DNA of 64,000 bases from Chitinophagaceae bacterium (GTDB taxonomy: Bacteria > Bacteroidota > Bacteroidia > Chitinophagales > Chitinophagaceae): assembly GCA_019638615.1 (NCBI GenBank), contig JAHBTL010000010.1, forward strand, positions 62,001 through 126,000. The letters are read 5' to 3'. The notes beneath the pieces are model-generated. The model was not told the DNA's origin. It worked only from the letters and a program-made list of their open reading frames with translations, and searched no databases. This document shows positions 1 to 64,000 of the stretch, piece after piece. How positions within the stretch are numbered: position 1 is the first letter of the stretch; each line of letters opens with the position of its first letter. The translations under genes and the position numbers were made by a program.

Positions 1-26
1 AATTACGAATGCTTTTCTGATCATAA

Positions 27-953
27 TTATTTCATCTGTTTTTCTTTGAATTCCCGTGCCAACTGACCGGCAGTTATAAAGCGCCCCCCGCGATCAAGCA
101 ATAAACCGCATAACGCGTCCAGCCCGGATATCGCTTTGTCGCCACAATTTTCTACGATGAAAGGCAATGGAGTAACCGAGCACTCACCAAAATCGAGAGC
201 GCCCTGGGGCATAGGATAAAACTCCCAGGGATGAAAATAAAAACACAATACCGGCCTTTCCCCTTTATTCCGCACATAACGCAAAAAACCCTCTGCCTTT
301 TCCATTACCGCGCCGGAAGATTTTGTTCGGAATAAAGGCCATTGATCGCGATCCCGCTGAAATGGATCTTTGCTTTCCATTTCCAGGTCGCAGAAGTTGG
401 GAATCTCTACAATATTCATTGTCCCCTTCTTTGTCCAGTCCTCATTGGAAGGATGATAAGGAACAAATGGCTCTCCATAAAAATATAAAGGAAGTGAGGC
501 ATCAGATATATAGCCTAAAGACTCCAGCACATTTACCACCTGCGTGCTACCCCATAAACGGGGACAACGAAAACTTACAGGTTGCTCGCCTGTGATGTCA
601 GAAATGATCTTAGTCGCATCCTTTAGCCTTCCTTCCACTTCATAGGGCAGTATAGGCCAATTGTTTGGCAACGGGAAGATTGGATCTCCAAGCGTTTCGT
701 GTAGTAACCCGTGACAGCCTGTTTCATGACCGGCTTGTTTCACTTTCAATACCCATTCAGGATTATGCATCGCCGCGTGACCAGTCCAGTAAAAAGTAGC
801 TCCGAGATTGTATTTTTTCAAGATCTCCAGGATAGGGTCGGTTCCTTTCTGAACGCCGTCATAGTACGTGGTATAAGATCCGATGTCTGTTTCCATATCG
901 AAACCAAGCACCACATCAAATGATGTTTCGTTTTCTTCTTGTAGTGTATGCAC
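27..953 (-). CDS. NodB-type polysaccharide deacetylase family protein
   Basis: Predicted metal-dependent C-N hydrolase of the polysaccharide deacetylase (NodB) fold, 308 residues. The first motif is FDMETD near residues 18-23, where D19 would be the catalytic base. The metal-binding H-x3-H is HGLLH at 81-85, the third motif is FRCPR, and a late FHPWE supplies the usual histidine. There is no signal peptide or membrane segment, so the protein is probably cytosolic, unlike cell-wall deacetylases. This fits the PuuE-like branch that acts on small molecules. The start is GTG at 953; no ATG lies in frame before residue 20. It sits 9 bp after the M24 gene and is the last gene of the minus-strand sugar locus. 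Family is confident; substrate is unknown. Confidence 0.85.
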   Translation of the reverse strand: MHTLQEENETSFDVVLGFDMETDIGSYTTYYDGVQKGTDPILEILKKYNLGATFYWTGHAAMHNPEWVLKVKQAGHETGCHGLLHETLGDPIFPLPNNWPILPYEVEGRLKDATKIISDITGEQPVSFRCPRLWGSTQVVNVLESLGYISDASLPLYFYGEPFVPYHPSNEDWTKKGTMNIVEIPNFCDLEMESKDPFQRDRDQWPLFRTKSSGAVMEKAEGFLRYVRNKGERPVLCFYFHPWEFYPMPQGALDFGECSVTPLPFIVENCGDKAISGLDALCGLLLDRGGRFITAGQLAREFKEKQMK

Positions 954-962
954 GACTAAAAT

Positions 963-2132
963 TTAATCGTTGAGAAAATAAGCATCCATGTACGGACTGA
1001 GCGGAACGATGCCATTGTCGTTTACTTCATAACCCGTTTCAATTCTTAAACCGTGAAATTCGGGATGCCCAAAAAAACTGATGTCCACACATATCATCAT
1101 TCCGGGTTCCAGCACATCCTTGCTGTGTGGTCCGAAAAAAGGAGATTCGGCTTCGTGTAAACCAATGGTATGCACAAACGGACATACCAGGTATTGTGAG
1201 AGTTGTTGTTCTTCGAAATAAGCGCGCGCAGGGGCATCCAGTTCTTTTCCTGTTTTTCCGATCTTTAAGCCTTCCCGGGTTCTCTTAAATGCCTCCTTCA
1301 GGTGATTCACTGCTATTTGCTGCCTATCCGTATACTTTCCTGAAACCGGGAATACATCTCCCACCACCCCCGCATATCCGTTCACTTTGGGAGAGATGCC
1401 GATCATCACGAGCTCCCCGTCTTCCAATAATTTTGAACTGGCCGTAGGAACCACGGCGTTAGAGCGCGCGCCGCTGCCAACAATCGTTCCAAATCCAAAG
1501 CCGCTGGCGCTCCTGCTTCTTACAGCATACTCGCCTGCAGCCGCCACTTCAATTTCGGATACTCCTTTGGTCGTTTTTGCTTTCATCGCGTCATACGCGG
1601 CATCTGCCAGTTTAAAGGCAGCCCTTATTTGCTCTCTTTCCCATTCCGACTTTATATATCGCAGCCGGACATATGCATCGGTAATATCCACCAGCTCAAC
1701 CCCGCTGAAGCCTTCCAAGATTTGCTGGTAACCTGCCGCGGGCATTCGTCCCGCACCTACCAGCCCAACGCGTTTGATATTACCCAGCCTGCCGGTCAAC
1801 TCTTCAAATAATTTTTTAAAATCAATGATAGTGGCATTGGGATATTCCTCATCAGGTACCATAAAAACGGTAAAATTCCTCGTCTCGGTGATCATGCTGT
1901 CCAGTTTGGCGAATGGCTCGCTTTCCGGTCCTCCCAGTATCATGGGTTCTCCCTGCCTGGGTACGAGTACGGCCCCGCTTTCAAACTGGGGGCACCAGCC
2001 CGTCAAATACCAACCGTTCCCGATATTGAATTCATCGTAATACACCAATGCAATATCCAAATTGTTCGCAGCTAATATCTCCTGCACTTTGCGGATCCTG
2101 CGTTCTGATTCTGCTTTGATTAAATAAGCCAT
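963..2132 (-). CDS. M24 (Xaa-Pro peptidase/creatinase-like) protein with an incomplete metal site
   Basis: A 389-residue pita-bread fold protein: N-terminal creatinase_N-like domain (about 1-150) and C-terminal M24 domain (about 160-385). No signal peptide is seen. The five metal ligands of true M24 peptidases (D, D, H, E, E) are only partly kept. H321 and E365 remain, but the first Asp aligns with G245, the second with V256 (an Asp lies three residues later at 259), and the first Glu aligns with D350. This resembles creatinase, which uses the same fold without metals, more than a prolidase. It is followed after 9 bp by the deacetylase, with which it is probably co-translated. A role in C-N bond cleavage of a small molecule is inference. 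Confidence 0.8.
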   Translation of the reverse strand: MAYLIKAESERRIRKVQEILAANNLDIALVYYDEFNIGNGWYLTGWCPQFESGAVLVPRQGEPMILGGPESEPFAKLDSMITETRNFTVFMVPDEEYPNATIIDFKKLFEELTGRLGNIKRVGLVGAGRMPAAGYQQILEGFSGVELVDITDAYVRLRYIKSEWEREQIRAAFKLADAAYDAMKAKTTKGVSEIEVAAAGEYAVRSRSASGFGFGTIVGSGARSNAVVPTASSKLLEDGELVMIGISPKVNGYAGVVGDVFPVSGKYTDRQQIAVNHLKEAFKRTREGLKIGKTGKELDAPARAYFEEQQLSQYLVCPFVHTIGLHEAESPFFGPHSKDVLEPGMMICVDISFFGHPEFHGLRIETGYEVNDNGIVPLSPYMDAYFLND

Positions 2133-2176
2133 GTTTTATTTTTTTGTGTCGTAGAATATATTTTGAGATCTTCTTG

Positions 2177-5113
2177 CTATTTTTTATTTAAAATTTCTGA
2201 GAGAGCCTTCCCTTTACTAATAACTGTTACATTCACTCTTGGCTTAATATCTTTTCTTCCTCCGCAAGAAAAAGAAACGCTATTTTCACCGGTTAATAAC
2301 GCCGGAGCAGTTCCCGCTGGTTTCACCTCTTTTATAAATCCACCTTTAGAGTCGTATAACTTGCAATCTGCTACCGAATTAAATTCCAAGTACATTCCGG
2401 ACTCGATGGTAACCGGAAATATGATTTTTTTACCGTTGACTGTTACTACGGGATTTTCGATCTTATTTGACACAAGCGGCAGCGCCTTTACCGGCGAAAT
2501 AATACAGTCAACTTCTTTACCTTCCGGGAGATTATTATACCATAACTGGAGTTTATCTACTTTATCGTACTGAACAGAATGCAGATAAGATTTATATACA
2601 AACAAATCTTTCACTTTTGTGTCCCTTATGATCTCAGAACCCGGCCATAAATAGTTGGTGAATTCAGAAGACTCAAGCTCCACCAATTCGAAATATTTCC
2701 ATCCTTTAAAATCTACTTTGATATAATGGTCACCGCGAACGCCTGCTGAAAGATGCTCCGGGGTTTCCAGACGGAGATTTAGCAGTTGACCGTTGCCATC
2801 GCCTTTTACCCATACTCCCAAACCCTTATTTTTTTCCAGGTTCGCCCATGGCTCAAATTTCTTTTCCAGCTTCAACCAGGAACCTTTCCGGGGAGACAGT
2901 CCCGCACTGTAGGCTGTGAATGAAGCAAGCTTTCCGGGTCGTTCTTTATCACTTACAGCGATGTCGATCGATCCAATTACACCCTTTGCTGTGCGTTTGT
3001 CTCCGAATTCATTGGGATCAGTAAATGCAGCAACCGTTATAGCAGCAGGATCGTCATAAGATACGACGGACATCTGTGCTTGAATACGCACTTTTAATGG
3101 CTGGGCAGCATACTCATTCTGTACTTTCCATTTGCGGGAATCTTCATTCCCGCTAAAAAGATGTTTATGATAGGTAACAGGCTTGAAATTCCATCGCCCG
3201 TTATCCTGCTTAAACAAGCTGTATTCCTTGCCCGGCTCCCTGAGCAGCCGCTTTACTCCCTCGCTGAAATATTGCTGTTGCCTTAGTGTTTCGTATTGCT
3301 TGATAATGGCATTCAGGCGTTTGAAAGAAGGGTTTTCCTTTATGTCCTTTTTTTGGTAACCATTGAACATGGAAAGTCCTGCGTTATTGCCGATCATTTT
3401 ACAACCCAGGTATTCAATATCATCGTCAAATAAAAATTCTGTATTGGGCGGATCCCAGGTGAAATGATGCCACCATCCCAAATGAAGAGGCAACAATAGT
3501 CCGCCATTCGTTAACGGTGCATAGCGATTGAATTGAGGAGTATGCCCCCGCCAGTATCCGTGATCTTCTTCTTCCGACTTGAGTGATGAAACATGAATAT
3601 CAACAAATTTTTTATAACCCCGCCTTGGAACATCCCATGCCTGCCAGCGCGACCGGTAATGCCACCAGAAATGCGACATCGCACTCATCTCCATACCCAC
3701 AGGTTTCTTTAGCCTGCTGGCAACCGCAAAAAGAAATTTAGTACTGTAATACCAATAGTTTTCCATACCGTCCAGGATATCGCTTCCGTCAATCGCGTCA
3801 AAATAAATCCCGTCAAACCCGCAATCATTAACTATATCTGCTGTTCGCTTTGCTACTTCATCAAACAATTTTGTCTCAGGCCCGGGAACAAATCTGCCAA
3901 ACAATTCCTTTAAATGATCTGCAGCCTGCCCTTTTTCGTGACCGGAGGCTTTTGTACCATTGACGCCCCGCTTACAACCTGTAAATTTGTAAGGAATGGT
4001 TTTGGATACGCCGCTAAACTCTATTAATTCATTGCCTATTCTTAAGATTAAACTATTAGGGAAATGGAAACCGGTAAATAATGAAATATCTGCTGTGGAC
4101 TCATTTACAACAATTTCATCACCGGAAATACTCAAGGGCTCGGCAAGTGTAAACGTTCTGAACGAAGCAAGATCAGGATGAGGAACCGGTGTTACTAACG
4201 AAGATTGTTTGTCAATGAAAAAAGCATAGGTATGAAAGATGGATGAAATGCCACCCTGGTGAAGCTTATCGTTGAGTCTTTTGAAACTACTCCACCCGTC
4301 AGGCCACTTTTCTTTATTCAATTCAAAACTTCCGAAAAGAAAAAAGTCAGTATTTCCGCCATGATGGTCAATCTGATTAAAGCCTACACTTTTACAATAC
4401 CCAACCCACTCATCAGCATTCTTTTCTGTAAGTGTCCCGAAATTCATCAGGTAAGAACCATATCCTTCCTTCGAAAGCTGGGCCCATGCACCTCCTGCAG
4501 TAGAAGCTGGGATATCTTTTGCATTCGATATAACGTTTCTGATTGCTGCGAGAATATCTGGTTGAGGTATACCGATCACGGCAATCCGGGCGCCCGCCAT
4601 TCCGAAACGGCTATGTGCCCGGGCATGCAGATAATTTTGCAGCGCAGGTAATTGCTCTACTTCTGTTTTAATATTTAGCGCCAAAGCGCATGCTGCGAAT
4701 GGTTCGCTCGGTAATCGTTGCAGGTCAAGCGGTATGTCCAGGAAAACAAGCGATTCAACATTTCCTTTCACCTCCGCTATCTCCCAAAATATAGCATCAT
4801 TGTCACTATGTACTTTTAAGGAAACGCTTACCGAGAAAGGAGCGAAATCAAGTTTTAAATATCCCGATGTGTTATACTGCACTTTACTAACAGGATGTTT
4901 CTTTCCATTCAAAACAATACTTGCACAATAGGAAACATCGGATTGTGATAAATAATTCTTGCCGCTTGCCTTATCAACAAATGCCAGGTTTTTGCCATTA
5001 TCCTCTATGGAATATCGATAATGTTGATTTTCTAATACAATTTCGCCGGCAACGACAAGATCCGCTCCACAACTACCCAACAGTAGCAGACAAAATAATT
5101 TTATCAGCTTCAT
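2177..5113 (-). CDS. Large secreted glycoside-hydrolase-like protein (copy B of tandem pair)
   Basis: A 978-residue exported protein with an N-terminal signal sequence (about 1-22; cysteine 15 could make it a lipoprotein). The first ~200 residues look like a beta-sandwich. From about 210 there is a TIM-barrel-like region: KEGYGSYLMNFG, a GFNQIDHHGG strand, then FDGIYFDAIDG with D439/D442, and GMEMS with E475. These suggest an aspartate nucleophile, as in retaining clan GH-D or GH31-type enzymes, but I cannot place it in a named family. Between barrel strands, about residues 320-400, lies a separate beta-rich module with ELIEFSGV and CKRGVNGT. The C-terminal third has GLGVWVKGDGNGQ, a jelly-roll or CBM-like signature. 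It is a paralogue of the next gene upstream. Function as a glycosidase is inference. Confidence 0.7.
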   Translation of the reverse strand: MKLIKLFCLLLLGSCGADLVVAGEIVLENQHYRYSIEDNGKNLAFVDKASGKNYLSQSDVSYCASIVLNGKKHPVSKVQYNTSGYLKLDFAPFSVSVSLKVHSDNDAIFWEIAEVKGNVESLVFLDIPLDLQRLPSEPFAACALALNIKTEVEQLPALQNYLHARAHSRFGMAGARIAVIGIPQPDILAAIRNVISNAKDIPASTAGGAWAQLSKEGYGSYLMNFGTLTEKNADEWVGYCKSVGFNQIDHHGGNTDFFLFGSFELNKEKWPDGWSSFKRLNDKLHQGGISSIFHTYAFFIDKQSSLVTPVPHPDLASFRTFTLAEPLSISGDEIVVNESTADISLFTGFHFPNSLILRIGNELIEFSGVSKTIPYKFTGCKRGVNGTKASGHEKGQAADHLKELFGRFVPGPETKLFDEVAKRTADIVNDCGFDGIYFDAIDGSDILDGMENYWYYSTKFLFAVASRLKKPVGMEMSAMSHFWWHYRSRWQAWDVPRRGYKKFVDIHVSSLKSEEEDHGYWRGHTPQFNRYAPLTNGGLLLPLHLGWWHHFTWDPPNTEFLFDDDIEYLGCKMIGNNAGLSMFNGYQKKDIKENPSFKRLNAIIKQYETLRQQQYFSEGVKRLLREPGKEYSLFKQDNGRWNFKPVTYHKHLFSGNEDSRKWKVQNEYAAQPLKVRIQAQMSVVSYDDPAAITVAAFTDPNEFGDKRTAKGVIGSIDIAVSDKERPGKLASFTAYSAGLSPRKGSWLKLEKKFEPWANLEKNKGLGVWVKGDGNGQLLNLRLETPEHLSAGVRGDHYIKVDFKGWKYFELVELESSEFTNYLWPGSEIIRDTKVKDLFVYKSYLHSVQYDKVDKLQLWYNNLPEGKEVDCIISPVKALPLVSNKIENPVVTVNGKKIIFPVTIESGMYLEFNSVADCKLYDSKGGFIKEVKPAGTAPALLTGENSVSFSCGGRKDIKPRVNVTVISKGKALSEILNKK

Positions 5114-5280
5114 GAACAGAGATTATTGTTTTTGAAATATTGAAGTAGCACGCTTTGAAATAAACCACAACCATTGGGTATATACGGCCAGGATGCCATC
5201 AACTATTCGGTTTTTCTTATCCGCTCAGCCTGAGATAGTTAATGTCAAACTTTAGCTTTCCTTACTCGCTATCAACAATA

Positions 5281-8262
5281 TTATTTTTGATTCTTTTGCT
5301 TATTCCTTGTATTTTTTAAAGGAAGTCCTTCTCCAATAACGGTGACCTGCACACGAGGAGACACATTTTCATTACTCTCACAATTAAATTCAATTTCATT
5401 GTCTCCTGCATTCAGTATAGGAATATTGCCTTTGATCTTTATGTCACTGATCAGCTCTCCTTTTGCACCGTATAGTTTGCAATCATTCTCTGAGAAGAAT
5501 TCGAGATACATACCCGGCTTCATCGTAACCGGAAATACAACTGTCTTATCTCCGATCCTCACTGAAGGATTTGTTACTGTTGCTTCAACAAGCGGCAGGG
5601 CTTTGACCGGACCGATTATCGTCCGCACCTCCTTTCCTTTTGGCAAATTGTTATACCAGAGCTGGAGTGATTCAATCTTATCGAACTCAATTGTGTGCCT
5701 GTATGAATCATAAACATAGAAATGAGAATCATTCGGCCATATGTAGTCACTTATTTTTGATGACTCTATTTCAACAAGCTCGAAATATTTCCACCCAACA
5801 AAATCTATTTTTATAAATCTGTCCCCATGTGCGCCATGTGAAATATTAACAGGACTTCTGAGACTAAGATTGAGCAGTTGACCATTGCCATCACCTTTAA
5901 TCCATACTCCAAGACCCTTATTATTTTTGAGCGATAGGAGTTGCTCATACTTTTTCTCCGCATTGATAAATGCCGCTTCGGAAGGTGTGCCGGCTGAGTT
6001 AATGGCAACAAAAGCTCCCGTTTTCTCGTTGTCGGTTGTCATTTCATCTGACGATACGATCTTTGCAGAAACCCCATCTGAAGCATTCTCAATAATAAAG
6101 GCCCGGCTGTCCGAAAAATCAGTGAGTACAATTGCTGAAGGATCGTTATAAGGCTTAACCGACATCAGCGGTTCAATCCTGAGCTTCAAAGGCTGTGCTT
6201 CAAAATCATTATGAGAAATCCACTGCCTTGATTCATATGCCTTGCCCTGCGCCTTATGTTTTGTATACGTTCTGGGTTTGAAGGTCCACTCTCCTTCACT
6301 GCCGCGGATCAGGGTAAATTCTTTTCCTGGCTGCTGAAGCATTTCCAGCACATTTTTGTCAAAATACTTTTGATGTCTCAGCATTTCATACTGGCGGATG
6401 ATACCAGCAGCCCGTTTAAATAAAGGTTTATCATCAAGCGTTTTTTTGTCAACACCTCCGAGCTGCGAGTAGCCGGCGTTGTTTGCAAGCATTTTTGTAG
6501 CCAGATATTCTACATCGTCAGGAAAAGTAGGCTCTATTTGAGGAGGGTCCCAGGTTTGATTTCCCCACCAGCCTAAATGCAACGGTAACATGGTCTGACT
6601 CTCCTTAGCTGCCGCATATTTGTTGATCTGTGGTGTATTACCTCTCCAAAGTCCATGTTCCCATTCGTTGGATTGTATATTCTTGGGTAAAAAAAGCGAG
6701 GGGTTTTTAACAGAGGCGAGGTGAATATCGATAAAGCGTTTATATCCACGAACCGCCCTGTCCCAGGCCTGATACCTCGATCGGTAGTGCCACCAGTGGT
6801 GCGCCATAGAGCTCATTTCCATTCCCACGCTTTTCTTCAAGCGCTTTGCTATCTCGAATATGAACTTAGTGCCATAATACCAGAAATTCTGCTCTCCCCC
6901 CAGTACTGCAGCGCCATCTATTGCGTCGAGATAAATTCCATCAAAATCGCAATGATTTACAATTTCGGCATGCTTTCGGGCTATCGTCTGAAATAGCTCT
7001 GAATCAGGATCGGGCACAAATCTCCCAAAACGTTCACTGAGGTGATAAGCAGTAATTCCTGCTTTGTGTGAGCTGACACTGGTTCCGTTTGCACCTCTTT
7101 TTAAACCCCTGAATTTAAATGGTGCACTCTTTGTCACTTCACTAAACTCAATGAGTTCATCATCTAATCTTAACGTAATACTGTTTTCCGTATGAAAGCC
7201 GGTAATGGTGGACACATGTGCCGTTGATTCATTAACAGTGATTTCAGTTGAAGAGGCTGTCAACGGTTCAGCAAGGGTAAAGGTCTCAACATATCCCAGG
7301 TCCTTATGAGGGACTGGCGTAACGTAGTTGGTAGTTTTATCAATAAAAAAGGCATAGGTATGAAAGATATGAGAAATGCCGTGCTGGTGTAACCTGGCAT
7401 TGATCCTTTTAAAAGAATCCCAACCATCAGGCCATTTTTCTTTGTTTAGCTCAAGTGTACCAAAATCGAAAAAACCGCCTCCTCCGTGGCTGTCTATCTG
7501 ATTAAAGCCAAGTGATTTACAGGTTTCGATCCATTCATCAACTGTGGTTTCGGTGAGCGTACCAAAATTCATCAGGTAGGAACCATACCCTTCTTTGGCA
7601 TCTTTTGCCCACGCTCCACCTTTGTCGGAAAATGGAATGTCTTTAGCTTTCGAAATCACCTTGCGTATAGTTGTGAGTATTTCCTTTTGCGGCACTCCCA
7701 GGATAGCAGTTGCTGCTCCTTTTATTCCAAACCTTTTGTAACAGGTAGCCCACAGATGGGGCTGTAATGCCGGAAGCCTACGTACATGCGTATACAGGTT
7801 CATTGACAGCGCACAGGTGGCGAAGGGTTCATAAGGCATTGCCTCTAATTTCAGGGGGATATTAAGGAAATTCAGCGATTCGGGTTCTCCCGTAACATCG
7901 GCCACGCTCAGAATCAAATAATCAGGATATATACGCACATTGATTTTCACAATAACATTTTCTCCGAAATCGAGCGTTAACACATCCTTGTTCAATACCA
8001 CCGAGTTAACATTGCGCAGCGTCCCGTTAAGCATAATACTTGCGCAATAAGATGCGGTGTCAGTGTATAAATAATCGGTCTTTTTGATTTTATCCAGGAA
8101 ATGCAAATTTTTCCCATCATCAGAGATCCCGTAAGAGAAAAAAGTATTCTGAAGAACCACCAATGCCTTTGATTGCAGCGAAAACAGAACAATAATAAAA
8201 GCAACGAGTACGTTTCGACTCATTCGTTTGCTTCGCACCTTAATATAATTTTTGCCTGTCAT
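5281..8262 (-). CDS. Large secreted glycoside-hydrolase-like protein (copy A of tandem pair)
   Basis: A 993-residue paralogue of the neighbouring 978-residue protein, colinear over its whole length; by eye more than half of the residues match in the barrel block. It keeps the same candidate catalytic positions: FDGIYLDAIDG (D446/D449) and VGMEMS (E482). It also keeps the same inserted module near 327-407 (DELIEFSEV ... LKRGANGT ... SHKAG) and the C-terminal KGLGVWIKGDGNGQ jelly-roll motif. The start may be the ATG at 8262 or the in-frame ATG at 8223, which begins a compact signal peptide (MSRNVLVAFIIVLFSLQSKA). It follows susD after 199 bp that contain a strong inverted repeat. Likely exported to the periplasm or surface. 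Specificity unknown. Confidence 0.7.
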   Translation of the reverse strand: MTGKNYIKVRSKRMSRNVLVAFIIVLFSLQSKALVVLQNTFFSYGISDDGKNLHFLDKIKKTDYLYTDTASYCASIMLNGTLRNVNSVVLNKDVLTLDFGENVIVKINVRIYPDYLILSVADVTGEPESLNFLNIPLKLEAMPYEPFATCALSMNLYTHVRRLPALQPHLWATCYKRFGIKGAATAILGVPQKEILTTIRKVISKAKDIPFSDKGGAWAKDAKEGYGSYLMNFGTLTETTVDEWIETCKSLGFNQIDSHGGGGFFDFGTLELNKEKWPDGWDSFKRINARLHQHGISHIFHTYAFFIDKTTNYVTPVPHKDLGYVETFTLAEPLTASSTEITVNESTAHVSTITGFHTENSITLRLDDELIEFSEVTKSAPFKFRGLKRGANGTSVSSHKAGITAYHLSERFGRFVPDPDSELFQTIARKHAEIVNHCDFDGIYLDAIDGAAVLGGEQNFWYYGTKFIFEIAKRLKKSVGMEMSSMAHHWWHYRSRYQAWDRAVRGYKRFIDIHLASVKNPSLFLPKNIQSNEWEHGLWRGNTPQINKYAAAKESQTMLPLHLGWWGNQTWDPPQIEPTFPDDVEYLATKMLANNAGYSQLGGVDKKTLDDKPLFKRAAGIIRQYEMLRHQKYFDKNVLEMLQQPGKEFTLIRGSEGEWTFKPRTYTKHKAQGKAYESRQWISHNDFEAQPLKLRIEPLMSVKPYNDPSAIVLTDFSDSRAFIIENASDGVSAKIVSSDEMTTDNEKTGAFVAINSAGTPSEAAFINAEKKYEQLLSLKNNKGLGVWIKGDGNGQLLNLSLRSPVNISHGAHGDRFIKIDFVGWKYFELVEIESSKISDYIWPNDSHFYVYDSYRHTIEFDKIESLQLWYNNLPKGKEVRTIIGPVKALPLVEATVTNPSVRIGDKTVVFPVTMKPGMYLEFFSENDCKLYGAKGELISDIKIKGNIPILNAGDNEIEFNCESNENVSPRVQVTVIGEGLPLKNTRNKQKNQK

Positions 8263-8339
8263 GATTATCAGCTTTGTAATGTAACATTTGCAAAAAACGA
8301 AAGTCTCTTTTAATTGCGCTCCACGTCCATGATACAGGA

Positions 8340-8404
8340 AACTGAACGCTGGCGGCTATATTACCACTACTATATTCACGGTATGCAGACCACTGCGTTC
8401 AGTT
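8340..8404 (-). promoter_or_regulatory. Intergenic stem-loop between susD and the first hydrolase gene
   Basis: AACTGAACGC at 8340-8349 is matched by GCGTTCAGTT at 8395-8404, a perfect 10-bp inverted repeat with a 45-nt loop. No T-run follows on the minus strand, so it is not a standard terminator. Such hairpins between susCD and enzyme genes can act as mRNA processing or stabilising elements; that role is inference. Confidence 0.5.
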
Positions 8405-8461
8405 AGTACCTTGTTATCGCAGAAAAAAGTCACTATTAAAATAATTTATGGGTGGACAACA

Positions 8462-10000
8462 TCAGTATCCCGGGTTTTGTTTTAGATTTTTATTCAATTG
8501 CAAATCCCTGTAAGGGATCGGGTATATCAATCTGTTTTCAGTCACATTAAATGAATTGGCAGGAAGAAAGGGATATTCCTGTTTCATCCGTTGCCCGTAA
8601 GCACTCATCACTTCAATGGCTTTACCCGTTCTAATGAGATCAGTCCAGCGATGGTTCTCAAACGCCAGTTCGTGACGCCTTTCATTCAACACGTTTTCTA
8701 ATGTAGCCACATCCAGATCATCAAGCCCGGCTCTCGTTCTTACCTTATTCAAGTAGGGAAGCGCAAGATCATTTTTACCTTGCTGAACTAAGTTTTCTGC
8801 CATGAGCAACAGTGCATCAGCGAACCGGAATACCGGCCAATTTTCGCCGGTATTGTTGGGTAGGGCATACGGTCCATGAACGTATTTTGAAACATAGGGA
8901 AAGTAAAATTTACCAGGCTCAGGAACATAGCCACGCGGATCTCTTATTTCCAGAATAATAATGGGATCAAAACCCGGATTTCCCCCTGCCAATGTACCCT
9001 CGGCAATTTGTATTGATTCATTCAAACGCAAATCACCTGCTTCATAAGAGTCTATTAATTCCTGATTAGGTACATTCCATCCACCCAGGCTTACATTGTT
9101 GGCCCTTAACCCTGTTATCGGCCAGGTGTCTTCCGTTTTAGGCAGCATGTAATAAATAAAATCGCTCTGCTGTCCGTCAGGACCTTCTCTAAACTGAACT
9201 TCAAATATTGATTCCTGATGGTTTTTATTATTAGGATCAAAAACATCCCCATAATCTTCCAAAAGTTCATAGTTCATATTCATTATATCCCCTAATTCAC
9301 TTTCAGCAAGCACGTACTCCCTTTGTGGCTTTGACATATACGCTTTGGCTAATAACATCTTGGCTGCTCCTTTGGTCGCTCTTCCTGTTTGCGGAAAAGT
9401 AGCGGCTACGGGTAAATTAGGTATAGCTCCATTTAAGTCCTTTATTACTTGAGCGTATACTTCCTCAATCGTGGAATTGGACACATAAGACGACTGTTCA
9501 TCAACAACTTCTTCAAGATATAAGGGTACTCCACCATAATGAGTCACCAAATCAAAATAATAGAATGCTCTTAAAAACAGGGTTTCCCCTGCAACCTGGT
9601 TTTTAACTTCTTCGGAAATTTCTGCTGTTTCAAGACGCGACAAAATAATATTAGCCCTGGAAATACCCCTGTAATCAGCGTAGTACCTGTTATTTACCGC
9701 TGTTGTCTGGGATTGATCAGTCCACTGTATAATGTCTTCCACCCAGTTGGCAGGCCCTCTGTCTGGTGCATAGTAACGAAAAAAGGTATTATCTGACCTC
9801 ATTTCATCCATATATATCCCCGGGTGAACAAGGCTCCGCAAAGGCTCATATGCAGCAACCAATGCTAAATTGAAATGAGATTCTGTTTTATAAAATGTAC
9901 TGCTGGTAATTGCTGTTTCAGGAGCAACATCAAGGAAATCTTTACTGCAAGAGCTAAATGATAAGATTCCAACCAGCCAAAAAATTAAATTCTTTTTCAT
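8462..10000 (-). CDS. susD: SusD/RagB family nutrient-binding outer-membrane lipoprotein
   Basis: Surface glycan-binding lipoprotein that forms the lid of the SusC transporter. The ATG at 10000 gives 512 residues and a clean lipoprotein signal: MKKN, a hydrophobic stretch, then SFSSC with the lipidated cysteine at 18 followed by SKDFLD, consistent with surface export. The family features follow in order: TPR-like helices with FLRAFYYFDLVTHYGGVPL (typical SusD core), then the C-terminal RxHELAFENHRWTDLIRTG segment and NKNLKQNPGY at the end, the usual SusD terminus. An in-frame TTG two codons upstream is less likely as start. It lies 11 bp after susC and is surely co-transcribed with it. Ligand unknown. 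Confidence 0.96.
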   Translation of the reverse strand: MKKNLIFWLVGILSFSSCSKDFLDVAPETAITSSTFYKTESHFNLALVAAYEPLRSLVHPGIYMDEMRSDNTFFRYYAPDRGPANWVEDIIQWTDQSQTTAVNNRYYADYRGISRANIILSRLETAEISEEVKNQVAGETLFLRAFYYFDLVTHYGGVPLYLEEVVDEQSSYVSNSTIEEVYAQVIKDLNGAIPNLPVAATFPQTGRATKGAAKMLLAKAYMSKPQREYVLAESELGDIMNMNYELLEDYGDVFDPNNKNHQESIFEVQFREGPDGQQSDFIYYMLPKTEDTWPITGLRANNVSLGGWNVPNQELIDSYEAGDLRLNESIQIAEGTLAGGNPGFDPIIILEIRDPRGYVPEPGKFYFPYVSKYVHGPYALPNNTGENWPVFRFADALLLMAENLVQQGKNDLALPYLNKVRTRAGLDDLDVATLENVLNERRHELAFENHRWTDLIRTGKAIEVMSAYGQRMKQEYPFLPANSFNVTENRLIYPIPYRDLQLNKNLKQNPGY

Positions 10001-10011
10001 GACCAAATTTT

Positions 10012-13000
10012 TTAAAAGGTTACGTCTAATCCTATGGTAAATGTTCTGGGGATCGGGTATGGAGCAAAATCGCGCCCTTCATTGAGCCCGTTCAGACCGT
10101 ATTGGCTGGCATCCGGATTGGGTCCTGGATATTTTGTTAGAATAAATGCATTTTGAGCACTGATATAAACCCTCGCCTGTTTATAAATTTTCTTTACCGG
10201 CTGTGGTAAAGTGTAACCAAGGCTGATATTCTTACCGGCCAGATAAGATCCATCAAAAATATGCCTGGTATTATTAAAACGATGCAAGGGATTAGAATTG
10301 CTTCTAGGCAGATCGCCTTTACCCGGATTGTCAACTGATCTCCATCTATCCAGCGCAGCGGGTCTTACGTTAAACACTCCATCAATATTTTCGATGGAGA
10401 GCAAATCTCCTTTGAAAACATCTCCACCTACTCTACCAATTAAGGTAATGTTCAGATCAAAATTCTTGTACGAAAAGTCATTAATAAAACCATACACAAA
10501 TGTAGGGTTGGGATTTCCTATGAACGTTTTATCATTAATAGGATCAATTAATCCATCCGGAACTCCATCCGGACCGCTGATATCCTTAAGCCTTACGGAG
10601 CCAACATCAGATCCTCCATATACTGTTATATGAGGTCCTTTTGCAAGTTCAGCATCATTCATAAAAACACCTTCGTATACATATCCATAAAACTGCCCTA
10701 TGGGATGGCCTACTTCTGTACGATTAAAATCAGAATTCTCCTGTACTCCTCCTATGGGAACATTTTCTGTTCCGAGTTTCATAACCATATTACGATCAAT
10801 ACCTACCGTGATATTGGTATTCCATTTGAATTGGTTTATAAAGTTCTTTGTCTGCAAACCAAACTCATGTCCCCAAAACTTAAATTCGCCAATATTAGAT
10901 TGAATACTGCTGAAACCCGAAGCAAGCGGTATATTCACAGCATAGAGTAAACCGTTAGTATTTTTCCTGTAATAATCGTAGACAAGTAACACACGGTCAT
11001 CAAAAAACCCCAGATCCACACCAAAATCATATTGTACAGTCGTCTCCCATGTTAATGCTGAGTTTCCTAAATTGGATAAAGCTTTTCCTGGAGTAACGGT
11101 ATTGCTAAACACATAATTCACGTTATTCACTGAACTGATGTGAGAATAGTTTCCGATGTTGTAATTCCCCACTTTACCATAGCTTGCCCTGAGTTTAAGA
11201 AGACTCACTTTATCTTTAATGCTCTCCATAAAGCTCTCCTCCGATACAACCCATCCAAGTGAAGCGGACGGGAATATACCATATTTTTTATTGCTGCCAA
11301 ATCTCGAGGCCCCATCTCTTCTTACCGAAAATGATGCGAGATATTTGCTTTTGTAATTGTAGTTCAGTCGACCCAAAGCAGATGATATGGAAAACTCGGA
11401 TACTGATACATTACCAATCCTGTTGGTTGCTGCGTTGATCCAGGGAATTTCGTCATCGGGAAATTGAGTACCGCTGATTGAACTTCCTTCACTTCTTACA
11501 CTTTGTGCGGAATAACCAACTAATACATCGAGATTGTGTACGCCATTAAAACTTTTGTTGTAGTTCAATGTATTTTCAACCTGCCAGTTTGAGTAATTAG
11601 ATGTTGAATAAGATCCCCCTGCAGGATTTGGAGGAGACTGGAACATAGCTCCCTGGGCTGTTGACGGACTCCAATATCTATTCTTTGATCCTCCAAGATC
11701 TATATCGGCCCGTAACTTATATTTTAATCCCTCAATAATTTTATACTCTCCATAAACATTGCCTATAACATTCATTTGTTGCAAAGGGTTTTCTCTTTCC
11801 GTTAAAACTCTGTACCAATTAGGATTAGGAAACATTCCAGGAGAAGAAAAACCTACCGGCAGGCTGCCGTCGGGATTTTTATATTCCAGGGTGGGGTCCA
11901 TGATGTAGGCAGATGAAAGAAAACTCCAATACGCTGGTTCAAAACTTTGATTATCTGAATGTCTGAATGTTGATGCCAGGTTCAATCCAACAGTGAACCG
12001 GTCTGAGACTGTAAATATATTATTGGCTCTGACAGTAACCCTTTGTGCCTGAGTATTGAGAAGGATCCCCTGAGTATTATTATAACTTAGATTAACAACC
12101 GATTTAACTTTTTCCGATCCGCTTGAAAAAGTCAAATTATAATTTTGCAAGTTGGCATTAGGATTTAGCAAAATATCAAACCAATCAGTACCATCATTTG
12201 GTCCATATTGTTCAGGGTTCTGATACCTTTCTGGAACTGCCAGACCCTGATCACTGTACCACTCATTTTTATATTGGGCAAATTGCCGGGCATTCATTAC
12301 ATCTGGTCTGCCTCTTTGCGGAACCTTTTGAATTCCAGTATAAACACTTAATTTAACTTCACTCCGTCCTCTTTTTGCCTGTTTCGTTGTAATAAGAACT
12401 ACCCCATTAGCAGCCCGTGAGCCATATAAAGCCGAGGCAGAAGCATCCTTCAACACAGAAATGTCTTCTATCTCTTCCGGGCTTAAAGCGTCAAGTCCTG
12501 TACTGGAAGGAAACCCATCTATCACAATTAAAGGAGAATTACCTGCATTGATTGAAGCTTGCCCCCGGATCTTGAATGCAATGCCCTGCCCGGGCACACC
12601 TTCAGTCTGATTAATTCTAACACCAGGCAATCTACCCTGCAAACGCTGCCCAAGCTGGGCTATCGGAGCTTTTTCTAAATCTTCAGAACTTACAGAACTG
12701 ATAGCGCCTGTAAGTTCTTTTTTCTTTTGCGTGCCGTACGCAATGACTGTTACCTGGTTCAGCATAGAAATATTTTCTTCAAGAACCAAATCAACAGTTG
12801 TCCGACCATTAACGGGCATTTCTTTAGTAGAAAACCCTACAAAAGAAAATACCAGCGTCCCATTAGAAGGAACATCTATCGAATAATTTCCATTCCCATC
12901 AGTGGAAGTACCTGTAGCGGCACCTTTAACCACAACGCTAACGCCTGCCAAAGGTTCCCCCTGGGCGTTGGTTACTCTCCCTTTCACAATATTGTCAACC

Positions 13001-13419
13001 ATTTCCTCCTTCACTTCACTGGTCAACACTTTTTTTTCAATTACCACTCTTTTGTACAGCATAATCGTTTTATCCTCGATTTTATATGCAAGCGGTTGGT
13101 TTTTGAGCATAACATCAAGGAATTCCGGAAGAGGCATGTTGTAAACAGACAGCGTAACAGGGCTGGCACCATTGAGGTCCGAATTATTGTAAAAAACAAC
13201 ATACCCCGTCTGCTTTTTGATGGCAGTAAAAACTTTTTTCAGTTCTACATTTTTGCCAGATAGTGTAATTGTTTGAGAAATGCCGTTGGCGTAAACGTTT
13301 ACAAAAGCAGCGGTTAAAAGTAAGATCGTTAGCTTCATCACTAACAGGGTTTTGGTAAGATTACGGTCCCTCCACCAAGGAACACAGTAACCATAAACAA
13401 TTTTTTGCATAAATTGCAT
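10012..13419 (-). CDS. susC: SusC/RagA TonB-linked outer-membrane transporter with STN signalling domain
   Basis: A 1135-residue TonB-dependent transporter. Domains in order: a long N-terminal leader with the signal segment MKLTILLLTAAFVNVYA at about 28-44; an STN (secretin/TonB short N-terminal) domain at about 50-125 (TLSGKNVELKKVF, QTGYVVFYN); a CarboxypepD_reg-like beta-sandwich at about 146-220 (GRVTNAQGEPLAGVSVVVKG); a plug at about 225-350 with the SusC signature IRGQASINAGNSPLIVIDG and DASASALYGSRAANGV; then the beta-barrel, ending in an aromatic residue. The STN domain is the part that contacts FecR in trans-envelope signalling, in agreement with the sigma/FecR genes just upstream. 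It pairs with susD 11 bp downstream. Confidence 0.97.
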   Translation of the reverse strand: MQFMQKIVYGYCVPWWRDRNLTKTLLVMKLTILLLTAAFVNVYANGISQTITLSGKNVELKKVFTAIKKQTGYVVFYNNSDLNGASPVTLSVYNMPLPEFLDVMLKNQPLAYKIEDKTIMLYKRVVIEKKVLTSEVKEEMVDNIVKGRVTNAQGEPLAGVSVVVKGAATGTSTDGNGNYSIDVPSNGTLVFSFVGFSTKEMPVNGRTTVDLVLEENISMLNQVTVIAYGTQKKKELTGAISSVSSEDLEKAPIAQLGQRLQGRLPGVRINQTEGVPGQGIAFKIRGQASINAGNSPLIVIDGFPSSTGLDALSPEEIEDISVLKDASASALYGSRAANGVVLITTKQAKRGRSEVKLSVYTGIQKVPQRGRPDVMNARQFAQYKNEWYSDQGLAVPERYQNPEQYGPNDGTDWFDILLNPNANLQNYNLTFSSGSEKVKSVVNLSYNNTQGILLNTQAQRVTVRANNIFTVSDRFTVGLNLASTFRHSDNQSFEPAYWSFLSSAYIMDPTLEYKNPDGSLPVGFSSPGMFPNPNWYRVLTERENPLQQMNVIGNVYGEYKIIEGLKYKLRADIDLGGSKNRYWSPSTAQGAMFQSPPNPAGGSYSTSNYSNWQVENTLNYNKSFNGVHNLDVLVGYSAQSVRSEGSSISGTQFPDDEIPWINAATNRIGNVSVSEFSISSALGRLNYNYKSKYLASFSVRRDGASRFGSNKKYGIFPSASLGWVVSEESFMESIKDKVSLLKLRASYGKVGNYNIGNYSHISSVNNVNYVFSNTVTPGKALSNLGNSALTWETTVQYDFGVDLGFFDDRVLLVYDYYRKNTNGLLYAVNIPLASGFSSIQSNIGEFKFWGHEFGLQTKNFINQFKWNTNITVGIDRNMVMKLGTENVPIGGVQENSDFNRTEVGHPIGQFYGYVYEGVFMNDAELAKGPHITVYGGSDVGSVRLKDISGPDGVPDGLIDPINDKTFIGNPNPTFVYGFINDFSYKNFDLNITLIGRVGGDVFKGDLLSIENIDGVFNVRPAALDRWRSVDNPGKGDLPRSNSNPLHRFNNTRHIFDGSYLAGKNISLGYTLPQPVKKIYKQARVYISAQNAFILTKYPGPNPDASQYGLNGLNEGRDFAPYPIPRTFTIGLDVTF

Positions 13420-13724
13420 CGATTTGGTTGTAAAAAATTCGTTGAACGCGGTTTTTGACCAACTAAATGCGCCGTGAGGCGTTGCCGGAAGTGCTTCGAA
13501 CCACTTCCGGTTTTTTATTGGTACTGCGGTAATTTTTTAGCGACTGTTCATGTTTTATTTTTTTGATTATTAAATAGGTTTAAAGATTGATTACAAGAGC
13601 TGCCGGCTATTAGCTATCAGCAATCAGCCGTCAGCTATGGGTGTGGGGTGAGCGTGACAAATTTTTGGTTTGAACTACAAACCCAAAACCATAAACCCGA
13701 AACTTATCACTTACCCCCATTCCC
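13420..13724. other. susC-fecR intergenic region with word-like repeats
   Basis: This 305-bp gene-free stretch holds the susC leader, the plus-strand terminator hairpin and, from about 13590 to 13720, a run of short repeated words (variants of AGCTATCAGC, then AAACCCAAAACCATAAACCC). The same kinds of words recur in other spacers of the window. The susC promoter should lie here, but I could not identify its boxes. Confidence 0.6.
13485..13516 (+). terminator. Terminator hairpin on the plus strand, antisense to the susC leader
   Basis: CCGGAAGTG (13485-13493) and CACTTCCGG (13502-13510) form a perfect 9-bp stem with an 8-nt loop, followed at once by six T residues (13511-13516). This is a canonical intrinsic terminator, but it reads in the plus direction, opposite to every gene nearby. 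It would end a transcript antisense to the 5' end of susC. On the minus strand it is only a hairpin in the susC leader. Confidence 0.6.
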
Positions 13725-14939
13725 CTATGGCATCACGATCAACCGGTTCCCTTCTTCAATCCGGAAATGAACACCCGCACGTTCAAGCCCGCTTAAAAGC
13801 CCTGAAAGACTGACATTCCTGCTCATCTCTCCACCGAATGTCATCTGGGGTATCTCTTTTTCGTACACCACTTCAATATCGTACCAACGGCTTAACTGGC
13901 GCATTACCTCCTGAAGAGAAGCATTTTCGAAATTAAACAGTTCATTTTTCCAGGCCATTACCTGGTCTGTATTCACAGATTCATTCAGTTGCAATTTGCC
14001 ACTGTCCGTTATCTCTGCCTGCTGACCTGGCTTTAAAACTATTTGCTCGTGCACTTTGCTGGCGATTAAACTGGAGGCTTTCACACTTCCTTCCAATAAA
14101 GTAGTTTTTATATTTTGCTCGTCTTTGTAAGCATTGATATTAAAATGAGTGCCCAGCACCTCTACCTCCCCCCTGTCATCTACATTAATTTTAAAAGGCT
14201 TGTTTTCCAGCCTGGCTACTTCAAAATAGGCTTCACCAGAAACCTTTACAGTCCTCGAATCGCCGGAAAAATATGCAGGATATGTAATGGAACTCGCTGC
14301 ATTCAGCCACACCCTGGTCCCGTCTGGCAATACTAACCGGAATTGTCTTCCCCGGGGAGTCGTCATGGTATTGTATACTACTTCTCCCCTGGTTTTGCTG
14401 TCGGTGTCATATACCAATTGTCCTTTGATTAATTTTACTTTGGTACCAGGCTGTGTTGCCACAATACCGTCGGCAAGACTGTCTAAAACTACTTCGCTCC
14501 CGTCACCCAGTTTCAATATAGCTCCGTTTTTGCCTGGAGGAAGATCAATAGACTGCCGGGCTACTGTTTCAATTTCCTGTTTTTTATTGTTCAACAGCCA
14601 CCACAATGTTCCACTCAATAGCATAAACAGGATGGCCGCCGCCCAACGCCAGCTTCCTACAAAAATTCTCTTACTGGCTACCATCGGATGCTGAGCAAGA
14701 TGATTTCTCTCATGCTGCATCTTTATCTTCTCCGATACCCCGCTATTGATCGCTATTCTTCCGGCTTCCGGTTCATTGAATAAATAAGCGTCATTCATGA
14801 ATGTCAGCAAAAGTTCTTCATCCAGGTAAACCAGGTTTTCAGGATCATCGAGCGCGTCCTTTAACTGCTTCCAGCCTTCTTTGGATAACGTACCGGCAAC
14901 ATAATTATCTATCAGGTCAGTAAATTTCGATTTATCCAT
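13725..14939 (-). CDS. FecR family anti-sigma factor with DUF4974 domain
   Basis: A 404-residue inner-membrane regulator that holds the ECF sigma factor and receives the signal from the SusC STN domain. The N-terminal cytoplasmic part (about 1-90, FTDLIDNYVAGTLSKEGWKQL) is the sigma-binding region. A single membrane segment lies near 93-115 (RWAAAILFMLLSGTLWWLL). The periplasmic FecR domain follows (about 180-285, with TTPRGRQFRLVLPDGTRVWLNAASSI split around the family hallmark LPDGT.VWLN). The C-terminal DUF4974 domain covers about 325-404. The gene starts 88 bp after the sigma gene, with which it forms the usual pair. Confidence 0.95.
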   Translation of the reverse strand: MDKSKFTDLIDNYVAGTLSKEGWKQLKDALDDPENLVYLDEELLLTFMNDAYLFNEPEAGRIAINSGVSEKIKMQHERNHLAQHPMVASKRIFVGSWRWAAAILFMLLSGTLWWLLNNKKQEIETVARQSIDLPPGKNGAILKLGDGSEVVLDSLADGIVATQPGTKVKLIKGQLVYDTDSKTRGEVVYNTMTTPRGRQFRLVLPDGTRVWLNAASSITYPAYFSGDSRTVKVSGEAYFEVARLENKPFKINVDDRGEVEVLGTHFNINAYKDEQNIKTTLLEGSVKASSLIASKVHEQIVLKPGQQAEITDSGKLQLNESVNTDQVMAWKNELFNFENASLQEVMRQLSRWYDIEVVYEKEIPQMTFGGEMSRNVSLSGLLSGLERAGVHFRIEEGNRLIVMP

Positions 14940-15027
14940 ACAATCTGTTTCCTTAAAATAGCAGCTTTATTATTAAGACGCAATCCAGGTAGCCTGGTAC
15001 AGGTGGGAGGGCATTTTTTTTTGAAGA

Positions 15028-15600
15028 TTATAAAAAACGGCAGAAAAAAATTATAAGAACGGCGCCAAAGTCTGCATTCTTTAAAAAGATGCGAAGAAAA
15101 TTTAAGGCAGCGGTCATGTGAAATTTTACAGTCCGTTTCGTAATTTTCATTTTGCCCGCTATTTCCTCCTGGCTAAGCTGTCCGTTTCTGCTCAGGGTAA
15201 AAACCATTCGCTGCTGCGGGGGCATTTGTTCTATCGCCAAAGCAATATGCTTTTCAAGTTCCTTTGCCTCAAGGGTGTTATCTGGGCGAATAATTTCATG
15301 CAACATATCCTGATCCTGAAGGCTGGTACGTTCCAGCACACGCCTGCGTATAGCAGAAACAAGGTAATTACGACTGACGATAAATAAGTAGGCAGGAAAA
15401 TCTTTTACTTCAACCAGTCGTTCTCTGTTGATCCATATTTTAACAAAAATGTCCTGTACAATCTCCACTGCTTCATCATAAACTTTAACATAGGTAAGAA
15501 CGTGTGAAAACACCCGTCCCCTGTATTGATCCATCAGCGAGGCAAACGCATGTTCATCTCCGGCAGCTATCTTCGCCAGCAGTGCAGTGTCCGTATGCAT
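15028..15600 (-). CDS. ECF-type RNA polymerase sigma-70 factor
   Basis: Extracytoplasmic-function sigma factor of about 190 residues, the Bacteroidota FecI-like type that switches on the adjacent sugar locus. Region 2 is visible as AFASLMDQYRGRVFSHVLTYVK ... EAVEIVQDIFVKIW interrupted by short links, and region 4 as MPPQQRMVFTLSRNGQLSQEEIA followed by a helix-turn-helix (KMKITKRTVKFHM). I chose the ATG at 15600; an in-frame TTG at 15615 would add five residues but gives a less typical N-terminus. It is first in the minus-strand series sigma, fecR, susC, susD. Its own promoter is not evident. Confidence 0.94.
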   Translation of the reverse strand: MHTDTALLAKIAAGDEHAFASLMDQYRGRVFSHVLTYVKVYDEAVEIVQDIFVKIWINRERLVEVKDFPAYLFIVSRNYLVSAIRRRVLERTSLQDQDMLHEIIRPDNTLEAKELEKHIALAIEQMPPQQRMVFTLSRNGQLSQEEIAGKMKITKRTVKFHMTAALNFLRIFLKNADFGAVLIIFFCRFL

Positions 15601-15881
15601 TTCTTTTCTATTCAATCAGGATCGATAATAGTAAAAATAATAAACAAACCTAATGGAAAAAAAACTGCAAAGACAAATCTCGTGAGTAACAAATCGTGTA
15701 TCCGAATAAAATAAAGAATCCTGAATTTCGAACGGGCGCTTTTTCTTTCATCCTTGTTGTTACAAAAGAATTTTTATCCGGTTAAGAATGGATTATTTGT
15801 AAACCTGAATGATCGTGAAGGTTACAAAATCATCAACCACTTGCCCCGTATTCACTGCGATCCCAACCGCCCCGGCTTTCG

Positions 15882-16412
15882 GGGGGAGAAGCAATCTCAA
15901 CGATTGAATTTTGGTTGAGACTGCTTCTCCCGCCGCAATATCCATTTAATTCAATGCAGCACGCGGGCGCTATCGCAGTGACGAAAAAAAATATTAGGAC
16001 TGCTTCTCCCGCCGTAAAATCCAACTTAATTTAATACAGTGCACGAGCGGACTCGTAGAGAAAAGAAAAATTTCTGTCATTGCGAGCCGCTAAACTGACT
16101 CAAAAGCATTACGGATGATGGGAGGGGAAGCAATCTCAACGATTGGATTTAGGTTGGGACTGCTTCTCCCGCCGCAATATCCATTTAATTCAATGCAGCA
16201 CGCGGGCGGTATCGCAGTGACGAAAAAAAATATTAGGACTGCTTCTCCCGCCGTAAAATCCAACTTAATTTAATACAGTGCACGAGCGGACTCGTAGAGA
16301 AAAGAAAAATTTCTGTCATTGCGAGCCGCTAAACTGACTCAAAAACATTACGGATGATGGGAGGGGAAGCAATCTCAACGATTGGATTTAGGTTGGGACT
16401 GCTTCTCCCGCA
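15882..16412. repeat. 239-bp tandem repeat, 2.2 copies
   Basis: The word GCAATCTCAACGATTG starts at 15891, 16130 and 16369, giving an exact 239-bp period. Copies one and two are nearly identical, with a handful of substitutions; the third stops after about 44 bp. Inside each unit the block GACTGCTTCTCCCGCCG occurs twice about 105 bp apart, so the unit itself arose by duplication. GGAAGC and GCTTCTCC words make local inverted repeats. A diverged copy in reverse orientation lies at about 63120-63260. Confidence 0.9.
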
Positions 16413-16550
16413 CCAGCATATTCATAGTTTAATACAACTCTATAGCAGTCTGCCAATGACATATCATCCAGTTTGCTATTTATCAACTGGTTATGAACTT
16501 CAATTTGTTGTTCCACAAACCCGGTTTTCCTTTCAACTACAATCCCTCCG

Positions 16551-16705
16551 CTTTTTTCTGTTACTTTTTTGCGGAAAAAAGTAACCAAAAAGCCGCCGGG
16601 AAATTATTACCGCAATTTCCCGGAACGCTCTGATGAAGCTTTAGTACTACTGTGAATTCAGCAACAGAGCCCTGATACGTTTGCTGATAACTTAGCCGAC
16701 TTAGG
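16551..16705 (+). repeat. Interspersed repeat R2, copy 1
   Basis: This stretch carries TTACTTTTTTGCGGAAAAAA, an imperfect hairpin around the T and A tracts, then AGCCGCC, a GC-rich palindrome, and the block TACTACTGTGAATTCAGCA followed by AGAGCCCTGATAC. The same blocks in the same order occur on the opposite strand near 21140-21300, so this is a dispersed element. Confidence 0.75.
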
Positions 16706-16869
16706 ATACTTACAAATCAGAAAGCTGTGACAAACAAATGCAACTTGTCACGACGCAATGATGGAGGCGCCGCCTAATTAGTAACTCGCAGTGACGAAAA
16801 AAAAGATCTATTGCAGGAATTAACCCCAACACCCGGTTTACGGATAACGCTTTCCTATAATTAGACCAC

Positions 16870-17544
16870 TCAACTACGCTGCTTCACCCATCCCAACGCT
16901 TTTTGCAATTGTTCCTCCTGGGTAATATTGGAATTATCCAGCACCAACGCGTCTTCTGCCTGGCGCAAGGGGCTTACTTCGCGGTGGGAATCTATATAGT
17001 CCCGCATTTCCAGGTTGTTCTTTACTTCTTCAATGGTTATATTGGGATTTTGAGCATACAGCTCTTTAAATCTTCTTTCTACCCTCACTGCATTGTCAGC
17101 AGTCATGAATATTTTCAACTCGGCTTTGGGAAAAACAACCGTGCCGATATCCCTTCCATCCATCACGATCCCTTTTTTTTCTCCCATTTTACGTTGCTGC
17201 GCTACCGCGAAATCGCGTACCTGTTTTATAGCTGCTACCTCACTTACTTTTTCGGCGATGAGCAGGCCCCTGATGATGTATTCTACATTTTCATCGTTCA
17301 GGTATATTTCTGTTTTCTTTGTAAGCTCATTGGTACGGAATTCGAGCTGTATATTCTCCAATGCTTCTTTTACGGCTTTTTCCCTTTTCCAGTCAACCGT
17401 ATTCCGTAAAAAATACAATGTAATGGCCCGGTACATGGCTCCGCTGTCTATATAAACATAGTTCAACGCTTCTGCCAGTTGCTTTGCCAGCGTGCTTTTG
17501 CCGCAAGACGACCATCCATCTATTGTGATGATAATTTTTTTCAT
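16870..17544 (-). CDS. cmk: Cytidylate kinase
   Basis: Phosphorylates CMP and dCMP with ATP in pyrimidine nucleotide synthesis. The 224-residue product has the usual length. The P-loop is GWSSCGKST near residues 8-16 (variant of GPxGSGKST), followed by YIDSGAMYRA, the CMP-binding signature. MDGRDIGTVVFPKA with the arginine and aspartate that bind CMP lies near 130-143, and REVSPLRQAEDAL is the typical lid/C-terminal segment. The ATG at 17544 is the only sensible start. It stands alone between the repeat region and clpC. Cytosolic. Confidence 0.97.
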   Translation of the reverse strand: MKKIIITIDGWSSCGKSTLAKQLAEALNYVYIDSGAMYRAITLYFLRNTVDWKREKAVKEALENIQLEFRTNELTKKTEIYLNDENVEYIIRGLLIAEKVSEVAAIKQVRDFAVAQQRKMGEKKGIVMDGRDIGTVVFPKAELKIFMTADNAVRVERRFKELYAQNPNITIEEVKNNLEMRDYIDSHREVSPLRQAEDALVLDNSNITQEEQLQKALGWVKQRS

Positions 17545-17688
17545 GTATTACAGATGCAAATTAGGTATAGTATGCGAAAAAAAGAAGAGAGAGCTGAACA
17601 ACCAGCCTATCCCCCACCTTAGTATTTACCTACCTTTTGCATCCACAACCTCCCCTCATTGTGTTTTATCAACCTGATTTGAACTTAG

Positions 17689-17728
17689 GCGGGCCTCTCT
17701 CCCGAAACTTCGGGACGGATAGGCCCGC
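17689..17728. repeat. GC-rich nested palindrome
   Basis: GCGGGCCT (17689-17696) pairs with AGGCCCGC (17721-17728), and inside it TCCCGAA (17700-17706) pairs with TTCGGGA (17709-17715). No T-run follows on either strand. It resembles the GC-rich palindromes of REP-type elements found elsewhere in the window. Confidence 0.6.
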
Positions 17729-17768
17729 ACTGAACATCGTTCGGACGGGGGCCGGGGGTGAGGGGAAA

Positions 17769-17799
17769 CAAAAAGAGGCTGCCTTTACAGACAACCTCC
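17769..17799 (-). terminator. Intrinsic terminator of clpC
   Basis: On the minus strand GAGGTTGTC and GGCAGCCTC form a 9-bp stem (two G-T pairs) with a TGTAAA loop, followed by TTTTTG. It lies about 25 bp downstream of the clpC stop codon, in the right orientation. Confidence 0.85.
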
Positions 17800-17822
17800 A
17801 TTTTTATTGCAATCAAAATTTA

Positions 17823-20354
17823 TTATACTTCTGATTTTTCCTTTTTACCTTCTTCCTGTAAAGAAAATTTGATGAGCGATTTTTCTTTGTCAAGATCTGC
17901 TATCAACACATCTCCCGCCTTTACATGCATATTGAGTATCTCTTCCGCCAAAGGATCTTCCAGGTATTTCTGGATAGCCCTGTGCAACGGACGTGCGCCA
18001 AACTGCTGATCGTATCCTTTTTCGGCGATGAAGGTCTTCGCTTCTTCTGTAAGCTCCAGCGAAAAGCCAAGGTTGCTGAGCCTTTTCATTACCCCTTTCA
18101 TCAGGATATCTATGATCCTGAAGATATGCTCCTGGGTAAGTGTGTTAAAGATCATCACATCGTCGATCCTGTTCAGGAACTCCGGGCTGAACGTACGTTT
18201 CAGCGCTTTTTCAATGACCGCTTTATTATTCTCTTCCGAACTTTGCTGGCGGGCGGCGGTTGCAAAGCCTACCCCTTCACCAAAATCCTTTAACTGGCGT
18301 ACGCCAATATTCGAAGTCATAATGATCAGCGTATTCTTGAAATCAACTTTACGACCCAGCCCATCCGTTAACTGACCATCATCCAGCACCTGCAGCAGGA
18401 TGTTATATATATCAGGATGCGCTTTTTCAATTTCATCGAGCAATACTACCGAATAAGGCTTACGGCGTACCCTTTCAGTCAACTGTCCGCCTTCTTCGTA
18501 CCCAACATATCCCGGAGGCGCGCCTATCAGCCTGCTTACGGTAAACTTTTCCATGTACTCACTCATATCAATGCGTATCAGCGCATCTTCCGAGTCGAAC
18601 ATGTACCTTGCCAAAGCCCTCGCCAATTCGGTTTTACCAACACCGGTAGGACCAAGAAATATGAAAGTTCCAATGGGCTTCTTGGGGTCTTTTAAGCCTA
18701 CCCGGTTACGCTGAATGGCTTTTACCACTTTAAGAATCGCTTCGTCCTGGCCAATTACCGCACCGTTCAGGTCTTCCGCCATCCTGCGCAGCTTTTCGGT
18801 TTCTGCCTGTACCATTCTCTTAACCGGTATACCGGTCATCATGCTCACCACCTCTGCAATCGCCTCTTCATCTATAGGATAACGTTTGTGCTTACTCTCT
18901 TCTTCCCACTGCGCTTTCGCCTTTTCCAGGTCTTCCTGCAATCTTTTTTCATTATCCCGCAACGAAGCCGCTTCTTCAAAACGCTGGCTTTTTACCACCT
19001 TGTTCTTTTCGTGCTTGATGTCTTCAATTTTCTTCTCCAGCTCTACGATTTCATTGGGCACATTGATGTTTTTAAGGTGCACCCGCGCGCCTACTTCATC
19101 CATTACATCTATCGCCTTATCAGGCAGCAACCTGTCGGTTACATAACGGTCGCTCAGCTTCACACAGGCATCTATCGCATCCTGCGAATAGGTTACGTTG
19201 TGGTACTCTTCGTATTTGGGTTTGATATTCTGTAATATCTGGATGGTTTCGTCCACACTTGGCGGATCCACCAGCACTTTCTGGAACCTCCTGTCCAATG
19301 CACCGTCTTTTTCAATATACATGCGGTATTCATCGAGCGTAGAAGCACCGATGCACTGGAGCTCTCCCCTTGCGAGGGCCGGTTTAAATATATTGGATGC
19401 GTCAAGCGATCCGCTGGCCCCGCCCGCACCTACTATGGTATGGATCTCGTCAATGAAAAGGATGACATCCCTGTTCTTTTCCAGCTCATTCATAATGGCT
19501 TTCATCCTTTCCTCAAACTGTCCGCGGTATTTTGTACCCGCTACCAGCGCGGCAAGGTCTAACGACACTACTCTTTTATCAAACAACACCCTCGAAACCT
19601 TTCTTTGAACGATACGCAAGGCCAGTCCTTCCACTATAGCGGTTTTACCAACCCCCGGCTCGCCGATCAGTATGGGATTGTTCTTTTTACGCCTTGATAA
19701 TATCTGCGATACCCTCTCAATTTCTTCTTCCCGCCCAACGATCGGATCTAAAGTACCCATTTCGGCAAGCCTTGTTATATCCCTGCCAAAATTATCAAGT
19801 ACCGGCGTTTTGCTTTTTGTATTGGCCGACTGCGATTTTGATTTCTGCTGATAACTTTTCTTTTCATCATCAAAGTCGTCATCCGCATCGTCGGTATACT
19901 CGCTGCGTACATCATTGCTTTTTACCATGCCTAACTCATTTCTGAAAAGATCGTAGTCTACATCAAACTGGTTTAATATCTGTGTAGCGATATTTTCTTT
20001 GTTTTTTAAAATAGAGAGCATTAAGTGCTCGGTTTCTACGGTAGGGCTTTTCAGCGCTTTTGCTTCCAGCACCGTAACCCGTATCACTTTTTCGGCCTGC
20101 TTGGTTAAAGGCAAACTGTTTATATTGGCAATGTTTTTCCCTGTTTTGTCTTTAACCGCCAATTCCACTTCTTTGCGCAATTCATAGAGGTCAACATTCA
20201 GGTTCTTCAGTATCTTCACCCCCATATTTTCCCCTTCCCTTATCAACCCCAATAACAGGTGCTCCGTTCCTATGAAATCATTTCCCAACCTCAGTGCTTC
20301 TTCCCTGCTGAAAGAAATAATTTCCTTTACCTGGGTAGAAAAATTATTATCCAT
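17823..20354 (-). CDS. clpC: ATP-dependent Clp protease ATP-binding subunit ClpC
   Basis: Hexameric AAA+ unfoldase that feeds substrates to ClpP. The 843-residue protein has all parts in order: double Clp N repeat (about 1-145), an acidic linker (about 150-185), AAA-1 with Walker A GEPGVGKT at 231-238 and FIDEIHT near 300, a UVR coiled region (about 440-480, SQRFEEAASLRDNEK) that marks ClpC rather than ClpB, AAA-2 with GPTGVGKT at 568-575, and the C-terminal D2-small domain. A VGF tripeptide in the D2 loop (after LKDFGEG) matches the ClpP-docking motif. It is monocistronic, with a clear terminator downstream. Start ATG at 20354. Confidence 0.98.
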   Translation of the reverse strand: MDNNFSTQVKEIISFSREEALRLGNDFIGTEHLLLGLIREGENMGVKILKNLNVDLYELRKEVELAVKDKTGKNIANINSLPLTKQAEKVIRVTVLEAKALKSPTVETEHLMLSILKNKENIATQILNQFDVDYDLFRNELGMVKSNDVRSEYTDDADDDFDDEKKSYQQKSKSQSANTKSKTPVLDNFGRDITRLAEMGTLDPIVGREEEIERVSQILSRRKKNNPILIGEPGVGKTAIVEGLALRIVQRKVSRVLFDKRVVSLDLAALVAGTKYRGQFEERMKAIMNELEKNRDVILFIDEIHTIVGAGGASGSLDASNIFKPALARGELQCIGASTLDEYRMYIEKDGALDRRFQKVLVDPPSVDETIQILQNIKPKYEEYHNVTYSQDAIDACVKLSDRYVTDRLLPDKAIDVMDEVGARVHLKNINVPNEIVELEKKIEDIKHEKNKVVKSQRFEEAASLRDNEKRLQEDLEKAKAQWEEESKHKRYPIDEEAIAEVVSMMTGIPVKRMVQAETEKLRRMAEDLNGAVIGQDEAILKVVKAIQRNRVGLKDPKKPIGTFIFLGPTGVGKTELARALARYMFDSEDALIRIDMSEYMEKFTVSRLIGAPPGYVGYEEGGQLTERVRRKPYSVVLLDEIEKAHPDIYNILLQVLDDGQLTDGLGRKVDFKNTLIIMTSNIGVRQLKDFGEGVGFATAARQQSSEENNKAVIEKALKRTFSPEFLNRIDDVMIFNTLTQEHIFRIIDILMKGVMKRLSNLGFSLELTEEAKTFIAEKGYDQQFGARPLHRAIQKYLEDPLAEEILNMHVKAGDVLIADLDKEKSLIKFSLQEEGKKEKSEV

Positions 20355-20526
20355 TTATTTGAATTTAAAATGTGATCTATACAATAATAACAAATAATTT
20401 TGACTTATGATTAATAGAACATTGCAGCAGCGTGAATTATTGTGTTCAGGGAGGCATCATTCAACTTATATTCCTGTTGCCCGGACAAAAGGAATAGCTA
20501 AAACACACTTTACTTATTCAGGCAAG

Positions 20527-20555
20527 TTATGAACAGAGGTAAATTTTTATACTTG
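20527..20555 (+). promoter_or_regulatory. Candidate promoter of the STAS gene
   Basis: TATACTTG at 20548-20555 matches the Bacteroidota -7 box TAnnTTTG at all but one position. TTA at 20527-20529 stands 18 bp upstream, in place of the TTG -33 element. The gene starts 27 bp downstream. The match is weak at both elements. Confidence 0.35.
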
Positions 20556-20582
20556 CAAAACAATTAATCAAAAGAACTGTTT

Positions 20583-20960
20583 ATGACCTTCAAAATAGAT
20601 ACCAAGGAAAAATTTCATGTCATAACGATAAACGAACCCGTTTTATCTGCTAATATGACAGAAGATTTACGTAAACTGTTGGTTGAAGTTACACAAAATC
20701 ATGTTAAACATATCATTCTGAACCTGGCTCCTGTTGAAAAAATTGACCCGGAGGCAGCTTTTTTTACCGCCGGGCAGCAGCAGGCGGCCTATGAAGAAGG
20801 ACGGTCTTTTGTGATTTGCGGGATGCTGCAGCCTGTAAAAGATGCGTTTAAAGACGCTGATTTGCTGGATACGCTGAACTATACCCCCACCGAAAGCGAG
20901 GCCTGGGATATTGTGCAGATGGAAGAAGTGGAAAGGGAATTGCTGAACGGGGAAGAATAG
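20583..20960 (+). CDS. STAS-domain protein lacking the phosphorylatable serine
   Basis: A 125-residue cytosolic protein with the STAS fold of SpoIIAA-like anti-sigma factor antagonists: a beta strand HVITINEPV, helix MTEDLRKLLVEV, strand HIILNLAPVEKID, helix, strand SFVICGM, helix. In classical members the Asp-Ser of the fourth segment is phosphorylated by the anti-sigma kinase; here the equivalent is D55-P56-E57, so this control point is missing. No kinase or phosphatase partner lies nearby. It is divergent from clpC. It may be a structural or sensing STAS protein; the partner is unknown. Confidence 0.75.
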   Translation: MTFKIDTKEKFHVITINEPVLSANMTEDLRKLLVEVTQNHVKHIILNLAPVEKIDPEAAFFTAGQQQAAYEEGRSFVICGMLQPVKDAFKDADLLDTLNYTPTESEAWDIVQMEEVERELLNGEE

Positions 20961-21403
20961 AGGCAGCAATGCCAGGACACAAAGAAACGGGGGCGCCTGC
21001 TATGCCGCCCGCCAACCCTGTCTACGGGGGAATTACACTGCCATAACAATTTAACAATTAGGGAAACTCAATGATTGAATCGTGATAAATTGTATTTGTA
21101 TTTGGCGGTTTTTGGATTTAGTATATTTTCTGGTTCTTTAGAAAATGTATCAGGGTTCTCTTGCTGAGTTCACAGTAGTATTAAAGCTCAATCATGGCGT
21201 TCCCGAAATCGGCCGTAGTCCCCGCCTGACCGGACGGGCAAGGGATTTCGGGCGGCTTTTTGCGTTACTTTTTTCCGCAAAAAAGCAACAAAGAAAATAG
21301 CTGTAGGCTTTGTTGTTGAAAAGAAAGCGAGTTTTATGAGCAACAAACCCACAGTTCATACTTCATTGATAAACAGACAACTGAATGATATATCATTGAC
21401 ATA
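20961..21403. other. 443-bp gap with repeat R2, no gene
   Basis: After the STAS gene lies GC-rich sequence with short palindromes, then an AT-rich part, then the inverted R2 copy from about 21140. No coding gene, tRNA or terminator is convincing. Confidence 0.6.
21140..21300 (-). repeat. Interspersed repeat R2, copy 2 (inverted)
   Basis: Read on the minus strand this copy shows the same order as the one at 16551-16705: TTTTTTGCGGAAAAAAGTAA, AGCCGCC, a GC-rich palindrome, TACTACTGTGAA, CTCAGCA, then CCTGATAC. The palindromic centre differs between copies, the flanks are well kept. Confidence 0.75.
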
Positions 21404-21841
21404 CTATTCTTCCTTGTTCATTGCCGCATCTACTGAAATAGGACCGCTCCCCGCAATCAGGAAATAAATAAGCAAACCCAGTACCAGCACAGATATCCAC
21501 AGTTCGGCGTAAGGAGTAAAAAGACCCTGATCTGAGTTTATAAAAAGAATGGCTCCAAGCAAAATGGGGATCTGTACCAGGGCGGCAAGCCTTGTTAATA
21601 GTCCGCCTGCTATTAAAGCGCCTCCTACCAGGTGAGCAAAAACAACATAATGCGCCAGGATCCCCAGCGAGATAGACCCCAGGAATTCACTTTTTTCCAT
21701 CAAAACAATCAGCCGGTCCATATTGTTAATAAACTCTATACCTTTCAGGAAAAGGAAAATGCCCAGTAACATACGGATGAAATCGAGCCATTTCGGGTGA
21801 TGAGCATCACCCCAGCGTTCAATATTCTGCAAAATGTTCAT
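21404..21841 (-). CDS. DoxX family membrane protein
   Basis: Small integral inner-membrane protein of the DoxX family. The preferred start, ATG at 21841, gives about 145 residues (MNILQNIERWGDAHHP); an ATG at 21877 would add twelve. Four hydrophobic segments can be seen: WLDFIRMLLGIFLFLKGIEF, ISLGILAHYVVFAHLVGGAL, the segment after RLAALVQIPILLGAILF, and WISVLVLGLLIYFLIAG. The charged HHPKWLDFIR lead-in before segment one is common in the Bacteroidota members. The biochemical role is not settled for the family. It lies downstream of a DUF2490 gene with a gap of about 80 bp, same strand. Confidence 0.85.
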   Translation of the reverse strand: MNILQNIERWGDAHHPKWLDFIRMLLGIFLFLKGIEFINNMDRLIVLMEKSEFLGSISLGILAHYVVFAHLVGGALIAGGLLTRLAALVQIPILLGAILFINSDQGLFTPYAELWISVLVLGLLIYFLIAGSGPISVDAAMNKEE

Positions 21842-21923
21842 ATGGCAAATTTTAAGTAAGGAATAACTGAGAAGCATCCTAATTTACTTCAAATTCAGGA
21901 CATCTGCAAATGTCTTCTTTTAG

Positions 21924-22652
21924 CTAATCTACAGTAGACGGCAACCGCTGAATATCATCTTCCATATCATCGAGATCAATCATCAATGTAAACTGAAAAA
22001 AATGTTTACCGGATCCTGTGTTATCCTTTTTATAATCGTATTGATAAACATACCCCGGCTGCACGATAAGAAGCTCATTGAGCTCATATCCCAGTCCTAT
22101 AAAAAAGCGATTGCGCTCAAAGTAAGGCGCCTTATTGGTAAGAAAAATTTCATTGAATGTGGTAAGGAAGAAAGCCCCTGGTTCTATTTTGCTTTTATTG
22201 ACAGGCAATGCAGTACTGATCCGGTACCGGAACCGGTTCCGGTACCCGGTTGTAAACCACCTCTGCTCAGCGCGGTAGCGATGTTCAAATTTTATCTGCT
22301 CCAGGTAATGATTCATGGTAAGTTGCTGCCATAACCTGGTTTCATTCGCTGTAATAGGTTTTTGAAAATTTCCTTCCTGTTCTGCATCATAGGTAATGTA
22401 TTTACCCGTACCTGCCAATACCGAAAAATTTTTGTTGATGTTGTATGAAACGCCTCCTTTTACTTCGTAATAAAAATGATCGTTGTAAAAAGACTGGGAG
22501 CGAAGCTGCAGTTCGTTGAAAACGCTCCAGTTTTTAGTAAGGCTAAGCCTGGTGTTGATCACATTCCACGATCCCAGGTTTTTGGTTTGACAGAAAGCAA
22601 ATAAGGGTAGAAAAACACATATAAGTGTAGGAAAGCTCAGGCTTCGTATCAT
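21924..22652 (-). CDS. DUF2490 family outer-membrane-type beta protein
   Basis: A 242-residue exported protein with signal peptide about 1-21 (ending AFCQ). The rest is a series of amphipathic beta strands: NVINTRLSLTKNWSVFNELQLR, EVKGGVSYNINKNFSVLAGTG broken by turns, HRYRAEQRWF, YRNRFRYRI, and a C-terminal strand ending in FQFTLMID. This matches DUF2490, a predicted small outer-membrane barrel or barrel-like protein of unknown role. It is divergent from the BlaI-type gene; its start lies 60 bp from that promoter box. Family fairly sure, function unknown. Confidence 0.8.
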   Translation of the reverse strand: MIRSLSFPTLICVFLPLFAFCQTKNLGSWNVINTRLSLTKNWSVFNELQLRSQSFYNDHFYYEVKGGVSYNINKNFSVLAGTGKYITYDAEQEGNFQKPITANETRLWQQLTMNHYLEQIKFEHRYRAEQRWFTTGYRNRFRYRISTALPVNKSKIEPGAFFLTTFNEIFLTNKAPYFERNRFFIGLGYELNELLIVQPGYVYQYDYKKDNTGSGKHFFQFTLMIDLDDMEDDIQRLPSTVD

Positions 22653-22685
22653 TATTATCGAATCGCTTTTAAGATGGCAAAGATA

Positions 22686-22719
22686 TTACCTGCAATGCTC
22701 GGGAATAAAAATAAATTTG
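22686..22719 (+). promoter_or_regulatory. Promoter of the blaI-like operon
   Basis: TAAATTTG at 22712-22719 is a perfect match to the Bacteroidota -7 consensus TAnnTTTG. TTA at 22686-22688, 23 bp upstream, could serve as -33. The predicted start site near 22725 falls on the first edge of the operator palindrome. Confidence 0.65.
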
Positions 22720-22724
22720 GACGA

Positions 22725-22760
22725 CTACGAAATATTCGTAGATTTACGAAAACTTCGTAG
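22725..22760 (+). promoter_or_regulatory. Tandem operator for the BlaI-type repressor
   Basis: Two adjacent palindromes share the same half-sites. Site 1 is CTACGAA-ATA-TTCGTAG (22725-22741), perfect. Site 2 is TTACGAA-AAC-TTCGTAG (22744-22760), one mismatch. Their centres are 19 bp apart, about two helical turns. They begin at the predicted transcription start and end 2 bp before the ATG of the repressor gene, so bound repressor would block both initiation and clearance. BlaI/MecI repressors are known to bind such dyads in front of their own genes. Confidence 0.8.
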
Positions 22761-22762
22761 CT

Positions 22763-23119
22763 ATGGAAAGACTATCACAGCAGGAAGAAGATGCGCTATT
22801 TGCCGTTTTTAAAACTGGTGAAGGCAATGTAAAAAACATCCTCCAAAATCTCCAAACCGAAATACCGTATACCACTCTTGCATCTACTATAAAAAACCTT
22901 GAGAAAAAAGGCTTTCTGAAGAGCAGGCTGGTAGGTAATACTTATTTGTATAAACCTGCAGTAAGTGAAGAAGATATTAAAAAGGGATTTGTGGGAAGCA
23001 TGGTAAAAAGCTATTTCGCTAGTTCTTATAAAGAACTGGTAAGTTTCTTCGTAAAACAAAAAAAGTTATCGGCTGAAGAACTAAAGGAGATCATCAACCT
23101 GATAGAAAAAGAAAAATAA
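22763..23119 (+). CDS. BlaI/MecI/CopY family transcriptional repressor
   Basis: A 118-residue winged-helix repressor. Residues 4-75 form the DNA-binding domain (QQEEDALFAVFKTGEGNVKNI, then TTLASTIKNLEKKGFL as recognition helix and wing), with the usual tyrosine-rich turn NTYLYKPAVSEED leading into a C-terminal dimerisation helix region. In this family dimers bind paired dyads and are inactivated by the partner M56 protease; the protease gene is 25 bp downstream. Autoregulation is very likely from the two palindromes just before its ATG. The signal sensed in this species is unknown; beta-lactam sensing should not be assumed. Confidence 0.93.
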   Translation: MERLSQQEEDALFAVFKTGEGNVKNILQNLQTEIPYTTLASTIKNLEKKGFLKSRLVGNTYLYKPAVSEEDIKKGFVGSMVKSYFASSYKELVSFFVKQKKLSAEELKEIINLIEKEK

Positions 23120-23144
23120 CATCTTTTATCATAAATTATTACAC

Positions 23145-24371
23145 ATGGAAGTATTCCTACTTTACCTGGTAAAAGTATCCATTAGTCTCGGGATCATGTA
23201 TCTGTTTTATCAACTGGTTTTGAGGAAACTTACTTTTTATCAGTATAATCGTTGGTTTTTGTTCGGCTATTCTGTTACCAGCTTTTTTATTCCGTTTTTT
23301 GATATAAACGCCGTTCTTTCACATTACGAGTCGTTGAACCATCATGTATTTGTATATATTCCTTCTATAGAAAGTTTTACCCTGGATAATATACATGCTT
23401 TTGAGGGAGATTTAAATGGATGGTTGGTATTGGTTGTATTGCTTGCTCTGGGGTCACTATCATTGCTGGTAAAGCTTATCGTACAATTTGTATCTTATAA
23501 AAGGATTAAAGAAAAAGCTATATTCCTTTCAGGCAACCTTATTAAATTTTATCAGGTAAATCAGGATATTACTCCTTTTTCTTTCGGCCGAGCCATATTT
23601 CTCAATTCCAGCCGTCACAGCGAAGCAGAATTGAAAGATATTATTGAGCATGAGTTGGTACATATCCGTCAAAAGCATGGCATTGATATTATATGGGGAG
23701 AAATACTATGTATTTTAAACTGGTACAATCCCTTTGCCTGGCTCATTCGCAAAGCGATACGTGAAAACCTCGAGTTTATTGCAGACGATGAATTAATGAA
23801 CAGAGGGGCAGATAAAAAGCAATATCAATACTTGTTGTTAAAAGTTACGGGCAATAATCACATCAGTACTGTTACCCCGTTCAGCTTTTCCTCGTTGAAA
23901 AAAAGAATTCAAATGATGAACGCTATAAAATCATCTAAAATACAGTTGTTGAAATTTACTTTTTTATTACCATTATTGTTGGTTGTATTCCTGGCATATA
24001 GGAAACCGACTCCCATCCAAATTACCAATGAAGCAAAGGATTACGTTGGTCTTATCGTGGATGCTGACGAACCCGGTAGCATTGCAAATGCCAGGGCAAT
24101 TGAAATCAATACCGATATCAAAACTATTTCTGGAATCAATGAATTCTACTCACTTTTAAATGATACCATTACACTGGAAGCCTTACGGAAAATAAAAGGC
24201 AAAAATATTACGGAGATGAGAGATCAGGACGATGTCGTCATTTTTAAGCTGGTAGGCGGAGGCAGCATAATTGCCAGAAAAAAGGATGTTTTACAAATTG
24301 TTGAGGAAGACGGTAAAAAGCCAATGCTTCAAGCTACAGTCATTCCAAATACAACAGCAGCAAAAAAGTAA
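23145..24371 (+). CDS. M56 family (BlaR1/MecR1-like) membrane metallopeptidase
   Basis: A 408-residue inner-membrane zinc protease, predicted partner of the repressor encoded just upstream. N-terminal membrane segments are at about 4-27, 36-52 and 93-117; the catalytic HELVH motif is at 169-173 in the cytoplasmic loop, with a downstream ENLEFIADDELM segment providing the third zinc ligand; a further membrane segment is at about 268-287. The C-terminal ~115 residues are soluble and short. There is no penicillin-binding domain of the kind that senses antibiotics in BlaR1, so the sensor input must differ. The start is 25 bp after blaI, and tlpA-like follows after 48 bp. Confidence 0.92.
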   Translation: MEVFLLYLVKVSISLGIMYLFYQLVLRKLTFYQYNRWFLFGYSVTSFFIPFFDINAVLSHYESLNHHVFVYIPSIESFTLDNIHAFEGDLNGWLVLVVLLALGSLSLLVKLIVQFVSYKRIKEKAIFLSGNLIKFYQVNQDITPFSFGRAIFLNSSRHSEAELKDIIEHELVHIRQKHGIDIIWGEILCILNWYNPFAWLIRKAIRENLEFIADDELMNRGADKKQYQYLLLKVTGNNHISTVTPFSFSSLKKRIQMMNAIKSSKIQLLKFTFLLPLLLVVFLAYRKPTPIQITNEAKDYVGLIVDADEPGSIANARAIEINTDIKTISGINEFYSLLNDTITLEALRKIKGKNITEMRDQDDVVIFKLVGGGSIIARKKDVLQIVEEDGKKPMLQATVIPNTTAAKK

Positions 24372-24419
24372 AAATTGAAGTACTGCCGAACTTTCCACTT
24401 CTGTAATAAAAGGACGAGA

Positions 24420-25553
24420 ATGAAATTATTCGTATCTGTAATCGCATCCTTTATTTGTGTATGTTGTGCAGCCCAGCCTGACAACCTACCAGGAAACGCC
24501 CCTACCCGCAACGGATATATTCTGAAAGGAAACTTAAAAGGTGCAGAGGATAAGAAAATACTCCTGGTTGAAAAATCCTTCTACAAAGATCACAACCAAA
24601 AAGATTCGGTAATAGCCGATAAAAAAGGAAATTTCATTTTCGAAGGAAAACTGGGTGAACCGGCATTTTATTACATAGCAGTGGAATCTAAAAATGGCTT
24701 AAAGGATTTTTATCTCGAAAATTCGGAGTTATATTTAAGCGGTCATGCCGATACTCTGTGGAATGCACGCCTAACCGGCTCGAAAGAAGAAGATATACGC
24801 CAGCAATTTCAATCCGTCTTACTGTCAGATGAGTTTTATGGTGGGTTTAACCGAATAGAAGCAGCCTATCAAAATGCCAGGAAACAGGCTGACTCCACCA
24901 CTATGAAATTGCTGGAAAAGCAAAAAAATAAATTAGTTTTTAGGATGGAAGGAGAATTAGTTGTGCTCATGAAAAAGTATCCTACTGCTATGAGCACGGT
25001 GAACCAGGTAAACACTTATTTACAAAACAACCTGGAAAAAGCAGATTCCCTGCTCCATATATTCGAAGCTTCCAGCATCGCTAACTCCGGGCAGGTATTA
25101 TACTTCAGAAAACAGGTTAACATATTAAAAAAGCTGAACGAAGGAAATATAGCACCAGAGTTTTCACAAACAGATACGATTGGGAAAATGATCAACCTGT
25201 CTTCCTTTCGTGGCAAATTGGTGTTGATAGATTTCTGGGCAAGTTGGTGTGGTCCCTGCCGGGAAGAAAATGCCAATCTGGTAAAGGTTTATGATGAATA
25301 TAAAAACAAAGGATTTACGATCCTTTCTGTTGCATTAGACGAGTATAAAGAGCAATGGCTGAAAGCTATCCGCTATGATCATCTATTATGGACACAGGTA
25401 AGCGATTTGACGGGATGGGATAATGCTGCAGCGAAGCAGTACGCGGTATCCAGTATCCCAACCAATTACTTGCTTGATGGCACGGGAAAAATCATAGCAA
25501 GAAATCTGCGGGGAGCTGCGCTTTGGGAAAAATTAAAGCAATTTCTTCCCTGA
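24420..25553 (+). CDS. TlpA-like thioredoxin with N-terminal DUF4369 domain
   Basis: Exported thiol-disulfide oxidoreductase. I chose the ATG at 24420, preceded by AAGGACGAG, because it begins a clean signal peptide (MKLFVSVIASFICVCCAAQ); an ATG at 24375 would add 15 unsuitable residues. Residues 30-110 match DUF4369 (YILKGNLKGAEDKKILLVE, KDSVIADKKGNFIFEGKL). A helical middle follows, then the AhpC/TSA-thioredoxin domain from about 240, with active site WASWCGPC (C277, C280) and the cis-proline region SSIPTNYLLD. It is last in the blaI-M56 cluster, with its regulation therefore probably tied to the BlaI operator. It ends 18 bp from the convergent permease gene. Confidence 0.9.
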   Translation: MKLFVSVIASFICVCCAAQPDNLPGNAPTRNGYILKGNLKGAEDKKILLVEKSFYKDHNQKDSVIADKKGNFIFEGKLGEPAFYYIAVESKNGLKDFYLENSELYLSGHADTLWNARLTGSKEEDIRQQFQSVLLSDEFYGGFNRIEAAYQNARKQADSTTMKLLEKQKNKLVFRMEGELVVLMKKYPTAMSTVNQVNTYLQNNLEKADSLLHIFEASSIANSGQVLYFRKQVNILKKLNEGNIAPEFSQTDTIGKMINLSSFRGKLVLIDFWASWCGPCREENANLVKVYDEYKNKGFTILSVALDEYKEQWLKAIRYDHLLWTQVSDLTGWDNAAAKQYAVSSIPTNYLLDGTGKIIARNLRGAALWEKLKQFLP

Positions 25554-25571
25554 GCAGTCTGACCGGTTAAA

Positions 25572-27275
25572 CTACTGATCTTTTGCCAGCTTACTGTTCC
25601 GGAACCCATACAAAAAATAAATGACCAGCCCCAGTGCCATCCACATAAAAAACCAGAACCAGCTATTCGCCGGAATTTCTATCATCAGGTACAGGCAGAA
25701 CAATACGCCCAGGATAGGAATAAGGGAGTATTTGCGGATAATGGTAAGAACAGAGAACAAAGTGCCTATCACTATAAAAACAAGGAACAGTATTTCCTGG
25801 TGGTTCTCACTATCAAAATTTTTTATTGCGTCTGCCGCCCGTTGCCGGAAGGCATAGATAAACAAAGCCAGCAAGAGCGGTACAATAAACCTTCCGTTTA
25901 TATATGGCAGCCTGAAACCACCGTCGTTTTTAGGCCGGGGAGGCAACAGCAGCACGCCGCCCGATACCAGCACAAATGCGAACAAAGTACCGATGCTGGT
26001 TAAGTCGGTTACAAAATCCGAAGCTATGAACAGGGAAGGGATACCTACAATAATACCGGTAACAATGGTAGCGAAAGAAGGAGTTTTATACCTGGGATGA
26101 ATGGTCTGGAATTTTTTGGGCAATAACCCATCCCGGCTCATGCTCATCCATATACGCGGCTGCCCCAGTTGGAAAACAAGCAGCACACTGGTAGTTGCCA
26201 CCACGGCGCTGATGGAAACGATCTTTTCGATCCAGGGCGCTCTTTTTTCAAATACAAAAGCCAGCGGATCATTTACGCCCTTAAACGCGGAATAGTTTTC
26301 GATACCCGTTAATATCAATGCGATTAAAATATACAATACTGTGCAGATGAGCAAAGAATAGATCATGCCCCTGGGCATATCCCGTTGGGGGTTCCTGCAT
26401 TCCTCGGCGGTAGTGGAAATGGCATCAAAACCTATATAGGCATAAAACACGGCCGATACCCCTTTCAGCACCCCTTCAAACCGGTTCGGCAAAAAGGGGG
26501 TCCAGTTATTTACATCCACAAAAAAAGCACCTGCAACTATTACAAAAAGAATGACCGCAATTTTAAAGATCACCATAAAATTAGCCATGCGCTTGCTTTC
26601 CTTCATGCCAATGAAAGCAAGCCAGGTAACCAACCCCACAATGATGAATGCCGGGAGGTTGAGAAAGAGTTTATTCCCTCCTATAGTGGGAGCTTCATTC
26701 CAGGCATTGACCGCGAACCGGTATTTGCTTATTTCATCCGCATTCAAACCGCCTGCAGCTAGCTCCGATGTAGCCTCGGTATAAGCCGCTTTGGCGGTAA
26801 CCGGGTCTATCAGCAGCCAATCGGGCAAATGAATATGAAACAGGTGCACCAGCAGGTTGTTGAAATAACCGCTCCACGAAATAGCCACTACTACATTTCC
26901 TATAGCGTATTCCAGTATCAGGGCCCAGCCAATGATCCAGGCTACCAGTTCACCAAAAGTTACATACGAATAGGTATAAGCGCTGCCGGCTACGGGTACC
27001 CTGCTGGCAAATTCCGCGTAACACAGGGCCGAAAATCCGCAGGTAACAGCGGTAATAATGAAAAGCAGGGAAATGCCCGGTCCTCCATCATAAGCCGCCT
27101 TTCCTATTGTGGAAAAAATGCCGGCTCCAACCACCGCCGCGATACCCAGGAAAGTAAGATCACGTACGCCGAGTACTTTGCTTAATCCATGGGGATGACC
27201 ATCGCCTTCCTGTGTTGATTCAGCATCCTTAATAATTTTACTTATTGATTTTTTCCTGAAAAGCGGGTGCCCCAT
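25572..27275 (-). CDS. APC superfamily amino acid permease
   Basis: Inner-membrane amino acid transporter of the cationic/neutral amino acid (CAT/YhdG-like) branch. With the ATG at 27275 the product has about 567 residues; an in-frame TTG at 27308 is less likely. The first segment contains LTFLGIAAVVGAGIFSTIG, the substrate-binding GAGIF motif typical of APC transporters. About twelve to fourteen hydrophobic segments follow, including GVSAVFYAYIGFDAIST and AEECRNPQRDMPRGM, a well-kept loop motif. Two more segments near the C-terminus are typical of the CAT branch. It follows the retropepsin-like gene after 66 bp. Substrate not deducible. Confidence 0.93.
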   Translation of the reverse strand: MGHPLFRKKSISKIIKDAESTQEGDGHPHGLSKVLGVRDLTFLGIAAVVGAGIFSTIGKAAYDGGPGISLLFIITAVTCGFSALCYAEFASRVPVAGSAYTYSYVTFGELVAWIIGWALILEYAIGNVVVAISWSGYFNNLLVHLFHIHLPDWLLIDPVTAKAAYTEATSELAAGGLNADEISKYRFAVNAWNEAPTIGGNKLFLNLPAFIIVGLVTWLAFIGMKESKRMANFMVIFKIAVILFVIVAGAFFVDVNNWTPFLPNRFEGVLKGVSAVFYAYIGFDAISTTAEECRNPQRDMPRGMIYSLLICTVLYILIALILTGIENYSAFKGVNDPLAFVFEKRAPWIEKIVSISAVVATTSVLLVFQLGQPRIWMSMSRDGLLPKKFQTIHPRYKTPSFATIVTGIIVGIPSLFIASDFVTDLTSIGTLFAFVLVSGGVLLLPPRPKNDGGFRLPYINGRFIVPLLLALFIYAFRQRAADAIKNFDSENHQEILFLVFIVIGTLFSVLTIIRKYSLIPILGVLFCLYLMIEIPANSWFWFFMWMALGLVIYFLYGFRNSKLAKDQ

Positions 27276-27341
27276 TCGGAATGTGTTTTGGTGAATTCGA
27301 TTGACCAAAATAGATCAAAACAATCAACCGGGCAAGAAAGT

Positions 27342-27719
27342 TTATATCAGTTGCAGCTTGGCTGCTTTTGGATCAACGAGCACCTGGTCATGCTCAAAAT
27401 CGAGCCTGATGCGCCATTTTTGTAAAGTAGCCGCCCCAATAATGGCGTCTTCGCTCAATCCGGGCACTACAAGAAATTCGTCGGAAAGTAACACATCATT
27501 AATATAAAAGTCGAGCGTCACACGTTCCTTTATTTCTATATAATGTCCCTCGCTGGCTGTAGCAAGCTTCCTTATATTTCCCAAACTAACCGGGTCTTCA
27601 AGATCCTCCAGGTTAGCCGCGCTTATACACGACAGGTTAGCGCCGCTGTCAAACAGCGTATACAATGTTTTTTCCCCCTTTGAGCCCACAAATAGCAATG
27701 GTAGTTTTAAAATTGACAT
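27342..27719 (-). CDS. Retropepsin-like aspartic protease domain protein
   Basis: A 125-residue single-domain aspartic protease-like protein. The flap-fold core shows LFDSGANLSCIS with the DSGA motif (D24), the strand pattern of retropepsins, and a late hydrophobic-hydrophobic-Gly motif AIIGAATLQKW. Retropepsins act as dimers, one Asp per subunit. No signal peptide is seen, so it would be cytosolic. It lies upstream of the permease gene on the same strand and is divergent from the GH123-like gene. Natural substrate unknown. Confidence 0.85.
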   Translation of the reverse strand: MSILKLPLLFVGSKGEKTLYTLFDSGANLSCISAANLEDLEDPVSLGNIRKLATASEGHYIEIKERVTLDFYINDVLLSDEFLVVPGLSEDAIIGAATLQKWRIRLDFEHDQVLVDPKAAKLQLI

Positions 27720-27783
27720 AGGTTGTTGTTTTGGAATAAAGATAAGGAATCTGCGTAATTGGGCATTTCATGCAATCGTTTGA

Positions 27784-27816
27784 TTGTACCCGCTTGCATA
27801 TATATGCGTAGCTTTA
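27784..27816 (+). promoter_or_regulatory. Candidate promoter with central palindrome before the GH123-like gene
   Basis: TTG at 27784-27786 and TAGCTTTA at 27809-27816 (one mismatch to TAnnTTTG) are separated by 22 bp. The spacer holds a perfect 12-bp palindrome GCATATATATGC (27796-27807), which could be an operator for a sugar-responsive repressor. The gene begins 17 bp after the -7 box. Confidence 0.5.
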
Positions 27817-27833
27817 TCCCGAAATAATAAATA

Positions 27834-29585
27834 ATGAAATACAGACTGATCTTTTTCCTCGTCGCATCGACTTATGTCGCTTCGTCGCAGGACCTGAGCT
27901 ACAGTATACCCGGCAAAAACTTCTTTACAGAAGCTCCCGCCATTGTGCCAACCGATAACAACGTATGGGAAAAGCTGGCACAGCCTGTAACAGTAAGCTT
28001 TGCAAACAGCAACACACGGTATCCTAAACAGCAGGTGCCGGGCATACAGGTACAACAACAATGGATCGCCAGCGGATGGAAGGGCGAAAGGATACATACA
28101 CAATTGCTGGTATGGACCAATCAAACCATACCGGCTTTAACCTATACCATTACCGAACCATCCAGTGCAAAAGGAGAAACCATTCCCGGGTCAGCCATCA
28201 GCGCCGGTTTTGTAAGGTATGTAATCACAGATGAGTTTGCCGGTGGCTGCGGATACCGTAAACCTGCAGATTTCGATTCGTCCCTGTCGCCCGATGCCAT
28301 TGACATCGTTCCTAACATACCTGTTGAAAAAAATACAGTGCAGCCATTGTGGTTAAGCGTACAAATCCCACCTGATATAGCAGCAGGCGTTTACAATGGT
28401 ACTATTACCATCCGCGCCGACCAGTCCTACCAGCTTCCTTTCAGCATACGGGTCATCAACAACACCCTGCCTCCGCCTTCTGCCTGGAGCTTCGACCTGG
28501 ATCTGTGGCAGCACCCTGCCGCTATTGCCAGGGTACATGGGGTGCCGCTATGGAGTGATGAACACTTCAGCCTGATGAAGCCATATTACACCATGCTGGC
28601 AAATGCCGGACAAAAAAATATTACTGCCAGCATCATGGAAGAGCCCTGGGGGCATCAGACTTATGACGACTTTCCTTCCCTCATAAAATGGACGAAAAAG
28701 AAAAATGGCACATGGGTGTATGACTACAGTTTATTTGATAAATACATTTCATTTGTAATGAGCTGTGGCATTACAAAGCGCATCAACTGTTATTCGATGG
28801 TACCCTGGGCCTTATCGTTCCGTTACTACGATGAAGCCACTCAAAAAGATACGGCCCTTAAAGCGGCTGTAGGCTCACCGGAATACAATACGCACTGGAC
28901 GACCATGCTGAAGGATTTTACCAAGCACCTTAAACAAAAAGGATGGTTTGGCATTACCACCATTGCTATGGACGAGCGCCCGATGAAAGACATGCAGGTG
29001 GTAATAAAAATGCTGAAGCAGATCGACCCGCAATGGAAGATAGCCCTTGCAGGGAATTATCACCCCGAAATAGAAAAAGACATTTTTGATTATTGCCTGG
29101 CATCGAATTTTGAATTTGGAGAAGACATTTTAAAACAAAGAATTGCCGCAGGAAAACCAAGTACTTATTATACCTGCTGCACTGAGAATTATCCCAACGG
29201 GTTTACCTTTTCACCTCCAGCCGAACATGTTTGGATAGGCTGGTACGCAGCCGCAAAAGGCTTTACAGGCTATCTCCGCTGGGCGTACAATAGCTGGGTA
29301 GCCGATCCTCTGCGCGATTCAAGATTCCGCTCCTGGCCGGCAGGCGATACTTACCAGGTATACCCGGGTCCCCGCACATCCATTCGCTTTGAAAAGCTGG
29401 TAGAAGGCATACAGGATTTTGAAAAAATAGCTGTCCTCAGAAAATTATGCCGGCAGGCTAACGACCCGCAGGCTTTGAACAGGTTAGAATTGATTCTCAA
29501 ACAATTTGATATCAAAAAGCTGAATGCTGTATCCGCAGAAGAAATGCTCGTGCATATAAAGGATATGCTGAATGAAACATTATAG
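27834..29585 (+). CDS. GH123-like glycoside hydrolase (DUF4091 type)
   Basis: A 583-residue exported protein with signal peptide about 1-18. Residues 20-210 form beta-sandwich modules (LWLSVQIPPDIAAGVYNGTITI is the typical strand pair ahead of the barrel). The (beta/alpha)8 domain runs from about 215 to 500 and contains the adjacent Asp-Glu pair in AMDERPM (D380, E381), the arrangement used by GH123 beta-N-acetylgalactosaminidases for substrate-assisted catalysis. The C-terminal ~85 residues (GPRTSIRFEKLVEGIQDFE, split by turns) are the DUF4091 signature. First gene of a plus-strand carbohydrate cluster. Family assignment is good; the exact sugar released is inferred only. Confidence 0.83.
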   Translation: MKYRLIFFLVASTYVASSQDLSYSIPGKNFFTEAPAIVPTDNNVWEKLAQPVTVSFANSNTRYPKQQVPGIQVQQQWIASGWKGERIHTQLLVWTNQTIPALTYTITEPSSAKGETIPGSAISAGFVRYVITDEFAGGCGYRKPADFDSSLSPDAIDIVPNIPVEKNTVQPLWLSVQIPPDIAAGVYNGTITIRADQSYQLPFSIRVINNTLPPPSAWSFDLDLWQHPAAIARVHGVPLWSDEHFSLMKPYYTMLANAGQKNITASIMEEPWGHQTYDDFPSLIKWTKKKNGTWVYDYSLFDKYISFVMSCGITKRINCYSMVPWALSFRYYDEATQKDTALKAAVGSPEYNTHWTTMLKDFTKHLKQKGWFGITTIAMDERPMKDMQVVIKMLKQIDPQWKIALAGNYHPEIEKDIFDYCLASNFEFGEDILKQRIAAGKPSTYYTCCTENYPNGFTFSPPAEHVWIGWYAAAKGFTGYLRWAYNSWVADPLRDSRFRSWPAGDTYQVYPGPRTSIRFEKLVEGIQDFEKIAVLRKLCRQANDPQALNRLELILKQFDIKKLNAVSAEEMLVHIKDMLNETL

Positions 29586-29726
29586 GATTTTTGATTGGTT
29601 GATTTCTGATTTGATATTTCAGATTAACCACAAACAAAAAACTATAAACTATAAACAAATCAAAAGCCGATAGCCCATAGCTGACACCTAAAACACAACT
29701 TCATTGATTAAACAAAATCAACCCTG
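29586..29726. repeat. Word-like intergenic repeat tract
   Basis: The 141-bp spacer is built of near-repeated short words: TTTGATTGGTTGATTTCTG-like, AAACTATAAACTATAAAC, and GCCGATAGCCCATAGCTG. The same word classes fill spacers at 13.6, 35.2, 37.8, 38.5, 47.1 and 62.9 kb. Confidence 0.55.
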
Positions 29727-31919
29727 ATGCGAATAGCCCCGATCATTATTTTTTTGCTGTTATCTGCATTGACCCATGCGCAAACAGGCTTACAGGAACT
29801 TCCCGCATGGAATGCCGCACCCGAAAAACCTGCGGCACGGGATTGGCTGGTACAACCTTTTACGCAAAAAGCAGGTATATGGAAAAGCTCCGATGGAAAG
29901 GATATTATTTTATACAACGGGCTTTTAAAAAGAATATTCCGCATAACGCCCAATGTTGTTTGTTACGATTTTAAAAATCTCAGCAACGGGCAACAATTAA
30001 TACGCGCGGTAAAGGCAGAAGCAAGACTGACCATTGATGGCAAAGATTACAATATAGGCGGACTGTACGGGCAAACCGAGAACGCCTATCTATTGCCCGA
30101 ATGGCTGGATCGCTTCAAAAAGAATGACAACGATTTTTACGTAACAGACATTAAAACGGGAGAGCTGATTCCCTTTGTAAAATGGAAGCCGGGCACATGG
30201 TGGGCTTCAGCAACACAGTCCGCTACAGGAAAACAAATATCTTTCAGTTATAAGCACAAGGCATTACCCGGACTGGAAGTACAGGTTCACTACGGCATAT
30301 ACGATGGTTTGCCATTGGTTGTAAAATGGATCAGCATCGAAAACAAGGGCCAATCTTCGGTTAAGCTTAACCGCGTGGTAAATGAAATACTCGCGCTGAC
30401 AGAAGAAGAAAGCGCTGTAGTAGGATCGCCGGAAGAAATGAAAAAACAGCATGGCATTTACGTTGAAACCAATTACGCATTTAATAATGCAATGCGTTAC
30501 GACATCAGCGACCAGACTACTCACTGGAAGACAGACAGCGCATACACATCACAGGTAAATTATAATTACCAAACGCCCTGCCTGCTGGAAATATATCCTG
30601 AAAAGGCACCCGGGATTGAATTGAAGCCGGGGGAATCGTTCCATTCGGTACGAACACATGAATTATTAATGGACAGCTACGACCGGGAAAGACGGGGACT
30701 GGCGATCAGGAAAATGTATCGCGCTGTCGCGCCTTGGACAACCAGCAATCCCATCTTTATGCACCTGGTAAGCAAAAACGACCAGCAGGTATATACCGCT
30801 ATTGATCAGTGTGCCGCTACCGGTTATGAAGCGCTGATACTGAGCTTTGGCAGTCACCTGAACATGGAAGATTCATCGGCGGCCAATATTGACAAATGGA
30901 AAAAACTGGCTGATTACGCCCATTCAAAAAACATCCGGATCGGCGGCTACTCGCTTTTCAGCAGCAGACGCATTAATGATGAAACGGACGTAATAGACCC
31001 CAAAACAGGAAAACCCGGCGGAGCGTTTTTCGGCAATGCTCCCTGCTTTGGCAGCAAATGGGGGCTTGCCTATCGCGATAAGATCAAATATTTTTTCAGC
31101 AAAACAGGCTTTAACATCTGGGAAAATGACGGCCCCTACCCTGGCGATGTATGCGCTTCCACCACTCATCCGGGACATACGGGTTTAGACGACAGTCAAT
31201 GGCGGCAGATGGAGATACAGAAAGAACTGTATCGCTGGCTGAATGAAAAAGGAGTGTATATCAACGCTCCCGACTGGTACTTTTTAGATGGTACCCATAA
31301 GATTGCCATTGGCTACCGCGAAGTGAACTTTTCATTGCCGAGAGAGAACCAAAAAATACTGAACCGTCAGAATATATACGACGGGCTTTGGGAAAAAACA
31401 CCTTCCATGAGCTGGGGTTTTGTTCCGCTGACACGTTACCAGGGTGGCGGCCCGGAGGCTGTTTTAGAGCCACTGAACGAACATCTCAAAGACTATGAAC
31501 AATTGATGATGCAGTATTACGGAGCAGGCGTGCAGGCATGTTACAGGGGCCCTCGTTTATACGATACCGAAACCACCAGGCAAACCGTGCAAAATGTAAT
31601 CGCCTGGTATAAAAAATACCGCGATATTCTTAACTCGGATATTATTCACCTGCGAAGGGCAGACGGCAGGGACTGGGACGGTATCATGCACGTAAATCCA
31701 TCATTAAAAACAAAAGGGCTGCTGATGCTGTACAACCCCACCAAAGAAAAAATAACCCGTTCTATTCAAATACCATTGTATTATACAGGTCTGAGCCGGT
31801 CTGCAAACATTTCGGAAAAAGGAAAAAGCAAACAGGCGCTCAACCTGAACAGGGATTATGAAATAACCTTAACTTTCACGTTGGAACCTGAAAGCTATAC
31901 ATGGTATACAATTGAGTAA
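29727..31919 (+). CDS. GH36-like (clan GH-D) putative alpha-galactosidase
   Basis: A 730-residue exported enzyme with signal peptide about 1-18. An N-terminal beta-supersandwich (about 25-320) leads into a TIM barrel. The motif GFNIWENDGPYPG near 461-473 places an Asp (D468) at the end of a barrel strand, as for the clan-D nucleophile, and INAPDWYFLDG (D516) could supply the acid/base. A small C-terminal beta domain (LLMLYNPTKEKITRSIQIPL, with breaks) follows, as in GH36/GH27. It precedes the GH32 gene by one base, so the pair is translationally linked. With GH32 next to it a role on raffinose-type galactosides is attractive but inferred. Confidence 0.72.
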   Translation: MRIAPIIIFLLLSALTHAQTGLQELPAWNAAPEKPAARDWLVQPFTQKAGIWKSSDGKDIILYNGLLKRIFRITPNVVCYDFKNLSNGQQLIRAVKAEARLTIDGKDYNIGGLYGQTENAYLLPEWLDRFKKNDNDFYVTDIKTGELIPFVKWKPGTWWASATQSATGKQISFSYKHKALPGLEVQVHYGIYDGLPLVVKWISIENKGQSSVKLNRVVNEILALTEEESAVVGSPEEMKKQHGIYVETNYAFNNAMRYDISDQTTHWKTDSAYTSQVNYNYQTPCLLEIYPEKAPGIELKPGESFHSVRTHELLMDSYDRERRGLAIRKMYRAVAPWTTSNPIFMHLVSKNDQQVYTAIDQCAATGYEALILSFGSHLNMEDSSAANIDKWKKLADYAHSKNIRIGGYSLFSSRRINDETDVIDPKTGKPGGAFFGNAPCFGSKWGLAYRDKIKYFFSKTGFNIWENDGPYPGDVCASTTHPGHTGLDDSQWRQMEIQKELYRWLNEKGVYINAPDWYFLDGTHKIAIGYREVNFSLPRENQKILNRQNIYDGLWEKTPSMSWGFVPLTRYQGGGPEAVLEPLNEHLKDYEQLMMQYYGAGVQACYRGPRLYDTETTRQTVQNVIAWYKKYRDILNSDIIHLRRADGRDWDGIMHVNPSLKTKGLLMLYNPTKEKITRSIQIPLYYTGLSRSANISEKGKSKQALNLNRDYEITLTFTLEPESYTWYTIE

Positions 31920-31920
31920 T

Positions 31921-33369
31921 ATGCGTATAATCCATCTCTTCGTCCCCCTTGCTTTTGTATTGGCAGGCAATAGTGCCGTCGCTCAGTCTGCTGTTCAATA
32001 TTACGATGAGCCTTATCGCCCGCAATTCCATTTTACCGCGGAGAAAAACTGGTTGAACGACCCCAACGGGCTGGTATACTACAAGGGTACCTATCACTTG
32101 TTCTACCAGCACAATCCTTACAGCAGAAACTGGGGCAATATGCACTGGGGGCATGCGGTAAGCACCGACCTGCTTAGTTGGAAGCACAAGCCCCTGGCAA
32201 TATTTCCATTGGAAGGAACGCCTGATAACTATAAATGCCCGGCCTTTTCCGGCAGCGCATTAGTAGACTGGAACAATACTTCAGGATTACAAAAAGGAAA
32301 GGAAAAAACACTGATCGCCATTTATACCGCTTTTGGCTGCGGACAACGCCTGACATACAGCAACGACAAAGGCGAAACCTGGAAACAATACGATGAGTCC
32401 ATTATACCTGTTATGAACAACGGGACAATGGACGAACGCGATCCTAAAGTATTCTGGCACGAACCCATTAAAAAATGGGTGATGGTTTTATACATAGGCC
32501 CCGATAAGAATGAAAAAGAACGCGGTATTGCGTTTTACACTTCAGATAACCTGCTGAAATGGGAGCAGAAAAGCTTTTTGAAGGGACTGTACGAATGCCC
32601 CGACCTGTTTGAATTGCAGGTGGAAGGAACGGAGGAAAAGAAATGGGTGCTGCATGGCGCCGATGGAGGCTACCTGCTGAGCAGCTTTGACGGCTACACA
32701 TTTACACCTGAAACAGAAAGGATCAAAATGGACCTGGGAAATAATTTTTATGCTGCGCAATCTTACAGCGATATTCCGAAGGAAGACGGCAGGCGTATCC
32801 AGATCGGCTGGATGAACGGCGGAACTTATCCCGACGCACCGTTCAATCAGCAGATGGCATTTCCCTGTGTGCTTACCCTCAAAAAGTTCCCGGAAGGGAT
32901 ACGTGTATGCAGAAATCCCGTTGCAGAAATTAAAACTTTATACGGGGAAAAATTTTCATCCGGTGCGAAAAAAGTTTCACCCGGAACCAATATCCTTTCC
33001 GGAGTAAGCGGCGATGCGCTGGATATCCAGACAAGCATAGAGCCCGGTAATGCAGAAGCGTTCGGCTTTGTAGTGCGTAAAGGGAACTATGAAACAAGCG
33101 GTACCCGTATCAGTTATGATGTTGTAAATAAAAAACTGAACGTATTGGGTAAATCTGTTGACCTTGCGCCAGCCAATGGCAGGATTGATTTACGTATCCT
33201 GGTAGACAGGGCTTCTATTGAAGTGTTTGCAGATGGAGGCAGAATATCCGTTACCGGCAACTTCATTCCGGTTTATACTTTTAACGGGCTGGCATTTTAC
33301 AGCCAGGGCGGAGATGTAAATATTAAAAACCTGGATGTATACCAGGTAAAGTCTGCATGGGCAAAGTAA
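31921..33369 (+). CDS. GH32 beta-fructosidase (levanase/invertase type)
   Basis: Hydrolyses terminal beta-fructosides such as sucrose, raffinose, levan or inulin. The ATG at 31921 gives 482 residues with a signal peptide ending AVAQ; a TTG three codons upstream overlaps the previous gene and is less likely. All three catalytic blocks are present: WLNDPNG (nucleophile D47), ERDPKVFW (transition-state Asp 174) and ECPDLF (acid/base E225). The five-bladed propeller is followed by a C-terminal beta-sandwich (about 350-480) with IEVFADGGR, the usual GH32 signature. It directly follows the GH36-like gene. Confidence 0.97.
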   Translation: MRIIHLFVPLAFVLAGNSAVAQSAVQYYDEPYRPQFHFTAEKNWLNDPNGLVYYKGTYHLFYQHNPYSRNWGNMHWGHAVSTDLLSWKHKPLAIFPLEGTPDNYKCPAFSGSALVDWNNTSGLQKGKEKTLIAIYTAFGCGQRLTYSNDKGETWKQYDESIIPVMNNGTMDERDPKVFWHEPIKKWVMVLYIGPDKNEKERGIAFYTSDNLLKWEQKSFLKGLYECPDLFELQVEGTEEKKWVLHGADGGYLLSSFDGYTFTPETERIKMDLGNNFYAAQSYSDIPKEDGRRIQIGWMNGGTYPDAPFNQQMAFPCVLTLKKFPEGIRVCRNPVAEIKTLYGEKFSSGAKKVSPGTNILSGVSGDALDIQTSIEPGNAEAFGFVVRKGNYETSGTRISYDVVNKKLNVLGKSVDLAPANGRIDLRILVDRASIEVFADGGRISVTGNFIPVYTFNGLAFYSQGGDVNIKNLDVYQVKSAWAK

Positions 33370-33439
33370 TGATACATGAAAACAGGTAGTTTTATCAAAT
33401 AATGCAAAATGTGTTGACTGTTTTGTAATTTCCTGTTTT

Positions 33440-35158
33440 ATGGAGCCATTCAAAACTTCGTACGATGTTGTTATTATTGGGGCTGGCATTGGCGGACTCA
33501 CCGCGGCTGCCTTATTGAGCAAGGCCGGACTAACGGTATGTGTACTCGAGAAAGAGCCTCACGTAGGCGGATACCTGGCGGGCTTCAGGAGAAAAGATTT
33601 CATTTTCGATACGGCCATTCACTGGTTAAATCAATATGGTCCCCAGGGCATTATTACCCGTTTATTCGATGCCATTGGCTCCGACCATCCGAGAGCCGTC
33701 ACACAAAAATGTACCCGCCGATACAAAGGCACAGAATTTGACTACCTGCTCACTTCCAACCCCGATGAGCTGAGAGATCAGTTGATCCGGGAATTCCCGC
33801 ATGAGCAAAAGGGGCTGGAGCGTTTTTTCAGGAATGCAAAAAAGATCGGGGCTTCACTCAACCGTCTCAACAGTATTTTCCGTTCAGAAACCACTATGAA
33901 CTTCTGGGAAAAATTCCGTGGTAAAATGCACCTTTTAAAAGTCATTCTTCCTTTTATACCATATGTCCGCTACAATGGTGAACAGGGTTTGAAAAAAGGG
34001 CTGAACCGTTTTTTTAAAGAAGAACGCCTGCATACATTATTTACTTCCGAAACCGAAGTGATCGGCTGCATGGTTCCTATAGGCTGGTCGTATGCCCAGG
34101 ACTTTCAGCGTCCTCCCAAAGGAGGCGGGCAGGTAATACCCGAATGGCTGGAGCATGTGGTGCGGTTTTATGGAAACAGCATTGCAACTCAAAGCACCGT
34201 AAAGGAAATACTATTGGAGGGAAATACCTGCACGGGTGTTTCTTATATGCATAAGGGTAAGCAGGAACAAATAAGAAGTAAATATGTAATTGCCGCCTGT
34301 GATATAGAAACACTGTATGAAAAAATGCTGCCGGCCCATATTGTTCCCCAGGCTTTAAAAACGAAACTCAGGCAGGCGGAACTGTACAGTTCATCCGTTA
34401 CTATTTCTATCGCGCTCGACTGTGAAGCAGAAACCCTGGGTTTTGGCGAAGAGCTGGTGCACCTGGTGAATGAAAACAGCCCTTTTGATGCCCATCACAA
34501 CGGCGATCCGCTTACTTCTGAAATCAGTATACTGGCGCCTTCGGTAAGAGACAAATCGGTTGCCCCCGAGGGATGCGGAATCCTTACCTTGTTTATGCCG
34601 GCCTTCATGCATTACAACAATGAATGGCTGACAGACAAAGACGAAGAAGGTAATTTTATCAGGAATGACGCCTACAAGAAATTAAAACAGGAGATCGCAG
34701 ACATCGTTATAGACAGGGTAGACAAACATGTGGCCCCGGGATTGCGCTCCCACATCCTTTTTTATGATGTGGCGACGCCGGTTACACATTGGCGTTATAC
34801 CGGTAATAAAAACGGTACCATGATGGGCGCCAAGCCGGGCAGACAAAACATACAGAACAAAATAGCCCATTATAAAACCCCCGTCAGCAATCTTTTGCTG
34901 GGAGGTCATTGGGCTGAGCTGGGTGGCGGTGTGCCAATTGCTGCCAAAGCCGGTACAAATGCTGCATTATTGATCCTTAAAAAAGAAAACCCACAGGCAT
35001 TTACAGCCTTATGCCGGTATATAGATGGCAGGTCAACGCTAGAGACGTTACTGGCCAATGCCTGCTTTAAGCCCTATGACCATTCCTGGGTTCAACCGCT
35101 TACACCGGCAGAAAAGAAAGCAAAGAGAATAATGGCAGATGGAAGATTTGAGATTTGA
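33440..35158 (+). CDS. CrtI/retinol-saturase-like FAD-dependent oxidoreductase
   Basis: A 572-residue flavoprotein of the phytoene desaturase/carotenoid isomerase/all-trans-retinol 13,14-reductase superfamily. The N-terminal Rossmann motif is VVIIGAGIGGLTAAALL (about 10-26), followed by VCVLEKEPHVGGYLAGF, which binds the FAD ribose. The C-terminal FAD block is LLLGGHWAELGGGVPIAAK. It has no signal peptide, but the family is membrane associated. No other carotenoid gene is near, so the substrate is open; it sits 70 bp after the GH32 gene. Start ATG at 33440. Confidence 0.88.
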   Translation: MEPFKTSYDVVIIGAGIGGLTAAALLSKAGLTVCVLEKEPHVGGYLAGFRRKDFIFDTAIHWLNQYGPQGIITRLFDAIGSDHPRAVTQKCTRRYKGTEFDYLLTSNPDELRDQLIREFPHEQKGLERFFRNAKKIGASLNRLNSIFRSETTMNFWEKFRGKMHLLKVILPFIPYVRYNGEQGLKKGLNRFFKEERLHTLFTSETEVIGCMVPIGWSYAQDFQRPPKGGGQVIPEWLEHVVRFYGNSIATQSTVKEILLEGNTCTGVSYMHKGKQEQIRSKYVIAACDIETLYEKMLPAHIVPQALKTKLRQAELYSSSVTISIALDCEAETLGFGEELVHLVNENSPFDAHHNGDPLTSEISILAPSVRDKSVAPEGCGILTLFMPAFMHYNNEWLTDKDEEGNFIRNDAYKKLKQEIADIVIDRVDKHVAPGLRSHILFYDVATPVTHWRYTGNKNGTMMGAKPGRQNIQNKIAHYKTPVSNLLLGGHWAELGGGVPIAAKAGTNAALLILKKENPQAFTALCRYIDGRSTLETLLANACFKPYDHSWVQPLTPAEKKAKRIMADGRFEI

Positions 35159-35471
35159 GATTGAATGATTTGTGGTTTATTGTTTATAGTTGGGAAAATT
35201 TTCAACTATCCGCTGTGCATTGTCAATCGTCCATTGTCAATTTTTTTCTTGTCATTCTGAGCGAGCAAATAACTGTTGGACAATAATAAAGCATTTTCGT
35301 GAGCGTAGAATCTGCCAGAGTGGCTTTGGGCAGTAGGCTATCGGCAGCCGGCAATTTCTTGTTTATGGTTTCTTGTTTGTGGTTTTCGATAAACCCGAAA
35401 CTACAAACCTCAAACCTGAAACTTGCAACTTGTAACCTGCAACCCCAAATCAGAAATCAACCAATCAGCAA
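35159..35471. repeat. Word-like intergenic repeat tract
   Basis: This 313-bp spacer between convergent genes contains no gene. It is made of repeated words: GATTTGAGATTTGAGATT, CATTGTCAATCGTCCATTG, GTTTATGGTTTCTTGTTTG, and AAACTACAAACCTCAAACC, ending in AATCAGAAATCAACCAATC-like sequence that runs into the end of the epimerase gene. A GTCATTCTGAGCGAGC segment is a fragment of a common dispersed repeat. Confidence 0.6.
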
Positions 35472-36353
35472 TCAAAAATCCCCTACCGGCTTCACACTCC
35501 AGGTTCTTTCAAATGAACCTCCCGGTAGTAGCGTGTTGATCCCCTCCTTATCCGTAAGCTGCTGGTTGCTGTTCACGCTGTCTGCTATGCCGCACCAGGG
35601 CTCAATGCATACAAAGTCGGCATCTTTTGCCGCCCATATGCCCAGGTAAGGAAACCCCGGATAACTAAACTCCAGTCCTCCGGCGGATTGCTCCGTTTTA
35701 AGTGTGATTTTTTGCGACAGGAGCTGTTTGAATACCAGGGCGTCTTTATAAAACAAAGGCTTAGACAAAGCAATTACCCGGCTGTTGTTCAACAAAGGAA
35801 CGGGCGCCTCTTCAATCAATCCTTCGGTCGAAATAGGCCATCTGCCAGCCGTTTCCGGGGATTCAAATTCAAGGTAATACGTTTCATATGTTGTTCCGGG
35901 GATAAAAGGAACGGCAAACGCCGGATGCCCGCCAACCGAAAAAAGCAGCGGCTGCTCTGACGGGTTGTTCACCTGGTAAGTTACGCTCAACGCCTTTTCG
36001 GTCAGTGTATAAGTGATTTTAAACCGGAAGGCAAACGGAAAGTTGAGCAAGGTACCGGCGCTGTCTTCCAGCAAAAAAGCAATTGAATGGGCAGCCTGTT
36101 CCGCAACACTGAATTCCATATCCCGGGCAAATCCATGCCTTCCCAGCCTGTAGTCCCTGCCTTCATAATGATACAGACCCTCTTTCAGCGTACCTACAAT
36201 GGGGAAAAGCACGGGCGAATGTTTTCCCCAAAAAGCCGGGTCGCCTTTCCATGTATAGTTAATGCCCGTGGTCTTATCAATTAAACTACACAATTCAGCT
36301 CCTTTGCTTTTGATATCCGCTTTTAAAAATTCGTTTTCTATGCTGTATGCCAT
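35472..36353 (-). CDS. Aldose 1-epimerase family protein (LacX-like)
   Basis: A 293-residue cytosolic galactose mutarotase-fold protein that interconverts sugar anomers or acts on phosphorylated sugars. The LacX-type features are GAELCSLIDKTTGINYTW near the start, HGFARDMEF (substrate-contacting His and Arg), a VGGHPAFAVPF block with the catalytic His, and IEPWCGIADS near the C-terminus. Length is normal. The wbqC-like gene upstream ends 13 bp before it, so the two are probably co-transcribed. The sugar is not predicted. Confidence 0.93.
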   Translation of the reverse strand: MAYSIENEFLKADIKSKGAELCSLIDKTTGINYTWKGDPAFWGKHSPVLFPIVGTLKEGLYHYEGRDYRLGRHGFARDMEFSVAEQAAHSIAFLLEDSAGTLLNFPFAFRFKITYTLTEKALSVTYQVNNPSEQPLLFSVGGHPAFAVPFIPGTTYETYYLEFESPETAGRWPISTEGLIEEAPVPLLNNSRVIALSKPLFYKDALVFKQLLSQKITLKTEQSAGGLEFSYPGFPYLGIWAAKDADFVCIEPWCGIADSVNSNQQLTDKEGINTLLPGGSFERTWSVKPVGDF

Positions 36354-36366
36354 GTTGCAAACCTAT

Positions 36367-37041
36367 TTAAATTCCGGGGTTTGTACCCCATCTTTCCGAC
36401 CCAATTATAGTGTTGTCCAATGGGGTAGCTTTTAAAATATTCAACGCATTTTTTCCTTCGCAAAACAAAAGATCAATGATGCTGAGGTTGGGAATAAAGC
36501 CATGCCGGCTCATGAATACCTGGTTATAGGGGGGGCATTCTGCCTGGTATGCCTCCAGGTTCCTGGGTAATATTTTATTGCGGATATCTTTTATTTCTGC
36601 TCCTGATATTTCTTTTTTATAATCTTCTGAAAACCGGATTGGAATATCAATCTCCAGTTTTTTTAAAATCCAGTTCAGTAATTCCAGGTTCCAGTCCCAC
36701 AAAAACTCAAACTTCTTATTATAAAAAAATTCCAGTTCATCGCGGTAAAACTCAAACCAGGGAGAACGATTATATGCTGAAAAAACAGAGCGCCAATGAA
36801 CAGACTGCCAATTTTTCATATTGTCAATCCTGATGTCCTTCACCACTTCTTTTACATTTCTGCCACCCACCACCGGAATGCTCAATGATATCACCCCGTT
36901 GGCTCCGGCAATCATGCAACGGTTACGAAAACTCATTTTTTGCCAGCTTTCATATTGCTCCAACTCTATATACGATGAATTAATTAAAATTTTATAAAAA
37001 ATAAATGATGCTAAATAATGATTATCAGTTAATAATGACAT
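36367..37041 (-). CDS. WbqC-like family protein
   Basis: Predicted cytosolic transferase-like protein of the WbqC family, which in some bacteria adds an amino acid to an O-antigen sugar. The ATG at 37041 gives about 224 residues and the expected family start (MSLLTDNHYLASFIFY, where members usually show LPTAYLPPxxYF); a GTG at 37068 would add nine residues. The conserved block KMSFRNRCMIAG..G..SLSIPVVGG and the WRSVFSAYNRSPWFEFY motif with the SAY.RSP pattern are typical. It lies 13 bp upstream of the epimerase gene. Confidence 0.88.
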   Translation of the reverse strand: MSLLTDNHYLASFIFYKILINSSYIELEQYESWQKMSFRNRCMIAGANGVISLSIPVVGGRNVKEVVKDIRIDNMKNWQSVHWRSVFSAYNRSPWFEFYRDELEFFYNKKFEFLWDWNLELLNWILKKLEIDIPIRFSEDYKKEISGAEIKDIRNKILPRNLEAYQAECPPYNQVFMSRHGFIPNLSIIDLLFCEGKNALNILKATPLDNTIIGSERWGTNPGI

Positions 37042-37335
37042 TCTAAATAAAATATTATGTTCACTCACATATTTCAGGTAAAAATAACGGTTTTAAAAGA
37101 AAACATGCCTGCTAAATATGATTTTTAATTCAAATTAATATCAAATAATTAATTGATTATTAAATACTTATAATTAAATTATATATACTAATTTTTTGAG
37201 TACCTTTTTTAAGTAGTTTTTGACAGATCAGCATTGCCTAAACCTAACATTTTTAGCGAAGGTTTTGGATGATTTTAACGCATTTTTTTTCCTCAATTTT
37301 TAAACAGCATTTATATTGCACCTCTATCAGCATAT

Positions 37336-37803
37336 ATGACAAAAAGCTTTCGAACGGGGATCACAGCCCCTCTCCTTGCGGGGATCCTGATGATATCCTG
37401 CCGCCAAATCCAGGAACCGGAATACATTGATATTGACAATATTGCAGTGAGTGGAAACGAATTGGCCAACACTTCCCTATCGGCCGATGTAAGGTTTTAC
37501 AATCCCAATAAATACAATCTTAACTTCAAGTCGGGCAGCCTGGACATTTATATTGATAACCGCCTGCTCGGGCATACCGAGCTGGACTCTTTGATCCGGA
37601 TACCCAAGCTGGATACTTTTATTATACCGGTGCAGGTAAAAGTGGATATGAAAAATATCATCAGCAATGCGCTGTCACTTTCGCTGAAAGATTCGGTATT
37701 GGTAAGACTGGAAGGAAAAGTGAGAGTGGGAAGATCCGGAGTTTTCGTAACCAAACCTGTAAATTATACCAGCATGGAAAAACTGGATATGTTTGGGTTT
37801 TGA
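37336..37803 (+). CDS. LEA type 2 (WHy) domain lipoprotein
   Basis: A 155-residue predicted lipoprotein, lipobox ILMISC with Cys 22. The rest is one WHy/LEA14-like immunoglobulin-type domain: SADVRFYNPNKYNLNFKSG has the Asn-Pro pair typical of the fold, followed by LDIYIDNRLLGH and alternating strands up to VRLEGKVRVGRSG. Members are found in many Bacteroidota with no firm function; envelope stress protection is often suggested. Isolated gene; the upstream 267 bp are AT-rich with no clear promoter match. Confidence 0.85.
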   Translation: MTKSFRTGITAPLLAGILMISCRQIQEPEYIDIDNIAVSGNELANTSLSADVRFYNPNKYNLNFKSGSLDIYIDNRLLGHTELDSLIRIPKLDTFIIPVQVKVDMKNIISNALSLSLKDSVLVRLEGKVRVGRSGVFVTKPVNYTSMEKLDMFGF

Positions 37804-37983
37804 GGGTTACGGGTTGCAAGTTTCAGGGATGTGAGTTTGAGATTTGATTCCTCAATTGCGGGATGAGGTTTGGAGTTTCGGGATTATGGTTTGAGGTCTG
37901 TAGTTTATTGTTTCGGGTCTATGGTTTCCCAACCAGAAACAAAAAAACATAAACTGGCTGCTGATAGCTGACAACTGACAGCT
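37804..37983. repeat. Word-like intergenic repeat tract
   Basis: Directly after the LEA gene, repeated words of the type GGGTTACGGGTTGC, GTTTGAGATTTGATT, ATGGTTTGAGG, GGGTCTATGGTTTCC and GCTGATAGCTGACAACTGACA. No gene. The region 37804-38674 (871 bp) between LEA and pspC consists of this tract, the RNA candidate below, an AT-rich unassigned part, and a second tract from about 38455. Confidence 0.55.
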
Positions 37984-38036
37984 AAAAAAAAGAAAAGCTC
38001 CCGAATCGATCATTAGGATAAAGGATCAGGAGCTTT
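37984..38036 (-). terminator. Intrinsic terminator, minus strand
   Basis: AAAGCTCC (37994-38001) pairs with GGAGCTTT (38029-38036), with an inner GATC/GATC pair (38008-38011 and 38024-38027). On the minus strand the hairpin runs into TTTTCTTTTTTTT. No minus-strand coding gene ends near it. Confidence 0.7.
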
Positions 38037-38220
38037 CATAGGATGTTCGTTCAAGGGATAATTGGATTTGGTTTCTACATTGGACTTGGATTGTGATTTT
38101 CATCACATGGTATTGGATTTTCGGTCTTCCATAGAATAGAGCTCTTCATTTATTTCAACGATAAGGTTTTCAGATTTTTTTGCGTGTTACACAGTTAATC
38201 AATTGTGTTGCACGGCTATA
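37984..38220 (-). ncRNA. Candidate structured small RNA
   Basis: On the minus strand this gene-free block ends in a good intrinsic terminator (see next entry). About 60 nt before it is a hairpin GTGAT-GAAA-ATCAC (38093-38106) with a GNRA tetraloop, which points to RNA structure rather than chance. The word ATTGGA (plus strand) recurs at 38061, 38079 and 38112. No open frame longer than about ten codons is seen. The 5' end is a guess; no promoter box was found. The nearest gene on this strand, pspC, ends more than 400 bp upstream, so a separate transcript is plausible. Confidence 0.4.
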
Positions 38221-38454
38221 TAACGCAAAAGGGGGAATAAATTGTTTATAACTTTATATTTTTTAGCAGAATGTTTCCTGCATCTCTGAAAAGTATAAGT
38301 ATTTCCCTCAATGTTTTATCCAAATGGCTCCGCCCGTCTTGTGAACAAACAATACTAAACAGATGCAAACAATTTCATTTCAATGAATTGTATCATTTAA
38401 TAAAAACCTGCTAACAGGTATTAGTCGGGCAATACCCGTTACAGTGCCAGTGGG

Positions 38455-38670
38455 TTATCTTATATTAAATTTCAATTGGAAGTTGCAGGTTGTCGGGGAA
38501 TTTTTGATTTGAGATTTGAAATTTGAGATTTGATGGACGTTCCATGTTGCAGGGTTAATTGACAATTGATAGTTGATGGTGTTCATTGTCCATCGTCAAC
38601 CGCCCACTATCCACTGATCGCTCATGGCTGACGGCTAAAAGCTGACACTTCATACCTGACACCTAACAAC
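38455..38670. repeat. Word-like intergenic repeat tract
   Basis: Words of the classes GATTTGAGATTTGAAATTTG, AATTGACAATTGATAGTTG, CATTGTCCATCGTCAACC, CTCATGGCTGACGGCTAAAAG and CTTCATACCTGACACC. It ends just before the pspC stop codon. Confidence 0.55.
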
Positions 38671-38674
38671 TGCC

Positions 38675-38896
38675 TCAATTATTATTCAAAGGGTTCCTTC
38701 TCCGGCTCCAGATATAATTACGGATATTCACCCAAAAGGCAAGGAACATATAAATAACAATGGGCGATCCCATTGTCAGAAGAGATACATATATAAAGTG
38801 TTTACGGATAACTGTACTGGCTATGCCTATTTTTTCGCCAATATAAGAGCAAACCCCAAACACCTGCCATTCAATAAAGTGCTTGAACCTGTTCAT
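38675..38896 (-). CDS. PspC domain protein
   Basis: A 73-residue small membrane protein of the PspC family (phage-shock-type stress regulators). The conserved N-terminal part GVCSYIGEKIGI matches the family pattern GVCxGLAxxxGxD, and one hydrophobic segment follows (HFIYVSLLTMGSPIVIYMFLAFW). It is shorter than multi-domain PspC proteins, as common in Bacteroidota. It is divergent from aconitase; the two starts are 169 bp apart. Role in membrane stress is from family knowledge. Confidence 0.85.
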   Translation of the reverse strand: MNRFKHFIEWQVFGVCSYIGEKIGIASTVIRKHFIYVSLLTMGSPIVIYMFLAFWVNIRNYIWSRRRNPLNNN

Positions 38897-38938
38897 AATG
38901 CTAAATTAAAAAAAATAAATAACGGGTTTGTCATTCGC

Positions 38939-38972
38939 TTGTTATGAAAACAGCATTTTTTCGATAAATTTG
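38939..38972 (+). promoter_or_regulatory. Promoter of the aconitase gene
   Basis: TTG at 38939-38941 and a perfect TAnnTTTG box, TAAATTTG, at 38965-38972 are 23 bp apart. Transcription would start near 38979, leaving a leader of about 87 nt that includes a CAATTGACGATTGACGG word-like segment. This position supports the start codon at 39066. Confidence 0.7.
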
Positions 38973-39065
38973 TACAACTTTTTATAAGTCAGGATGTTTT
39001 CCTGTCCACTACACTGGCAATTGACGATTGACGGCCCAACAAGTCAAAATAAAAAAGCAATAACT

Positions 39066-41330
39066 ATGGTGTTTGATCTCGATCTCATCAGAAAGACCTA
39101 CGCTGAAATGCCTGCCAAGATAGAAGCAGCCCGTAAGCTAACCGGTACTCCGCTTACCCTGGCAGAAAAAATATTATACTCACACCTTTATGAACCGGCA
39201 ACAAGACCCTATACAAGAGGCAAAGATTATGTTGATTTTGCACCGGATCGCGTAGCGATGCAGGATGCTACCGCACAGATGGCACTGCTTCAGTTCATGA
39301 CTGCCGGCAGGGACAAGGTAGCCGTTCCTTCCACCGTTCACTGCGACCATCTTATACAGGCTAAAGTGGGCGCTGCACAGGATCTGGCAACAGCCGTTGA
39401 CGTAAATAAAGAAGTATACGACTTTCTCGCATCCATCTCAAATAAATACGGTATAGGTTTCTGGAAAGCAGGCGCCGGTATTATTCACCAGGTTGTATTG
39501 GAAAATTACGCATTCCCTGGCGGTATGATGATCGGTACCGACTCACACACCCCCAATGCAGGTGGTTTGGGTATGGTTGCCATTGGTGTGGGCGGGGCAG
39601 ACGCTGTGGATGTAATGGCAGGACTGGCCTGGGAACTTAAAATGCCTAAGCTCATCGGCGTTAAGCTAACAGGTAAGCTGAGTGGCTGGGTATCTGCAAA
39701 AGACGTAATCCTTAAAGTAGCCGGCATACTTACAGTAAAAGGCGGTACCGGCGCTATTGTTGAATATTTTGGTGAAGGGGCTGACAGCTTAAGCGCTACC
39801 GGCAAGGCTACCATTTGTAATATGGGGGCGGAAATAGGCGCTACCTGCTCTCTTTTTGCTTATGATGAAAAGATGGCTGCCTACCTGAAAGCTACAGGAA
39901 GAGAAGAAGTAGCGGCGCTTGCAGACGGCATCAGGGAGCATCTTCGTCCCGATGCGGAAGTATATGCAGACCCGGCCAAATATTACGACCAGCTTATAGA
40001 AATTAACTTAACAGAACTGGAGCCTTATGTAAACGGGCCGTTTACACCAGACCTTGCATGGCCCATCAGCAAATTTGCCGAAGCAGTTAAAGCCAACCAA
40101 TGGCCGGAAAGACTGGAAGTAGCCCTGATCGGCTCCTGCACCAACTCTTCCTACGAAGATATCAGCCGTTCCGCATCACTTGCGAAACAGGCTATCGATA
40201 AAAATTTAAAAACAAAAGCCGAATTCACCATCACCCCCGGTAGTGAAACGGTAAGATATACGATTGAAAAAGATGGTTTCCTGAAAACCTTTGACCAGAT
40301 AGGCGGTGTGGTATTGGCCAATGCCTGCGGGCCCTGCATTGGCCAATGGGCAAGACATATTGATGACCCCAACCGCAAAAACTCCATCATTACCTCTTTC
40401 AACAGGAACTTTGCCAAACGCAATGACGGTTTGGCAAGCACGCACGCGTTTGTTGCCTCTCCTGAAATCGTAACTGCATTTGCCATAGCCGGCGACCTTA
40501 CTTTCAATCCGCTGAAGGACAAGCTGAAAAACGAGAACGGTGAGGAAGTCATGCTGGACGAACCAACAGGCGTTGAATTACCACCCAAAGGCTTTTCAGT
40601 GGACGACCCCGGCTACCAGGCGCCTGCAAAAGACGGCAGCAACGTACAGGTAATAGTAAAGCCCGATTCGCAGCGCCTGCAATTGTTAGCTCCCTTTACT
40701 CCCTGGGAAGGTATGGACCTGAAAGGATTAAAGCTCCTGATCAAAGCAAAAGGAAAATGTACTACGGATCATATATCCATGGCAGGCCCGTGGTTAAAAT
40801 TCCGTGGTCATTTAGACAATATCAGCAACAATATGCTCATCGGCGCTATCAATTTTTATAATGATAAAACAGATACCGTAAAAAATCAGCTTACGGGTGA
40901 ATATGGAGCCGTACCAGCCACTGCAAGGGCTTATAAAGCCGCAGGTGTAGGCAGTATAGTGGTGGGCGATGAGAACTATGGTGAAGGTTCAAGCCGTGAG
41001 CACGCGGCAATGGAGCCCCGTCACCTGGGTGTAAGAGCCATACTGGTAAGAAGCTTTGCGCGTATACACGAAACCAACCTGAAAAAACAGGGTATGCTGG
41101 CGCTTACTTTTGCCAATAAGGAAGATTACGATAAAGTGCAGGAAGACGACAGCATTGATATATTGGGATTGACCGCTTTTACGCCCGGCAAACCATTGAC
41201 CGTTGTGCTTAACCATAAAGATGGCAGCTCAGACGCTATTACTGTAAACCATACTTACAACGAACAGCAGATCCAGTGGTTTAAAGAAGGCGGTGCATTA
41301 AACCTGATAAGAAAACAATTTGCAAAATAA
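39066..41330 (+). CDS. acn: Aconitate hydratase (mitochondrial/AcnA-like type)
   Basis: [4Fe-4S] enzyme converting citrate to isocitrate in the TCA cycle. From the ATG at 39066 it has 754 residues ([19 protein letters not shown]); an upstream ATG at 38994 would add 24 residues of spacer-like sequence and would leave almost no leader after the promoter. Cluster cysteines lie in SCTNSSYED and in [24 protein letters not shown] and the swivel-domain block [18 protein letters not shown] are intact. Cytosolic, probably monocistronic, with a terminator 20 bp after the stop. Confidence 0.98.
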
Positions 41331-41350
41331 TATTGCGGTTAGTAAAGTAG

Positions 41351-41380
41351 AAAAGGTCCTGGCAGCAGCCGGGACCTTTT
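41351..41380. terminator. Bidirectional terminator between aconitase and the TonB receptor
   Basis: AAAAGGTCC and GGACCTTTT form a perfect 9-bp stem, extended by GGC/GCC in the loop. The stem ends in A and T tracts on both sides, so it can end both convergent transcripts. Confidence 0.9.
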
Positions 41381-41383
41381 TGT

Positions 41384-43858
41384 TTAAAATCTATATGCCA
41401 CCGTCAGCCTAAGATTCCTGGGAGGTTCGGCCTGCCAGGAGTAAGATTCAACGCTGTAATCGGGATAGTTCCAGTATTCGGTGTAATAAGCCCCGCTATA
41501 CAGGTATTTGTCCAGTATATTAAATACATTGGCAGTAACCGATATTTTTTTGTTTTGCCAGAACAAACCACCATCTATCTTAAAATAATCCGGCAGATTT
41601 CGTTCGGGATTGGTTGCGCTGTATCCCCAGCCTACCCTGTTGCCCAGGTAAGTAAAGCCGCCATTAATGCCCAAACCCTTTAAAGGTCCTCTTTGTATGG
41701 TATAGCTAAGCCAGGCATTGGATGTGTGTTTGGCAAAAACCGGTATTAAATCACCCACCTGCAGCTCGGTTACGCCATCGGCTACTTTTGTAACTTTTCC
41801 TTCGGTAAAAGCATAGTTGGCTACTGCTGTAAAGCCCGGTAAAATTTCACCTTTCAGGTCAAATTCAAATCCTTTGGCTTCTTTTTCGCCTATCACAATA
41901 CTGTAGCTTTCATTTGCAGTATTTGACGGATCTGCCGTAAGTTCATTTTGCTTTAAGATGCGGTATGCGGCCAGGGTTGTATTCCATTTTCCATCAAACC
42001 AATCTCTTTTAAAGCCTATTTCCATATTGTTCCCGGTAATGGGCTTAACGGTTTTTCCGCTTCTCAAAATACCGGCTTGCGGAATAAACGCCTGGTCGTA
42101 CAAAACGTACACCGCGGTATTGTTACCGATAGAATAGCTTACCCCTGCACGCGGTGTAAAATGCTTTTTTTCATAGGGATCGCCACCCCATTCGTATTGT
42201 TTTAAATAGCCATAACGGCCAGCCAGTGTAATGCGCAGCGTGTTTTTAAAAAAGCCCAGCTCATCCTGCACATAACCGCTTATATATTCCTGTCCCATTG
42301 TGCCTCCTGCTCCTTTAGCTCTGTCGGTAAGGCTGGTGATCCTGTCAAATTCAGGGAAACCATTGGGTGGCGTACCGTAATCAGGGTGATATATATCAAA
42401 GGGATCATCCCCGGTATCAAATTCATGATACTGTAACCAATCGGCCTTATAATCTTTTTTTCCGGCATCTATACCCGCCAAGATCCTGTGCCTTACAGCA
42501 CCGGTGTTAACCTCGCCGTTCACAAAAGCCTGCCCCAATTTCATATCGCTCCGGGCATCCCAAATGCCATAACTTCTTATCAGTTGATTTGGCTGTAGCG
42601 TACCATCTATTACGTCATCATAATCCAGGTCATAATCGCCCGGGCCTACTGCGGCAGGCCAACTGCTGCCTCCCACCTGGCCATAATAAAAATAGGCGCC
42701 CTGCACCGTCAGCTTCCAGTTGTTACTAAAGCTATGCTGAAAATTTGCAAATATATTATGGTCGTTGATCTTTGTGGGTTCCGTTCCAGGCTGGGCAAGC
42801 GTAAAATTCCTGGGCAGCGTTGCAAATCCGTCCGGAGAAAAAACATAGTAGGAGCCTACGTCCGTCATATTCGCATGTTGCAGGTTATACTCCACCGTTA
42901 GTTTGGACCTGTTATTAAATGCATAGCTGAGTACCGGCGCTATGGATATACGATCGTTGTGCTCAAAAGGCCTGAAGGAGCCTTTCTTTTGATACGCTCC
43001 GTTAAAGCGAAACAGTAATTTTCCGTCTTGGGAAAGTTTGCGGTCTATATCGATGGTTCCCCTGTACAAATCATAGCTGCCTGTTGTAAAAGATACTTCA
43101 CCCCTGTTTTCACCGGTTGGTTTTTTAGTAACAACATTATACAAGCCGCTGGGATCACCGGTCCCCAGCATAAAGCCTGCGGGGCCTTTTACAACTTCAA
43201 CCCTGTCTACAACGCTCATGTCTTCGGTAAGCGGGCCCCAGAAAGAAGCTACTACGTTAAAGCCGTTCCTGAATGCCTGCACCTGCGAGCCCCGCATATT
43301 TACATTAGCATACAAATCACCCCAGTGTTCAGAACGTATCGCCCCGCTTATATTGCGCAGCAACCCATCGCTTGTACTGATGATTTGCTGGTCGGCAAGC
43401 GCTTTGCCGGTAACCACCTGTACATTTTGCGGCAGCTCAAGTAAGGGTGTCTGCGTTCTTAACGAGCCTGATGCGATTTGTGCATTCAATCCGCTTTTAC
43501 GGCCAACAATAACCACTTCACCCAATTCCTGCGCATTTACATCTAATACAATGGTTACCTGTGTGGGCTTTCCGGCGGCAACGGCAGTCTCTTTATTCAC
43601 ATCCTTATATCCCACCAGGGAGATCCTAAGTGTATAATTGCCCGGCGCCAGCCTGTTAAAGCTGAATTTTCCCGACTCACTGGTCACGGAACTTTGTTCT
43701 GTACCAACAATGGTAACCGTTACGCCGGCTGCAGGTTTTTCATCTTCCGTAAATACACCCCCCGCTATCCTTCCCCAGCCCGTTTGGGCCATCACGCTTT
43801 GAGCAGACATTAGCAGGACTATATAACATAGTGTGAAAAAACAATGTTTTGGTCTCAT
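41384..43858 (-). CDS. TonB-dependent siderophore-type receptor
   Basis: Outer-membrane receptor of 824 residues, siderophore family (FhuA/FcuA-like). Signal peptide about 1-24 (ending VMAQ); CarboxypepD_reg-like domain about 30-110 (IAGGVFTEDEKPAAGVTVTI broken by turns); plug from about 125 with LLELPQNVQVVTG and VEVVKGPAGFMLGTGDPSG, the siderophore receptor plug signature with NVVTKKPT; then the barrel, ending in RLTVAYRF with a terminal Phe. No STN signalling domain, so control is not via FecR. A lone -7 box is seen upstream. Likely imports a ferric siderophore; whether iron-repressed cannot be read here. Confidence 0.94.
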   Translation of the reverse strand: MRPKHCFFTLCYIVLLMSAQSVMAQTGWGRIAGGVFTEDEKPAAGVTVTIVGTEQSSVTSESGKFSFNRLAPGNYTLRISLVGYKDVNKETAVAAGKPTQVTIVLDVNAQELGEVVIVGRKSGLNAQIASGSLRTQTPLLELPQNVQVVTGKALADQQIISTSDGLLRNISGAIRSEHWGDLYANVNMRGSQVQAFRNGFNVVASFWGPLTEDMSVVDRVEVVKGPAGFMLGTGDPSGLYNVVTKKPTGENRGEVSFTTGSYDLYRGTIDIDRKLSQDGKLLFRFNGAYQKKGSFRPFEHNDRISIAPVLSYAFNNRSKLTVEYNLQHANMTDVGSYYVFSPDGFATLPRNFTLAQPGTEPTKINDHNIFANFQHSFSNNWKLTVQGAYFYYGQVGGSSWPAAVGPGDYDLDYDDVIDGTLQPNQLIRSYGIWDARSDMKLGQAFVNGEVNTGAVRHRILAGIDAGKKDYKADWLQYHEFDTGDDPFDIYHPDYGTPPNGFPEFDRITSLTDRAKGAGGTMGQEYISGYVQDELGFFKNTLRITLAGRYGYLKQYEWGGDPYEKKHFTPRAGVSYSIGNNTAVYVLYDQAFIPQAGILRSGKTVKPITGNNMEIGFKRDWFDGKWNTTLAAYRILKQNELTADPSNTANESYSIVIGEKEAKGFEFDLKGEILPGFTAVANYAFTEGKVTKVADGVTELQVGDLIPVFAKHTSNAWLSYTIQRGPLKGLGINGGFTYLGNRVGWGYSATNPERNLPDYFKIDGGLFWQNKKISVTANVFNILDKYLYSGAYYTEYWNYPDYSVESYSWQAEPPRNLRLTVAYRF

Positions 43859-43878
43859 TTTAACTTTGATTTGAGGCG

Positions 43879-43886
43879 CAAAAGTA
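43879..43886 (-). promoter_or_regulatory. Candidate -7 box of the TonB receptor gene
   Basis: On the minus strand TACTTTTG matches TAnnTTTG exactly, about 20 bp before the ATG. I see no TTG at the right distance upstream, so the site is only tentative. Confidence 0.35.
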
Positions 43887-44028
43887 GTTTTGCCGGTCTT
43901 CAGCTTATTTACGAAATCCGGAGTATTTTATCGTTGAAACATTAATGACAATTACATGACAGAGATGGTATTAAAGGCCGCTTTCCTTTATACGTTGCTT
44001 CACTTCATTTGCAATAACAACCAGGGTT

Positions 44029-44050
44029 CCGAACCTTTGAAAGGTTCGGG
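44029..44050. repeat. REP-like palindrome
   Basis: CCGAACCTTT (44029-44038) and AAAGGTTCGG (44041-44050) are perfect inverted arms around a 2-nt centre, in the spacer downstream of GDPD. It resembles the AACCTTCGGAAGGTT palindromes at 60.5 and 60.85 kb. No T-run follows. Confidence 0.6.
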
Positions 44051-44119
44051 ATTCTCTGTACGGCGAGTAATTGAGAAATTGAATATGTTGTTTTAATGCT
44101 GGTTGGTAAGTACACCCGC

Positions 44120-44986
44120 TCATCTGTGCAGCCCTCTTCTCCTCAGGTATTCCAGCAATTCTTTCGGCAAATCGGTTTGAATGATATTCGTATGTTTCAA
44201 TTGTAACAAAGCATCAAAACCGGCCCCTTTCTTTTCCTGCTCCATCTTATCATATTTGTTCAGCGCATTCATCCAAAGCCTTTTTCCCTTTACACGTATT
44301 ACACTCATCAGGGAGTCTGTATAAAACTTATCATCGGCATGTATAACAGGCACCGGCATTGTCAATTGCAAAATTCCATCCACATCGTCCTTATTATACG
44401 CTCTCGTCATAAACTGCAGCTTCGGATTCATGGCGTACAGGGTATCGGCATCTTTATAATCGTACAGGAAAAACAGGCTTTGTCGTTCCATGCCTTTCTT
44501 TCTTAACAGCTTCAGCGTGGAACGGGCGGCCCGCCCTCCTTCCGCTTTGTAATCTATATCCAGCATAATATTTCCTTTCACCAGCTTCAATACTTCTTTG
44601 AATGTCGGGATCCTTTCCCCGGTAGGCTTGCCATTATGCAACAACCGCAATTTTTTAAGTTGTTTCCAGCTCATGCCGGAAACCGCTCCCTTACCCGTGG
44701 TAGTGCGATCCACTGTTTTATCGTGCATGATCACCAGCACTCCATCCTTTGTTTCCCGCAGGTCCAGTTCAACAATATCTATTCCCATCGAAATGGCTTC
44801 CTTTACCGCGGCCAGCGAATTTTCAGGCTGGTTTGCATGCGGCGCCCTGTGAGCGGCTACCAGCACCCGGTCGGGACGATGGTGAAAATCATTTAAAATG
44901 CTATCTACCCTCCGCTGTGCGGTACTCAAAAAGCCGGTCTGCACCAATATGATCAGCAAAAGGAAACGGCGGACTTTATACATCAT
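44120..44986 (-). CDS. Glycerophosphodiester phosphodiesterase family protein
   Basis: Exported 288-residue GDPD enzyme, which hydrolyses glycerophosphodiesters to glycerol 3-phosphate and an alcohol. Signal peptide about 1-24 (ending STAQ). The active-site set is complete: AHRAPHANQPENS (metal/catalytic His and the PEN motif), DIVELDLRETKDG (metal Glu and Asp), and MHDKTVDRTT (second catalytic His). HADDKFYTDSL and LWMNALNK occupy the later barrel strands. Periplasmic scavenging of phospholipid head groups is the usual role. Divergent from the sialidase-like gene. Confidence 0.94.
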   Translation of the reverse strand: MMYKVRRFLLLIILVQTGFLSTAQRRVDSILNDFHHRPDRVLVAAHRAPHANQPENSLAAVKEAISMGIDIVELDLRETKDGVLVIMHDKTVDRTTTGKGAVSGMSWKQLKKLRLLHNGKPTGERIPTFKEVLKLVKGNIMLDIDYKAEGGRAARSTLKLLRKKGMERQSLFFLYDYKDADTLYAMNPKLQFMTRAYNKDDVDGILQLTMPVPVIHADDKFYTDSLMSVIRVKGKRLWMNALNKYDKMEQEKKGAGFDALLQLKHTNIIQTDLPKELLEYLRRRGLHR

Positions 44987-45183
44987 AGATATTCCTTTGA
45001 AATGAAGCAGTTGAAAAACATAGTTTACAGAGATGGGTTTGCCGATCTTATACTATGCACCTGTAACAGGAAGCTTGCCTTTCCACACCCGATTACCGGG
45101 GAATTATAAAAGCCGGCAGCTTAGAGTATCTTCCATAAGAGGGCTTCTCTGTTTTATATATTGTAATTTAAAAATCTACAGGC

Positions 45184-47049
45184 ATGCTGCGCTTATTTCC
45201 TGTGAATAAATGGATTTATTACTTAACTGCCGCTTTATTCTTTGCCTCCAATGTTGCCGGGCAAACCGGAACAGCGTCTGAGCCTGTCCGTTATGTAGGA
45301 GGTGTTTCCATTGATCCGCATGTGCATGAAGGGAGATTGCGATGGGCAATAGGTACCGAGAGCATACAGGTAATGCGCGCCAACAGGGCGCATACCGACA
45401 TTGCCACCGATTCCGGCTGGACGTATAATCATGCACCCGACCTCGCTTACTGGAACGGAAGATTTTACCTGCAATACCTGAGCAATCCTGCAGATGAGCA
45501 TATTGCTCCCGGTCAGACACTGCTGGTTACTTCCGCCGACGGCAGGAACTGGAATACCCCGCAAATCCTGTTTGCTCCTTACCAGGCGCCCGCAGGTGTG
45601 CAAATCCCCGAAGGGTACCAGGGCTATATGATGCACCAGCGCATGGGCTTTTACGTGGCTCCGAATGACCGGTTACTCACGCTTGCGTTTTACGGGCACG
45701 CGGAAGATCCTTTCCAGGAAGGAGGTATAGGCAGGATGGTAAGAGAAATTTATAAGGATGGCAGCATGGGACCCGTTTATTTTATTAAATACGAAACCCA
45801 CTCAGGCTGGAATGAAAGCAATACTTCTTTTCCTTTTTATACCCGTTCAAAAGACACAGGATTTGTAAATGCCTGTAACACTTTGCTCAACAACAGGCTG
45901 AAAACCTTACAATGGAAAGACGAAGACGACGATAATGATCCGCTGTATGCCGAAAACAGGAATGATGATCACCTGTCGGCCCTCTCCTTTTTTCACCGGA
46001 AAGACGGAAAGCTGGTGATGTTATGGAAAAAATCGAAAGCGGCATTATCGGAAGATGAGGGTATTCATTTTTCGCCGGTAAAAGTACCCACATTGATTAT
46101 GAGCGGTGGAAAGAACTGGGGACAAAAGACCGATGACGGCAGGTATGCCATGGTATATAACCCTATTGAATCATCGGAGTACCGGTACCCGCTTATAACC
46201 GTTACGAGCGATGACGGCATTCTATTCGATGATATGCTGCTGGTGCAGGGCGAAGTGCCGCCCAGGCGTTTCTACGGCAGATGGAAAGACTTTGGTCCCT
46301 GTTATACACGTGGTATTTCGGAAGACAATGGCAATCCCCCGGGCAGCGATATGTGGGTTACTTACAGCATGAACAAGGAAGACATGTGGATCAGCAGGGT
46401 ACCCGTTCCCGTCAGGTATGGGGTTCATTCGCCCGTACATGATCATTTCAACCAGTTGGTACCGGGCCAATCCATACCCGGCTGGAATACTTATGCTCCC
46501 AAATGGGCGCCGGTAAGTATAGCCGGTTTTCCATCCACCCATAATAAAAGTCTTTGCCTGAGCGATGAAGACCCTTACGATTATGCCAGGGCCATCAGGG
46601 TGTTTAAAGAAACTACCCGGGGAAATATACAATTCAAAATATGTCCTGCTCAAAATACAGGTGAGCTGTCGGTAGACATTACCGACCGGTATGGCAACCG
46701 GCCCGTGCGCATCTGCTTCAATAACAAAGGCGAAATAACAGCGCAGGACGGAGCGCGGCTCCATGTACTAAAAAATTACCAGGCAAACACATGGTACGAT
46801 CTCAGCATACAGGTCAACGCCACATTAAAAGGCACATTCGATCTGTTTATAAATAAAGAAAAAGTCATGACAAAAGCAGCCCTGGCTGAAGCAGTGCAAT
46901 CGGTTGAACGCATTTCTTTCCGCACAGGCGCGTACAGGAATTTACCGGAACGCACCACCCCTAATGAAACACCTGAACCTCCTTTACCAGGTGCTGACGA
47001 AAAAGTGCCCAAAGCGGTGTTTTATATAGATGATGTGACGGTGAAATAG
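45184..47049 (+). CDS. Sialidase-like beta-propeller glycoside hydrolase with C-terminal jelly-roll
   Basis: A 621-residue exported protein with a signal peptide ending near VAGQ (about 27). Residues 40-420 show repeated propeller strands with Asp-box-like motifs (TSADGRNWNTPQ, TSDDGILFDDM) and YNHAPDLAYWNGRFYLQYLS, as in GH33-like and related propeller enzymes. Arginine triad residues cannot be assigned by eye, so sialidase activity should not be assumed. From about 430 to 618 lies a lectin/jelly-roll domain ending VFYIDDVTVK. It stands alone, without susCD genes. Other propeller families acting on rhamnose or uronic acids are possible. Confidence 0.6.
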   Translation: MLRLFPVNKWIYYLTAALFFASNVAGQTGTASEPVRYVGGVSIDPHVHEGRLRWAIGTESIQVMRANRAHTDIATDSGWTYNHAPDLAYWNGRFYLQYLSNPADEHIAPGQTLLVTSADGRNWNTPQILFAPYQAPAGVQIPEGYQGYMMHQRMGFYVAPNDRLLTLAFYGHAEDPFQEGGIGRMVREIYKDGSMGPVYFIKYETHSGWNESNTSFPFYTRSKDTGFVNACNTLLNNRLKTLQWKDEDDDNDPLYAENRNDDHLSALSFFHRKDGKLVMLWKKSKAALSEDEGIHFSPVKVPTLIMSGGKNWGQKTDDGRYAMVYNPIESSEYRYPLITVTSDDGILFDDMLLVQGEVPPRRFYGRWKDFGPCYTRGISEDNGNPPGSDMWVTYSMNKEDMWISRVPVPVRYGVHSPVHDHFNQLVPGQSIPGWNTYAPKWAPVSIAGFPSTHNKSLCLSDEDPYDYARAIRVFKETTRGNIQFKICPAQNTGELSVDITDRYGNRPVRICFNNKGEITAQDGARLHVLKNYQANTWYDLSIQVNATLKGTFDLFINKEKVMTKAALAEAVQSVERISFRTGAYRNLPERTTPNETPEPPLPGADEKVPKAVFYIDDVTVK

Positions 47050-47404
47050 CGTTGAGTGGAAGGGATTTGAAATTTGAGATTTGATTGCTGTTGCAGGTTT
47101 CGGGTTTATGGTTGGGGATTTATAGTCTACCTCTTCATTTTCCATTGTCAACTCTCCATTGTCCACCATCCATTGACAATTGTCTTATCCTTATACCTGA
47201 TACCTCATACCTGTTAATAAGTGTAATCCCCTATAAAATACTAAAAGACTTACTTAAAAATGATAAGTTATATTTTAATTCTTTACCTTTTGGGCTAAGA
47301 TATAAGCTACATAAAAACAAATGACAGCCACCGGCGTTATTCTTTAATACCCGTATCGTTTATTTCGCACAGTTCTATCCGGTACAGCGGTTCAAATTAT
47401 AACT
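47050..47404. repeat. Gene-free spacer with word-like repeat tract
   Basis: The first ~165 bp are repeated words (GATTTGAAATTTGAGATTTG, GGTTTCGGGTTTATGGTTGG, CCATTGTCAACTCTCCATTG, CTTATACCTGATACCTC). The rest is AT-rich and probably holds the promoter of the GAF gene, which I could not pin down. Confidence 0.55.
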
Positions 47405-48547
47405 ATGAAAATTGCAGACGAAACCATGAAAGAAGCATTGAGGTTACAGGATCTCTTCTCCTATGAAATCCTGGACACCTCCTCTGAAAAAGAATTCGAT
47501 GAGCTGGTGAAACTGGCAGCGCAAATATGCAATTGCCCTATCGCGTTGATTGCGCTTACAGACAGCGAAAGACAATGGTTCAAAGCAAGAACAGGAATTG
47601 AATTGATAGAAACTCCCCGTGATCAGACTTTTTGCGCGCATGCTTTATCAAACGATGACATGCTGGTGGTAGAAGACGCGACCCACGACAGCAGGTTTGA
47701 AGATAATCCCAATGTAAAGGGAGGGATAGGAATTCGCTTTTATGCCGGGGCGCCTATCATTTCCCCCGCAGGATACAGGCTGGGAACGATTTGCGTAATG
47801 GACAGGGCGCCTAAAAAGCTTGAAACCGAGAAAAAAGAGGCATTAAGAATTTTATCTAACCAGGTTACCAAGCTGCTGGAGCTGAGGGTAAAAAACAAAG
47901 AGCTGGAACAGCTCGCCCAGGCCCAGATAAGGCTGAAAAACAAAACTGTTCAGGATACGATACGCCGGCAGGAAAAACAAAAAAAATATATTGCCAATGA
48001 ACTGCATGAAAATATCGCCCAGGCATTGGCTGCCAACAGACTCTATCTTCAAATGGCGGAAGAAAGCGAGCAGATGAGATTACCGCTCATAAAAAAAGCA
48101 AACCAGAATATTGGAAAACTGGTAGAAGAAATGTGCCGCCTTTCCGACTCTATCGCCCCCTCAACCCTGGAAAAGATGCCTTTACGGGAGCTGCTGGAAG
48201 ACCTGGCAAGGAACATCAGGACGGGAAATCATTTTGATATCACACTAAGACTATCGGGTGATATAGAAAGCATACAAAACGATCCGAAGATCGTATTGTT
48301 TAAAGCCGTGGAAAAATGGATGAAAATGCTTTCGTTCAAAGAAGATATCACCGAAGTAAGGATAGAGCTTTCTGTTTTTGAAAATACGATTCTTATCATA
48401 AGCGATAACGGAAATCATCATGATGCCAGGGAAATAGCAACAGATACCGCCACTGTTAAAATGGAAAATCGCATTACCATGCTGGGAGGCTCGGCCGAAT
48501 TCTGCCACCTGGAGCCTGAAGGAAATATGCTCACTGTAATGATCTGA
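47405..48547 (+). CDS. GAF-domain protein with degenerate histidine-kinase C-terminus
   Basis: A 380-residue cytosolic protein. Residues 20-160 form a GAF domain close to those preceding many Bacteroidota kinases (RQWFKARTGIELIETPRDQTFCAHAL split around the Cys-Ala-His). A coiled linker (155-195) joins it to a HisKA_3-like helix, IANELHENIAQALAANRL, with a conserved His 201. The following ATPase-like part keeps an ISDNG motif (332-336) but not the N-box asparagines or a clear G-rich lid, so ATP binding is doubtful. It may be a pseudokinase or a signalling adaptor. No response regulator gene is adjacent. Function uncertain. Confidence 0.78.
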   Translation: MKIADETMKEALRLQDLFSYEILDTSSEKEFDELVKLAAQICNCPIALIALTDSERQWFKARTGIELIETPRDQTFCAHALSNDDMLVVEDATHDSRFEDNPNVKGGIGIRFYAGAPIISPAGYRLGTICVMDRAPKKLETEKKEALRILSNQVTKLLELRVKNKELEQLAQAQIRLKNKTVQDTIRRQEKQKKYIANELHENIAQALAANRLYLQMAEESEQMRLPLIKKANQNIGKLVEEMCRLSDSIAPSTLEKMPLRELLEDLARNIRTGNHFDITLRLSGDIESIQNDPKIVLFKAVEKWMKMLSFKEDITEVRIELSVFENTILIISDNGNHHDAREIATDTATVKMENRITMLGGSAEFCHLEPEGNMLTVMI

Positions 48548-48553
48548 CCTGTA

Positions 48554-50857
48554 TCAAAAGGGATAACCGATCCCTATATTGTACACCAGGTTATCTTTCC
48601 GCCATGCCTTATTTCCAAACTGAATATCATCTATCACCCATCTTTGCGCCTCCTGCAGCCATGGCTTTCTAACCGGGAAAGCTACATCCAGCCGCAAAAC
48701 AAGAAAGGAAATATCGAAACGTAATCCCAGCCCGGTACCAACGGCAAGCTCTTTCAAAAACCGGTTGCTGAACCTGGCACCGGGCTTGTCGGGGCTATCA
48801 TTGTATAACCATATATTACCAGCGTCTACAAAAACAGCGCCATACACTATACTAAAAAGTTTTGCCCGTAACTCAGAGTTAAGCTCAAGTTTTATGTCAC
48901 CGGACTGATCAGGTAAGAACGATGTACCGGCAGGATCTTTATAAGTTCCGGGGCCCAGAGCACGGCTTCTGAACGCTCTTATGCTATTGGTTCCTCCCGC
49001 AAAAAACTGTTTGATAAATGGTAATTCGTGTGAATTGCCGTAGGGATAACCAAGCCCTATAATCAGCCTGTTTGCCCATGTGTTTTTAGAGGAAAGCCGG
49101 ATATAATAACGAAAATCTGTTTCTACCTTTACGTATTGTGAAAACTGCGCTCCTAATATCGTTTTGGCTTCTCCTTGTCGTGTATTCGCTCCCGTTATCA
49201 GTCCTGCAATATTACCCGACAGATCAAGATTGCCGTTAAAGTAAAATCCCTTTACTGCATTGCCGACAGACAATTCATTGTAATTGTAGTTATAATTTGA
49301 CCCGATGATAAACTGCTTCTCAATGGCTTTGGCCAATGTTGCATTGGTTGCCACACTATCTTTATACTCCTGTGTTACGCGCAATGGCTGTACATAGTTG
49401 ATTGCGATCGGGTTTAACAGGTGCTCTTTTTTAATGGTTTCTTTCCACGCGTATCCAAAATTTGTACGAAAAGAGTTCATAAGGTACAGCCGCTCTTTGG
49501 AGAGCATATCATAAGCAAGTGTGAGATTGGTTTTGGGCATAAAGCCTCCCCTCGTATTCACCGAAAAGAAAGGCACAATAAACCTGGGGAAGCTCAGTTG
49601 CGTTTCCAATCCTCCACGATAGGTATTGTATCCCTTTAATTGTCCGCTGAATTGTATTTCAAATCCGGCAGTCGCATCAATCGACAACAATTCTCCTCCT
49701 TTAAATATATTCCGGTTGCGCCACCCGATTGTAATCGCAGACCCCGTAAGGTTGTTTGATTTTGTATTGGCATTGATATCTGCACGCAATGATTTCTTAG
49801 GAAGCGATGTAAGATAATAGTATGTATTCAATTTAGCGGAATCGTTCACTTCAACCGGTTCGAACCTGTTTTTCACGAATTTAAAAACACCCAGGTTCAC
49901 CAGTCTGCTGATGCTCTGGCTATGAGCTTTCCGGTTGTATACATTCCCGGGCAGGAACTGCATGGCCTGCCGGAACATCGCGGGTTTATACGTATTGCGT
50001 CTGTCGACAAGATAGTATCCTTCAAAAAATTCGGCATTCTTTTTTAGCGTATCCGCTACATTTACATTTAGCCTGTACCCCGGAAAAATATAGACGTCGT
50101 TAATAGTGTATACTTCTTTTGCCCTGCCGGGAACGCCCGGCTTTATTTTCATAAATAGATCTACTTTATTATCTCCTGCTGTACTGTCCGCTTCTACAAT
50201 AAGATAATCCGGATCAAAATAATAAAACCCTTTCTCTTTGAGATAGGCATCTACCCGTTCCCGCTCAGCCTTTATAACGGCAAGATCAAAAGGATTGCCT
50301 TTTTTAAGCAAAGTAAAGGCCGAAGCTTCTGAGATGCAGCGCTGCAATGCACTGCTGTCTTTGGGCAGCTCAATGCTATGAATAGTATAACGAACACCGG
50401 TTGTTACTGTATAAGTGGCCGATGCTTTTTTATTTTTCACTGTCGTATCAGCCAGTGTGCTGCTCTTAAAATAGCCCTGGTTTTCAAGCGTGCTTTGTAA
50501 TACTTTGGTATTGTAGTCGAGGCTTACTTTGCTCAGCAATACAGGCGGCTCGCCTACTTTATATTTTAACCAGCCCGATAAAGATTTTTCACGTTTTGGA
50601 TTTCCGGCCATATTGTATATCATCAGCTTGAACGGGATCCCCAATATTTTTTTATTAGGCAGCGGGCGCGCTAATTCCGAAAGCTCCGTTTCCAGCCTTT
50701 TCCGTTCTTTTTTAGTGGCAGCTTTGTCTTCAATATCAACCGAAGCTCCGGTATACAATGCATCGCCGGCGGGCACGCTGCGGGTAGTGCTGCATGCTGA
50801 AAAGCACACGGTAAATCCCCCCCATAACAACACCTGATATATAATACATTTCAACAT
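48554..50857 (-). CDS. BamA/TamA-like outer-membrane protein (lipoprotein form)
   Basis: A 767-residue Omp85-superfamily protein that works with TamB in outer-membrane assembly. The N-terminus is a lipoprotein signal (VCFSAC, Cys 22), unlike classical TamA but usual in Bacteroidota. POTRA-like repeats fill about 90-330 (VSLDYNTKVLQSTLENQGYF with a short break is typical; VRYTIHSIELP; LKEKGFYYFDPDYLIVE). The surface-antigen barrel covers about 370-767 and includes FIKQFFAGGTNSIRAFRSRALGPG with the Omp85 R-A-F motif, and VGTGLGLRFDISFLVLRLD near the end. It is 1 bp downstream of tamB; clearly one operon. Confidence 0.95.
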   Translation of the reverse strand: MLKCIIYQVLLWGGFTVCFSACSTTRSVPAGDALYTGASVDIEDKAATKKERKRLETELSELARPLPNKKILGIPFKLMIYNMAGNPKREKSLSGWLKYKVGEPPVLLSKVSLDYNTKVLQSTLENQGYFKSSTLADTTVKNKKASATYTVTTGVRYTIHSIELPKDSSALQRCISEASAFTLLKKGNPFDLAVIKAERERVDAYLKEKGFYYFDPDYLIVEADSTAGDNKVDLFMKIKPGVPGRAKEVYTINDVYIFPGYRLNVNVADTLKKNAEFFEGYYLVDRRNTYKPAMFRQAMQFLPGNVYNRKAHSQSISRLVNLGVFKFVKNRFEPVEVNDSAKLNTYYYLTSLPKKSLRADINANTKSNNLTGSAITIGWRNRNIFKGGELLSIDATAGFEIQFSGQLKGYNTYRGGLETQLSFPRFIVPFFSVNTRGGFMPKTNLTLAYDMLSKERLYLMNSFRTNFGYAWKETIKKEHLLNPIAINYVQPLRVTQEYKDSVATNATLAKAIEKQFIIGSNYNYNYNELSVGNAVKGFYFNGNLDLSGNIAGLITGANTRQGEAKTILGAQFSQYVKVETDFRYYIRLSSKNTWANRLIIGLGYPYGNSHELPFIKQFFAGGTNSIRAFRSRALGPGTYKDPAGTSFLPDQSGDIKLELNSELRAKLFSIVYGAVFVDAGNIWLYNDSPDKPGARFSNRFLKELAVGTGLGLRFDISFLVLRLDVAFPVRKPWLQEAQRWVIDDIQFGNKAWRKDNLVYNIGIGYPF

Positions 50858-50858
50858 T

Positions 50859-53800
50859 TTATCCGTTGCCTGTTTTTGATTTCTCCTGGTCCTTTCCCGG
50901 TTTTTTCTCCTGTTCTTTTTGCGCCCCTTTTTGCTGCCTGAGCTTCATTCGTTCTTCTGCTGTTCTCTTTTTATGGAATATTTCCCTGAACCGGTTGTAA
51001 TCAACCGTAATAATAAATCCCAGTCCCGTTTCTACTATGTATCCTTCTATTACTCCCTGGTATTCATTCTTACGATATCCCCTCAGCATATAGCGCCCGT
51101 CCTCACTCAGCTTATAATCCAGCGCTACATTGCCTGCTATATTACCTTGCTGCTGGTTAGCGTTACGCGGCCCTTCCAGCTCAAAATTGCTTCCGACAGT
51201 AACGGTCAGCCGGTCGTTCAACAGCCGCTTCGACAATCCCACATTTAAATCCGTCCTGTTTTGTCTTTCGCCGGTGGTATAGTCATCGGATGATTCTACA
51301 TCAAAATTCAGATCCACTCCTTTAATCAGATCGGCCGCCAGCCTGTTGAGCTGTTCCGTCATCAGCTTGCTCACGCTTTGCCTTACCAGCGTTGAAGCGC
51401 TCGTGCTGCTACTGCTGCTGAAAGGATCTTCGGCTGTGAAACGGTTCAGCAGCAACAATGAGAATACCTGCTTGTTCATTTCCGCATCGTCCTGGCGCAA
51501 CATTTCAAGCTTTGTCTTAACCGTATTGACCACATCCGCCGAAACCACGTAATTTTTATTGTCAGGCAGTATAATGTCAAACGTGATTTTGGGTTTCATC
51601 AATTCACCTTCCATCTTCAGTATAACATCAAAGGGTAGACGCTGTAAATAGGTATTCCTGGTGGAAGCCGCTTCTGCCCCCAACTGGTTTTTTACAAGAT
51701 CAAGCGGGGCGGTATTGGCGGTATATTTAGCTGTTATATTCACATTGGCACTGGTGGGTTCTCCTTCCCAGGTAAGCCTGCTGCCTTCTTCTATATCAAA
51801 TTTCCGTTTAAGAAAATTAAATGTCAGTTCATAGCTTCCTTCCTTCAGCTCGTAAGTGCCCGCCATATTTATTTTTCCGCTCTGGTCAATGCCGGCACTC
51901 AGTTGAGCTTCCCCTTTCACGTTTAAAAAGTCCCCGCTTCCTTCGTCTACTACCAGGGTAAAATCCGCTGCTTTATCAATTTCAATATTTACGGCAATAT
52001 CCATTCCCTGCAGCGAAGAGGTGTTCAACGAGTCGTAACCTGCAAGAAAAAGCGAATCATTCGCAGGAGCATCCTTATCAACGAACACCACTACTCCTTC
52101 CCTGTCTACCACACCCGGCTCATTTTGTGGAAGCACAACGGTCATTTTCGTATCCTTATTTACTTTCAATCTTCCATCAACGGCAGGAGCGCTTTCAGTA
52201 CCTTTTATTTTAAGACGGGTATCAAAATACAATGTTCCATAAAACAGCCTGTTGTCCTTGCTGGTGCTGTTCAATGCCCTGAAGTTGTCTGCCTGTATAT
52301 CAAGATCAAAATTGTAGTTGGTAAAATTGGAAGTAGCAGCAATTCCATTCAGCCTGAGTTCGTTGCCGGCAGAATCTTTGACGAGGAACCGGTTGAAACG
52401 GATCCCCTCCTGGTTCACGACTATTTTCTCCTGGTCTATCCGCAACGAATTGTTCAGCATACCCGGATTAAAAACAGCATTATTAAAATTCAGCTCACCC
52501 GCTACCTGCGGTTTATCAACAGTTCCTGAAATGCCGAACCGCCCGTTCACAAAGCCGGAAGCATCGCGTATTGAACCTGCTGAGAAAGCCTGTACCGTTG
52601 TAAGCGGCAGCTTACCAATATCAAGATCCATATCGAAGCTGCTGCCGGTTGTTACATAATTGCCCGTTAAATGCATATCGTTGCCGCGCCCTGTGATGCT
52701 TAAGTCTGCATTGTACGTATTGGCAATCTTGTTATCCACCATCAATTTTATATTTCCTACCGTATCGTTTTTTATGCTCATGTTTTCTATGGAAAGATCT
52801 CCGGTAAAAACAGGTTGAGTGGTGATATTGCTCACGATTATTTTTCCGTCCAGCTTACCATCCGCCAGCGTGGAATCAGGCTGAACAAATCCCGTGAGCG
52901 TTGCGATCCCGAAATCTGAAAAACCAATTTCCATGGGAGCATTCGCTTCCTTTGAAGCGCTGTGGATGCTTAGCTCCTGCCCTTCCCGGCTGAGCAAAAA
53001 TTGTTGGGCATTGATATCGCCTTTGTTCAGCGTTATTTTATTTCCTTCCGCGACAGTCCATGTATCATAATTCAGCAGCAGCTTTTCGGGATTTACCGAA
53101 AATTCATATATGCCGCCTTTCAACTGGTGGATCAAAGCTCCAAGATTGTATTTCTCCTTTCCTGCTTTATCTTTTATGTTGAGCGCAAGATCAATATCAT
53201 TATTGGCAAGCGTTGCATCCAGCCTGGTTTGATGTAATGCCAGGCTTTGCCCCACTGCTGCCTGGTCAATATTGGCTGAGATACTGATCGTACTATCGGT
53301 TGTTCCTGCCTGCAATGCAAAGTTGCTGATATGGTTATCGCCCAGGTGAACCATAGGGGCAGTTAAGGAAGCATTCCATCCTGTATGGTTTGTAAAACGA
53401 CTGTGAAAGCTGATGGAATCCATTTTTTCAAGCGTGGGAATAAAGGCTTTAAGCGCCGGTCCATTACTGACAGTAGCATCCAAAGTAAAATTGTAATCCG
53501 GAAGCGTTTGAGCCTGCACGCTGTCCGTCATTGCAAAATAGTGCTCAAAAGACCGCTGCATCACATTACCCATTTCGGTAAGCTTGTATTTTCCCTGCAG
53601 CTTTGCGTTTATAATATCGCTCTTCAGCTCAATATACCGCGCGCTGTCTGTACCATCGGCAACCAGTTGTATGCTGTCCATTTGTACCCTGTGCTGGTTA
53701 TGCACCAGCAGGGATTGCAATATGAATAATTTCCCCTGCAGGCTATCGGGGTTCGTTCCCGGAAAATCGGCGTTTATCCCTCCCCGGTATACAAATACAT

Positions 53801-55970
53801 CTTTGGTAAGATGCAAGGGTTGCGTTTTGATGCTGTCTATGTTCAGCGACAGCTTAACCCCCGGGTATTCCTTTGAAAGGTCGGCGTCGGCATTGAATGA
53901 AAAATGAATATTCGGGTCGGCGATAGATGCATTTACCTCCGCCTGCCGGTTCGCGATGGCGCCGTCAATACGAAGGTCTTTATAATTATATTGTTTTATA
54001 ATCGCGGAAATGATCTTCCCGGATAATGTGGCATCCGCCATATCAGGGTCATAGCCTTTGCCTTTTACTGCAAATATAGCTGTAACAGGCCCCAGGTTTT
54101 GTTCATTCTGCAACAGGGTGCCAAGGTTGAGGTGATCTGTGCTGAGCGTTACATCATAAGATGACTTACGCGTGTCCGTTACCTGGTTAAGCACTCCCTG
54201 CATAAAAATATTTCCCAGGCTGGTTGCCAGCTTTATGTGAGTATTTAACCTGCCGCTGTTACCTTTTATTTTTCCGGAAAGGCTCAAAAGCTCCGGAACG
54301 GTAATGTTTGAAGGCAGCGTATTGGCAGGAGCAAGCAACGCAATGTCTCTCCGCGAACTACTGATGTTCCGTATCACAACATCTGCAGTCAGTTTATTCA
54401 TATCAGGCAGTCCCTGAATGCTGCCACTCATATCCAGTCGTGTATCATGCCATCCCGCAAGCTGCAATGCTCCAATATGCAGGTCATTGATCCCTCCTTT
54501 CATATTGCCATTCAGCAGCCAGGCAGCATGCGGGTCGGCAAATGCGGGTTGCGATTGCAACGCCGGTACAAAAGTGAGTATATCTTTCGCTGCTATCTTA
54601 CTATCCGTCAGCTCAAGGTCAAGCTGTAATTGCCCGATGTCTTTCTGCAAAATTTCCAGCGAAGGATAGCTTACTATGACCTTGCGTTTCAGTTCGGTGC
54701 CGGGCGTTTTCAGCAACAGCTCTTTGAGATAAGCCTGTTTATCGGAATATAAAAAGTTCGTTTGTAATTGCTGCAGCACGAATCCGCTCTGCTCCTGCAG
54801 GTACGCTTTTTTTACAGTGCCGGCAATTGAATCGCCTGCAAAAACAAAATCGTGCAGATGCAATGTTACCGAATCAGCTTTCAGGTGCATATAATCCATG
54901 CCTGTTTTTGCACGGGGAGCATTGTCGTCATCAAAAGACAGGTTATTGTCTTCCAGCAATAAAGACCCAAGACGCAAACGCCAGCCGGTTTCTGCACGGC
55001 TTTGTTCCTCCTGCTGCACCTCCTGCTTTACGACTCCTTCCACCTGTTTTTTTCCCAAACGAATGGCCGCGGTCGTGCCTGCCAGTTGAATGGTTTCTAT
55101 ATCAAGTGCCTGATTAACAAAGTCTATTTTTTTAGGCTCAATATGCAGCCCACCCAGGTTGAGGTTAGCAAACATTGCAGCTACTTCATTGCCATAATCA
55201 ATATTTATTTTTTTCAGGTCTATTTTGCCAATATCCAGTTGCAGGGCAACGGGCTCAGCGGCTTGCCCGGTATCCTTTTCCTCCGGTCGGGGAATTGCCA
55301 ACGGTTTTACCTGCTGTATCCCTGCGGTAAATCCTTCCAGCAAAACGGATGGGATCTTAAATATTTTCTTATCCAGGTCGAAAGTTGCTATATCGGCATT
55401 GAGCCGCGACAGGTGAACGTTTACATCATTGCCGGTAACATCGTCTTTATAAACCACGCGTATATTTTCAAAGTCTGCTTCTCCGAGTGTAAATGGAGTA
55501 GCAGCGCTGTCTGCTTCCGCCGCAGGCTTGTTTTCTTCCGGGGCAAATGCATCCACCATAAACCGGAAATTAAATACTGTGTCAGGCAATTGTCGTTTAA
55601 CCTTTGCAGTTATATCTTTCAGCTCCACTTTATTGATCTCTATTCCCTTTCCGGTGATCAGCTTCCATATTCCGATATCAACATGAATGCTACCTCCCCA
55701 AAAAAGCGTATCCTGCTGCCTGTCTTCCAGGTAAATACCTTCCACTACCACCGTTTTGGGTAAGCCGATATAAATTTTCTTAACCGCTACTTTGGTTTGT
55801 AATTTTTTTTCAAGAAAGCTTACCGCTTTGCCCCTGATGAAGTTTTGTACGGGAGGAGTAAGGATTAAACCTATGATCAGCAAAAAAAATAACAGCAGGA
55901 AAAAAATAGCTTTAAGAATGATTTTCCCGGTTCTTTTAACTATGTGTTGTTTCTGTTTTTCCTGCACCAT
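50859..55970 (-). CDS. tamB: Translocation/assembly module TamB-like protein
   Basis: A 1703-residue AsmA-like bridging protein that is anchored in the inner membrane (segment about 16-38, IILKAIFFLLLFFLLIIGLIL, with a break) and spans the periplasm as a long beta-taco groove to reach its Omp85 partner, probably moving lipids or outer-membrane proteins. The C-terminal TamB domain (DUF490) is at about 1250-1650, with the hallmark GTYELKEGSYELTFNF and FDVILKMEGELMKPKITFDI segments in part. It is longer than E. coli TamB (1259). The last ~30 residues are Lys/Glu/Gln-rich. Partner gene lies 1 bp downstream. Start ATG at 55970. Confidence 0.95.
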   Translation of the reverse strand: MVQEKQKQHIVKRTGKIILKAIFFLLLFFLLIIGLILTPPVQNFIRGKAVSFLEKKLQTKVAVKKIYIGLPKTVVVEGIYLEDRQQDTLFWGGSIHVDIGIWKLITGKGIEINKVELKDITAKVKRQLPDTVFNFRFMVDAFAPEENKPAAEADSAATPFTLGEADFENIRVVYKDDVTGNDVNVHLSRLNADIATFDLDKKIFKIPSVLLEGFTAGIQQVKPLAIPRPEEKDTGQAAEPVALQLDIGKIDLKKINIDYGNEVAAMFANLNLGGLHIEPKKIDFVNQALDIETIQLAGTTAAIRLGKKQVEGVVKQEVQQEEQSRAETGWRLRLGSLLLEDNNLSFDDDNAPRAKTGMDYMHLKADSVTLHLHDFVFAGDSIAGTVKKAYLQEQSGFVLQQLQTNFLYSDKQAYLKELLLKTPGTELKRKVIVSYPSLEILQKDIGQLQLDLELTDSKIAAKDILTFVPALQSQPAFADPHAAWLLNGNMKGGINDLHIGALQLAGWHDTRLDMSGSIQGLPDMNKLTADVVIRNISSSRRDIALLAPANTLPSNITVPELLSLSGKIKGNSGRLNTHIKLATSLGNIFMQGVLNQVTDTRKSSYDVTLSTDHLNLGTLLQNEQNLGPVTAIFAVKGKGYDPDMADATLSGKIISAIIKQYNYKDLRIDGAIANRQAEVNASIADPNIHFSFNADADLSKEYPGVKLSLNIDSIKTQPLHLTKDVFVYRGGINADFPGTNPDSLQGKLFILQSLLVHNQHRVQMDSIQLVADGTDSARYIELKSDIINAKLQGKYKLTEMGNVMQRSFEHYFAMTDSVQAQTLPDYNFTLDATVSNGPALKAFIPTLEKMDSISFHSRFTNHTGWNASLTAPMVHLGDNHISNFALQAGTTDSTISISANIDQAAVGQSLALHQTRLDATLANNDIDLALNIKDKAGKEKYNLGALIHQLKGGIYEFSVNPEKLLLNYDTWTVAEGNKITLNKGDINAQQFLLSREGQELSIHSASKEANAPMEIGFSDFGIATLTGFVQPDSTLADGKLDGKIIVSNITTQPVFTGDLSIENMSIKNDTVGNIKLMVDNKIANTYNADLSITGRGNDMHLTGNYVTTGSSFDMDLDIGKLPLTTVQAFSAGSIRDASGFVNGRFGISGTVDKPQVAGELNFNNAVFNPGMLNNSLRIDQEKIVVNQEGIRFNRFLVKDSAGNELRLNGIAATSNFTNYNFDLDIQADNFRALNSTSKDNRLFYGTLYFDTRLKIKGTESAPAVDGRLKVNKDTKMTVVLPQNEPGVVDREGVVVFVDKDAPANDSLFLAGYDSLNTSSLQGMDIAVNIEIDKAADFTLVVDEGSGDFLNVKGEAQLSAGIDQSGKINMAGTYELKEGSYELTFNFLKRKFDIEEGSRLTWEGEPTSANVNITAKYTANTAPLDLVKNQLGAEAASTRNTYLQRLPFDVILKMEGELMKPKITFDIILPDNKNYVVSADVVNTVKTKLEMLRQDDAEMNKQVFSLLLLNRFTAEDPFSSSSSTSASTLVRQSVSKLMTEQLNRLAADLIKGVDLNFDVESSDDYTTGERQNRTDLNVGLSKRLLNDRLTVTVGSNFELEGPRNANQQQGNIAGNVALDYKLSEDGRYMLRGYRKNEYQGVIEGYIVETGLGFIITVDYNRFREIFHKKRTAEERMKLRQQKGAQKEQEKKPGKDQEKSKTGNG

Positions 55971-56708
55971 GCTTATTCACTCCAATAAATGATTTCCTTT
56001 TTTATAGAAAATATTGTGCTACAATTATTTAGTTAACAACAAGAAGAGGTTGAGGCAAAAATTACCCATTCCCAACCGCATTGTGCAAATATAAAGGACG
56101 TATATCTCAGTACAAGCACCTTGCAATCATGCGTGCACATTTACCTTTGATGAGAAAAATTTAAATCTTCGCAGGTGGGTGGTAATCTGCCAACCGGTAC
56201 CCGCCTGTAGGATATTCTACCGGTCGGAGACCGCCTACATGAAATAATAGGGTAGGTCTCACCATGACCGTCAACTTATGCCGGACAGACCCGTCCATAC
56301 CGGCAAACCGTGCCTGTGGCAGGCAGGTTTGAATAGTTATTCCAGGGTTAGCAAAGGCTCGGTAGTGCCTGCATTGGGATGAAATATTTTCCTGATCGCT
56401 TTACATTAAGGGTAATCCGCCGCGGCGGACAAATAAACCCGTTGATCTTTTTTTTAAACAGGTAGCCGCTATGCGGCATGTTTCAAATGCATATCCCCCG
56501 TGAATGAACTACTTTTAATTCAGTTGCCCCACTATATAAAATGCTGTTCGCTATACCGTATTTTCTGTGCCATCGGCACAACCCGTTTGTAACAAAGAAG
56601 GTAATTTTCAATAATGCGCCATCGGCGCTACCCTTGCTATATAAAGAAGATCGCACCGGGAGGAGTCTTTTGAATGAGCAATCAAAGTTCCAAAGCTATA
56701 CCAACTGC
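55971..56708. other. 738-bp gene-free region packed with palindromes
   Basis: No gene is supported. The region holds a relative of the R3 element (about 56160-56290: CGCAGGTGGGTGG ... CCGTCAACTTATGCC), a hairpin at 56304-56331 (CAAACC/GGTTTG with GCCTG/CAGGC inside), a perfect 14-bp palindrome TCCGCCGCGGCGGA at 56416-56429, and two CCATCGG-type palindromes: TGTGCC-ATC-GGCACA at 56566-56580 and GCGCC-ATC-GGCGC at 56616-56628. These look like REP-type dispersed repeats. Confidence 0.7.
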
Positions 56709-57794
56709 TCATTTACCGGAAGGGTATATTTCCAGATTCGCGTCCAGCAAATCCTGGTCAAAGTGAGGATTGTTCCTGTAGGTTTCTATAACAGGCCCGG
56801 CTTTATCAAAATCGCCGGCGGCCAAATAATTTACAATAAGCTCCAGCGTTCCCGATTCAAACCCCGGTTTATACCTGTAAAGGCGTTCAAAGCATTTTCT
56901 CGCTTCTCCTTCGTCTGCCTTCAAATTATAGGTCAGCCCGCGGTAATAATCCAGGAACGGATCTGTATTGATAAGCGTATCGATTTTATTAATAGTGTTC
57001 AACGCCTTGTCATATTCCTTCCTGGTATAGTAAACATCCAGTAATGCCAGATACATATTCGGTTCATCCGCGTTCATTTTTTCAAATTCTTCAAGCGCCG
57101 CGGCATACTCTTCCCCGCTGAGTCCAGAATAAATCTGCAGCTTCAATATCTGGAACAGCTTTTGCTTTTTAAGCGGAGCCGGAAGCTTCTCAAATACATT
57201 CTTGGCTTTTTCAAAATCACCTTTCGCCAGGAGCAATTTAACCTCCTGTATATTCTGACCAGACTGTTTGCCATTCGAATCAATCATCCCGGGTATATTT
57301 TCGAACGATAACCCGATATCTGCCATCGATTTGCTTAAATTTTCCCCGGTTATATATACAAACACATCGGCTATATAAACTTTGCCTTTCTGCTTTATCA
57401 GCTCAAAGTCATGATAATTCAATCCACCCTCACCATACAGCCTGAAAATAAGGTGCTGTACTTTATTTTTCTCATATTGCTTTACCAGTTCATAACTACC
57501 GCTTTGCCGGGTGTTATCAATGATTTCTCCTCCCAGATTATTTTTTCGTATTTGTTTGTTGATGGCAGCGCTAAAACCAGGCGGCAGGTTATTCCCCGAT
57601 GCTTCCTTTATTCTTTCACCAAAAGCTGTCTCACTAAAAAGTGCGCCAAAAGAAGAAGGCTTTTTATTATGGATAAACGAATCTATCAGCGAAGCCATCC
57701 CACCTGCTTCCTGTGTTGTTACCACCTGGTGCTGCGAACAGGAAACAAACACGTAAAGCATTACGGAGAGGATAAGTGTTTTTCTTCTATGCAT
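56709..57794 (-). CDS. TPR-containing lipoprotein
   Basis: A 361-residue predicted lipoprotein (lipobox VFVSC, Cys 19). The N-terminal half (about 25-180) is an uncharacterised alpha/beta region, including IFRLYGEGGLNYHDFELIK with a break, which resembles DUF3887-like domains. The C-terminal half (about 180-350) is a TPR array: KLLLAKGDFEKAKNVFEKLP, YAAALEEFEKMNADEPNMYLA, YTRKEYDKALNTINKID, YKPGFESGTLELIVNYLAAG in part. Likely periplasmic-facing scaffold. It lies 22 bp after the DUF1080 gene and is last of the minus-strand group. Function unknown. Confidence 0.8.
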   Translation of the reverse strand: MHRRKTLILSVMLYVFVSCSQHQVVTTQEAGGMASLIDSFIHNKKPSSFGALFSETAFGERIKEASGNNLPPGFSAAINKQIRKNNLGGEIIDNTRQSGSYELVKQYEKNKVQHLIFRLYGEGGLNYHDFELIKQKGKVYIADVFVYITGENLSKSMADIGLSFENIPGMIDSNGKQSGQNIQEVKLLLAKGDFEKAKNVFEKLPAPLKKQKLFQILKLQIYSGLSGEEYAAALEEFEKMNADEPNMYLALLDVYYTRKEYDKALNTINKIDTLINTDPFLDYYRGLTYNLKADEGEARKCFERLYRYKPGFESGTLELIVNYLAAGDFDKAGPVIETYRNNPHFDQDLLDANLEIYPSGK

Positions 57795-57816
57795 ACCCGG
57801 TTATTTATTATATACT

Positions 57817-58515
57817 TCAGCGCCCCGCAACAGAGAGTTGCCGGATGGCTGTCAGCTCTACTTTTCTGAATTCCACTTCCGCTCCTTCTGCCTGCAGGGC
57901 AACCTGTCCCTTTGTGGCGGTACTTCCATATCCATCATTCACCAGGTCATTATTCACCCACACCCTGACCGAATCTTTTACACATTCAACCACCATCGTA
58001 TTCCACCCGCCCAACGGCTTTTCCGATCCGTCAGTCAGGTTCAGAATGCGGCGCTTTTTGCCTTCCGTTATGCCCCATTCTTCCCTGGGGCCTCTTCTTT
58101 TTTCCATATCCGGTACTTTGATATCTTCTACAATGCACCAGAAATCGCCTGCGTTTTCGTGCATCATCTGCACTTCTATTGATTTGGGAAACATCTGGTA
58201 CAGAGACCTCGGCGTTGACGCATGCACCAGCACACCACAATTGCCCGGCTCACCCACGAACCTGTATTCCACCTGTAGCCTGTAGTTTTCGTAAACGGCA
58301 TCTGTAATTAAATGCCCGTTGGGTTCACCCAGGCTCACCAGTAAGCCATTGCGAATAATAAAGGGATTGCGGGCCGTTTTATTAGTATCCATTTCAGGCA
58401 CATCTATATGCCAGCCCTGCAGGTCCCTGCCATTAAAAAGCCGGATGGTCTGGGCTGATAAATGATTAACAACAAAAACGGCTATACCCAGCAGAACGAT
58501 CCTTTTAGCAATCAT
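57817..58515 (-). CDS. DUF1080 (3-keto-disaccharide hydrolase-like) secreted protein
   Basis: A 232-residue exported concanavalin-like beta-sandwich of the DUF1080 family, some members of which cleave 3-keto-glycosides. I chose the ATG at 58515, which starts a good signal peptide (MIAKRIVLLGIAVFVVNHLSA); an upstream ATG at 58650 would overlap the preceding kinase gene. Family motifs: LFNGRDLQGWHI near the mature start, YRLQVEYRF, GNCGVLVHA and EVQMMHENAGDFW, and the final WVNNDLVNDG and GQVALQAEGAEVEFRKVEL. It lies 34 bp after the glucokinase gene. Activity is inferred from the family. Confidence 0.9.
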   Translation of the reverse strand: MIAKRIVLLGIAVFVVNHLSAQTIRLFNGRDLQGWHIDVPEMDTNKTARNPFIIRNGLLVSLGEPNGHLITDAVYENYRLQVEYRFVGEPGNCGVLVHASTPRSLYQMFPKSIEVQMMHENAGDFWCIVEDIKVPDMEKRRGPREEWGITEGKKRRILNLTDGSEKPLGGWNTMVVECVKDSVRVWVNNDLVNDGYGSTATKGQVALQAEGAEVEFRKVELTAIRQLSVAGR

Positions 58516-58549
58516 TTTATTTATGTATGTTTTATAAAATCTCCGGGTT

Positions 58550-59248
58550 TTACCGCCACAGTCTTGCGCCTCCTTTAATACCATCCTGGTTATTGGCAAG
58601 TGCAATATTGTCATCAAGCTTACACGTAAGCTTTTTCGCATTGCCGCCACTTATATACAGCCTGTCGTAGTTAAATACTGTTTTAAGAATAGCGATCACT
58701 TTTACCATGCGTTTGTTCCAGCGTTTCGCTCCGTATTTGATAAGCGCTTTTTCACCTATATACATATCGTAAGTATACAGCTTGGTAACGGGATGATGCG
58801 CCAGTTCCAGGTGAGGCAATAATTTACCGTCTTCAAGCAGTGCCGTACCAAAGCCCGTTCCCAGTGTTATAATCATTTCAAGCCCCTTGCCGCCGGCTAT
58901 GCCCAATCCCTGTAAATCGGCATCGTTCACAACCCTGCAGGGCTTTCCCAGGAGGGTTTTCAGGCTGGCTGCCAGGTTGGTGCCTGTCCACTGTGCAGTG
59001 CCTAAATTAGGAGCTGTAATCACTACTCCTTTTTTTACATAGCCGGGAAAGCCAACAGAAATTTTGTGGTATATCTTAAAATGCTGAGTAAGCGCTTTAA
59101 TGGTTTTTAACACATTTTCCGGCGTTGAGGGTTGAGGAGTGTCTAATTTCCTGTATTCTTCAAGCTGCTTACCCTCTTTATCCAGTACCATAGCTTTTAC
59201 ACGCGAGCCGCCAATATCAATGCATAAAATTCTTTCCTTGGATGCCAT
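58550..59248 (-). CDS. Polyphosphate glucokinase (ROK family)
   Basis: Cytosolic sugar kinase of 232 residues that phosphorylates glucose with polyphosphate and/or ATP. The ATP/polyphosphate loop is CIDIGGSRVKAMVL (about 9-22). The catalytic Asp lies in NDADLQGLG after VGFPGYV. GTGFGTALLEDGKLLP and the LELAHHP segment are typical of the PPGK branch of ROK proteins; DRLYISGGNAKKL closes the fold. The zinc-binding motif of other ROK kinases is absent, as expected for PPGK. It lies between the GH20-like and DUF1080 genes, so it may phosphorylate the freed sugar. Confidence 0.9.
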   Translation of the reverse strand: MASKERILCIDIGGSRVKAMVLDKEGKQLEEYRKLDTPQPSTPENVLKTIKALTQHFKIYHKISVGFPGYVKKGVVITAPNLGTAQWTGTNLAASLKTLLGKPCRVVNDADLQGLGIAGGKGLEMIITLGTGFGTALLEDGKLLPHLELAHHPVTKLYTYDMYIGEKALIKYGAKRWNKRMVKVIAILKTVFNYDRLYISGGNAKKLTCKLDDNIALANNQDGIKGGARLWR

Positions 59249-59355
59249 GAGTTACGATTTACCGCATAAAACTATGTATAAATGATATGCAGGCTTTTGT
59301 TTTGCCGGCCAGGTTTTCAACATTTTTATTACATTCCCATAGCAAAGAAATACGT

Positions 59356-60453
59356 TCACCTGAGTTTTTCAATTTCCCCGTATAATGCCTTAAAGCAGTG
59401 CCACTGCGTATTTTCGCCGCCCGACTGGTCTTTTTTATTTTGATAGTATCCCTGCATAAAACCTCCTGCGCCTGACCAAACGGTTTGCATTATACCATAA
59501 AAATTAGTGTTCATGGGCGATACAGATTGCGTTCTGAAGTTAACCATGTCCTGCAGTTGAACTACCGCAACACCAGGATTGCGCCATGGGCAGGTAATGA
59601 CCTTAAAGCCCTTCATGGCAAAATATACCGCAGTTTTATCCGGGCGTTCATAATGCCAGTCGCAGATCACCACGTTTTTAGATACCCGGTCAATGGCCGG
59701 ATACGTGCCGTTGGTACTGGCTTCCCACATACCCAGCCCCGTTGTACTGCCGTCCAGCAACCTGTCGCCCCAGATCCATAAAGTTTTATTTGATTTTGCA
59801 AGATGGTCGTTTATCCGGTTGACCTCATCCGCAAACAATGCAGCCTTATCTTTCCCCTTGCAGCGCGGGCACCCGGAATCACCTATATAAAACACTTCAT
59901 CCATACCGGCATGAAAGGCATCGGTTTCAAAAGCATTGCATATTTCATCTACCAGCGCAAACACCACCTTGTGCACGCCCGGGTGTAGCGGACAATAACT
60001 TTTACAATACAGGCTGTCGGCATTCGGCCATTTGTACTTCTGTGGCATTTTTACATGCGGCGTTTCATCAAATTCAGGATATTTCCGCAACAGGTTATGC
60101 GTGGTTTCCGCCCACGACTGATGCCCCAGCAGGTTTACCTGGGGTATTACTTTTATGTTCCCGGCACGGCAGGCTGCCACTATTTTTTTCACGTCGCTTT
60201 CAGAAAGCGCAATATCGTCTCTTAATTCAGGGTGGCTTTTATACCGGTAATTGTAATCAACCCTTAGAATGAGCGTATTTACCTTGCGCGGCGCCAGTTC
60301 ACCAGTTATAAACGTAACGAACGCATCTACTTCATTTGGCAAAGGAGCCGCAATACAAAAACCACGTACAGGCAATACACTGTCTAACTTGTTTTGAGCG
60401 AAGCCGACACTGCCGCAAATAAAGGCCGCCAGTGCGAATAAAAGTTTTTTCAC
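59356..60453 (-). CDS. GH20-like beta-N-acetylhexosaminidase, catalytic domain only
   Basis: A secreted GH20 TIM barrel without the usual N-terminal beta domain. The GTG at 60453 gives 365 residues and starts a normal signal peptide (MKKLLFALAAFICGSVGFAQ if read as Met). The longer TTG start at 60510 would put part of the coding sequence into a mobile repeat, so I reject it. The catalytic Asp-Glu pair is in FHAGMDEVF (D185/E186 from GTG). VIPQVNLLGHQSWAE and LWIWGDRLL supply barrel residues. Short GH20-like proteins of this type are known in Bacteroidota. First gene of the group with glucokinase, DUF1080 and TPR genes; 107 bp precede the kinase gene. Confidence 0.85.
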   Translation of the reverse strand: MKKLLFALAAFICGSVGFAQNKLDSVLPVRGFCIAAPLPNEVDAFVTFITGELAPRKVNTLILRVDYNYRYKSHPELRDDIALSESDVKKIVAACRAGNIKVIPQVNLLGHQSWAETTHNLLRKYPEFDETPHVKMPQKYKWPNADSLYCKSYCPLHPGVHKVVFALVDEICNAFETDAFHAGMDEVFYIGDSGCPRCKGKDKAALFADEVNRINDHLAKSNKTLWIWGDRLLDGSTTGLGMWEASTNGTYPAIDRVSKNVVICDWHYERPDKTAVYFAMKGFKVITCPWRNPGVAVVQLQDMVNFRTQSVSPMNTNFYGIMQTVWSGAGGFMQGYYQNKKDQSGGENTQWHCFKALYGEIEKLR

Positions 60454-60500
60454 GAAAGAATATTTACAGTAAGATACATGTTTTTCAAACGACAAAAAAA

Positions 60501-60868
60501 GGGTTTCCAACCTTCGGAAGTGTATTCCAAATTTTTGCAGGTGAGTGGTGACACCCGCCTGTAGAGCCCGCTACCGGTCAGCGTCTCACCATAGCCGTCA
60601 ACTTAAGCCCGAAGGGCTTGAATTTGAATAGCCCCCAACAAAGTTGGGGGACAGCAATGCCGAAGTTTTGTTGAACCCCGCAGGGGTTCAATGTAAAATT
60701 GTCGCAAATATACCACCGGTTACACCGATGGCTATTCAAATTAAACCCCATTCGGGGTATTTAAGCGCCAGATTTCCTAAGTTGACGGCTATGGCGTCTC
60801 ACCGACCGGAATACCTCGTATGATGCGAAAATTTGAAATACACCCGACCTTCGGAAGGTTGGAAACCC
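60501..60868. mobile_element. MITE-like element with ~40-bp terminal inverted repeats
   Basis: A 368-bp non-coding element. Left end GGGTTTCCAACCTTCGGAAG followed by GTATT.CAAATTTTTGC is repeated inverted at the right end (60827-60868). Inside are stacked palindromes: GCCC-GAA-GGGC, CCCCCAAC-AAA-GTTGGGGG, GAACCCC-GCA-GGGGTTC and ACCCC-ATTC-GGGGT, and paired copies of CCGTCAACTTA in opposite orientation (about 60597 and 60780). No transposase frame and no clear target-site duplication are seen. A related partial copy lies near 56160-56290. Confidence 0.7.
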
Positions 60869-61145
60869 TGCAGTAAAAAGCAGTGTATTTTTCATAAAAA
60901 CAATACCTTTATCCGTATCAATTTAAAGTGTATATCATAAAATCACTTTATTAACCGGTTGTTAATTGATCAATTCAGCAGATTGGTTTATTATTGCGTC
61001 GCCAATGAAAAAGGGAGTATTACCTGAGCCATATTCATTGTTTGAGTATATTTCCTTTCCGGCGCGCTCATAACAAATGCAATAAACCCTGCCGAAGCGT
61101 TCATTGTACTTTGTTTAAACACATTGAAATAAAACCGCTATCACG
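60869..61145. other. Leader region of the phosphatase gene
   Basis: AT-rich DNA with two small palindromes, AACCGGTT and ATTGATCAAT, near 60955-60975. TACTTTG at about 61109 is one base short of a standard -7 box. No gene is seen. Confidence 0.4.
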
Positions 61146-62789
61146 ATGTATAAGAATTTTTTATTTTTTATTGGAGTAATACTTATTGCTACCGGTACCG
61201 CGAGTGCCCAAACACGTACAGCTTCAACACCCGCACAACCCAGGATCATTGTAGGCATGATGGTAGACCAGATGCGATGGGACTACCTGTACAAATTTCA
61301 AAACCGTTATACCGACGGGGGTTTTAAAAGATTACTGAGAGAGGGCTTTACATGCGAAAATACACTGATCGACTACTCTCCTACTATTACAGCCTGCGGG
61401 CATACCTGCGTTTATACAGGCTCGGTTCCCGCAGTGCATGGCATTGTGGGCAACGACTGGTTCGACAGGAGCAAAGGAAAAGGAATCGGATGCGTGGACG
61501 ATGAATCCGTTAACCTCGTAGGTTCCGAAAATGGCGGAACCGGCCAGTCGCCTCACAATAACCTGGCTACCACTATTACCGATCAATTGCGTATTGCCAC
61601 CAATTACCAAAGTAAAACGGTTGGAGTAGCCATTAAAGACAGGGCTTCCATCCTGCCTGCGGGGCACGCCGCCACTGCAGCATTTTGGTTCAATGGCAAA
61701 GATGGCAACTTTGTTACCAGCACTTACTATATGAAAGAACTGCCGGACTGGGCCAAACGTTTTAATGAAAAGAAAATGGTGGACCAGTATTATAACAATG
61801 ACTGGGAAACACTTTTCCCTATTGAAACTTACACACTGAGCACAGCCGATGATAAAAATTATGAAGGCACCGCCAACGGGGAAGAAAAACCTGTTTTCCC
61901 CCACCGGCTGAAGCAATTTAAAGGTAAGAACTACGGCGCAGTGCGTACAACGCCTTATGGAAATACACTCACATTCGATTTTGCAAAAGCAGCCATCGAA
62001 GGGTATAACCTGGGTGGCGGGAAGTTTACCGATTTTCTTGCCGTCAGCTTTTCGAGCCCTGACGCGATAGGCCATACCTACGGGCCTAACTCTATTGAGG
62101 TAGAAGACAATTATTTGCGCCTTGACAGGGAGCTGGCTGACTTTTTTACCTACCTTGATAAGCGCTTTGGAAAAAACAATTATTTGTATTTCATCACCGC
62201 CGACCACGGCGTATCTGAATCACCCGGCTACTACCTTGAAAACAAAATGCCATCGGGTGCGCTGGAAGACAAGGATTTTTCAAAACCGCTCGTTGACGGC
62301 TTAAAGCAAAAATTCGGTGTAGAAAAACCCATTCTTTCTTTTGCCAATTACCAGTTGTACATGAACTGGGAGGAGTTGGACCAGAAAGGCACGGATCGCA
62401 AGGAAGTAGAAAAAACAATCAAATCAATTTTACTGAAAGCTCCCGGCATTGCCAATGTACTTGCAATGGAATCGTTAGGCACAGCTCCCATACCTGATCA
62501 TATTAAAAACATGCTGATCAAGGGATATAATGTAAAACGCAGCGGCGATTTTGTTGTAATACCACAGCCTACCTGGAAAGGAGGCAGCGTAAAAGGCGCT
62601 ACCCACGGAACCTGGTATCCTTACGATGCTCATATTCCACTGGTTTGGATGGGCTGGAAAATAAAACCCGGTGCCACCAACCGCGTTACCGGCATGACAG
62701 ACATTGCTCCCACACTGGCAGCACTGCTTCACATCCAAATGCCCAGCGGCTCAATCGGCATACCCATTACAGAAGTTACCGGAAAATAA
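61146..62789 (+). CDS. pafA: PafA-type alkaline phosphatase
   Basis: Exported phosphomonoesterase of the alkaline phosphatase superfamily, 547 residues, signal peptide about 1-22 (ASAQ). Metal ligand D41 lies in MVDQMRWDYL. T82 in SPTITACGHTCVYTGSVPAVHGI (short forms) is the nucleophile by alignment with the NPP/PafA pattern. The PafA-specific set follows: GIVGNDW (Asn) and AIKDRASILPAGH (Lys and Arg that hold the phosphate). SPDAIGHTYG, TADHGV and GATHGTWYPYDAHIP give the remaining zinc ligands. PafA is the common phosphate-insensitive periplasmic phosphatase of Bacteroidota. Single gene with a strong terminator. Confidence 0.96.
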   Translation: MYKNFLFFIGVILIATGTASAQTRTASTPAQPRIIVGMMVDQMRWDYLYKFQNRYTDGGFKRLLREGFTCENTLIDYSPTITACGHTCVYTGSVPAVHGIVGNDWFDRSKGKGIGCVDDESVNLVGSENGGTGQSPHNNLATTITDQLRIATNYQSKTVGVAIKDRASILPAGHAATAAFWFNGKDGNFVTSTYYMKELPDWAKRFNEKKMVDQYYNNDWETLFPIETYTLSTADDKNYEGTANGEEKPVFPHRLKQFKGKNYGAVRTTPYGNTLTFDFAKAAIEGYNLGGGKFTDFLAVSFSSPDAIGHTYGPNSIEVEDNYLRLDRELADFFTYLDKRFGKNNYLYFITADHGVSESPGYYLENKMPSGALEDKDFSKPLVDGLKQKFGVEKPILSFANYQLYMNWEELDQKGTDRKEVEKTIKSILLKAPGIANVLAMESLGTAPIPDHIKNMLIKGYNVKRSGDFVVIPQPTWKGGSVKGATHGTWYPYDAHIPLVWMGWKIKPGATNRVTGMTDIAPTLAALLHIQMPSGSIGIPITEVTGK

Positions 62790-62812
62790 AGCAACTGAAC
62801 ACAAGCATGAAC

Positions 62813-62841
62813 GCACTGGTGAAAGCCGGTGCTTTTTTTTT
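62813..62841 (+). terminator. Intrinsic terminator of pafA
   Basis: GCACTGG (62813-62819) pairs with CCGGTGC (62826-62832), one G-T pair, six-nt loop, followed by nine T residues (62833-62841). It begins 24 bp after the stop codon. Confidence 0.9.
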
Positions 62842-62844
62842 GCG

Positions 62845-62920
62845 CATGGTGAGCTGTCAGCGATCAGCTATGAGCCGTCAGCTTTGGGCTATCGGTTTTG
62901 GGTATGGGGTATAAGGAGTA
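62845..62920. repeat. Word-like intergenic repeat tract
   Basis: Words GAGCTGTCAGCGATCAGC, TATGAGCCGTCAGC and CTATCGGTTTTGGGTATGGG, of the same classes as in the spacers at 13.6 and 37.9 kb. Confidence 0.55.
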
Positions 62921-62948
62921 AGGAAAGGGTTTGTGATCTATATCTTAG

Positions 62949-63115
62949 CGTCATTTCGATCCCGCTCTCCGGCTGTATTAATGTAAGCGCATATTGCGGC
63001 AGGAGAGAACTTTCTCACCAAAGGTAAATCTGTTGGTCAATAGTGCAAATACTGAGCATTAGTACAAATGACCGGCAGATATCTCTCCCGACCTTCGGCT
63101 GGGATCGATATGACG
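62949..63115. repeat. Inverted-repeat element R4 (167 bp)
   Basis: CGTCATTTCGATCCC (62949-62963) is matched with one difference by GGGATCGATATGACG (63101-63115). The TCATTTCGA end motif is typical of dispersed palindromic elements in this phylum. No coding frame inside. Confidence 0.65.
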
Positions 63116-63119
63116 GAAG

Positions 63120-63260
63120 CCATATGCGATACCGCGATAGGGTTGTATTAAATTAAAAGTATGTTTCCTCGGGAGAAGCAGTCCTAACGTACATTCAATC
63201 GTTGAGATTGCTTCTCCTTCCATCATTCGTAATGCTTTTGAATTGATCTGGCGGATCGCA
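63120..63260 (-). repeat. Diverged inverted copy of the 239-bp repeat (R1)
   Basis: Read on the minus strand it shows CAAAAGCATTACGAATGATG, GGAGAAGCAATCTCAACGAT, GGACTGCTTCTCCCG and, further on, GGTATCGCA in the same order as the unit at 16100-16230. It therefore belongs to the same family as the tandem array 47 kb away. Confidence 0.75.
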
Positions 63261-63313
63261 CTCTTGTACGCCTTGCCCGCTATTCGGCAGGAATAGCGCT
63301 ACCTCGGATAGTA

Positions 63314-63358
63314 TAGCAGCTACAGGCATCATTTACCGGTAAATAACTACTGCTGCTA
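63314..63358. promoter_or_regulatory. Nested palindrome upstream of the toxin-antitoxin genes
   Basis: A perfect 14-bp palindrome ATTTACCGGTAAAT (63331-63344) is flanked by TAGCAGC (63314-63320) and its inverted match GCTGCTA (63352-63358). It lies 115-160 bp before the antitoxin start and could be a repressor site or another dispersed palindrome. Confidence 0.4.
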
Positions 63359-63472
63359 ATGATTCTTTTCACCGTAAAACCTTACATTTGATTTGTTATA
63401 ATCACCGCTGTTATACAAAACAAAATATAAGGGAGGAAAATAAACCTAATAACTTTTATTTAAAATCATAAT

Positions 63473-63685
63473 ATGGAAACAGCATTGAATAATGCACAAC
63501 TTGAAATTCTTAAGCTATTCGCTTCCGAACAGAGCGAAGAAGATCTCAGGGAAATAAAATCGCTGTTGGTGACTTACCTGGCAGATAAGGTTACCAGGGA
63601 GGCAGATAAGGCATTTGATACCAAAGGATATACCACCGAAGTTTTTGAGAAATGGAAAGTGGAACATTTTCGCAAAACTGCTTAA
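63473..63685 (+). CDS. Predicted antitoxin of a PIN-type toxin-antitoxin pair
   Basis: A 70-residue, mainly helical, charged protein (LEILKLFASEQSEEDLREIK split by a turn, LLVTYLADKVTREADKAF). The C-terminal part GYTTEVFEKWKVEHFRKTA is the sort of segment that wraps a PIN toxin. It has no clear DNA-binding domain. The assignment rests mainly on position: the PIN gene starts 3 bp after its stop codon. Upstream lies a nested palindrome that may control the pair. Confidence 0.75.
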   Translation: METALNNAQLEILKLFASEQSEEDLREIKSLLVTYLADKVTREADKAFDTKGYTTEVFEKWKVEHFRKTA

Positions 63686-63688
63686 AGA

Positions 63689-64000
63689 ATGACCGTTGTA
63701 ATTGATTGCAACATTTTTGTGATGTGCCTTACTTCCAGGTCGCCTTATCATATTATTTACAAGCATCTGGTTAATGGGAAGTATGACCTGGTTGTTTCGG
63801 AAGAAATTTTGTTTGAGTATGAAGAAGTGATCCAGCAAAAATATAGCATTTCGACAGCGAATGCGCTGGTAGCCCTTTTAAAAGAGTTGCCCAATGTGCA
63901 CTTTCATGTTGCTTACTATAAATGGCTGCTGATTGATGCAGATGCAGATGCAGATGACAATAAATATAGTGACTGTGCTATTGCGGGCAAGGCAAATTAC
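63689..64000 (+). CDS. PIN-domain toxin, partial (runs off the window)
   Basis: The first 104 codons of a predicted PIN-family ribonuclease toxin. MTVVIDCNIFV gives the first acidic residue (D6 in the VIDxN motif), LVVSEEILFEYEEVI the conserved glutamates. The last acidic block reads DADADADDNKYSDCAIAG, where relatives usually have DPDDNKFLDCA: three GATGCA hexamers (63935-63952) have added four residues ahead of the DDNK core. The frame is kept, so the protein may still be active. The 3' end lies beyond the window. Probably neutralised by the protein encoded 3 bp upstream. Confidence 0.85.
   Translation, partial: MTVVIDCNIFVMCLTSRSPYHIIYKHLVNGKYDLVVSEEILFEYEEVIQQKYSISTANALVALLKELPNVHFHVAYYKWLLIDADADADDNKYSDCAIAGKANY

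Follow-up and report, generated by a model that had tools for sequence, protein, structure and literature searches.

The window, the whole 64,000-nucleotide stretch of DNA that was analyzed, lies on contig C2 of a 7.18-Mb genome and carries two neighboring, intact ORFs on the minus strand, which are referred to here as copy 1 (978 amino acids) and copy 2 (993 amino acids). The two proteins are 53% identical across 969 aligned columns (E = 0), which bears out the tandem pair of proteins of about 980 residues described in an earlier sequence-only reading of this DNA. The minus-strand gene order is sigma factor, FecR, SusC, SusD, copy 2, and copy 1, with gaps of 199 bases between SusD and copy 2 and 167 bases between copy 2 and copy 1, and the place directly after susCD that the same reading gave to the pair is thereby confirmed. 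With its adjacent susC and susD homologs, the locus is a SusCD-type polysaccharide utilization locus. Genes for an M24 metallopeptidase and a polysaccharide deacetylase follow, and the 5' end of an L-rhamnose mutarotase (RhaM) gene reaches the edge of the window; beyond it, after the mutarotase gene, Pfam identifies DUF6786 and then RhaT. The genes of the locus are as follows.

15028..15615, minus strand: ECF-type sigma factor (named by eye; phmmer matches in the related loci L044 and L023)
13725..14939, minus strand: FecR-type anti-sigma factor (named by eye; phmmer matches in L044 and L023)
10012..13419, minus strand: SusC-type TonB-dependent receptor with STN domain (Pfam Plug, CarbopepD_reg_2, STN)
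8462..10006, minus strand: SusD (Pfam SusD_RagB)
5281..8262, minus strand: copy 2, with the architecture of copy 1 by sequence
2177..5113, minus strand: copy 1, with N-terminal beta-sandwich, barrel with inserted beta domain, CBM11-like jelly roll, and C-terminal beta domain
963..2132, minus strand: M24 (creatinase/prolidase-type) metallopeptidase, no leader by eye (Pfam Peptidase_M24)
27..953, minus strand: polysaccharide-deacetylase (NodB-type) protein, no leader by eye (Pfam Polysacc_deac_1)
1..24, minus strand: 5' end of the L-rhamnose mutarotase gene, which continues outside the window (PF05336 on L041:19505-19825)

Judged by eye, copy 1 begins with a lipobox-like LGSC and copy 2 with a hydrophobic N-terminus, and both products are predicted to be exported. 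The motifs FDGIY(F/L)DAIDG and GMEMS, which had been noted before, are found in copy 1 and copy 2 alike. One AlphaFold model was used for each copy, with mean pLDDT values of 81 (copy 1) and 87 (copy 2); the copy 2 model covers residues 30-690 only (pLDDT, 86.9; pTM, 0.87). The models contain a beta-sandwich followed by a (beta/alpha)8-type barrel into which a beta domain is inserted. The barrel-like region seen in the sequence is, from the models and the fold comparison, a barrel of the glycoside hydrolase type, and the proposed jelly-roll C-terminus is recovered for copy 1 as a CBM11-like fold match of its model. The domains of copy 1 are laid out as follows.

4502..5044, minus strand: N-terminal beta-sandwich, residues 24-204 (model secondary structure)
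3194..4501, minus strand: barrel, residues 205-640 including the insert (model and fold comparison)
3905..4174, minus strand: inserted beta domain, residues 314-403, between strands 3 and 4 (model)
2459..3052, minus strand: CBM11-like jelly roll, residues 688-885 (fold match)

The Pfam search that the sequence-only reading had proposed as a check returned no family match over the barrel, or catalytic half, of either copy. CBM_11 was the sole listing up to E = 1 in both copies, with scores of 19.5 and 21.9 bits, under the curated cut-off of 27; the CBM11 jelly-roll fold is present in the copy 1 model, and its sequence score stays below that cut-off. In the same hmmscan of both copies, none of the models for GH101 (Glyco_hydro_101, PF12905), GH129 (PF11308), GH36 (Melibiase, PF02065), GH31 (PF01055), GH27 (PF16499), and GH97 (PF10566) was listed up to E = 1, nor was there any GH13 match, though the GH13 fold is alike, and the barrel thus falls in none of the families tested. 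Since the same library detects GH20, GH78, GH123, GH29, and GH32 in neighboring or related loci, its silence on the barrel is informative for that library. The NCBIfam search gave no family for copy 1 or copy 2. The claim that the pair matches no known glycoside hydrolase family therefore holds for Pfam and NCBIfam over the barrel. Of two single-protein searches of the PDB sequences, one returned a single chance-level match (E, 0.51) and the other none. General searches of the published literature, made for a family that has no name, yielded no recognizable description of it or of its architecture, which is no proof of absence from print. GH195 was considered as the family and rejected, as it is described as distantly related to GH99 (PMC13063451).

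A search with copy 1 matched 13 genomes, its own included, among 395 sampled from the phylum, and a 25-row family profile matched 8 of 395 genomes of the class, two of the eight by the inserted domain only. Within the taxonomic family, this profile gave matches, several of them weak, in 32 of 294 genomes; five of these match only a stretch of 57 to 63 positions (283-346), where GH36 proteins also match, and one, G792, matches only a short piece. A scan of public genomes added eight close loci, including those of a Tannerella sp., two Arenibacter species, and Parapedobacter soli, and the window's own genome carries two further, distant members (L003 and L004; 31% identity). For the family alignment, profile-matching ORFs of more than 600 amino acids that cover the model were taken, with identical copies entered once, and fragments, a stop-broken copy (L010), and two domain-only matches (L036 and L037) were left out. 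The resulting 60 rows represent 59 genes because L040 is a cut-off copy of L035; alignment A2 omits L040.

In a tree of the 60 rows, the midpoint root of which serves for drawing only, copy 1 and copy 2 lie inside a 12-row clade (clade A), with which L035, L040, L086, and L087 (three genes) group against the other 44 rows. Copy 2 groups with single copies from other genomes, and copy 1 branches outside the other ten members of its subclade (SH-aLRT, 82). A recent duplication is rejected on this placement of copy 1 outside ten close relatives and on the 53% identity of the pair. In the fetched stretches of the nine remaining clade-A loci, of which L022 and L025 end at contig ends, no comparable close pair is present; L029 has a more distant second member. 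An origin from a phage or plasmid was also rejected, as one plasmid search found no relative and the 11 pattern matches of one viral-contig scan included no confirmed relative.

The fold search, likewise proposed earlier, and the structure predictions assign the barrel to the alpha-galactosidase superfamily (GH36, GH27, and GH31, near GH101 and GH13), a predicted membership to which profile-profile alignment also points. By Foldseek, GH101, EngBF, or endo-alpha-N-acetylgalactosaminidase appears in the titles of 13 of the first 14 rows, with low TM-scores of 0.22 to 0.47 among the matches listed, and GH101 is absent from the best 50 VIA rows of either model. The barrel is about 10% identical to GH27 and GH31 in structural alignments. 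Family profiles of 25, 59, and 15 rows searched against the PDB all retrieve the same galactosaminidase of Flavonifractor plautii (8x1b, 9awt, and 9ayu), which we take to be a GH36 enzyme, with E values of 1.6e-4, 2.0e-4, and 2.5e-5, respectively, over about 50 residues around strand 2.

For the profile-profile comparison, partner profiles were built from genomes of the phylum, with 4 of 25 rows from fetched loci used for GH36, 16 of 25 for GH27, 25 of 25 for GH97, and 20 of 20 for GH31. With the insert cut out, the family profile scores 54.8 with GH36, 43.2 with GH27, 36.9 with GH97, and 34.0 with GH31; the best of 60 column shuffles reach 25.2, 24.7, 22.2, and 23.7, respectively, and reversed-column controls score 16 to 18. 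Known pairs give the scale: GH27-GH36, 86.9; GH31-GH36, 62.7; GH97-GH27, 40.9; and GH31-GH27, 31.4. When the insert is retained, the wide profile aligns along the first half of the barrel with scores of 36 to 46, and a profile of clade A only shows no such kinship, with scores of 23 to 33 and alignments partly outside the barrel. The superfamily signal requires the wide family, and alignments that reach strand 4 also require removal of the insert. Single members of the partner families score 45.3, 53.9, 24.4, and 32.0 for GH36 (4 of 4 tried), 32.1, 30.1, 30.1, and 32.1 for GH27 (4 of 16), and 17.0, 22.3, 19.6, and 26.3 for GH31 (4 of 20). Among eight decoy profiles of one to four rows each, seven stay at or below 22.0, and the remaining one, a GH123_N-type protein, scores 33.6, as high as single GH27 members. 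This decoy protein has, by eye, a GMYIDDA motif and may itself belong near the alpha-galactosidase superfamily. In 198 genomes of the phylum, the Pfam GH101 model gave no match over its cut-off and weak matches below it in seven genomes, and the GH129 model gave neither; no GH101 or GH129 match was found in 14 control genomes.

The candidate catalytic residues lie at the following positions.

3797..3799, minus strand: copy 1 D439, proposed nucleophile at the end of strand 4 (model, conservation, and profile alignment)
3689..3691, minus strand: copy 1 E475, candidate acid/base at the end of strand 5 (model and conservation)
3632..3634, minus strand: copy 1 D494, candidate acid/base in the strand 6 region, of low model confidence (models and conservation)
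6925..6927, minus strand: copy 2 D446, counterpart of D439
6817..6819, minus strand: copy 2 E482, counterpart of E475
6760..6762, minus strand: copy 2 D501, counterpart of D494

D439 and W484 are invariant in all 60 rows (59 genes), as are E362, P374, R382, and G383 of the insert. In the profile-profile alignments, D439 falls on the Asp of the KWD, KYD, and WNDMNE motifs of GH36, GH27, and GH31, respectively, which are the established nucleophiles of these families. PMC1249566 locates the GH27 and GH31 nucleophile where strand 4 ends and the proton donor where strand 6 ends. By model and alignment, D439 is a putative nucleophile that shares the strand 4 position typical of the superfamily. The positions of D439 and E475 at the ends of strands 4 and 5 fit in both models; D494, which lies in the region where clan GH-D enzymes usually have their acid/base, follows a very short strand in the copy 2 model, and its placement on strand 6 is weak because the region is poorly modeled (pLDDT of the D494 block, about 50 in the copy 1 model and 56 in the copy 2 model).

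In the 60-row alignment, E475 is retained in 15 rows, and at position 494 there are 30 rows with E, 16 with D, and 14 with G, so that 46 of 60 rows have an acidic residue there. When clade A is aligned with L035, L086, and L087 (15 rows), D439, E475, and D494 each have an invariant counterpart, and clade A therefore carries one carboxylate on strand 4, one on strand 5, and a third that is probably on strand 6. The count for E475 depends on the alignment: the Glu is invariant in the 15-row alignment, and the L-INS-i alignment, in which the clade-A row L029:3348-6533 is off by one residue, scores that row as non-Glu. The acid/base partner of D439 may thus be E475, by analogy with GH101, or D494, by analogy with GH36; the wider conservation favors D494, and the strict conservation in clade A keeps E475 as a candidate. 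Of the catalytic pair D439/E475 suggested by the sequence-only reading, D439 stands, as the residue in the nucleophile position, and E475 fares less well, being kept in only those 15 relatives. Both copies do keep the same acidic residues, as had been stated, but these are not equally telling as an argument for catalysis because E475 is missing from most relatives.

The order SusC, SusD, family gene, M24, deacetylase, RhaM, DUF6786, and RhaT is common to the window's genome, L044 (another family of the same order), and L023 (Tannerella), three genomes from different taxonomic families. Sigma factor- and FecR-like genes accompany all three loci, with the sigma factor gene of L044 on the opposite strand. 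The other loci are more varied: L029 shares the M24 gene and has M81, ASRT, and two transporter-like genes (the latter named by eye); L026 and L028 have a common cluster of GH20 directly upstream, GDSL esterases, BNR, AstE/AspA, SDR, PALP, and DHDPS; and L022 has a GH78 rhamnosidase gene directly upstream. Of the distant members in the window's own genome, L004 has a GH78-type gene directly downstream, and L003 has two genes matching alpha-L-fucosidase upstream on the same strand. The two Arenibacter loci have none of the window's neighbors; within the stretches they span, these loci lack the rhamnose-type cluster, as do L026, L028, and L029. The cluster is thus present in 3 of 10 clade-A loci, and an amide-cleaving-type enzyme (M24, deacetylase, AstE/AspA, or M81) in 6 of 10, counts that are suggestive only. 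Because the family gene clusters with L-rhamnose mutarotase and RhaT in three genomes, a 6-deoxy-L-sugar target is suggested.

The pair most likely cleaves sugar chains. Our best explanation starts from the computed fold class, nucleophile position, and gene order and infers an activity, a stereochemistry, a substrate, and a role for each neighbor: on balance we favor, with some reserve, exported multidomain retaining glycoside hydrolases of the alpha-galactosidase superfamily, likely acting on axial 6-deoxy-L-hexose glycosides such as those of L-rhamnose. SusD and the CBM11-like domain would bind a glycan and pass it to the barrel, where D439 (D446 in copy 2) would attack the anomeric carbon as the nucleophile, and D494/D501 (strand 6 region, GH36-like) or E475/E482 (strand 5, GH101/GH13-like) would serve as the acid/base, leading to retention. 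The bond cut would be axial (alpha-type), with L-rhamnose or another 6-deoxy-L-hexose as the sugar; alpha-L-rhamnosides fit the axial-bond rule of the superfamily. That rule, noted in PMC1249566, is that only substrates with an axial glycosidic bond are used. Judging from gene content, SusC would let the products through, RhaT would import the sugar, RhaM would mutarotate it, and the leaderless M24 and deacetylase enzymes may remove an amide-linked substituent in the cytosol. A bolder version is offered tentatively, as it is more likely wrong than right: a new family with a fixed strand 4 Asp, in which the acid/base has moved between strand 6 (GH36-like clades) and strand 5 (the window's clade, GH101/GH13-like), together with a dedicated route for an N-acylated 6-deoxy-L-sugar glycan that M24 and the deacetylase finish in the cytosol.

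The main rival keeps the enzyme class and has it act on glycans of amino sugars, either GalNAc or a different N-acylated hexosamine, in the manner of GH101, GH129, and the galactosaminidase of F. plautii. Among solved structures, the closest sequence is indeed an alpha-galactosaminidase, and the Foldseek titles, the GH20 hexosaminidase gene directly upstream in L026 and L028, and the amide-cleaving-type neighbors in clade A point the same way; the most repeated cluster, however, has RhaM and RhaT, and no GH20 match occurs in those three loci, which leaves this substrate possible but doubtful. That the family has already been numbered in CAZy and was merely not taken up by Pfam and NCBIfam is unlikely, given that no close relative is found among the PDB sequences and no paper on this architecture in the general searches, although families numbered in the GH190s are recent.

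A more distant rival is a glycan-binding or otherwise nonhydrolytic relative that has kept the barrel, such as a surface glycan-binding protein or a lyase-type enzyme. In Bacteroidota, the position after susD is often that of a surface glycan-binding protein gene, and a strongly conserved block besides D439 sits in the inserted domain. The invariance of D439 and W484, the prevalence of D or E at position 494, and the alignment of strand 4 with catalytic aspartates argue against this reading and make it improbable. With newness judged against Pfam and NCBIfam, the pair probably represents a new glycoside hydrolase family and is best named a new family-level variant within a known superfamily.

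If active, the pair would represent an enzyme family without a Pfam or NCBIfam entry that extends across several Bacteroidota clades, and a defined cluster (SusCD, family enzyme, M24, deacetylase, RhaM, DUF6786, and RhaT) with a testable substrate. New glycoside hydrolase families appear regularly; what adds interest to this one is that its acid/base may have moved and that its cluster is defined. It could be a second case, beside GH97, of related enzymes with the second catalytic acid on different strands, and the relation of GH101/GH13-type to GH36-type active sites is addressable in it.

Among known systems, GH36, as in the F. plautii enzyme, resembles the pair in its N-terminal beta-sandwich and barrel, in the profile match near strand 2, and in its nucleophile, on which D439 falls; the pair differs in the beta domain inserted between strands 3 and 4, the CBM11-like domain, the extra E475 of its clade, and the lack of a Melibiase match. 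GH101 (the pneumoniae enzyme) is the best Foldseek match and, like the pair, has an Asp and a Glu ending strands 4 and 5, with a spacing of 32 in GH101 (D764-E796, from PDB titles naming the mutants D764N and E796Q) versus 36 in the pair. PMC10949244 gives GH101 an Asp nucleophile and a Glu acid/base. Unlike GH101, the pair has no PF12905 match, and its E475 is lost in most relatives. GH27 and GH31 share the barrel fold and nucleophile position with the pair, which matches neither family. GH97 belongs to the same superfamily and is rich in Bacteroidota, and the acids on its strands 4 and 5 vary from one subfamily to another (PMC1249566 and PMC2670981); the pair differs from it in a strand 4 Asp that is constant in 60 rows and in having no PF10566 match. 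As described in PMC2670981, GH97 unites inverting and retaining enzymes, and it offers a precedent for acid/base divergence of this kind.

In copy 1, the loop that follows the region of D494, a candidate acid/base, is shorter by about 11 residues, which are missing after residue 512 (window about 3575-3580). These residues are present in copy 2 and in the other proteins of clade A, the tree clade that includes both window proteins, with the exception of the distant second member of L029, a clade-A locus. One distant family member, in the comparison locus L010, is broken by a single TAG stop.

The domain inserted in the barrel has a weak, below-cut-off likeness to Rcc01698_C (PF23666) in L008 and in L003 and L004, the distant members from the window's own genome, with E values from 0.0069 to 0.14. 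At two other loci, L036 and L037, the match to the family profile is limited to the inserted-domain part, without the barrel.

The clade-A loci L026 and L028 have a cluster in common, comprising GH20, GDSL, the family gene, BNR, AstE/AspA, SDR, PALP, and DHDPS, in which amide and amine chemistry is abundant. Genes of note in the window, and one beyond its edge (L041), are as follows:

27834-29585, GH123 gene, flanking the 730-aa protein
29727-31919 (+), 730-aa protein between the GH123 and GH32 genes
31912-33369, GH32 gene, the other flank
45184-47049 (+), BT_1020-like protein, a beta-propeller that also carries a sialidase-like CBM
L041:15905-17443 (-), 512-aa protein adjoining RhaT; its match to GHL6 is weak and falls below the cut-off

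No Pfam family was found for the 730-aa protein (Pfam, E values up to 1e-5).

The family barrel profile matched a GH123_N-type protein (PF19543; L042:13782-16418, minus strand) with a score of 33.6, and this protein may be a member of the same superfamily as the family barrel.
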